34,785 nt of DNA. Source: a virus. The translations under genes and the position numbers were made by a program. The notes below the pieces were generated by a model, which saw only the letters and a list, made by a program, of their open reading frames with translations, was not told where the DNA came from and did not search any database. Below, one piece after another: positions 1 to 34,785 of this stretch (position 1 is its first letter; every line of letters begins with the position of its first letter). The stretch spans positions 1-34,785 of IMG/VR virus record IMGVR_UViG_3300020455_000048. The stretch is one strand, 5' to 3'.

Positions 1-71
1 CCTTTCTTACCGTCTTTAGATTTTGAGGAATTAAACCACTTATGTAAGTTTCCTTCTTTTAGAGATTTCAT
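1..71 (-). CDS. DUF6321-like small protein, N-terminal fragment (cut by window edge)
   Basis: An ATG at 69-71 directly follows the gp15 stop codon (72-74) with no gap. Reading to the window edge gives 23 codons (MKSLKEGNLHKWFNSSKSKD and onward to GKK). A start of the type 'LKEG-L-KWF--SKSKDGK-GW' is what I remember for a short conserved cyanophage protein family (DUF6321) of about 80-90 aa, but only its first quarter can be read here. The tight coupling to gp15 suggests co-expression at the end of the late neck-gene run. Its function is unknown. The rest of the gene lies outside the window. Confidence 0.6.
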   Translation of the reverse strand, partial: MKSLKEGNLHKWFNSSKSKDGKK

Positions 72-917
72 TTAGATGTCTATTTTACGAGTGGGACTAA
101 ATTCTTTAGCATCATTACCAAAAAATGTTCTTTCTTCGGTAAATCCAAAATCATCACCTGGTGGAATCAATGGATCATCATATTGATCAATAACTTGGTC
201 TTCATTATAATCTTTCTTGGCTGTTGCTTTAACAGTATATCTCATTTCACGAGAAGCAGTTCTTGTATTGGTATCAGTATAGTAATCCAATTGAACCTTA
301 CGAATAAGTCCATCTGTGCTATCCGCAATAGGACCAAACATGTAAGTTTTAGCAGTAAAACTTAAAGTATATATCAATGCCCTTCTAGTTTCAAAATTTC
401 CTTCATAATCATCTTGATATGAAATATTATTTAGTATTAAAGGAACGTCTCTTTTCTCACCAATAGATTTAACTAAATCTACAGTTAATGTGAATCCTGG
501 TTGAAAAAATGGTAAGATCTGTTCTACTATTTGTAGAGCATCATCTTGTGTCTTGGTCATAATATTTAATTCAAACCCTAAATTATATGGAACGGGCATG
601 AAAACTTTTTTAAATTTCTTATCGTCTTGTGCTTTAAATGTTTGTGTTATTCCAGATTTTCTACTAGCATCATAATCAATAGTAGAAACTTCAAATGACA
701 TTCTAGGTAAAGTTATTTGAGTTGCTTTATTAAGTTCTGGTTGTTGTTGAATTCTTGCTAAAAACTTTTGTCTAGGACCATATGAAATAGGAACTTTTAA
801 TTCTCCAATATCTTTACCTGTATTATCTTGATGACGAACATGAATATTATTGAAGACTGTACCAAAAGATATAACAGTCTTTCTCATTATTTCGTGATAA
901 AAATAAGTCCCTAACAT
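72..917 (-). CDS. 15: Proximal tail sheath stabilization protein (gp15-like)
   Basis: 281 aa, close to T4 gp15 (about 270 aa). In T4, gp15 forms a hexameric ring that caps the finished tail tube and sheath and joins the tail to the neck. The N-terminus (MLGTYFYHEIMRKTVISFGT, then a short 'F-NI-V' segment) is the conserved opening of this family, including the tyrosine-rich start and the 'R..V..FG..FN.I' pattern. A GGAG Shine-Dalgarno lies in the last codons of gp14 about 9 bases before the ATG, and the two genes are separated by a single base. The order gp13-gp14-gp15 is exactly that of T4. Identification is by motif and synteny. The C-terminal part from about residue 230 is acidic (DEDQ/DDD stretches) and less familiar. 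Confidence 0.9.
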   Translation of the reverse strand: MLGTYFYHEIMRKTVISFGTVFNNIHVRHQDNTGKDIGELKVPISYGPRQKFLARIQQQPELNKATQITLPRMSFEVSTIDYDASRKSGITQTFKAQDDKKFKKVFMPVPYNLGFELNIMTKTQDDALQIVEQILPFFQPGFTLTVDLVKSIGEKRDVPLILNNISYQDDYEGNFETRRALIYTLSFTAKTYMFGPIADSTDGLIRKVQLDYYTDTNTRTASREMRYTVKATAKKDYNEDQVIDQYDDPLIPPGDDFGFTEERTFFGNDAKEFSPTRKIDI

Positions 918-918
918 A

Positions 919-2331
919 TCAAACTACTCCAAATGGATTTGTCTCAGTGAAGTCTAAAATTTCGTCACCAAAGTATTCAAACTCATCACCTGAGTTATAT
1001 TTATCATTAGTATCATCAGAATTATAGAATGATACACTATAACTAGCCCCAGAAGTTTGACCGATAATATCTTCACCATTATAGAACCCTGCTACAGTCG
1101 ACCCTATTCCCACATTAGAAACTTGAAGTATATTAGTATCAGCATCCCAATTTTTAACTCTTGCTTCTGTTCCAGATCTAGAACCCTTAACTATTTCATT
1201 AAATTGATATGTTCCAATTCCCAACATAGAATCTGGATCATCTACAGTAACAATTGGTGTTGAAGTATACCCATTACCTGCATTATCAACATGAATAAAT
1301 TTAACGACCTTATTCGATCCACTAACACCTATTGATGCTATTCCAACAGCAGTTATACCAGCACCTACAGGATCGGCAATAGTTACATTTGGAATGGTAG
1401 AATATCCAAATCCACCTGCTAACATATTTACCCTCACAACACCATTAGATGAAGTATGAATACCACAAGTTGCTGCAGCACCAGTTCCACCCCCACCACT
1501 AATTGTAATAGTTGGTGGTGAAGTATATCCAGAACCACGATTTAAAAATAATATCTTTTCAATAGATGTTACACTTGCCCTTGTAGTTAATATACCAATT
1601 GCCCTAGCAGTATCATTAGCAGGAGAATCACTAAATGTAATTGTTGGTGGTGAAGTATATCCAGAACCATCATTATTTAAATATATCTCACTAATGAATC
1701 CACTAGCAATCGAAGCAGTTGCTTCAGCAGTTTGTCCCACTCCAATTAATTGTAATGTACTAATATAACCATCATCCTTAACCTGCGAATCAATTACTTG
1801 AATTGAAGTATCAATAACCTCATCCTCATATTCAAAGAGTTCGCATTTAAGTTGATAAACGTAATTCTTTCCTAACTGATAAAAAGGATCTTCATGCTCT
1901 ACAAATTTAATTTCAAATAGTCTTTCACCTAAAGGGAAAAATATTAAATCACCTTCTCTAGGTCTTGTGGTTAATACTATTTCACTTTGATCTGTACCAT
2001 CATTTAATGCCCCCATAAAAGGTGCTATAAAATCTTCAAATCTTTCTTTTGAAATAGTAAGAATAACCTCATCCTTTATACTCATTCCAAATTTAGTAAG
2101 GATATCTCCAGCACCAGAATATCCTTCATATGTATTAACATACGCTTCAATAACAAAATTATCATCAAACTTTGATGACTGTACTTCATTTAATACATTA
2201 TCTGTTTCTAAAAATTTTCTGGGAATGTAGGTTACATCAACACCAAACATTCTCAATTGTTCGTTTATTAGATCTTGTGTTAATCTTTGTTCAGAACGAG
2301 ATCCTTGTAGAAAAAATGGATTTAATGCCAT
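919..2331 (-). CDS. 14: Neck protein gp14-like, with a beta-repeat insertion
   Basis: 470 aa, versus about 256 aa for T4 gp14, which forms the neck with gp13 and helps join head to tail. The N-terminus (MALNPFFLQGSRSEQRLTQD, then 'LI-EQL-MFGVDV-YIPRK' near residues 21-39) and the C-terminal 'EILDFTETNPFG' (residues 457-468) are gp14 hallmarks. The extra length sits between about residues 190 and 400. It consists of tandem glycine-rich units such as GSGYTSPPTITF, GFGYSTIPNVTI and GNGYTSTPIVTV, followed by two 'G.. .SG..' units. The same units recur in gp8, the gp7-like giant and the DUF4815-like protein. A Shine-Dalgarno-like AGGA lies in the tail of gp13, so translation is probably coupled. 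The insertion may decorate the neck; that role is inferred. Confidence 0.88.
   Translation of the reverse strand: MALNPFFLQGSRSEQRLTQDLINEQLRMFGVDVTYIPRKFLETDNVLNEVQSSKFDDNFVIEAYVNTYEGYSGAGDILTKFGMSIKDEVILTISKERFEDFIAPFMGALNDGTDQSEIVLTTRPREGDLIFFPLGERLFEIKFVEHEDPFYQLGKNYVYQLKCELFEYEDEVIDTSIQVIDSQVKDDGYISTLQLIGVGQTAEATASIASGFISEIYLNNDGSGYTSPPTITFSDSPANDTARAIGILTTRASVTSIEKILFLNRGSGYTSPPTITISGGGGTGAAATCGIHTSSNGVVRVNMLAGGFGYSTIPNVTIADPVGAGITAVGIASIGVSGSNKVVKFIHVDNAGNGYTSTPIVTVDDPDSMLGIGTYQFNEIVKGSRSGTEARVKNWDADTNILQVSNVGIGSTVAGFYNGEDIIGQTSGASYSVSFYNSDDTNDKYNSGDEFEYFGDEILDFTETNPFGVV
1504..1669 (-). repeat. Direct DNA repeat encoding the GSGYTSPP units of gp14
   Basis: A 27-base segment at 1511-1537 is repeated identically at 1643-1669. 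With one mismatch the match extends to 34 bases (1504-1537 and 1636-1669). The copies are 132 bases (44 codons) apart and in the same frame, so each encodes the GSGYTSPPTI unit of gp14. Near-identity at DNA level points to a recent in-frame duplication or homogenisation, whereas the other GxGY units in the window are diverged. Confidence 0.85.
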
Positions 2332-2336
2332 GTTTA

Positions 2337-3182
2337 TTATCCTACAAAGTCATATGGTGGTAACTCATATTCAGAAGTCATTCTTGATCTAAGAGATTCA
2401 ATTTCCCTTTCAGCATCATCATAAATCTCTCTACCATTCATTTCAATTCCACCTGGCAATTTAACTCCTTTAAATTTAATTAAATTCTGTCCCCATTGTC
2501 TCTTTATAAGAGCAGTGAGATACAATTTAAGAAAAGGATCGTTATAAACTTGAGTAAAGGATGTTGGATCTAATGCCCTATAACAATCAAGAACTATCCA
2601 ATTACCTTCACTTTCAGCACCCCAATCAATATCCAAATACAATCTATCTTGTCTCTTATTAAATCGTATTTGTTTATCAGTTGTTAGTAAAAAATCAATA
2701 TCCTCAAGATATGATTTTACCATAGCATACTGAAGTAATTCTACTGAGTTAAAGTAATAAAGATCATTTAAAAACAACTGATACTTTATACTAAACATTC
2801 CACCAGATATTGAACTGGTATCGAATTTAAATATCTTTTCTACACCAACTACAGAATCTGGAACTTGTAAAAAATTGGAAGTCTCATACCAACTATTAGT
2901 AGTAGTTCCATAACCTGCTACACTTGTAGAAGTGGCAGTTGTAGTTACAATACCAACTCCATCTGTATTTTTCGCTGATCCTCTATCAATATCTTCTTGA
3001 GTAATCTTATACTTAAGATACATTCTCTCAACACCATCAAAATGACGTTCATTGAAAAGTTGTATAGCATCATCCACTAAATCGTCTATTTGATCATCAT
3101 CGACATTAATTTCTAAGACAGGAGAACCTAGCTTTCTTAAGCAGTAATCAATCAATCCTTGTCTAGTTGATGGTTTTGCCAT
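2337..3182 (-). CDS. 13: Neck protein gp13-like
   Basis: 281 aa; T4 gp13 is about 309 aa and forms the neck ring that seals the filled head and receives the tail, together with gp14. The N-terminus carries the family pattern: 'STRQGLIDYCLRKLGSPVLE' (residues 5-24), then an acidic 'NVDDDQIDDLVDDAI' helix (26-40) and 'LFNERHFDG' (42-50). A tyrosine-rich segment 'KYQLFLNDLYYF' lies mid-protein. It sits directly upstream of gp14 as in T4, and its stop is five bases from the gp14 start. No insertion of the glycine-rich repeats is seen here, unlike gp14. Confidence 0.9.
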   Translation of the reverse strand: MAKPSTRQGLIDYCLRKLGSPVLEINVDDDQIDDLVDDAIQLFNERHFDGVERMYLKYKITQEDIDRGSAKNTDGVGIVTTTATSTSVAGYGTTTNSWYETSNFLQVPDSVVGVEKIFKFDTSSISGGMFSIKYQLFLNDLYYFNSVELLQYAMVKSYLEDIDFLLTTDKQIRFNKRQDRLYLDIDWGAESEGNWIVLDCYRALDPTSFTQVYNDPFLKLYLTALIKRQWGQNLIKFKGVKLPGGIEMNGREIYDDAEREIESLRSRMTSEYELPPYDFVG

Positions 3183-3183
3183 G

Positions 3184-3426
3184 TTATCTTGATGCTATAT
3201 TTCCTGTAGATTTTGGTTTCTTAGTATTAGATACTGAAGCATTTTCAAACTGTTCTTTTAAATCTGCTAATTGCTGTAACAAATCCATTTTTTCCTTTTC
3301 ATAATCTTGTTTTAATGTTTGTATTCTTGCTTCCAAAAGAACATTTTGATTATATGATTGAGCAAGTTTGTTATGATATAAACTGACGAGAACGTTCACA
3401 TCCACATCACTATTAGGTTGTTGCAT
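3184..3426 (-). CDS. Small coiled-coil protein upstream of gp13
   Basis: 80 aa, not recognised as a T4 protein. Residues about 22-65 have heptad-like spacing of Leu, Ile and Ala with many Gln, Lys and Glu (LEARIQTLKQDYEKEKMDLL and onward), predicting one long coiled coil. The C-terminus is basic and Ser/Thr/Lys rich. The gene is separated from gp13 by one base and begins just after the 523-aa fibre-like gene, the place where T4 has wac (fibritin, itself a coiled-coil trimer). A short whisker-like or chaperone role is possible but unproven. A GGAGG lies about 18 bases before the ATG, farther away than usual. Confidence 0.7.
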   Translation of the reverse strand: MQQPNSDVDVNVLVSLYHNKLAQSYNQNVLLEARIQTLKQDYEKEKMDLLQQLADLKEQFENASVSNTKKPKSTGNIASR

Positions 3427-3434
3427 AATTTAAC

Positions 3435-5006
3435 TCAGAAAGTACCTCCGTCTAGTGTAGAAGTCCAACTAGGCTTATTAGTATATATCACATTAATAGA
3501 AGATGCTACTACAGATAAGTTTTCAATTGCACCATTATTACCTTCTTTTCTTAAATTATTTGTTGTGTCAAATGTTCCTTCAACACCAATTAAACTTAAA
3601 GAAGTACCAGATCCACCAGACTCAACAACACCATAAGCATTACTAGTATCTTGTCTAATAATATCACCAGTAGTAACAGTTACACTGCCAGATAAAGTAA
3701 GAGTATTTTTAGTAATAGCAGTTAATACTTGTTTTGATGTATTAACTGGAGATGCTACAGCATTAGTTGATGTCTGTAATCCATCCTCATCAAAATATAC
3801 AACACCGTGAGTATTGTAATCACCTGTCTGATAGTAGATACCTTTAATATCAAGGAATCCTCTAGTTCCAGAAACTAAAGCATTAGCAGTACTAGCATCA
3901 GGAATATAAGTCCATGCTCTTGCAGTAGCACTACTATTTGGATTAGTCTGGTCAATATAACCAAAGAATCCTAATTTATTATTACCAGCACCAGTGCTTG
4001 TATTGTATCCAAAAGAAATACCACGATCAGTATTAGTATCATATGCGTGAGTGACTGTCAATTGTGTGGTAGTAGTAATACCAGAACCACCAATAGTTTG
4101 ATCAACAGTAATTATTTTAGTTGCTTCATCATATACAGTAACTGTTGCTACACCAGATGCTGATAAAGCAGAACTTCCTGAAATAACATCACCAGTATTA
4201 ATACCAACAACAGAATCTAGAGTAATCGTAGTAATACCAGCAAGAACAGGTTGTGTTACTGTTCTTTCACTAGTAAGATCACCTAAGTGTAGAATAGGAT
4301 CATTTAATGTTGATGTTGTTGAGTTTACAGATGTTGTTGTTCCATCTACTTGTAAACTACCTTTAATAACAACAGTACCTTCATTACTTAAACCATCAGG
4401 ATATGGGTCGATAAACAGAAGATCTCCACATCCTGCTTCTGTTTCAATAACATTAGAACTTATTCCAACACACCCAAACTTACTTTTACCAGTAACTTTT
4501 ATATTAGTATCATAAGTCCACTGAGCACCAGTAACCTTTACATCATCGTCTCCATCTTCATCATACTCGATTTTAGCATCTTTATCAGAACCAAAAGATA
4601 GTTGAGTATTGTCTACAACATTAATATGACCATTACCATTAGTATCAAATATAATATCACCATCTACATTTGTTGATGATATTGTATTTAAATCTAGTCT
4701 AAGATTATCTACATTCCACTGGTCAACCTTTCTTTGGTTGTCCATGACAGCAACTATACCACCATCAGTATTTCTTGTATTTTGTACACCAGCAACAGCA
4801 CCTGCTGCGTGTTCCATCATAGAGGTGTAAAAATGACCACCTATTGAATGTACATTATTACCATCATCACCAACAAATATTCTATCTTTATATTGATTTA
4901 ACCCACCGTAACTACCAATACCAGTCACATAGGCCATTTCACCCCAATTTAGACTCGCAGGTTTATCAGTACCAGAGGATCTTTTGATCCTTATAATGCT
5001 AGCCAT
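3435..5006 (-). CDS. Fibre-like virion protein with Mtd-type N-terminal region
   Basis: 523 aa. The start 'MASIIRIKRSSGTDKPASLN' followed by 'WGEMAYVTGIG' and 'DRIFVGD' resembles the N-terminal attachment domain of the major tropism determinant and many cyanophage fibre-like proteins. A middle segment 'IKGSLQVDGTTTSVNSTT' followed by 'LNDPILHLGD', then 'DRGISFGY' and 'KLGFFGY', is a pattern I recognise from cyanophage tail-fibre or structural proteins. Near the C-terminus a 'GDIIRQDTSNAYGVVESG' unit matches the 'G-SG-' module of neighbouring proteins, and the protein ends in 'LDGGTF'. Probably a trimeric fibre or appendage at the neck or baseplate, occupying the wac position of T4. A GGGGGAA purine run precedes the ATG by about 8 bases. 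Exact location in the virion is not determinable. Confidence 0.75.
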   Translation of the reverse strand: MASIIRIKRSSGTDKPASLNWGEMAYVTGIGSYGGLNQYKDRIFVGDDGNNVHSIGGHFYTSMMEHAAGAVAGVQNTRNTDGGIVAVMDNQRKVDQWNVDNLRLDLNTISSTNVDGDIIFDTNGNGHINVVDNTQLSFGSDKDAKIEYDEDGDDDVKVTGAQWTYDTNIKVTGKSKFGCVGISSNVIETEAGCGDLLFIDPYPDGLSNEGTVVIKGSLQVDGTTTSVNSTTSTLNDPILHLGDLTSERTVTQPVLAGITTITLDSVVGINTGDVISGSSALSASGVATVTVYDEATKIITVDQTIGGSGITTTTQLTVTHAYDTNTDRGISFGYNTSTGAGNNKLGFFGYIDQTNPNSSATARAWTYIPDASTANALVSGTRGFLDIKGIYYQTGDYNTHGVVYFDEDGLQTSTNAVASPVNTSKQVLTAITKNTLTLSGSVTVTTGDIIRQDTSNAYGVVESGGSGTSLSLIGVEGTFDTTNNLRKEGNNGAIENLSVVASSINVIYTNKPSWTSTLDGGTF

Positions 5007-5234
5007 TTAAAAATTTCCCCCGTTAATGTCTAAATTTTGTTGAGTACCAGGTGTCAACTCTAATGTAGCATCCCATTTTTGGGTTGCTCCATTGTAGACT
5101 AAAACCATTCCATTAAGTAGGTTAGCAGCATTTACATCGCTGAGTTCAGCTAAGGATAGTCCTTGGGCTCCAGCGAGTGAAGATATTACCTTCACAGCAC
5201 TATGCTGACCCATCCTAACCTTTATATCTGCCAT
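5007..5234 (-). CDS. Small virion-like protein with 'LSDVN..L..G.VLVYN' module
   Basis: 75 aa, abutting the 523-aa fibre gene with no gap. Residues about 28-58 (LSLAELSDVNAANLLNGMVL, then VYNGATQKWDAT) match a short module I recognise from cyanophage fibre and collagen-like structural proteins, where it often precedes the C-terminus. The protein ends 'LDINGGNF', echoing the 'LDGGTF' end of its neighbour. It is the first gene behind a late promoter box at 5265-5272. It may be a stand-alone tip or capping subunit, or a trimerisation partner of the 523-aa protein. The function is inferred from composition and context only. Confidence 0.75.
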   Translation of the reverse strand: MADIKVRMGQHSAVKVISSLAGAQGLSLAELSDVNAANLLNGMVLVYNGATQKWDATLELTPGTQQNLDINGGNF

Positions 5235-5264
5235 TTATGTAAGCAATTCAGAATCTATATCTAT

Positions 5265-5272
5265 TATTTATA
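5265..5272 (-). promoter_or_regulatory. T4-type late promoter box TATAAATA
   Basis: Reading the minus strand, 5272 to 5265 is TATAAATA, an exact match to the T4/cyanophage late promoter -10 box recognised by gp55-type sigma. It lies in the 40-base gap between the 67-aa stop and the 75-aa start, 31 bases before the ATG. It should drive the 75-aa, 523-aa, 80-aa and neck genes late in infection. Confidence 0.8.
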
Positions 5273-5274
5273 CT

Positions 5275-5478
5275 TTAAGATGTTATCTGATTGGTTAATT
5301 GTTTTAATAAAGTCTTAATTTCGTCAATATCTTTCTTCATTTCATCCAATTCTGCTTTTTCATCCAATTTTCTATTTTTGGATGACATATAACTGGAATA
5401 ACCTCTATTATCCATATCAACTATGGCTCCTGATTTTTCATCACGAAATAGGTTTTTATGCCCTTCAACTGGTATCAT
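5275..5478 (-). CDS. Conserved small hypothetical protein with C-terminal coiled coil
   Basis: 67 aa. The N-terminus (MIPVEGHKNLFRDEKSGAIV) is a pattern I recall from small cyanophage hypothetical proteins located among the baseplate/tail genes. Residues about 40-66 (KAELDEMKKDIDEIKTLLKQ and onward) form an amphipathic coiled coil ending in 'LTNQITS'. The start overlaps the stop of the 90-aa gene by four bases (5475-5478), implying translational coupling. No enzymatic motif is visible. A small structural or assembly role is likely from its position; the precise job is unknown. Confidence 0.75.
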   Translation of the reverse strand: MIPVEGHKNLFRDEKSGAIVDMDNRGYSSYMSSKNRKLDEKAELDEMKKDIDEIKTLLKQLTNQITS

Positions 5479-5747
5479 GCTTTTATTTTTTTAATAGGAT
5501 TCGTATTGTCAATGTTCTTATCCCTAACATTAGGGTCAGTTATAGATTTTGTAGGGATTGAATCATCTTTTCCAAATTTCTTTGGTTTTCTGGACATTAA
5601 TTTTTTAAGTATTAACCCATACCCACTCATTCCTGGTGGTAAATTGGTAGGTGCTTCACGACCACCACGCTTTAGACCATACCCATGTTCTCTAAAACGA
5701 GTAATACTGTTAGCCGCTTCTTCTAAAAATTGTTTAAATGTTTTCAT
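5475..5747 (-). CDS. Putative internal head protein with T4-like capsid-targeting N-terminus
   Basis: 90 aa, highly basic (many Lys and Arg) and without a recognised fold. Residues 1-11, MKTFKQFLEEA, match the T4 capsid-targeting sequence of internal proteins IPI-IPIII (MKTYQEFIAEA as I remember it) at 6 of 11 positions, with conservative changes at several others. The segment L8-E9-E10 fits the (I/L)xE consensus of the gp21 prohead protease, with the cut expected after residue 10, as in T4. The remainder is rich in G, K, P and R and looks disordered, ending 'NPIKKIKA'. The ATG overlaps the stop of the 2732-aa gene by one base (TAATG). The protein may be packaged in the head, processed and injected. 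The alternative is a tail-associated hypothetical sharing a common phage N-terminus. Confidence 0.75.
   Translation of the reverse strand: MKTFKQFLEEAANSITRFREHGYGLKRGGREAPTNLPPGMSGYGLILKKLMSRKPKKFGKDDSIPTKSITDPNVRDKNIDNTNPIKKIKA
5715..5747 (-). other. Candidate capsid-targeting sequence with gp21-type cleavage site
   Basis: These 33 bases encode MKTFKQFLEEA. The length, the N-terminal location, the 'MKT(Y/F)..F(I/L).EA' pattern and the (I/L)xE cleavage consensus at residues 8-10 all match the T4 signal that brings internal proteins into the prohead core and is then removed. The match is seen in the sequence; the function here is inferred. Confidence 0.55.
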
Positions 5748-8700
5748 TACGCTAAAGCAATTGCTCTAAAGTCCTTAAGTCTAATAGGAACACATTCGTT
5801 AGTAGATGTCATCACAATTTTAATTGTAAATCCACTGAATTGTTCTAAATTATCTATTGAGAACTGATACTCAGAAAAATCATTTGCTCCATTTGCTTTA
5901 ACTTTGGCATCTGCTCTACCATCATTTTTAGAATCATCAACAATCTCATCACCATAACCATCACCATTAGTGTCAATTAAATTCTTAAATCCAGGGAATG
6001 GTCTATAGGTTTGAGAAACTTCACTAGAATCAGCAGTAAATAATCTGTAGAATACTCTAAAGTCTGCTTCTGGTCTAACATTGCCAGCCACAAATACCTT
6101 TAATGAAGTTGCTGGTTGTTTTAAATTAACTCTTTTTGAAACAAATATTGAACCATGTGGATCACCACTAATTTGATTGGTTCTAAAATCAGAATCATAA
6201 TTATCTTCACCTATTGGATTGTTAATCTTATTTCTACCTAAAATCAATGTAGCATTCTTAACATCTAATACAGGTGAAAGATTAGCATCATCGGTTGACA
6301 TATCAACCTTTAAAGTTAATGATTTATTTTTAGGTAATGTATCTAATCTATTTGCCTCATTAACCTTTGAAGCAACCATTCTTGGTGTTGGGAAAAATGT
6401 AGTTTCATTTAATATAGTTGGTTCAAATCCTTGATCAATGAAAGATACTTCATTTCCATTAGCACTAGTTCCACTTATAGTTCTAAATGAAGCACTAGCA
6501 CGAGTTTTACCTGGTGTAATTACATTACATTGAGCAGAAGCATTACTAAATTGATGGTTTTGTGATATACCAACTGTTGATCCACCAACAGCTTTTTCAC
6601 TAATAAAGCTTATTTGGTTCTTTCCACCTGCTCTATTACCAGTTCCCCTATCCAACTCTAAGAAATAATTATCAATATTGGTAGAATCGTTTAACGCAGT
6701 AGTTGTTGGGATGTCGTGTGTGTCATTAATCTTAACCAAAGGCATACCATTAACTTCATATGTTTGAATACTTGTGCCATCTGTATGTGATAATGCAGCA
6801 GAAGATCCAAATCCTCTAGTAGGCAAACTTAAAATAGCTGGATTAGTACTTTGAACAATATATTGAACAACTTCACCTTCTAGTAATGCTTCACCCCTAT
6901 CACTGGTTATACCAGCAAAAGTTTGGAATGGTGTTATGTCTGAAACTGTTACTTGAGTTCCATCTACTGCTAAATCTTCAGTAATTGTTACCTTAGTTGT
7001 ATCTGGTTCAACATCTTTAACAGTTATTTTATTATTATTTCCATGATGTGCATGATTATATTGAACAACTTCAATAACATTTCCATTGTAAAGTTCACTT
7101 ACAACAGTAGATTCAACATCAACTTTTGCATTATTGCCTAAAACTGTTCTAGTGTCATTATCAGATCCATAATGTATTATATTGTCATTAATAACAAACT
7201 TCTCACCTTGAACATCTGTCAACCATAATGTATCAATATCTTCAGTAATTTTTGTAACTACTATTCTAGCAGCACCACCAGATAAAATATTAGCCGTACT
7301 AGCAACATTAACTTCTAATACTTCACCAACAACATAACCAGAACCAGCATTACTTACACTATTAATCTGTGTTATCATTCCATTAACAAAAGTTAATGAA
7401 GCAACAGCACCTGTACCAGATCCAGTAATAGATTTTAAAGAACATGAAGCTTCTGTAAAACTATTTTCTAGTGCTCCAGTAGTACTATTTTTACTATTAA
7501 ATCCACTACCAGTTATAGTAACTTCAACACCATAATCCTTTAAAGCAGATCCAGATCCACCTGTAGTATCAATAGGTGCTCCTCTTTCTTCAATAACACC
7601 AGTAATACTATCATCTTCACTATCAGTAATCAATCCAGTACTAATTTTTCTACCTACAGGTATAGATACTGCTTCTGCCTTAGTAATTTGAGTTACACCA
7701 AATTTAATCTTTCTAGGTAAAGTCCTAACAGGATTACTAGGTAGTCTTTGAGCATTTAAATTACCTGGTTCAATTGGACTGCTATAGAACGTAGTAGTTC
7801 CAAAAGGAACAAATGATGCTTTTCTAAGAGTAAATTTAAGGTCTTGATACTGACTTGGTGTCCAAATTGTACCATTCTGTGATTTAAATAAACTACCACC
7901 AATATATTGCTTAGTTACAACACCAAACTGTGATTGATCACTAGTTGCAGGTAAACCTACAGGTGGAGTAACACTCTTCTGTCCCATAGTAGCGACCCAC
8001 ATTTCATATTCATCAGATCCAGGTGATAAGAATACAATTGCGTATTCTTTACCAGATTCTAGATAAACTGGTGATGGGAATTTAATAGTAGTTGCTGCTG
8101 TAGCATCATCAGATGTATTAATATTATTTGGATTTAAAGCTACTTGAGCATAATCCTGAACAAGGAAACTTGTTGGTGTTCCCAATTCAACTTCTCTAAG
8201 TTCAACAAAAACCTTAGCATTTGGATCTTTCTTATAGAAATAAACATCAAATGATGTTAGGAATGCTCCAGTTTCATCAACAGTAAATGTTTGTGCTAGA
8301 GGATCCCTATAAGGTGCTTCTATTCTTACAGTAGAAGACTCTGAATTTGAAGTTACAGATACAGTAGTCTCATTAGGTTTTTGTGCAGGTTCTGGTGGAT
8401 TTCTAACACCAACAGTACTTGTATTCTGAGTTAGAATAGTTCCTGTTCCTGTATATGTTCCACTAGCATCACTAGCAAGAGCAGTACTACCTGCTGGAAC
8501 AAATCCTCCAGTCGTATTAGCAGTAAGTCTAAATGTCTTCTTACCTGTATAGAATAATACTGATGGTTGTGGTGTAGAATTAGCATCTCTAAAGAAGAAA
8601 GCACCTAATACATCACCCCATTGATCAGACATTAAATCTGTGTTGGTTATAGTTGCTTCAGTTCCACTTGTTTCTCCTACAAGTTTAGCACCTTTAACAA

Positions 8701-11700
8701 CATATCCCCAATAATTTTCATTATTTGCTAAAGCATATACATCAGTATTAAATAATACAGATGTTGCCGAATAACTATCAGCTGGACCTGGACGAGATCT
8801 ATCAAATGGATCAACTGTATATTTCTCAACAGTTTTATTAGGAGACCCTAATCCAGCACCAACTTCTGGTCTTGTAGCATCGCCAAATTTATGACTTGGT
8901 GCAGCAGATCTTATATATCCAATCTGTGTTGAACCATTCATAACTCTAACATTTTCACCAACATTAAACCCAGTAGATGCTGTTTCCATCTGGATTTCGA
9001 TTATTTTGGGAACTATATCAGGTATTCCACTATCTAACTTATGAACATGCTTTGTATATGGTTTTAAACCATTAGCAACAAATGCTACGTTTCTAGAACG
9101 CATAAACTGATCGGATTCGCCACTAATCTTAACACTTTCAACATAATCAAATTCCCTACTAGGACCTTCCATTTGATTAGTAAATGATGTAACTACAGTT
9201 TGTGTATGGGTTGTAGTTGTAGTGGTGGTAATATCAGTATGATTACCATCAAATTCATCTTGATCTGCTTCAATATCATTTTCTGTTACATCTACAGCAG
9301 TATTTGAAGTTGTATTATCAGAAACTATATTAGATATTTCATTCCAAGTTGCTCCAGTAGATTCAAGTCTATGATTATCAATATAAATTGTTCTAGTCCA
9401 GTTATCGGATGGTGGATCTAAAATAACACCACCAACATAAACAATAACGTTAAATGGATTAATGTTCTCAACACCAGATGCCTGTGGTTGATGAATCCAC
9501 TGTACTTCATCATATTTAAGAGTTACTAAATCTCCTGTTTTCTGACAATTTGGATCCAATAGACTCAAATTAGATGACATATCAGCAGTTTCGTAATCAA
9601 TTCCTGGATTTAAACCTAACTGTGCCCTCATAGACCAGAAATCAACAGCACTAATCAATTCTTTATTAACAACATCTACATCACATCTAGAAGCATCTTC
9701 AGCAAAATTAATAAAATCTCTATTTTTGAAATCATTAACAATAAATCCTGTTTTGAATCTATCCAAACCATCAGCATCCTTTACTGCTAATGATTTTGTA
9801 TCCAATTCTAAGGAAGTAAGAGAAGTCATTACCTCAAGATTATCAATTCTCTTCTCTAATTTACCAATATCTCTCATGGTAAATCTTCTATTATCATATA
9901 ATCTAATAGCAGGACCTTTCATAGGGTCATACAAATATGGTGGGAGTGATATCTGAGCAACTTCCATTGAATCGCCTAATTCAGTTGGAGGTGCTGGTTT
10001 ATCATCAGATACACCTTTAATCAATTTAACTTCTTCAAATTTATTGATTACTAGCTTATCAATTCTAGGTAAGTAATAACTATATCCAACAATAGTGCTC
10101 TCATCTGGACTTACAACATATCTGGTGTCTGTTTCAAGTAATCTACTATTATAAGAGAATGGTGAAGATGTTGTTTGTTGTCCAGCAGTGTCGTTTGGTA
10201 CAAATTTCTTAACTCTTGGTCTAAAATCAAGAATATCTGATGCTCTATCATTCCCAACTGTAGGAAGATCATGAGTATATCTTTCTTTATTATATGAATT
10301 AACAGTATAAAAATCACCATTACTATTTTCAGCAGATTCATAATAATCAAAAATAACTAATAATCTCTTAGATGGTTTTGCTGCTGATGCCTTTCTTACA
10401 ATTCTTGAATAATCACAGAACTGTTTTCTATGACCTTTATCTAAAGTAAAGTTAGGTGTTCTATCAACATAATTACCCTCAGTTACTTTTTGACAAACAG
10501 AATTAATATTTGACTCTTTAAATATTATTGTCTCACCCTTTACAAACTTATTAGCATTTAAGTATACAAATTCAATATTTTCATCATCAACACGATTTAC
10601 AATCTGACCTATTGCTCTACTATCACTACCAACAACCTGTTCTCCAATAAATGAATTTGTTAATAAACCTAATCCAGAGACAAATTTCAACTGATCTAAT
10701 GTTGGTGCTACTTTGTCTTTAGATTCATATACAGCATGAACTTTAACAACATCTGGAATATTTAAAGATATTTCTTTATCTTCAACTCTTAGACCATATG
10801 CACTACTAATTCCTAAATTTGTCGACTCATTAGATACATTAATAGTTTTTGTTACTGCTAATGTAGAACTTCTAATATAATTCTTTTGCTTAGTAGCTAG
10901 ACCAAGTTTCTTTAATGTACAATTAATTGTAGCTGGTATTGCTGCGGTATCAGCACTACTGTACTTCAATCCAGAAAATACAACAGTAGCACCATTATTT
11001 GATATGTTTACTTTATCTTGTGTTAAATCTTCCGATACACCATTCTTATAATGAATAGAATATCTTTCTGCGTCAAAAGGTTCAAAGAAAGCAGTAGTGA
11101 TACCTAAAGCACCATCATTACCAGAACCATCAAATAATTCACTAGTTTGAAGTGTTATTCTAAAAGTAGAATCTGGGTTTTTACCTTTAACTTGACGAGT
11201 AATAGTAAGATTAGAATCTGAAAGATCTACTGTAGAAATATTTTTCTTTGGTAATCTAGTATATAAACCAGATCGGTTTAAATTAATAATCTTAGGTACT
11301 TTAATCCTAAATGTTGACTGATTATTACCACTTACAAGAGTTCCATCATTAACACCTGAAATTGTTGCTACATTCTTAAGTGTTAACTGTTCTCCATTGG
11401 CAGAGATATTAGATACTCTATTATATGTTTCATTGGTTGCTGATGATTTTTGATATCCAATTATACTATCTGTTTTTATACCAACTTGTCCACTAAATCT
11501 TCTTCTGGGACAAGTTGCTAGATTTTCAGTTATAGCTCCAGTAGTAGCATCCCATGAAATTTCAGTTAAAACATTATTAGATAGTCTTTGAATCTTAATA
11601 TAATAAACATTACAAACTGATGAAGCACCTTTAATAGCACCAGAAGGAGCAGAACCACCTGCGTTTGTATATTCAGTAAAGTTTAAATATTTTAATTGTC

Positions 11701-13945
11701 CACTGTATACTGGTGTATTATTAGAAGTTCCATCATATAATATAATTTCTGTAGCAGAACCAGAAACACCAGGAGTACCATAAACAGTACCATCACTAAC
11801 TTTTAAAAGAGCTGCTGGATTAAGACCAACACCACCATATCCTAACCAACCATCACCATCATATCCAACGGTAATTTTAACTACATCTGATAATACAGTA
11901 TCTGTTAACCACAGTATACTCAAATCAGCATGACCAGATCCCATACTTACAAAAGAAGCATCATCACTGTCAAATATATTACCCATATCAATACCAGCAG
12001 GTCCAGTAGTGGTTGCTGTGGCATAGCTTACAGTCTCATTATAAGTATTTGCTGCTGTTTGCTCAGACCATCTTGGTTCATCTGAAGCACCCAAATATGA
12101 ATTATAAGTGTAATCACCACCAGAAGTAACGTTTAGTTGATCTGTTAATGAAAAATTAGGTAATACTCTATCATATAGAACAGAATCGGCACTAAAATCT
12201 ACTTGAAATCCACCAATATCTTTGGATTGGAAAACAGATCTTATATCATCTGTTGTATATGTTATAACATTAGATATATTTGCTGTACATGTATCAACTC
12301 CAACATTACTAGTTCTTTCATTAAATAATATCTTTTCACCTTTTACAAAACTACCAGTAGTTTGAATTACATGTATTTCTCCACCATTTCTATGCTTATC
12401 AACATAACCAGTAGCACCACTACTTTGACCAGTTACTTTACTACCTAATGGAGCTAATATATCCTTTTGGTAATTAATATCAACACTATTTGATATCTGA
12501 AGTACAGTATATGTCTGTACATCATACATATACAAGTCCCATTCAGTTGAATCTCCAGTGTAAGGAGCATCTGATGGATTATACCAATAAACCCTTGCCT
12601 TTCCTACTGGCAATCCATTACCAGCAGTTGGAGCAGCATCAGAATCTTTTCTAGCATTCCACAGTTCAACTACATTAGATACTGGAGTAGCAGAATCATT
12701 TTGTCCGATATTAATATATGGAGTACCTTCACTATGATTAACTCTTAGTAAACTACCCATTCTAAATGGAACGGATCCAGATTTTATGGTTTTTGTATCT
12801 CTAGGTTTTTCTACATCTAAAACTGTTGTACCTGGCAATGCTACATCAAATCCTCTAACATATGCTTTACCTGGAGACAATTTAACACACATTAAATCAT
12901 CAGATGGATTAGCACCTTGGTCAGTTTTCTCAGTATCAAGATACAATCCATTAGATCCAATTTCATTATTTAATGAATTTTGTAAATTAACTCTGAATGG
13001 ATTTACCGAATAGTTTCCAGATTCATCAAATGTTCTCTTAGCAAGATACTTTTTAATTTCAGAATATACTGAAGAATTCTGTATTTTCTTGATTTCACCC
13101 TTTCTTACTCTTAATAATTCTACAAAATTAATATCATCAAAATCGTCAATTGATTTTTTGGATAATTTAACACTTATTTTAAATCTATCAGCACCTGGTG
13201 CAGCAAAGTTTGTAAATCCTTTAGCATTATCATTTAATGATGGATCATCACTGGCGTTTATAATCTCTTCAATAATCTCAAAACCAACCCTATATGTTGG
13301 TTTATTAGAATATGGCTCTAATACAATAAGAGATTTAGTAACATCTACAAATGTTCCTCTTAAAAAATATACACCACTATCAACACCAAAAGATGATCCA
13401 GTTGCTGTTGCGTCATCAGCAACTAAAGTCAATACTGTATCACCAGACTTTAATGTAGTATTTCCATAAGTTACATTTTCATCTAGTACTAATATCTCAC
13501 CATTTGGAAAATGCTCACTTGCACCAGTTGAACTAGACTCTGTATATTTGACAAATATTGTTATTTCATCTACACCCTCAGTTGGAGGAAGAATATAATT
13601 TACAATTTTGGCAACAATTTGAGAATTTTGTCCCCTTACTCTTGTTCCTTCACCCTGTATTACTGCATCTAAGTATATACTAACATCAACACCTAAATGA
13701 TCAGCATTTACCTTACAGGCAAAATATGTATTGTCATACGTAACAGATCCAGGTATAACCATAGATCCTTCTTTAAAGATATGATTACCAAACTGTTCTA
13801 CCTGATTCTGTAGAATTGATTGTAATCCTGATAATTCTCTTGCTTGTACTGGGAAACCAGGTTTAAACAGAACTTTATAGAAATTATCTGCCTTATCAAA
13901 ATCATCATAATAAGGACTTATATTTAAGTTAGTCTTTTGTGGCAT
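5747..13945 (-). CDS. Giant DUF4815-like baseplate/tail-fibre structural protein
   Basis: 2732 aa. Residues 8-75 (NISPYYDDFDKADNFYKVLF, 'KPGFPVQARELSGLQ', 'GNHIFKEGSMVIPG') are the conserved opening of DUF4815-type phage structural proteins. Other family landmarks are 'NRRFTMRDIGKLEKRIDNLE' (about residue 1350, a short coiled coil), 'FMRSRNVAFVANGLKP' (about 1615) and 'RDPLAQTFTVDETGAFLTSF' (about 1880). A glycine-rich 'NAGSGYVVGEVLEV' unit lies near 2200, and several 'G.SG..' and 'TRGFGSSAALSHTDGT' units are scattered through. A Gly/Asp/Tyr-rich beta segment at about 650-800 interrupts the conserved core. The gene follows gp8, where T4 has gp9-gp12. It is therefore probably a large peripheral baseplate or fibre-attachment protein. 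Six bases separate it from gp8. Confidence 0.8.
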   Translation of the reverse strand: MPQKTNLNISPYYDDFDKADNFYKVLFKPGFPVQARELSGLQSILQNQVEQFGNHIFKEGSMVIPGSVTYDNTYFACKVNADHLGVDVSIYLDAVIQGEGTRVRGQNSQIVAKIVNYILPPTEGVDEITIFVKYTESSSTGASEHFPNGEILVLDENVTYGNTTLKSGDTVLTLVADDATATGSSFGVDSGVYFLRGTFVDVTKSLIVLEPYSNKPTYRVGFEIIEEIINASDDPSLNDNAKGFTNFAAPGADRFKISVKLSKKSIDDFDDINFVELLRVRKGEIKKIQNSSVYSEIKKYLAKRTFDESGNYSVNPFRVNLQNSLNNEIGSNGLYLDTEKTDQGANPSDDLMCVKLSPGKAYVRGFDVALPGTTVLDVEKPRDTKTIKSGSVPFRMGSLLRVNHSEGTPYINIGQNDSATPVSNVVELWNARKDSDAAPTAGNGLPVGKARVYWYNPSDAPYTGDSTEWDLYMYDVQTYTVLQISNSVDINYQKDILAPLGSKVTGQSSGATGYVDKHRNGGEIHVIQTTGSFVKGEKILFNERTSNVGVDTCTANISNVITYTTDDIRSVFQSKDIGGFQVDFSADSVLYDRVLPNFSLTDQLNVTSGGDYTYNSYLGASDEPRWSEQTAANTYNETVSYATATTTGPAGIDMGNIFDSDDASFVSMGSGHADLSILWLTDTVLSDVVKITVGYDGDGWLGYGGVGLNPAALLKVSDGTVYGTPGVSGSATEIILYDGTSNNTPVYSGQLKYLNFTEYTNAGGSAPSGAIKGASSVCNVYYIKIQRLSNNVLTEISWDATTGAITENLATCPRRRFSGQVGIKTDSIIGYQKSSATNETYNRVSNISANGEQLTLKNVATISGVNDGTLVSGNNQSTFRIKVPKIINLNRSGLYTRLPKKNISTVDLSDSNLTITRQVKGKNPDSTFRITLQTSELFDGSGNDGALGITTAFFEPFDAERYSIHYKNGVSEDLTQDKVNISNNGATVVFSGLKYSSADTAAIPATINCTLKKLGLATKQKNYIRSSTLAVTKTINVSNESTNLGISSAYGLRVEDKEISLNIPDVVKVHAVYESKDKVAPTLDQLKFVSGLGLLTNSFIGEQVVGSDSRAIGQIVNRVDDENIEFVYLNANKFVKGETIIFKESNINSVCQKVTEGNYVDRTPNFTLDKGHRKQFCDYSRIVRKASAAKPSKRLLVIFDYYESAENSNGDFYTVNSYNKERYTHDLPTVGNDRASDILDFRPRVKKFVPNDTAGQQTTSSPFSYNSRLLETDTRYVVSPDESTIVGYSYYLPRIDKLVINKFEEVKLIKGVSDDKPAPPTELGDSMEVAQISLPPYLYDPMKGPAIRLYDNRRFTMRDIGKLEKRIDNLEVMTSLTSLELDTKSLAVKDADGLDRFKTGFIVNDFKNRDFINFAEDASRCDVDVVNKELISAVDFWSMRAQLGLNPGIDYETADMSSNLSLLDPNCQKTGDLVTLKYDEVQWIHQPQASGVENINPFNVIVYVGGVILDPPSDNWTRTIYIDNHRLESTGATWNEISNIVSDNTTSNTAVDVTENDIEADQDEFDGNHTDITTTTTTTHTQTVVTSFTNQMEGPSREFDYVESVKISGESDQFMRSRNVAFVANGLKPYTKHVHKLDSGIPDIVPKIIEIQMETASTGFNVGENVRVMNGSTQIGYIRSAAPSHKFGDATRPEVGAGLGSPNKTVEKYTVDPFDRSRPGPADSYSATSVLFNTDVYALANNENYWGYVVKGAKLVGETSGTEATITNTDLMSDQWGDVLGAFFFRDANSTPQPSVLFYTGKKTFRLTANTTGGFVPAGSTALASDASGTYTGTGTILTQNTSTVGVRNPPEPAQKPNETTVSVTSNSESSTVRIEAPYRDPLAQTFTVDETGAFLTSFDVYFYKKDPNAKVFVELREVELGTPTSFLVQDYAQVALNPNNINTSDDATAATTIKFPSPVYLESGKEYAIVFLSPGSDEYEMWVATMGQKSVTPPVGLPATSDQSQFGVVTKQYIGGSLFKSQNGTIWTPSQYQDLKFTLRKASFVPFGTTTFYSSPIEPGNLNAQRLPSNPVRTLPRKIKFGVTQITKAEAVSIPVGRKISTGLITDSEDDSITGVIEERGAPIDTTGGSGSALKDYGVEVTITGSGFNSKNSTTGALENSFTEASCSLKSITGSGTGAVASLTFVNGMITQINSVSNAGSGYVVGEVLEVNVASTANILSGGAARIVVTKITEDIDTLWLTDVQGEKFVINDNIIHYGSDNDTRTVLGNNAKVDVESTVVSELYNGNVIEVVQYNHAHHGNNNKITVKDVEPDTTKVTITEDLAVDGTQVTVSDITPFQTFAGITSDRGEALLEGEVVQYIVQSTNPAILSLPTRGFGSSAALSHTDGTSIQTYEVNGMPLVKINDTHDIPTTTALNDSTNIDNYFLELDRGTGNRAGGKNQISFISEKAVGGSTVGISQNHQFSNASAQCNVITPGKTRASASFRTISGTSANGNEVSFIDQGFEPTILNETTFFPTPRMVASKVNEANRLDTLPKNKSLTLKVDMSTDDANLSPVLDVKNATLILGRNKINNPIGEDNYDSDFRTNQISGDPHGSIFVSKRVNLKQPATSLKVFVAGNVRPEADFRVFYRLFTADSSEVSQTYRPFPGFKNLIDTNGDGYGDEIVDDSKNDGRADAKVKANGANDFSEYQFSIDNLEQFSGFTIKIVMTSTNECVPIRLKDFRAIALA

Positions 13946-13951
13946 TTTACT

Positions 13952-15559
13952 TTAGAATTCCAGGATGATTTTAACGTCTTCTTTTTGTCGCTCATTTCGA
14001 GCAATCAGAGGTCTATTATCAATATAAACCAATTCCCCTGATCCTTTATTTATCTCAGATTTGGCCAACCCACCTGTGAAGAATACATCGAGATTAACCT
14101 GCTTATTACCACTAGTAAAAGTAGTAATTCCATTATAATTGTTATCAACATATCCCTTAAATCCAGAAACTTGTCCTTCAACAACAGTTCCTGATTTAAA
14201 TGGATATAATTGACCTATTGTAGATATACCAACATAATCAGTATGATCCTGTGCTCCACCATATGCTAATGATCTATCAGTAAAATACTTTAGAACTTTA
14301 GTATCCTTATCAAAGGAAGCAACATACGCTCTTGCCTTAACAGTATCACCTGAAGTGTTTACATATGTTTGATGAATTTCTTCACCAACAGTAGGATTTC
14401 CAGTTACTTTTTCAGTATCTAAACTACTTGTTGGATCATCTTTAAATTTCATCGCATCTAACGATGAAAATTGATCAGCAGTAAACGAAGTATTAGCATC
14501 AATAGTTGTAGGATTTTTTACAATCCCAACTTGAGCAAACTTTGTATCTATAGGAAAATCTTTAGTGGAATCGTCAAATCTAGCATAGATTAAGACTTTA
14601 TCAGTTCCTAATTCTGTATAGATGTCATACCCATGACCTCTACTTGGGGGAATGATTGGTATTAATTTTGCGGAGTTACCAGCAGAATTGTTATTAACTG
14701 CTCCTAAGTCAACTAACCCATAAGTATATCCTTTACCACCAGCACTAACTGTAACATTGGATATTGTTCCTTGAGAAACATCAACTCTTGCCTTAGCACC
14801 TGTACCATCACCAACAATATCAACTTCTTGACCAGTTAATGGTTGATATTGTTTACCAGCATCAGCAATATAAACATGCTTAATTTGGTTATTATTTACT
14901 GTAGAATCACCATTTTCTCTAACTGCTCTAATTTGTGGGTCTGTACTTGTTGCCCAATCATTTGGAACTGTTACATATTCTGTAGAATCAAATTTAATAA
15001 TATCACTAGGAGAAACAGTATACAAGTACTTCCAAATATAACCATCACCAGATCCACCAGCTTTTGATGGTTCTAGATCGGTAAATGTTGGTTCGTCTTG
15101 AGAAACATTTCCTTTAGGATTACTTCCAGTTGATCCATTAGCAATACAAATATAAACTTTGAAATCAGAGTTCATTACATAATATTTTGCATCATATAAC
15201 TTAGTTGCTGATTCTAAGGCACTTTTATTCGCACCACTATAGTCATCTCTATAGATTTCATATCTAGTTCCAACTTTCCAATCAATTCTTTTCACAACCC
15301 TTCTAATATTGGCAGAAGTTATCTTCTTACCAAACATCATAGTGTCACTAAGATGAGAATTATTTGAAAAACTATCAAGTGGTTGAGGTGGATTTGAATT
15401 CCATTGCTCAGATCTACCAAAACCAACTACAGGATCTCCTGCTTCTTTATGTGTGGGATTCGGTAGACCAATAAAAACGTAGTAATTATTATTCTCAATA
15501 GACTCTACGAAATTAGTGGCATTAAGAATTCTAAATTGATCAGTAACAATTGCAGGCAT
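13952..15559 (-). CDS. 8: Baseplate wedge protein gp8-like
   Basis: 535 aa; T4 gp8 is 334 aa and is a dimeric wedge component. Recognisable T4 gp8 features are 'PAIVTDQFRI' (2-11), 'VGFGRSEQWNSNPPQPLDS' (45-63), 'RRVVKRIDW' (86-94), 'GDGYIWKYLYTVSPSDIIKF' (171-190) and 'TEYVTVPNDW' (193-202); the GDGY-W-YL block is especially close. Beyond about residue 225 the protein gains modules: 'AGKQYQPLTGQEVDIVGDGT' and 'SAGGKGYTYG' (228-281), of the GxGY type, and 'GTVVEGQVSGFKGYVD' in the C-terminal third. The ATG lies 28 bases after an exact late promoter box. The C-terminal extension may contact the neighbouring giant proteins. Confidence 0.9.
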   Translation of the reverse strand: MPAIVTDQFRILNATNFVESIENNNYYVFIGLPNPTHKEAGDPVVGFGRSEQWNSNPPQPLDSFSNNSHLSDTMMFGKKITSANIRRVVKRIDWKVGTRYEIYRDDYSGANKSALESATKLYDAKYYVMNSDFKVYICIANGSTGSNPKGNVSQDEPTFTDLEPSKAGGSGDGYIWKYLYTVSPSDIIKFDSTEYVTVPNDWATSTDPQIRAVRENGDSTVNNNQIKHVYIADAGKQYQPLTGQEVDIVGDGTGAKARVDVSQGTISNVTVSAGGKGYTYGLVDLGAVNNNSAGNSAKLIPIIPPSRGHGYDIYTELGTDKVLIYARFDDSTKDFPIDTKFAQVGIVKNPTTIDANTSFTADQFSSLDAMKFKDDPTSSLDTEKVTGNPTVGEEIHQTYVNTSGDTVKARAYVASFDKDTKVLKYFTDRSLAYGGAQDHTDYVGISTIGQLYPFKSGTVVEGQVSGFKGYVDNNYNGITTFTSGNKQVNLDVFFTGGLAKSEINKGSGELVYIDNRPLIARNERQKEDVKIILEF

Positions 15560-15586
15560 CTTATCAGCTAACTAAACTTTTTTTTC

Positions 15587-15594
15587 TATTTATA
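15587..15594 (-). promoter_or_regulatory. T4-type late promoter box TATAAATA upstream of gp8
   Basis: Minus strand 15594 to 15587 reads TATAAATA, an exact late promoter box. It lies in the 39-base gap after the stop of the 4988-aa gene and 28 bases before the gp8 ATG, followed by an A-run. A promoter here would let gp8 and downstream genes escape dependence on reading through the 15-kb giant gene. Confidence 0.8.
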
Positions 15595-15598
15595 GTCA

Positions 15599-18500
15599 TT
15601 ATAATACTTGTAATCTTATTGCCCCCGTATTCCTCAATCCCTTAAGTGAAGAATCTGTATAATTCTTCCTTTGGATTGTTGGGAATGATGATAATCCAAC
15701 ATCAACAGTGAAACCAGTTACACCAATAGAAATAGGATTTGAATCTCTAGTAGCATTATATAGTCTTCCCCATGATAACCTACCCAAACTAGTTGTTATT
15801 CCAATATTAGTTTGATCAAAACCACCAGTTGAAGCTAAACCTACATGATTAGTTGTACTCAATATATTACATGTAATTTCACCCGTTCTACCAGAACTTG
15901 CTATATCATGTACTTTATAGATGTTATCAGCAAATGATGTACCAATACCAACTATGGATGTATCATGACTATCAACTGAAACAATTCCATCACCAATCTT
16001 AGTATCCTTAATCATAACAGGATAACCAACTAATAAATCACTAACTGAATAATTTCCAATTGCTTGGAAGAAGAACTTAATAGCAAGAGGATGATTATTA
16101 GTACCAGTAGTTGTGCTTATACCAGTAATAATTCCAGAGAAACCCTGAACATTACTAATAGATGTTATTTTCTCTGACTCATATTGTGGACTCTCAATAA
16201 GAACCTGAGGTTGTATTGGCCAACTTGCATGATGACTTGATATTCCACTATATCCAAAACCAGGATTTGTAATATCAATACTAATAACTGATCCATCAAC
16301 AATATTTGCTGTAGCAGTAGCAGTTACTCCAGTACCTGACCACACATTATTTGCTCCACCAGTAAATAATCCATCTGGATCTGGAAGTTTAACCGTAGGA
16401 GCAACTGTATATCCAAATCCACCATCAGTAACTGATATTGAATCTAACTTATACTGTGAAGTATTACCAATAGATGCTAAACTATTAAGTTCTATAGTTG
16501 CTGTTGCTCCTGCAGGTCTTTTTACTTCAGTTCCATCAGATTTAGTAGATCCAGGTAACATTAAAGCATCAACAGCAGCAATATTAACAGAATATCTATC
16601 TTGAGGATCTAATCTTATTGGTCCTTCTTCATAGAAGAATGCTTCAGCATCATCTACAAATATTCCACCATTTTGTTGTGTACCAGTATTTGTCTCTACA
16701 TCAGCAATAATCTTTGCTGTAGGATATATTTGTGGTTCAATAGATTCTCTAGACTTAACAACTAATGATCCTTGAATACTAAGATCAGTTTTCTGTTTTA
16801 TCCATTCAAGTGGTCTATCATTAAATTCATCAATACCTGGTCCAGAATATATGTTAGTCTCAACTAAATTTGATGTTAATATCTCTTTAACAACTCTATC
16901 TTTATCTTGAGGGAAAGTTTCTTCACCCAAACTAGGATGACCATGTAATCTAACTTGGTCACCTGGTCTAATTGTTTCTTGAATATCAACAAGTTCAACA
17001 TCAACTCCTCTTTGACCAAGATAGAAGAATACATCCACTTTATCACCAGAATCTGGTGGTTCAGTAAATGTAAATGTTGTTCCACCTTCAAACTGATAAG
17101 CAATTCCAGGAGTTTGTAATACTCCATTTACAAATATAAGAAGAACAGCATTTAAATCTATAGATTCTGATAATGCTTCATTCTTATCAGTTTCAAAACT
17201 CAATAACTGACCATTAAAGAATAGTGGGAATCTTCTCCTCCTACCATTCTGCATTAATCTAATATCATCAATGAAATCAATTTCACCAAATTGCCATGCT
17301 GAGAAATAATCATTAAAGACTTCAACAACATTCAATTCAAATTCTTGAAGTGGTTCCTGTAATCCAACTGCAGGTACTAAACCAATTGGTTTTAATCTAT
17401 CACCAATCTTAAAGGAATGTCCATCTCTTGCTATATCAAATTCAGATATCTCAAACAATGTAGATCCAATACCTACAGTAGTTTTTGCAGCACCTACCTT
17501 TAAATCAAGAAGCAAATTAACACCAGTGTCTGTAGTCTTACCTACCCCTAATCTAGAAGTACCAACAACAGGCATATTCTCATAAACTGGTTGAGGAACG
17601 ATAATTTCAGGATTAACATAACCCGATCCACTATTTTCAATAGTAAATTCTAATGATCCACCAGTTCCTGCAGGAGATTTACCAACATTTATTGTAAATG
17701 ATGTATTAGATGGAATTTCTTCAATACCTACAGGTCTATTATGAATTGGATCAGTTGTTCTTGGATAATCGTGTGTTGTTCTATGACTATCTTGATTACA
17801 TGTAAATGTAAGTGTATTAGCAACAAACTGAACATGACTACTTGCTTTTCTTAGTTGATTATCCTTAGCACGTATAAAATTATGTAATGATGTATCTGAA
17901 GCTGGTATGTTTGTTAAACATTGAATTTCAAACTTAAAGTCAGTCTTATTTGAAATTTGTACCCATTTATTGTGAATTGGATCACCTTTTCTTGGGTAAG
18001 CATGTTCACTTAAATAACTGTCTTTTGAGCAATTAAATACTAAAGATTCTTCCTCAATCTTAACATAATCACCATTACTAAATCCATGCTGTGTATCTGT
18101 GGTTATAGTAACAATTCCAACATTAGGATTATAAACAGCATTTTCTATTGTATGGGTTTCCATTACACCAAATCCATGATTGGAATTTGTGGTAACTGTC
18201 ATAATACCACTAGCAGGATCATATTTGGCATCACTTATAGTTAATGTTCCACCATTGCTTGATGAAATTGGTGAAGAAGAACTAACAAACTTATGATCAT
18301 TATAAGCAACTCTAGCAGTTACTACAGCACCAGTACCAGCACCACCACCAGGACCAACATTAGTCATGAATGTATTTGGTGATACTGATGTTATTGGTAG
18401 ATAAGCATCATATGCTGGATCAGTTGTTCTTGGATATGGATGTAAACTCATATCAGCATCTTTAGAACATCTAAAGGTTAAACCGCCCTGAGCAATCTTC

Positions 18501-21500
18501 AATGACTTAGTTCCTGACATTCCATTATCAGTAGAACTCTTAAATGTATGTTCGTAGAAACCTCCAGATTTAACAGCACCAGCAGTGGCACTTACAAAAG
18601 TATGAGGATCTGTATTTGTGGAAGGTATAGTAGTTAATACTTGTAATGTTATTGTAGTGTCAGTAGTTGCCTGAACAGTAATTGCTGTATTATAATATGG
18701 ATCATTACCATTAGATCTTGGATATGATTTTTGAGCAGCCGTACCAGTAGCACCACCAAATCCACAACTAAATTTAATAGATTCTTGTTCTAATCTAACA
18801 CTTGTTCCTGATTTTATAGTATGTGTTCCTATCTCAAGAACCATTAATCCAGTATTAGGATCATACGTAGTTCCTGTCGTTGGTGTATAAGCAACAATTG
18901 GACTTGTTCCGACATTTGTTTCAAATTGAGTATCTGTCGCACTGGATACAACTAACCACTTATTACTTGAAGGATCGGTTACTCTTGGATAAGTATGATC
19001 TGATCCATTATTATCCATAGCACAGGTAAATGTGATTGAATTATCATCAAATTTAACCTGTTCATTATTAGTAAACTTATGAGGAACAAATACAGCACCA
19101 GAAATAGCACTTACAAATGTATGATCATCCACATTAGTAGAAGGTGTTGTTGACAATACATTTACAGTAATCGTACCAGCATCGGTATCTACAGCAGTGA
19201 TTGATATAAACGTATCGTATGCTGGATCAGCACCACCAGCAGGATTACCTGTTCCAGATGATCTAGGATATGTCTTTTCAGCAGCAGTACCACCAAATTC
19301 ACAACTAAATGTTAATGAATTTGGAGCAATCTTAACTTTGTTAGTTGTATTTAATGAATGCTTACCAATATTCAATACCATATCACCTGTTTGTGGATTA
19401 TAGTCAGCCCCACTAACATCATAATGTTTACCAGCACTAACAGTCATAATACCAGCAATAGAATCATACTCTGCATAATTAACCTTATAATCCACAGGAG
19501 CAGGTATTGTATGACTTCCATCAATAGTTAATAACAAATCACCAGTAACAGAATTATAATCTGCCTTAGTAGGTGTAAATGATTCACCCATAAAGGATCC
19601 AGTGTATGCTGTAATAGAATTATTAGTTGAACTTACAAACTTATGAAGATAGTTAATATCATTGACTCCAATAGAAACTGGATTGCGATAACCAGATCCG
19701 AATGTTAATTCATCATAATATGCCCAAACTTCACCATTCTTGAAATAATTATGAGGAATAGTACAAATACCAGCAAATACTTCAAATGTTCTTTCAGATG
19801 CAACTCCAACTAACTGTAAAGGTCTATCAGTATCTTGGAAAACATTGGTTGTTATTCCAGCATGTTGTACCTCACAATCCATCCACATATTTTCTACTTT
19901 AACTGCTTCAGGAGTTCCTAAAGCAAATCCATGTCCAGTATTAGTAGTAACTGTCATAATTCCAGATCTGTGGTCATAATGAGCAGTTTGAATACCACCA
20001 CCAACAGGTCCAACTGATGTTCCAACACCAACAATACTACCAATAGTACCATTAACCAACTTAGGATGAACTCTAGCACCAACTAAAGGAGCATAACCAC
20101 GTCCAACTGTTGATCCTAAAGAAACTATTAATCCACCTCTAGGAATTTGGTTTTGATTAATATCAAATTCAGATTGAATCTTTTGTCCATTTTCAGAACT
20201 AATACCAGTAAATACAACACTAGAAATTCCAGCACTAGTATCTGTTACAATCTCATAATTATTTCCTAAGTTGTTAAGAGTTAAAGGTGTTTGGAATACT
20301 CCATTAACAAATAAAATACCATTACCCACACTAACACCTGTTGATGTATTAGCACCTCCAACAGTTAGAGTATATGTTCTTCCAATTCCAGTAAATGAAT
20401 CTGAAAGATCATCAAATATCATATTTGTATCATAATTTGATCTTAAGAAAGTTCTTCCACTATATTCTGCTTTAACATACGGAAGATTAGTTAAACTTCT
20501 TCTTGTTCTAGTATTTCCTTTTGGAGCATCTAAGAACCATGCTGTACTATCAACAACATTAAATGATCCTCTATAAACTTGGACATTACTGTTGGCAACA
20601 TGAATTTGTTCTGATAATCCTAAACATCCTCTCTTAACTTTAACAAGAGGAATTGTTCCATTAACTGAATTAATTGTTCCTACAAGATCTGTACCAAATC
20701 CAACTTCTTCAACCTTCATATATTCATTATTAACCTTTAATACATCTCTTGGTTGAACGGAACTTATTCCACTCAAAGAGAACTGAGAAAGACCTATACC
20801 AATTGTTGATGGAAGATTATGGTTAATTGAAGTATATGTAATTGGTTGTTGAATAATACCATCAAGTCCAATAACAGTTTTACTCAATTTATTTGTCATC
20901 TCAAGTTTATGGGCATTACCCTGACCCGAATTAGTAAATGTTATTGGAATAGCATCATCAGCACTTACATACTCTTTTCTACTAAACAACTGAATTTTAT
21001 CTGGATCCAATGCCTTAACATATACAGTAGATGGCATTGTTGTTTGAACAAACCCATTATTGTCCATAGTAGCAGCAATTCCTATTGCTACTGGAGCAAC
21101 ACCTATAAATGTTGAGGCTTCTTTATATGTTATCTCTTCATTATCATTAAAGAAATGATTTGGTATTGTTAATGTACTTCCACCACCAACAGTTGTAGAA
21201 ACAGTATTTGGATCTGATGGATTAAATCTCTTAAAGTAAATTGGTGTTCCTTCAAATTTAAGATCAAAATTAACCTTATTTCCTCTACTACCATTAGGAC
21301 CATCATATGATGCTAATATTAAATCACTAGAAACTGGACCATACTCTAGAATATCTGGTTCATTCTCAAAGTCATTTAAAGTACTGAATACTTCATTATA
21401 TGCCTGAACTTCAATTAATTCTTCAGTATCAATAAATTCTTGATCTGGGTAGAATAAGAACTCAAGATTTTGTCCAGCAGTATTTGATCCAAAAGTTCCA

Positions 21501-24500
21501 ATACCAGTATCTGTTCCAACAGAAACGTGTGGATATTGAACTGTTACTGCATCATCATTCTTATCCTGTATGACAATAACTTGATGAATAGCAGAAGTAG
21601 TTCCACAAGAAACCCTTACAAGAGATTTGACAGTACTGTCATTCTCTATAACAAGTGGTTTAGTTACCATTATTGGTTGTATGCTCCCTGAAGAACCCTT
21701 ACCACTAGAATATGAGGATTCATATCTAAGAGTTCTTTCAGATCCTTCTGGTTGATTTGGAACGTTAAATCTGTATGTTCCTATACCAGCAGTAGTCGTA
21801 CCAAGTCCAACAATATTTGTACTAACAACTAATGCCGAGTTCCTATCATTAATACAATCAAACGAGATAGTTCCTGATTCTACCTTTGTTGTTAATATAC
21901 CAACTTTACTTAAACCACTACTACTGAATGAAACATCTAAAACATCTCCATATATTTCTGAAATATATGTACTTTCTCCATCATAATTTATGATGAGTTC
22001 ATTATAATCTAATTCACCAGTAACTTTGTCTTTTATAATTGAATTAGCATAGAAAGCATTGAAGTCTGTATGTGAAAATTCTGCTATAGTTGTAGTAGTA
22101 ACTCCTAATGGAATTGCTCTCCTACCTATAGTAACGTCCATGAATCCAAGATTATTGGTAGATGGACGTGTATTACTCTTACTTAAAGTTGCAGTATGAG
22201 TACTATCAATACTTACAATTTCAGTTCCATCTTCAATACCAGGACCAGTTAGAGTTGTTCCAATACCAACTTTAGATACTGATGTTAAATCAAAATCCTC
22301 ACTAGTTAATGTTGTTCCACTTATACTTCCAGTAAATGTAGTTCTACCAACGGCAACATCAACATTTTTACCTACCAAATCAACACATCCAAATTCTTTA
22401 GTACCAGAAGATACTAAATCACTACCAAATGATGTTTTAATAATCTTAAGATCATGATCTTTTTCAAATTTTTCAGTAGGAGTAAAGTTTAAAGTTTTTC
22501 TATTGAAGGTATCAACATCTGCAGAAAAATCACCAAGTTTTATATTAGTAAAGTCTGATGTTTTTTCTAATATGAAAGCATTATCAGTACTTGTTAATAC
22601 TATAAGATCACTAAATTGAGTATCAAATGTATCTGGATCTATAATTTGTACCAAATATTTTGCATAATTTGTATTGATTTCTTCTATTTCTGTGAATAAA
22701 TCTTGACTACCTTTACTTGAAAATCTGCCACTAATATCATCATGAATAATAACCCTGTTTGTTCTACACTTAGTGTAATCGGTTAATCTCTTATTTCTAA
22801 AATTAACAAACTTAGAATTAATATCATCTCTCACATCATAATCATTAGCAAGATCAAAATAATTAATAGTATCTACTCTTCTTTCGGAAGTAATATCAAG
22901 AACAATAGAAGATACCACTGGTTGAGTAGTTCCTATACCAACAGCACTTACTTTATTTTCTATTATAGTATCTGAGAAATTCTTAAGACCTGCTGGATGT
23001 ATTAACCTATTGACTGGATCAACAAAGTCATCCCAAGTTTTTTCACTTTTAATAGAATATGAAAGATTTTGATAATAATCATTATCTGGTATTACTTGAA
23101 AATCTTCACTCAATTTACCAGTATTATCTAACCAACCATAATCCTGTCTATTAGAATAATCAACTCTAAATTTAGCCTTATTATTAATAAATCCAGTTAC
23201 TGTAGCAACAGTACCACTAGACGATCCAGTAATTCTATCACCCATCTTCAGTTCATCTATTCCATCAATTTTAATAAAATCTTCTCTAGATTCAACAACA
23301 AAAATATCTTTCTCTACAAAATCTAGTCCTTCTTTAACTAAAATAGTTTCATTAAGTGCGAATCTAGCTCTTTTTTGAACAGGAGCAAAAGTAGGATACT
23401 TAGATCTGTTTATGATATTAGCATATCCAGATTGATATGTTTTAGCAATTCCAGGATTTGTACTTACTCCAATTAAATCAAACTCAAGAATATCTGGATT
23501 TATTGCTTGATAAGATTTAACTTTAAAGAATTGATACTTATAATTTTCGGAATTATAACCAGTCCAACTAGGATCAACAGTTACACCAGATGCTGATGAC
23601 TGTTGTGTTCCAATACCAGATTCTCCAAATAATTGAATACCTTCAACAAAAATTTCATCACCCTCTTTAAATGGAGACTCATTATACCCATTAATAGGTG
23701 TTTCCATAACACATCTAGCCACTGTTCCATTAGTGGTCATAGAAACTATTCCAATACCATTAGAGTTATTGATAGCAACAACTCTATGAGTTACTGAATC
23801 TAAACCTTTAATAGGAGCAATTACATTAACCCCAGTGATACTTTGATATGGAACATTAGCAGTTAATGAAGTTCTATCAACTACCTCATCAATTTCTGGA
23901 TTATAAAGAATCAAATCTGGAGAACTTAGGTAATCAAGACCACCATCAACAACTTCAACTTCGTCAATTTGATCTAAATCATCTATCCTAACAACTGGTG
24001 GAATAAACGCTTCTGGTCTTAATGTTTTATCTGATGAATATTCAAATCCAAAATCAATTATTCTTATCTGATTGATTTTACCAATAGAAGTAGACAAAGC
24101 TACTACATTAGCATTCTCGCCCCGTAAACTAGTTACGGAAGTAAATCCAGGTACACTCTTATAACTAAAACCTTCTGATATTAATTTAACACTCTTTATA
24201 GGTCCAACTACTGTTTCGGATTTACTAGAATATTCAATAACATCACATTGATCCTTCTCATATGTCAAAACTTCAGGAACCGATCTTGGTGAAATCTTAA
24301 AGGTTTCGTCAGTAACATCAAATACTTTATAATCACCACTATAATTACTATCTACAAACTTAATTTGAGAATAATTAAGAACACTAGTATCTGTTGTGCT
24401 AATATAACCACCCTTTTCTAAAGCATAGTACATTACAGATGGCAATGCTGTGGAGAATCCTATTGATACCGCAGCACCTACAATATTTCCACTAAAGTCA

Positions 24501-27500
24501 AAAATCTGTCCACCTGTTGTACCTAAACCAACTGTTCCAACTCCAGAAACACTGAATGTTTCTCCTGCTACACCAGCATTAATAAATTCGTTTTTATATT
24601 CTTTATCATAAAATAGTTTAAAATCAAACCCATCTAAACTACTGGTTGATAAACCAAATGTTAAATTTGAATTTTTAACAACTGTTATTTGTGGGTTAAT
24701 TAGAGAAACTTCATGCTTATTACCACCATCACTAGTAATATTAACAATATTTGGCGGTATTGATACAGAATCTTTATATGTCTCAGATAAATTAAACTTA
24801 TTTGAATCTATTTCATGTACAAAATAACCACCAGTAGTTAATCCAGAAGCTATTTCGTCACTATCATAGAATAGTTTGTCACCAGTTTTATACCCATGAT
24901 TATTAATTGTTATGGAATTGTTAAGAGTATCAATGTCTGATGCTTCAAAAATTACAGTATTAATTAATAATTTCTCATGTTCTTTATTGTAACTAACTGA
25001 TACTGGAGCAGTAGATCCCAATCCAACAACAACATTAGGTACAACATTTAGTGATATCAGATCATTATTTTGTAATCCATGAGTTGTTGTATTTGCTGCT
25101 CCTATTTCAGTAATAACTGTAGAAACAATCCTATCAATATTAGCAGTTAATTGCTCATAATCAGATTCAAATGTATATTCATAATCATTGCTACCGTTAC
25201 CAAAGAAATATAATCCAGCTTCTGTTTTTGCTGCTCCAGCATTTGTAGCAAGTCCTATATGATTTGTACCTTTATCGATAACATATACATCACTAACACC
25301 ACTAGACTGATTTGGAATATAGAACTGATTTGATGCGTCATCATCTCTACCAACAAGGAAAGATGCTTTTGCTAATGGTTTTCTTAACTTAACCTTTTGA
25401 CCTGTTGTAAATGGATGATTTGGTACATATATTGTTTGTGGTGGAACAGGAACTTCAAGACTAATTTCTCCATAAGTGTAATCTAAACTAGATCCACTAG
25501 TAGTTCCTAATCCAACTGAATTATTTGGATTAAAATATTCAATTTGATTAACTTTAGACTCAAAATAATCAGTCTTAACAGGAATAGTAATACGATTGTT
25601 TATTACATCAATATTAGAACCATAAGTATGCCCAATACCAGTACCATATCTTCTAACTCTTATAATTTTTTCTAGATCATAAAGATTTAAAACTTTAAGA
25701 ATCTCACTACCAATTTGAATAGATCCACCAATAGAAACTGTATTTGGTATTTCATTAACATAAATGTCTTCAACAGTTCCAGCAGAACTATTATTAACAT
25801 TCATTGTCTTTGCTAATCCAATAATATTTGTACTAATACCAACCTTAAACGAATTATTTAATCTATAATTTGATGTACTAAGACCAGAAATCAATACTGT
25901 ATCTTCATCATTTAATGGCAGTGAAGGTAGGAAATGAGCCTGAATTTCATTCTCATTCTGCCAAACCAAAATAGAATTCTCAAATTTAGTTAAATCAGTC
26001 TTAATACTAGAAACACCAATACCAACTATCTCATCAACTATTCCTCTAGCACCAGTACCATTAGTACCAGTATTATCAAAAGTAGTAAAATCTCCAACTT
26101 TATACTTCGATCCACCATCTAAAACTTGGAAACTATCAACAACACCTCTAGTTACTGATTCAACAACAGATTTTTGTTTAATAATCTCATTAGACTCAAT
26201 CAAGAAATCATTATCTGCAAATCGATCATTTACTTTATATGGGAATGTATTTCTAGATAAACGAGAAGTATTAAAATCGAAAGATTGATCCAATGAAATA
26301 TTTTCCTGAATCAATGGTAATCTATATGTTTTACCAATAAAATATGGGAATACTGGTGTAATATTATCACTATCTAAAGTAGAAAAATAAGCATATATTC
26401 CATTAGGGAATTCTGGTGTCTTACAGAATCTACCATTATGTTTATCTAAATCACCGTTAGCATCATATCTCCAATCATTTACAAAGAATCCAGCAGGAAC
26501 ATCTGGTCTATCAAACCAATCAATATCCTTAACATATCCAGAAACTAAACGCTTAACCTCTCCAATATCATCAGGATCAGAATATCCATATGGTCCATAA
26601 ATTGGACATCCATCATATGCCCAACCAATAATAGGAGAATGTGTACCAGTTCCAGCAGCAACATCAACTCCTTCATCATTGAAATGTTCTGCTAGATGCT
26701 TACTATAAGCACTAATATTAAATGTTACTGTATCTGGACTATCACTTAATCTCTTTTTATTCTCTTCATCATATTGCCATGTAGTTGGATCTTCTGCTAA
26801 ATGGTAATTGCCAAGAGTATTCTCATGATTTACTCTATCAATAGATAATTCTCTTACTCTAGCATCTAATAATCCATTATGCCCTCTAGCATTTACAAAT
26901 ACATTTGTACTCGTATCAGAATATCCAATACCAGTATTAATCACAACAACATCAATTAATTGACCATTATTGATTATTGGTTTTAATTGTGCACCACTAC
27001 CAATAGGTCCACTTATCTCTAATTCTGGTAGAGAATTATATTCTTTACCCCTATTAAGAACAAAAACGTCCTTAATTTCTCCATTCTCTACAAAAGCTTT
27101 TACTTCAGCATCTCTACCATTCTGAATAACGATATCAGATTTTAACTTATGATTAACAACTCTTGATCCATAATGACTACCTTTTTCATAGACATATGCT
27201 CCAATTATTTCACCTGTAACGATAGGTGTTACTAAATTTGTAAAATTAACAGCAATATTATTATCTGAAGTAGCTTCTATACTTACACTAATATTTGGAT
27301 ATTTAAATACCTGATATCCAGTACCACTAGATCTTAAATCAATATACTTTCTTCTTGAATAGTCTTCAGGATGTGTTAATTTAAAGGAATTTTCATCAAC
27401 TTTAACAACTCTATATGAAAGAGAAGTATCTAATCCCTCAATAGTTGTAGGAGAATCTACACCCATACCAACCATTGTAGTATATTCTACAAGATCATTA

Positions 27501-30500
27501 TCTCTAAATCCATGATTTTTGAAGTTTATAGTATCATAAGAAGTAGATATTCCTGAAGGTTGAACTGGTAATTTTCTATACTGATAATCAGATCCTGCGG
27601 TTAATACTTTAATAGATCTCAAAGTATTCTTAGATGTTGTTCTAAATTTATGAATACCAGCAGCAGTAGTTGCTGTTGAGAATCCTATAGTATTAATACC
27701 AGCAACACCGTGTAGAGCATCGTCTGGAGTCTTAAATAATCTAATTCTTGATGGATTTAAAACCTTAACATAATAAGGTGCTCCATTAGTAAGATATTCA
27801 GTAATAGTAGTACTTGGATCTTTAAAAGCAGTAATTCCTATTGGATCATGTCCATTACTATTATAGTATATTAATTGCCCATCTATAAAGTTATGGATAC
27901 CTTTAAATGTAATTGTTTCTTCTTGAATATCTAATCCACCTGAGAAGAATATGTCACGACTATCAAACTGTACTTCCCTAAATCTTGGACCGACAATTGG
28001 TTCCAACAAACAACCAGTACCATTACCACCAGATAATGAAACTGATATTATTCTATCAATATCAAAATTCTGTTCATCTACAATTATTTCTTTTACTGTT
28101 CCACTAATAACTGGTTCACATAACGCTGTAGTAGCAGCACCCAATACTGTTGTATTGTATTGAGAAACCAAATTTGTACCAACACCTACTGGGGTCTCTA
28201 TAACAACCTTAGGTGGATTAACAACATCATATCCAGATCCACCATTAAAAATGTCTATATTCTCTATAGGACCATAATTGATCTTATCATCAGAAATACA
28301 TGATCTTATTTGAACACCATTAACCAACAATCCAATATCATTAACTGGTTCTTCTTCTTTAGCACTAACGTTTAAGTCTTGATATAGGTTAAACTTGCGA
28401 AGAGTTCTATGATCTCTTATCTTTTTATTATCAGTTGATACTGGATATAAGTTGTGAGATACGCCATTAGAAGGTGTTGAATTAAATCCTATTGGACTTC
28501 CAAAATCAATAGCACTTATTGATTGGTATAATTTAACCTTTCTTCTATCTGTACCTACACCAGCATAATAAACTCCATTATTTTGTAATCCAATGGTTGT
28601 TCCTGTTCCTGTCTGTAGAGTTGGTTCAGTTGTTCCTGTCCCTGCTCTATAAACAACAGGATCACCGCTATTAAACTTAACCTCAGTTGCGAAAGTAAAC
28701 TCTAAGAAATCTATTGGATAGTTTGTTAAGGGATCCGTTTTAGCTGGGCTGGTTAAAAATGGTTCTTCACCAGTTGGAATAGTGTTTACAATCGATTCGG
28801 CATCTATTTCATAACTTGGAAGTGAATTTGAAGCAACATAACCATAATCATTGTCTTTCGTATAAACATTTAATACGTCAGATAATACTTTATTATTACC
28901 GTAAGTAATTCCAATTCCAGTATTTTTTGCCGATGCCTTATTAAGAACTCTTCTTATATCATAATAAGCATTTGGATTAGGATCTAAAGACTCATCTAAC
29001 CAAATTCTATTTGTTTGTATCAAATTGGGTAGATCAATTTGCGTAATTTGACCGCCACCAACCTCAGTTTGTGTATTTCTTCTTAAAATAACAAAACTAT
29101 CACCTTTTTTTAAACTTGATTTATCAATTTCACTTGCTAACTCAAATGTCGTGTCTCCAGCATCGATAAATCCGTTAATTTGATACCTAGAACTAGTATT
29201 ATAAACCCAAGAATTAGCAAAAACCTGTTTAAATGACTTATTAACACTTTCTACTGGATTTTTAATAGATTCACCTAGATTTTTAACATATATCTCTTGT
29301 CCTTCGCTTATTAGACTAATATCACCATCAGGTACAAATTCAGATAAAACACCAGTAATTCTTAATTCGGACTTTTTGTTAATATCTCCATTTTCATAAC
29401 CAAAAATAGTTTCTGTTGATCTTAAATCAGATGCTATTTCAATATTTTTATCTACACCAGCACATCCAAAAAATTGATTAACTGATTTTGAGGAATATGT
29501 AATAATATTACCATCAACAACAAAATCTCCTGATGTTGGGAACCCAATCGTAGAATCTACTGATATTATCTCCGATCCAGCAGTAACATATTCCAATACC
29601 TTTGATTTTCCTGGTATTGTAAATGTACCTTCGATTAGATCTCTATCACTAAATCCAACAAATAATGAAATTTTATAATATTCTTTTCTATCTCTTGTTA
29701 ATATCTCAACTTCAGATACAGATCCACTTGTTTGACTATCTGTAGACTTAGTTATTGTTTGTCCAACTAAATTAGAAGGATTTCCACTTATTTTCTCTGC
29801 TATTATAACTTCTCTACGAATATATTCAGCACCTGATGGTTTAATTAGACGTTCTTCAAGGTCTAAAACTTCAGCATCCTTACCAAATAAGACTTTAAAA
29901 AGAATTTTTACAGACTCAGATATACCTTTTGATTGATAAAATGATCTAGCAACCTTAATAAAATTACCAACATCAATACCAGAAGCAAATTCATTGTCCT
30001 CTAAACCAGGTAAGAATGTTTTCTTTAATTTTCTATAAAATTCCTGTAAGAATAGTACACTTAAGTTAGTAACAGTAGAACCTGTAGTATGATCAGCAGC
30101 ATTAGTATCCTTAAATTCTAAAGTTTCTTTATTGACATTCTGTATTGTCGATTCTATACTACTTTTATAATTGGTTACACCACTAAATCCACGTATACAA
30201 CCAGTAAAGGTAGTGTCTGTTTTACCTGTATATGTTATTATTTCATCATCAATCTTTAATAATCCATACTCAGCAGGAAATCCTTTAGTTGAATCTACAT
30301 TAATTGTTGGATTAATAACATCCGTAATTGAAATATCAGAAGTTAATGTAGTTTTACCTGTAATAACTTCAGGAACTAAATTATCAACTTTGATATATCG
30401 ATCAAAGTTTTCTATTATATCACCAGCAGATCCTTGATATTCTAAAGAATTGTAGTAAGTTTTTAGAAAATCAACAGCTAATGGAAAATCAGCAACCACA

Positions 30501-30565
30501 AATTCGGGAAGCTGACTTTCTAAGATCTTATTTACCTGAACTCTTTTCTCAAATTCTATGCTCAT
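15599..30565 (-). CDS. 7: 4988-aa gp7-like baseplate wedge giant with repeat expansions and YHYH-like domain
   Basis: One uninterrupted frame of 4988 codons, about five times T4 gp7 (1032 aa), in the gp7 position between gp6 and gp8. The N-terminus resembles the C-terminal third of T4 gp7: 'FLKTYYNSLEYQG' (33-45), 'ARSFYQSKGISESVKILFKV' (206-225), 'GAEY' (245-248), 'LVGQTI' (266-271), and, much later, 'NRLIHPAGL' with H2523. Between and after these lie many beta-type units: 'GFP..G...I..E.I.Y' (from about 95), GxGY units, a YHYH-like domain (about 1305-1420), and 'FVNGV.Q' units (about 3420 and 4475). Six 'YPR' units follow at Y3766-Y4267, then a conserved C-terminal region. Likely baseplate wedge with very long peripheral extensions. 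A GAAAG purine run precedes the ATG. Confidence 0.8.
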   Translation of the reverse strand: MSIEFEKRVQVNKILESQLPEFVVADFPLAVDFLKTYYNSLEYQGSAGDIIENFDRYIKVDNLVPEVITGKTTLTSDISITDVINPTINVDSTKGFPAEYGLLKIDDEIITYTGKTDTTFTGCIRGFSGVTNYKSSIESTIQNVNKETLEFKDTNAADHTTGSTVTNLSVLFLQEFYRKLKKTFLPGLEDNEFASGIDVGNFIKVARSFYQSKGISESVKILFKVLFGKDAEVLDLEERLIKPSGAEYIRREVIIAEKISGNPSNLVGQTITKSTDSQTSGSVSEVEILTRDRKEYYKISLFVGFSDRDLIEGTFTIPGKSKVLEYVTAGSEIISVDSTIGFPTSGDFVVDGNIITYSSKSVNQFFGCAGVDKNIEIASDLRSTETIFGYENGDINKKSELRITGVLSEFVPDGDISLISEGQEIYVKNLGESIKNPVESVNKSFKQVFANSWVYNTSSRYQINGFIDAGDTTFELASEIDKSSLKKGDSFVILRRNTQTEVGGGQITQIDLPNLIQTNRIWLDESLDPNPNAYYDIRRVLNKASAKNTGIGITYGNNKVLSDVLNVYTKDNDYGYVASNSLPSYEIDAESIVNTIPTGEEPFLTSPAKTDPLTNYPIDFLEFTFATEVKFNSGDPVVYRAGTGTTEPTLQTGTGTTIGLQNNGVYYAGVGTDRRKVKLYQSISAIDFGSPIGFNSTPSNGVSHNLYPVSTDNKKIRDHRTLRKFNLYQDLNVSAKEEEPVNDIGLLVNGVQIRSCISDDKINYGPIENIDIFNGGSGYDVVNPPKVVIETPVGVGTNLVSQYNTTVLGAATTALCEPVISGTVKEIIVDEQNFDIDRIISVSLSGGNGTGCLLEPIVGPRFREVQFDSRDIFFSGGLDIQEETITFKGIHNFIDGQLIYYNSNGHDPIGITAFKDPSTTITEYLTNGAPYYVKVLNPSRIRLFKTPDDALHGVAGINTIGFSTATTAAGIHKFRTTSKNTLRSIKVLTAGSDYQYRKLPVQPSGISTSYDTINFKNHGFRDNDLVEYTTMVGMGVDSPTTIEGLDTSLSYRVVKVDENSFKLTHPEDYSRRKYIDLRSSGTGYQVFKYPNISVSIEATSDNNIAVNFTNLVTPIVTGEIIGAYVYEKGSHYGSRVVNHKLKSDIVIQNGRDAEVKAFVENGEIKDVFVLNRGKEYNSLPELEISGPIGSGAQLKPIINNGQLIDVVVINTGIGYSDTSTNVFVNARGHNGLLDARVRELSIDRVNHENTLGNYHLAEDPTTWQYDEENKKRLSDSPDTVTFNISAYSKHLAEHFNDEGVDVAAGTGTHSPIIGWAYDGCPIYGPYGYSDPDDIGEVKRLVSGYVKDIDWFDRPDVPAGFFVNDWRYDANGDLDKHNGRFCKTPEFPNGIYAYFSTLDSDNITPVFPYFIGKTYRLPLIQENISLDQSFDFNTSRLSRNTFPYKVNDRFADNDFLIESNEIIKQKSVVESVTRGVVDSFQVLDGGSKYKVGDFTTFDNTGTNGTGARGIVDEIVGIGVSSIKTDLTKFENSILVWQNENEIQAHFLPSLPLNDEDTVLISGLSTSNYRLNNSFKVGISTNIIGLAKTMNVNNSSAGTVEDIYVNEIPNTVSIGGSIQIGSEILKVLNLYDLEKIIRVRRYGTGIGHTYGSNIDVINNRITIPVKTDYFESKVNQIEYFNPNNSVGLGTTSGSSLDYTYGEISLEVPVPPQTIYVPNHPFTTGQKVKLRKPLAKASFLVGRDDDASNQFYIPNQSSGVSDVYVIDKGTNHIGLATNAGAAKTEAGLYFFGNGSNDYEYTFESDYEQLTANIDRIVSTVITEIGAANTTTHGLQNNDLISLNVVPNVVVGLGSTAPVSVSYNKEHEKLLINTVIFEASDIDTLNNSITINNHGYKTGDKLFYDSDEIASGLTTGGYFVHEIDSNKFNLSETYKDSVSIPPNIVNITSDGGNKHEVSLINPQITVVKNSNLTFGLSTSSLDGFDFKLFYDKEYKNEFINAGVAGETFSVSGVGTVGLGTTGGQIFDFSGNIVGAAVSIGFSTALPSVMYYALEKGGYISTTDTSVLNYSQIKFVDSNYSGDYKVFDVTDETFKISPRSVPEVLTYEKDQCDVIEYSSKSETVVGPIKSVKLISEGFSYKSVPGFTSVTSLRGENANVVALSTSIGKINQIRIIDFGFEYSSDKTLRPEAFIPPVVRIDDLDQIDEVEVVDGGLDYLSSPDLILYNPEIDEVVDRTSLTANVPYQSITGVNVIAPIKGLDSVTHRVVAINNSNGIGIVSMTTNGTVARCVMETPINGYNESPFKEGDEIFVEGIQLFGESGIGTQQSSASGVTVDPSWTGYNSENYKYQFFKVKSYQAINPDILEFDLIGVSTNPGIAKTYQSGYANIINRSKYPTFAPVQKRARFALNETILVKEGLDFVEKDIFVVESREDFIKIDGIDELKMGDRITGSSSGTVATVTGFINNKAKFRVDYSNRQDYGWLDNTGKLSEDFQVIPDNDYYQNLSYSIKSEKTWDDFVDPVNRLIHPAGLKNFSDTIIENKVSAVGIGTTQPVVSSIVLDITSERRVDTINYFDLANDYDVRDDINSKFVNFRNKRLTDYTKCRTNRVIIHDDISGRFSSKGSQDLFTEIEEINTNYAKYLVQIIDPDTFDTQFSDLIVLTSTDNAFILEKTSDFTNIKLGDFSADVDTFNRKTLNFTPTEKFEKDHDLKIIKTSFGSDLVSSGTKEFGCVDLVGKNVDVAVGRTTFTGSISGTTLTSEDFDLTSVSKVGIGTTLTGPGIEDGTEIVSIDSTHTATLSKSNTRPSTNNLGFMDVTIGRRAIPLGVTTTTIAEFSHTDFNAFYANSIIKDKVTGELDYNELIINYDGESTYISEIYGDVLDVSFSSSGLSKVGILTTKVESGTISFDCINDRNSALVVSTNIVGLGTTTAGIGTYRFNVPNQPEGSERTLRYESSYSSGKGSSGSIQPIMVTKPLVIENDSTVKSLVRVSCGTTSAIHQVIVIQDKNDDAVTVQYPHVSVGTDTGIGTFGSNTAGQNLEFLFYPDQEFIDTEELIEVQAYNEVFSTLNDFENEPDILEYGPVSSDLILASYDGPNGSRGNKVNFDLKFEGTPIYFKRFNPSDPNTVSTTVGGGSTLTIPNHFFNDNEEITYKEASTFIGVAPVAIGIAATMDNNGFVQTTMPSTVYVKALDPDKIQLFSRKEYVSADDAIPITFTNSGQGNAHKLEMTNKLSKTVIGLDGIIQQPITYTSINHNLPSTIGIGLSQFSLSGISSVQPRDVLKVNNEYMKVEEVGFGTDLVGTINSVNGTIPLVKVKRGCLGLSEQIHVANSNVQVYRGSFNVVDSTAWFLDAPKGNTRTRRSLTNLPYVKAEYSGRTFLRSNYDTNMIFDDLSDSFTGIGRTYTLTVGGANTSTGVSVGNGILFVNGVFQTPLTLNNLGNNYEIVTDTSAGISSVVFTGISSENGQKIQSEFDINQNQIPRGGLIVSLGSTVGRGYAPLVGARVHPKLVNGTIGSIVGVGTSVGPVGGGIQTAHYDHRSGIMTVTTNTGHGFALGTPEAVKVENMWMDCEVQHAGITTNVFQDTDRPLQLVGVASERTFEVFAGICTIPHNYFKNGEVWAYYDELTFGSGYRNPVSIGVNDINYLHKFVSSTNNSITAYTGSFMGESFTPTKADYNSVTGDLLLTIDGSHTIPAPVDYKVNYAEYDSIAGIMTVSAGKHYDVSGADYNPQTGDMVLNIGKHSLNTTNKVKIAPNSLTFSCEFGGTAAEKTYPRSSGTGNPAGGADPAYDTFISITAVDTDAGTITVNVLSTTPSTNVDDHTFVSAISGAVFVPHKFTNNEQVKFDDNSITFTCAMDNNGSDHTYPRVTDPSSNKWLVVSSATDTQFETNVGTSPIVAYTPTTGTTYDPNTGLMVLEIGTHTIKSGTSVRLEQESIKFSCGFGGATGTAAQKSYPRSNGNDPYYNTAITVQATTDTTITLQVLTTIPSTNTDPHTFVSATAGAVKSGGFYEHTFKSSTDNGMSGTKSLKIAQGGLTFRCSKDADMSLHPYPRTTDPAYDAYLPITSVSPNTFMTNVGPGGGAGTGAVVTARVAYNDHKFVSSSSPISSSNGGTLTISDAKYDPASGIMTVTTNSNHGFGVMETHTIENAVYNPNVGIVTITTDTQHGFSNGDYVKIEEESLVFNCSKDSYLSEHAYPRKGDPIHNKWVQISNKTDFKFEIQCLTNIPASDTSLHNFIRAKDNQLRKASSHVQFVANTLTFTCNQDSHRTTHDYPRTTDPIHNRPVGIEEIPSNTSFTINVGKSPAGTGGSLEFTIENSGSGYVNPEIIVPQPVYENMPVVGTSRLGVGKTTDTGVNLLLDLKVGAAKTTVGIGSTLFEISEFDIARDGHSFKIGDRLKPIGLVPAVGLQEPLQEFELNVVEVFNDYFSAWQFGEIDFIDDIRLMQNGRRRRFPLFFNGQLLSFETDKNEALSESIDLNAVLLIFVNGVLQTPGIAYQFEGGTTFTFTEPPDSGDKVDVFFYLGQRGVDVELVDIQETIRPGDQVRLHGHPSLGEETFPQDKDRVVKEILTSNLVETNIYSGPGIDEFNDRPLEWIKQKTDLSIQGSLVVKSRESIEPQIYPTAKIIADVETNTGTQQNGGIFVDDAEAFFYEEGPIRLDPQDRYSVNIAAVDALMLPGSTKSDGTEVKRPAGATATIELNSLASIGNTSQYKLDSISVTDGGFGYTVAPTVKLPDPDGLFTGGANNVWSGTGVTATATANIVDGSVISIDITNPGFGYSGISSHHASWPIQPQVLIESPQYESEKITSISNVQGFSGIITGISTTTGTNNHPLAIKFFFQAIGNYSVSDLLVGYPVMIKDTKIGDGIVSVDSHDTSIVGIGTSFADNIYKVHDIASSGRTGEITCNILSTTNHVGLASTGGFDQTNIGITTSLGRLSWGRLYNATRDSNPISIGVTGFTVDVGLSSFPTIQRKNYTDSSLKGLRNTGAIRLQVL
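17650..19985 (-). repeat. Protein-level tandem repeat array ('YPR' and 'YDP..G.M.V....H' units)
   Basis: Within the giant gene, six 'F.C...........YPR...DP' units have their YPR tyrosine at residues 3766, 3859, 3948, 4044, 4190 and 4267. They alternate between a version with a 'ST/SD...HTFVSA' tail (1, 3, 5) and one ending in 'NVG.SP/GG' (2, 4, 6), so the array is three copies of a two-unit block. Between them lie at least seven shorter units such as YDHRSGIMTVTTNTGHGF, YDPASGIMTVTTNSNHGF and YNPNVGIVTITTDTQHGF. Each is probably a small beta domain. Confidence 0.8.
26320..26645 (-). other. YHYH-like domain within the giant protein
   Basis: Residues about 1305-1420 contain 'HSPIIGWAYDGCPIYGPYGY' (from H1309), then 'DKHNGRFCKTPEFPNGIYAY' and 'FPYFIGKTYRLP'. 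This is the layout of the YHYH domain (PF14240), whose name-giving YHYH follows 'PNG.'. Here that spot reads YAYF, so both signature histidines are absent. A fold match with loss of the presumed metal-binding residues is inferred. Confidence 0.7.
29640..30530 (-). other. gp7-like core at the N-terminus of the giant protein
   Basis: Residues about 14-310 align in order with what I remember of T4 gp7 residues roughly 720-900: a 'LP' plus 'F...Y...L' helical start, 'FYQSKGISESVKILFKVLF' (T4: FYSTKGIEASYKFLFKVLY), 'GAEY' (T4 GTEY) and 'LVGQTI' (identical). A 'GFP..G.LKIDDEIITYTGK' unit (95-115) is inserted between the helical start and the FYQSKG block. The comparison is from memory and needs a profile search. 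Confidence 0.65.
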
Positions 30566-30566
30566 T

Positions 30567-32510
30567 CTACTTTCTTTCTATTGTTCCGTTAGAATAACTT
30601 GATGTGTAATAATCTCTTGAGAATACAACGCCTGATACGTCTTCACCCGATGCAATTACATCCTTAACCATATTTATCTTACTATTAGAAACGTCAAAAC
30701 TCAGGTACAAATCCTTTAATCCAATTACATCATTAGAATCTGGGAATGCCTGTATCTCAATCAAGTTATTTAGAGCAAGTGTAGAAGTGATATTGACAGT
30801 ATTTAAGACAATTTCACCTTTTTTATAATTTACTATACCAACATCTTTAGATACAATCTTCATTTCATTCTTGTCATCCTTAGAAACAATACAAATAACA
30901 CCCTTTCCACTACCATCCAATTTACCATTAGCATTTGTATTGGGAATATCAGTCAAATAAACAGTTTTACTATAACCTGAAATGTTAAATCCAGTACTCT
31001 TAATGTTAAACCCTTCAGGGTTAATATGGAAACGATTTCCAAAACATAACTCATATTGAGCAAATTGATTGATTAATGCTTTTAAATCTCTTCTAATTCT
31101 TACTGTTGTAATGTTTGAAGTGATTGCTTCATTAACCCTATCAATCAACTGATTAATTTTACTATATTTAAATCTGCCACCAAACTTATTAATGTCAACA
31201 TTATCAGAATATGTAGTAAGAGAATCTAAAATATTTGCTTGTAAGTTGGAAGCATTTGTAATTTGTGCTGTGTTATAATAAACTGTTGAATCTATTTCAA
31301 CATATAGTATCTTAAGATCAACAATTTCGGAATTTATACCAGCAATAGCATAACTTTTTAACTTATTTTTGATTTGTTGCTTATCAAAATCGGATACATA
31401 AGTACCATTTCTTGGTTTAATACTAATCTGAACTTTACCAAATTGTGGAGGATCTAATTCTTCACCACCAACAACAGCAACAGACTCTGTTGCAGGGTAA
31501 ATTGTCTGTATTATTGCCTCATAATCCCTTGGTGTAACCGCCCTGTATTGTGCCGAATATAGTCTAGGAGCCAAATACTTAATAGATGATAAATTCTCGT
31601 TCTCAGAACCATTTGAGGCACTTACAACAGTATTTACTGTAACAACTGTGTTAGGTTTAATGGGAACGTTATTGTGGTCAACAAAAGTACCACCAAAATC
31701 AAAGGATCGTGCTCCATTACCCTCTGTACCATCAGTTATAATGTATCTAACATTAATTTTATCACCTGTTTCTAACTTTTTACCAAAGAATCCATCACCA
31801 AATAGTAATTCAATCTTTTCATCTTGAACTTCTTGTAGTAAGAAAATTTCAGAATCTTTGTTTAAGTTTAAAATATTATCAACTTTCTTATATTCTCTAC
31901 CTGTACCAGTAATATTTGTAGGTTTTACATTAACTACAATGGTAGAAGTGTCAATATTGCTATTTCCAAGTATAAATCTTTGATCTTGTTCAGTATTTAC
32001 TAAAAAAGCACCGTTTATAAGGGTTCCTTGAACAATATCTACGGAAAAATCAGCATATCTCTTACCATTATTGGTATAAAGGTTCGCTGTTGTTGCTTCT
32101 GAGACTGAAAAACGGTAAGATGTGTCATTTACAGTACCAATGCATACTAAACCAGGATTTAATGTAATAAAAGGTATCTGATCTGGTTGACCTATCTTAG
32201 GATCATCGATCTCAACGGTAAAAGTAACGGATGCTTTTGCTCCAGTCCTTGATCTAGGAACATATCCAATGTTACGAGCAAGCGATATAACATTTTCTCT
32301 TACGGTTGCAGAGTCCAAAAATGACTCATTTGCCACCAAATTCGCATTAAATGAGTTAATATACGTATTATACGCTAAAGTATCAATTAAAACTGAAAAA
32401 TTAGACCCTTCAAAGTCAAAATCAGTGAAATTTGTGTTTGAAGCAAGGTGATTTTTTATCTCAGTTTTAATTTGATCATAATCTAGGTTGGTAAATTGTG
32501 TAAATGGCAT
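30567..32510 (-). CDS. 6: Baseplate wedge protein gp6-like (baseplate J family)
   Basis: 647 aa, near T4 gp6 (660 aa), the wedge subunit that forms the continuous inner ring of the baseplate and contacts gp25, gp7 and gp53. The N-terminus (MPFTQFTNLDYDQIKTEIKN, then 'FEGSNFSVLIDTLAYNTYIN' at 33-52) and 'RENVISLARNIGYVPRS' (71-87) are typical. The centre carries the baseplate-J-like 'YRAVTPRDYEAII' (about residue 320). An AGG lies about 8 bases before the ATG, itself four bases after gp25. The stop is one base from the start of the giant gene, so gp25-gp6-gp7 are translated from one message. No odd insertion is seen, in contrast to gp7, gp8 and gp14. Confidence 0.92.
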   Translation of the reverse strand: MPFTQFTNLDYDQIKTEIKNHLASNTNFTDFDFEGSNFSVLIDTLAYNTYINSFNANLVANESFLDSATVRENVISLARNIGYVPRSRTGAKASVTFTVEIDDPKIGQPDQIPFITLNPGLVCIGTVNDTSYRFSVSEATTANLYTNNGKRYADFSVDIVQGTLINGAFLVNTEQDQRFILGNSNIDTSTIVVNVKPTNITGTGREYKKVDNILNLNKDSEIFLLQEVQDEKIELLFGDGFFGKKLETGDKINVRYIITDGTEGNGARSFDFGGTFVDHNNVPIKPNTVVTVNTVVSASNGSENENLSSIKYLAPRLYSAQYRAVTPRDYEAIIQTIYPATESVAVVGGEELDPPQFGKVQISIKPRNGTYVSDFDKQQIKNKLKSYAIAGINSEIVDLKILYVEIDSTVYYNTAQITNASNLQANILDSLTTYSDNVDINKFGGRFKYSKINQLIDRVNEAITSNITTVRIRRDLKALINQFAQYELCFGNRFHINPEGFNIKSTGFNISGYSKTVYLTDIPNTNANGKLDGSGKGVICIVSKDDKNEMKIVSKDVGIVNYKKGEIVLNTVNITSTLALNNLIEIQAFPDSNDVIGLKDLYLSFDVSNSKINMVKDVIASGEDVSGVVFSRDYYTSSYSNGTIERK

Positions 32511-32514
32511 TATA

Positions 32515-32922
32515 TTACCTAGTTGGTTCTAATAAAAATGTAAATTCTTGACGAGGAACTTCCATACCCACAATATCATAGTAAATTATGACTTCTAAAG
32601 TATTGGCATCAGGTTGTCCATTAACTTCTACTTCAACATTATCAACTCTAGGTTCAAAATTTTCTATGGTAGTACGAATTTGATCCTGAATTACGGTACG
32701 AGTCGTATTTGTATACAATTCAAACAGAGATCCACGAATATCCGTACCTAAAAGAGAGTTAAAAAACTTTTCTGTAGGTATTGTCTCAACTAAATTACGC
32801 ACAGACCTAGCAATAGCACGTTCATTCTTTAAAATCGGCATATCCTTTGTAATAGGATGCGGTTTAAAGGATAAACTAATGTCTTTAAAGACCTGAGATT
32901 GACGTTTTATTACTGTAGGCAA
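32515..32922 (-). CDS. 25: Baseplate wedge protein gp25-like
   Basis: 135 aa; T4 gp25 is 132 aa. This small wedge protein has the gpW/gp25 (lysozyme-like) fold conserved in all contractile tails and nucleates sheath assembly. Visible features are 'DISLSFKPHPITKDMPILKN' (14-33), 'ARSVRNLVETIPTEKFFNSL' with 'LGTDIRGSLFELYTN' (near 38-73), and the acidic 'FEPRVDNVEVEV' (about 89-100) typical of the family. The start codon is TTG (32920-32922). A TGA stop lies seven codons upstream, the next ATG (residue 29) would remove conserved sequence, and no good Shine-Dalgarno is visible. A late promoter box ends 25 bases upstream, so the leader is very short. Confidence 0.92.
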   Translation of the reverse strand: MPTVIKRQSQVFKDISLSFKPHPITKDMPILKNERAIARSVRNLVETIPTEKFFNSLLGTDIRGSLFELYTNTTRTVIQDQIRTTIENFEPRVDNVEVEVNGQPDANTLEVIIYYDIVGMEVPRQEFTFLLEPTR

Positions 32923-32946
32923 AGCAAACTTAGTATTATGTCACTT

Positions 32947-32954
32947 TATTTATA
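32947..32954 (-). promoter_or_regulatory. T4-type late promoter box TATAAATA upstream of gp25
   Basis: Minus strand 32954 to 32947 reads TATAAATA, an exact late box, 25 bases before the gp25 TTG start and only about 15 bases beyond the intrinsic terminator of the preceding unit. It is the probable start of the whole late baseplate operon. The expected transcript start is near 32940. Confidence 0.85.
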
Positions 32955-32961
32955 CGTGATC

Positions 32962-32992
32962 ATTAAAAAAGGGAGATTGATTCATCTCCCTT
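32962..32992 (-). terminator. Intrinsic terminator overlapping the end of the 48-aa gene
   Basis: Minus strand reads AAGGGAGAT, loop GAATCA, ATCTCCCTT, then a T-run: a perfect 9-bp stem with 6-base loop and U-tract. The 5' arm is made of the last codons (CAA GGG AGA) and the first base of the TGA stop of the 48-aa gene. It should end transcription coming from the glycosyltransferase unit and insulate it from the late operon. Confidence 0.88.
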
Positions 32993-33128
32993 GCCCTCTA
33001 GTTCTTTTCTTTGCTTTATTACGAGAAGTAGCAGAGTATTTTGTGTGCTTACCATCTCCTTGTCGAGTCTTCTTCGGGGTTGCTTCTACATAAGTACCAC
33101 CAAAAAGACCTACTTTCATTTTAGCCAT
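32982..33128 (-). CDS. 48-aa very basic small protein
   Basis: ATG at 33126-33128, TGA at 32982-32984. The product reads MAKMKVGLFGGTYVEATPKK and continues to end 'KAKKRTRGQGR'. Roughly a third of its residues are Lys or Arg, and it is Gly rich with no predicted hydrophobic core. I recall a small protein with this 'MKVGLFGGTY.EA.PKKTRQG' start as conserved in cyanophages, function unknown. The charge suggests nucleic acid or ribosome binding, but that is conjecture. It lies two bases after the 51-aa gene and its last codons form the terminator stem. A second possible start is ATG at codon 4. Confidence 0.72.
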   Translation of the reverse strand: MAKMKVGLFGGTYVEATPKKTRQGDGKHTKYSATSRNKAKKRTRGQGR

Positions 33129-33130
33129 AA

Positions 33131-33286
33131 TTAATTTTCAATAAATTCAGTTTTAATATCAGTTGGATGAGGCACTCCACTTATATAAAAGTCCTGTGCC
33201 AAATCCTCCATAGTGTTAAAATACTCATCTTGAGAGAGATCCTTATAAGCAATCTTGCCTTCAATAAGAATATTATAACGAGTCAT
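33131..33286 (-). CDS. 51-aa small acidic protein
   Basis: ATG at 33284-33286 overlaps the glycosyltransferase stop by one base (TAATG); the stop is at 33131-33133. The product is MTRYNILIEGKIAYKDLSQD and onward (EYFNTMEDLAQDFYISGVPH...), ending 'IKTEFIEN'. A beta strand ('YNILIEGKIAY') followed by an acidic helix ('DEYFNTMEDLAQDFY') suggests a compact alpha/beta fold. Similar short proteins occur in cyanophages as I remember; their function is unknown. The one-base stop/start overlap makes translational coupling to the glycosyltransferase very likely. Confidence 0.72.
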   Translation of the reverse strand: MTRYNILIEGKIAYKDLSQDEYFNTMEDLAQDFYISGVPHPTDIKTEFIEN

Positions 33287-34041
33287 TAGATTACTCTCAT
33301 CTTTTCATGACCTACACGAACACGAGGATCACACCAGATCTCAAACCCTGCCTCCTTCGCATCTAGGCAGAACGAAACGTCCTCACCACACATATCCTGT
33401 ACTTCGCCACTTTCAAAGACTTGCATCTTAGGAGCGAACCAAGGATACTTCATCTCTTCATGCTCAAATACACCATTCTTAATTAATAACCATCCAAATC
33501 CTGTATAGTCAACAGTAAATGGTTTCTTTCTTTTCGAGATGCTTTCGATGGTTTCGTGATTCATTACCCCACCATTCGTACGGAAATCATCTTCTTCTAA
33601 CCAGTGTGCTACCGAGGTGGTTTTGCCGTCTTCGGTACAATACCAACCAGCAGCAAGATCCTGATCCATTAATAGCACCTGCCAGAACTTCTCAGTATTG
33701 AATACTATATCACTATCAATCCATAACTGATAATCATAAGGTAACTTACCGTCCCAAGGTTTCTGATCTGGTCCTCTTAATACATTCGCACCGAGACATT
33801 TGCACCGAGCGAAGTTCACCATAGAGGAGTAATCCTGCGAGATCTGTATCGAAGCACCCGCCTGGACAAGATCGAAGCATAACTGTACAAAACTTTTTAA
33901 AAATGTATATGAAACTCCACGACCAGGTAAACAGAATACTACTGTTTTACCTTTAACGAGTTCTTTTGCTGCATCGTAATCCCACTCTGGTTCTTTCTTT
34001 ACCACAGGGGATTTCGCTTTAACTGTAAATCCTTTAGCCAT
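33286..34041 (-). CDS. GT-A-like glycosyltransferase
   Basis: 251 aa. The core fits a GT-A fold nucleotide-sugar transferase: 'KTVVFCLPGRGVSYTFLKSF' (32-51), a DxD motif in 'YQLWIDSDIVF' (D109 and D111, metal and sugar-nucleotide binding), 'VDYTGFGWLLIKNGVF' (178-193), and 'CGEDVSFCLDAKEAGFEIWC' (218-237), the 'ED..F....' acceptor-side motif, with H245 near the end. The first 20 residues are Lys rich. Such proteins are common in cyanophages. The substrate is unknown; candidates are virion proteins, modified DNA bases or host surface glycans. It heads the three-gene unit behind a sigma70-like promoter, and AGG precedes the ATG by about 4 bases. Confidence 0.78.
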   Translation of the reverse strand: MAKGFTVKAKSPVVKKEPEWDYDAAKELVKGKTVVFCLPGRGVSYTFLKSFVQLCFDLVQAGASIQISQDYSSMVNFARCKCLGANVLRGPDQKPWDGKLPYDYQLWIDSDIVFNTEKFWQVLLMDQDLAAGWYCTEDGKTTSVAHWLEEDDFRTNGGVMNHETIESISKRKKPFTVDYTGFGWLLIKNGVFEHEEMKYPWFAPKMQVFESGEVQDMCGEDVSFCLDAKEAGFEIWCDPRVRVGHEKMRVI

Positions 34042-34064
34042 AACCTACGTAATGTTATAATCAT

Positions 34065-34093
34065 ATTATATCCCATTATGTATGTTAAGTCAA
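34065..34093 (-). promoter_or_regulatory. Sigma70-type promoter for the glycosyltransferase unit
   Basis: Minus strand: TTGACT at 34093-34088, a 17-base spacer, then TATAAT at 34070-34065. This is five of six -35 bases, a perfect -10 and optimal spacing. The predicted start near 34058 leaves a leader of about 17 bases to the ATG at 34041. It reads as an early promoter for the host polymerase. Confidence 0.85.
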
Positions 34094-34094
34094 C

Positions 34095-34586
34095 TTAAAT
34101 ATAAGTTACGGATAACAATAATCTTTCCTTAGTATCTGTTGCTGTTGAGCTACTGTGAGGTATGGAACCATCAAATACTAATAACCGATTCTCTATACTT
34201 TCAACTCTCTCACCATCTTCAAACTGTGTGAAACCATTATTGCTATTCATATAGATCAATGCTGTTTTACAATGTTCTTTATGATCTATATGTGTATCGT
34301 GTATATACTGCTCCCCTTGGTTCACAAACATTAAGACTCTTGCCCTATGTAAAAACTGTACATTTAATACCTTGAAGAGATGTATAAACTCCTCATAGAT
34401 AGGACTCTCTATTTTAAAATCATGAAATAAACTATGTACAAAGTAATAATGATTTAAATTATCTTCTGGATTCTCACTATGATTTGCTACCCTTTTCTGA
34501 TACATCCAAGGAAACTGTGTATCAGTTATAATATTATAAAGGTGCTCGTAGTATTCTTGTTGTAAAAAATCTTCAGTAACTTGCAT
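34095..34586 (-). CDS. 2-oxoglutarate/Fe(II)-dependent dioxygenase-like protein
   Basis: 163 aa. The C-terminal half has the full catalytic set of the 2OG-Fe(II) oxygenase superfamily (prolyl-4-hydroxylase-like): H99-x-D101 in 'HDTHIDHKEH', the distal H144 in 'FDGSIPHSSS', and R155 in 'TKERLLLSVTY' for 2-oxoglutarate binding. A double-psi beta-barrel strand pattern lies between (ALIYMNSNNGFTQF, 'NRLLVFDG'). Such enzymes hydroxylate proteins, nucleobases or small molecules and are abundant in marine T4-like phages; the substrate here is unknown. The ATG overlaps the upstream 66-aa gene by 14 bases, so the two are probably co-translated. Confidence 0.85.
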   Translation of the reverse strand: MQVTEDFLQQEYYEHLYNIITDTQFPWMYQKRVANHSENPEDNLNHYYFVHSLFHDFKIESPIYEEFIHLFKVLNVQFLHRARVLMFVNQGEQYIHDTHIDHKEHCKTALIYMNSNNGFTQFEDGERVESIENRLLVFDGSIPHSSSTATDTKERLLLSVTYI

Positions 34587-34773
34587 CTTCTGTTATACCA
34601 TCATCAAGTTCAATCTCTTCATAAGTTAGTTCATCTCTAAAGTATGATTCATATATTCTTCCCCATATCAACTTAAATTCATAATCATCAAGATCCTTGA
34701 AGAGACACTCTCCTCTTAGATAGATGTGAAACGTACTAGTCTTCTGATTCTGTAATGATGAGTTCATCGCCAT
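34573..34773 (-). CDS. 66-aa conserved hypothetical upstream of the dioxygenase
   Basis: 66 aa from the ATG at 34773. A second ATG two codons later and an open frame running to the window edge mean the true start is uncertain. The core 'FHIYLRGECLFKDLDDYEFK' with 'LIWGRIYESYFRDELTYEEI' is a pattern I recall from short cyanophage proteins found next to this type of dioxygenase. It is acidic at the C-terminus. The function is unknown; the 14-base overlap with the dioxygenase gene suggests a linked role or coupled expression. Confidence 0.7.
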   Translation of the reverse strand: MAMNSSLQNQKTSTFHIYLRGECLFKDLDDYEFKLIWGRIYESYFRDELTYEEIELDDGITEDASY

Positions 34774-34785
34774 CTGTCTTAAAAC

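Follow-up and report, generated by a model that had tools for sequence, protein, structure and literature searches.

The window analysed here, a single stretch of 34,785 bases whose record has no further contigs, comes from a P-SSM2-like kyanovirus, one of the T4-like cyanophages of the sea, and covers 34.8 kb of its genome; the 90-aa protein encoded among its tail genes is probably an internal head protein of the T4 IPI–IPIII kind, drawn from a slot that holds exchangeable cargo. The gene, its N-terminal tag, the cleavage motif in that tag, selection on the tag, replacement of the payload behind it and the membership of one such payload in the SAM lyase family are established at the level of sequence comparison; head location, cleavage, injection and an anti-defence function are inferred. 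An earlier note on this DNA had suspected a hidden, injected head protein with a T4 capsid-targeting sequence (CTS), and that reading is well supported and appears general in kyanoviruses, with no mass spectrometry of either the window protein or its orthologue PSSM2_115.

The gene, its neighbours and its leader

Translation of the minus strand from 5747 to 5475 gives MKTFKQFLEEAANSITRFREHGYGLKRGGREAPTNLPPGMSGYGLILKKLMSRKPKKFGKDDSIPTKSITDPNVRDKNIDNTNPIKKIKA, a 90-aa product that begins MKTFKQFLEEAANSITRFREHG, and the open reading frame reported earlier is real, with minus as its strand. The stop of the upstream 2732-aa gene and the start of the 90-aa gene overlap by 1 nt (TAATG), and the start of the downstream 67-aa gene overlaps the 90-aa gene by 4 nt (ATGA), so that the gene forms part of a tightly packed operon. 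The window carries gp6, a 4988-aa gp7-like gene, gp8, the 2732-aa gene, the 90-aa gene and T4-GC112, followed by more small genes together with a 523-aa gene, gp13, gp14 and gp15. This is the gene order of Prochlorococcus phage P-SSM2, in which PSSM2_114 is followed by PSSM2_115 (T4-GC 111, MKSFKQFLEEA..., annotated 'hypothetical protein') at the position of the 90-aa gene. The gene lies in the tail region, between the gp8-adjacent 2732-aa gene and T4-GC112 (Table 1). The 4988-aa protein at the gp7 position (15599-30565) occupies 43% of the window and is far larger than T4 gp7.

The late-promoter-like motif ATAAATA occurs six times in the window (998, 5265, 14047, 15587, 30671 and 32947), always on the coding (-) strand, a total far below the 27 occurrences expected by chance. 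Some of these sites lie directly 5′ of genes, for example 15587 ahead of gp8 and 5265 ahead of the gene at 5234. It is possible, by inference, that the site at 15587 serves as a late operon promoter for gp8, the 2732-aa gene, the CTS gene and GC112.

Table 1. Coordinates of the tagged gene, its parts and its neighbours in the window
Feature	Position	Strand	Basis
CTS-tagged basic 90-aa protein, T4-GC 111 family, PSSM2_115-like; ATG at 5747	5475..5747	-	translation, P-SSM2 synteny, alignment
CTS-like leader MKTFKQFLEE: F4/F7 targeting, L8-x-E10 gp21-type motif, predicted cut before A11	5718..5747	-	single pattern match, 51/51 conservation, cleavage-motif test, T4 mutational data PMC9026906
Predicted mature internal protein, residues 11-90, basic, mostly disordered, two-module recombinant	5478..5717	-	pI/charge, AlphaFold, nt identity
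T4-GC 112 / phrog_473 virion structural protein, downstream boundary of the slot	5275..5478	-	phrog_473 E 6.5e-19; 303 phage records
2732-aa structural gene, PSSM2_113 (T4-GC 109)-like, adjoins gp8, upstream boundary of the slot	5747..13945	-	position as in P-SSM2
gp8	13952-15559		
ATAAATA late-promoter-like site 5′ of gp8	15587..15593	-	motif match

The T4 leader is 10–19 residues long, and mutational mapping assigns targeting to residues 4 and 7 and cleavage/processing to residues 8 and 10 (PMC9026906). The window protein starts MKTFKQFLEE/A (a slash marks the predicted cut), with F4 and F7 at the T4 targeting positions and a gp21-type L-x-E site (L8-E9-E10/A11). MKTYQEFIAEA, given in the earlier note as the T4 sequence, is indeed the start of T4 ipII and ipIII, and the resemblance of MKTFKQFLEEA to it holds at both the aromatic positions and the L-x-E motif. 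The pattern M-K-[TS]-[FY]-x-x-F-[LIVFM]-x-E, searched in DNA, matches once in the window and in 0 of 100 shuffles. A slightly looser pattern gave 23 forward matches in 12 complete or long phage genomes vs 1 in the reversed control; the forward matches include T4 ipII, ipIII and 61.1, which are also the only exact tag-pattern matches in T4. In IMG/VR, exact MKTFKQF occurs in at least 120 stretches; a permuted version matched for composition and degeneracy occurs in 4.

The heptapeptide also has false positives, as shown by an HK97-type major capsid protein in IMG/VR (PF05065; L269:4567-5838) that starts MKTFKQFLES. Elsewhere in IMG/VR, four different closely spaced genes each start MKTFKQF (L277:6505-9422, minus strand), as if forming an array of tagged cargoes, and a 51-aa tagged protein, MKTFKQFQEEW(S/T)NKYKKSIDCSNPKGFSQRAHCA(A/G)RKKRAKGE, is recurrent in contigs (L236, L243, L246, L250, L251, L272, L273, L275, L281, L283, L284, L287, L292 and L296). 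In T4 itself, the uncharacterised gene 61.1 (NC_000866 18966-19130, 54 aa) starts MKTFKEFIKE; going by the tag, its product is a candidate for one more T4 internal protein.

Behind the leader, the window protein is basic, as had been noted (pI 10.2 in full; pI 10.4 and charge of about +11 for residues 11–90). The apparent disorder of this remainder is consistent with AlphaFold prediction from 24 sequences, in which a helix at residues 4–20 is followed by little else (mean pLDDT about 50–65, pTM 0.20). No Pfam, NCBIfam or PADLOC family matches the protein, and its PHROGs match is weak and confined to the first 16 residues.

A constant tag and exchanged bodies in one slot

By the slot we mean the space that separates T4-GC112 from the large structural gene adjoining gp8. 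The first set of homologues was partly recruited by the tag itself, so its conservation was not taken as proof and the test was repeated with GC112-recruited loci: 80 contigs were recruited via this downstream neighbour, not via the tag, and the gene directly upstream was then read. Many of these contigs have an empty slot, the large structural gene abutting GC112; where complete slot genes are present, they begin with the tag. Most isolated kyanoviruses likewise have no gene at this position. The comparison comprised 52 genes, 51 of them distinct (47 from neighbour-recruited loci, plus the window gene, PSSM2_114, PSSM2_115, AG-345-F15 and L015); in three of them, L103, L105 and L111, the tag appears once translation is started at the upstream TTG. 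The slot sequences are mutually related, and the counts out of 51 are therefore not independent events.

The tag is kept in 51/51 distinct slot proteins (K/R2 in 51/51, F4 and F7 each in 50/51). The motif [ILFVM]xE falls within residues 7–15 in 50/51 (strict [IL]xE in 37/51), against 0–4/51 in any other 9-residue window and 3.9 predicted from body composition. E10 itself is absent in about 20 of the 51, most of which have another [hydrophobic]-x-E in residues 7–15; cleavage of slot proteins without E10 would depend on a nearby x-E. The earlier note had staked its reading on homologues conserving their first 11 residues: homologues keep residues 1–7 almost perfectly and residues 8–11 in the majority type, and in the neighbour-recruited set the first residues are conserved while the bodies are replaced. 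Codons 2–7 show pN 0.09 and pS 0.78 (pN/pS 0.11), compared with pN 0.64 and pS 0.55 (about 1.15) in codons 11–20, and 35 DNA versions of residues 2–7 encode only 12 peptide versions. Low pN combined with high pS indicates that it is the peptide that is conserved, and by this measure the tag is under strong purifying selection at the amino-acid level. We do not claim positive selection on the bodies from pN/pS above 1, because non-homologous codons are compared there.

Sorted by sequence, the bodies form at least six groups between which no similarity is detected, and members of the largest group are mosaics. Nucleotides 1–160 of the window gene are 96% identical to one slot gene (L001) and nucleotides 164–273 are 95% identical to another (L002), neither having comparable similarity to the window gene in its other part; judged from these identities, the window gene is a recombinant of two cargo modules.

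The SAM lyase family PF23780 accounts for a second slot cargo, of the PSSM2_114 type (MRTFQEFLQLCE/GG...). Scores against this family are 33.9 bits for L108 (cutoff 28), 68.8 for tagged L041 of AG-345-L05 and 70.1 for S-CREM2 gp6. The conserved substrate-binding residues of Svi3-3 are G56, Y58, E69 and Q104 (PMC7877911), and G-x-Y, E and Q are invariant in nine aligned members. The assignment rests on Pfam and these conserved residues; a PDB profile search with the family gave no match. Phage enzymes that degrade SAM first became known as anti-restriction proteins (PMC7877911), and the presence of such a cargo in the same slot of relatives is what makes the anti-restriction idea plausible. The window protein does not belong to this family: a Pfam search finds no PF23780 in it, and the domain occurs only in the slot cargo of relatives. 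In AG-345-F15 the SAM lyase is followed by another tagged basic protein.

The slot accepts untagged genes too: in one contig (L101:1950-2504) a 2OG-Fe(II)-oxygenase-like gene separates the tagged gene from GC112. Internal tags also occur: in S-SZBM1 a 707-aa hypothetical protein with a C-terminal SAM-lyase domain (PP650_gp082, L352:881-3004) has tag-like TYREFIAE/GN ahead of that domain and is followed by tagged gp084 and gp085, and in several IMG/VR SAM-lyase loci the tag is again internal (VMSFKQFIAE/GG). A further tagged family of 215–225 aa (L138:1845-2501, L146:1243, L147:1501 and L148:657) has one copy, that of L138, within the slot, and its members in L146–L148 start MKTYKEFITEA or MKTYSQFITEA, almost the T4 sequence. 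A reading of the 218-aa L138 protein and its L146–L148 relatives as ADP-ribosyltransferases, suggested by eye from RGFHG...DAYFTT...YA, is no more than a lead for want of any Pfam, NCBIfam or PDB match, and the AlphaFold model of the family was uninformative (pLDDT 35).

Tagged proteins in published virions and the maturation protease

Cyanophage virion proteomics repeatedly finds cytidylyltransferases, kinases and SAM hydrolase, and whether these are packaged or carried over is undecided (PMC9602691, PMC10665884). We searched the annotated gene starts of S-CREM2 (OR473000, 219 genes) for M..[FYL]..[FY][LIVMF].E and found the motif at six: gp6 (SAM lyase/hydrolase, MKDFDSFLEE), gp13 (MKDLHSFLTE), gp14 (kinase, VKRFDAFLTE), gp136 (MQTFSMFFSE), gp154 (cytidylyltransferase, MKNFSSFLTEA) and gp175. 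All except gp175 are among the 52 proteins detected in purified S-CREM2 virions (PMC10665884 Table 3), that is, 5/6 motif genes vs 52/219 genes overall (P = 0.003, Fisher's exact test). The authors of that study class the SAM hydrolase, kinase and cytidylyltransferase as non-structural, leave their packaging undecided and were unable to rule out that abundant proteins had been carried over in the CsCl fractions (PMC10665884).

The same correspondence is found in two other phages. The cytidylyltransferase T4-GC190 was detected in S-SM1 virions (PMC3037559), and the S-SM1 copy starts MKKFSAFLNE/A; a kinase was detected in S-CRM01 virions, as reported in PMC10665884, and it starts MISFDQFLSE. Three other kyanoviruses (S-CREM2, S-SM1 and S-CRM01) thus give indirect support for the tag as a predictor of virion association. 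More proteins with this N-terminus, of the kind that the earlier note recommended scanning for, exist in relatives, nearly all of them in the virion where mass spectrometry has been published. The tag is not fully specific, as both gp175 and the HK97-type capsid protein carry it.

Cleavage would call for gp21, and confirmation of a homologue had been proposed as a check. The prohead protease (PF03420, S77) is encoded by the closest complete relatives, P-SSM2, AG-345-F15 and AG-345-L05; it was not found in the 34.8-kb window, a fragment too short to contain it, and the evidence for it comes from the relatives only. Near their N-termini, the major capsid proteins of P-SSM2 and S-CREM2 contain FLSE/APN and LLTE/APT, respectively, which we presume to be maturation sites of the same type as the tag cleavage; they are inferred, not mapped.

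Proposed role, alternatives and relation to known systems

We propose that the gene is expressed late with the tail and neck genes, as inferred from gene order and from the ATAAATA sites lying all on the coding strand. The N-terminal helix MKTFKQF would dock on the prohead scaffold core through F4 and F7, and gp21 would then cleave after E10 (L-E-E/A). The released peptide, 80 residues long, basic and largely disordered, may remain with the packaged DNA and would probably be injected along with it. Different phages would carry different, recombining payloads behind one tag in this dedicated cargo slot. As one of the slot payloads is a SAM lyase, counter-defence at DNA entry is the most likely role of the slot, a role that is inferred for the window protein.

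The main rival is a head protein that is not injected, brought by the tag to the prohead core for a structural or DNA-condensing role like that of T4 gp67/68 or for part of the role of IPIII. A strongly basic, disordered mature part would suit such a protein, and T4 internal proteins bind DNA, with aberrant head assembly in IPIII mutants (PMC9026906). However, a core component should have a conserved body, whereas the body here is missing or swapped for unrelated sequence, which in one case belongs to an enzyme family (SAM lyase), and most kyanoviruses have nothing in the slot; we consider this rival unlikely, although a serious one. Less credible still is that the N-terminal motif signals incorporation into the tail or baseplate. 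The gene does lie between the gp8-adjacent structural gene and the neck genes, next to a virion protein (GC112), but a tail protein would need neither the T4 head CTS positions nor a gp21-type site, and the motif also occurs on proteins encoded far from the tail genes, several of them virion-detected enzymes. Tightly overlapping genes and evident recombination between cargo modules could also suggest that the conserved start is a feature of nucleotides only, either a translation initiation region or a recombination linker. We find this scarcely tenable, given the many DNA versions of residues 2–7 for few peptides, the excess of pS over pN, an overlap with the upstream gene of just 1 nt and the scarcity of the permuted heptapeptide relative to MKTFKQF.

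An injected internal protein remains the preferred reading, and together with the exchange of cargo behind the tag it suggests that these marine phages deliver proteins against host defence into the cell with their DNA, injection being inferred. With somewhat less assurance, we favour a broader proposal: that a T4-type capsid-targeting code shared by kyanoviruses loads varied effectors (SAM lyase, NMN/cytidylyl-transferase-like and protein-kinase-like enzymes, and small basic proteins) into the head for injection, and that P-SSM2-type phages keep a tagged counter-defence exchange slot in the late tail operon. If this is true, the tag would explain the recurring 'non-structural' enzymes in cyanophage virion proteomes. 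A tag readable from sequence would settle which virion proteins are packaged, and how; among the many hypothetical proteins that abundant ocean phages encode, it would also single out the injected effectors. The slot, a small locus open to exchange, is in addition a place to search for new inhibitors of cyanobacterial defence. We found no paper in the open-access literature linking capsid targeting sequences to cyanophage proteins (subscription journals lay outside the search) and therefore regard the system as of a known kind but new in its combination: marine kyanoviruses carrying the T4 tag, a slot within the tail operon that is dedicated to it, and enzymes as cargo.

Among known systems, the closest are T4 IPI–IPIII and the T-even ip loci, with which the window gene shares CTS aromatics at positions 4 and 7, a gp21 site at 8–10, a small basic body unrelated outside the leader and a variable accessory locus. 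In T-even phages, IPI, Ip2 and Ip3 enter the cell by injection and inhibit type IV restriction enzymes (PMC9026906, PMC12373910). The window gene differs in lacking body homology to IPI–IPIII, in lying in a late tail/neck operon instead of the T4 ip loci, in belonging to phages related to P-SSM2 and in having an enzyme (SAM lyase) as neighbouring cargo, not a direct nuclease inhibitor. T4-GC 111 (PSSM2_115) is likewise small, basic and unannotated, occupies the same position between T4-GC 109/110 and T4-GC 112, and shares the start MKSFKQFLEEA and 34% identity over residues 1–87 (97% of length). The direct tblastn match is weak (E 0.1); what ties the two into one family is synteny, together with sequences intermediate between them in the alignment.

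The SAM lyase family (T3 SAMase, Svi3-3; PF23780) includes S-CREM2 gp6 as well as tagged proteins from the same slot of relatives, PSSM2_114 and L108 among them. Synthesis of T3 SAMase follows infection, whereas the cyanophage copies bear the CTS and would arrive inside the virion. T4 Alt and polyvalent proteins (PMC5512222) are virion-packaged enzymes delivered with the DNA, comparable to the tagged kinase and cytidylyltransferase; unlike those large multi-domain proteins, the tagged genes each encode a single small cargo behind a short tag.
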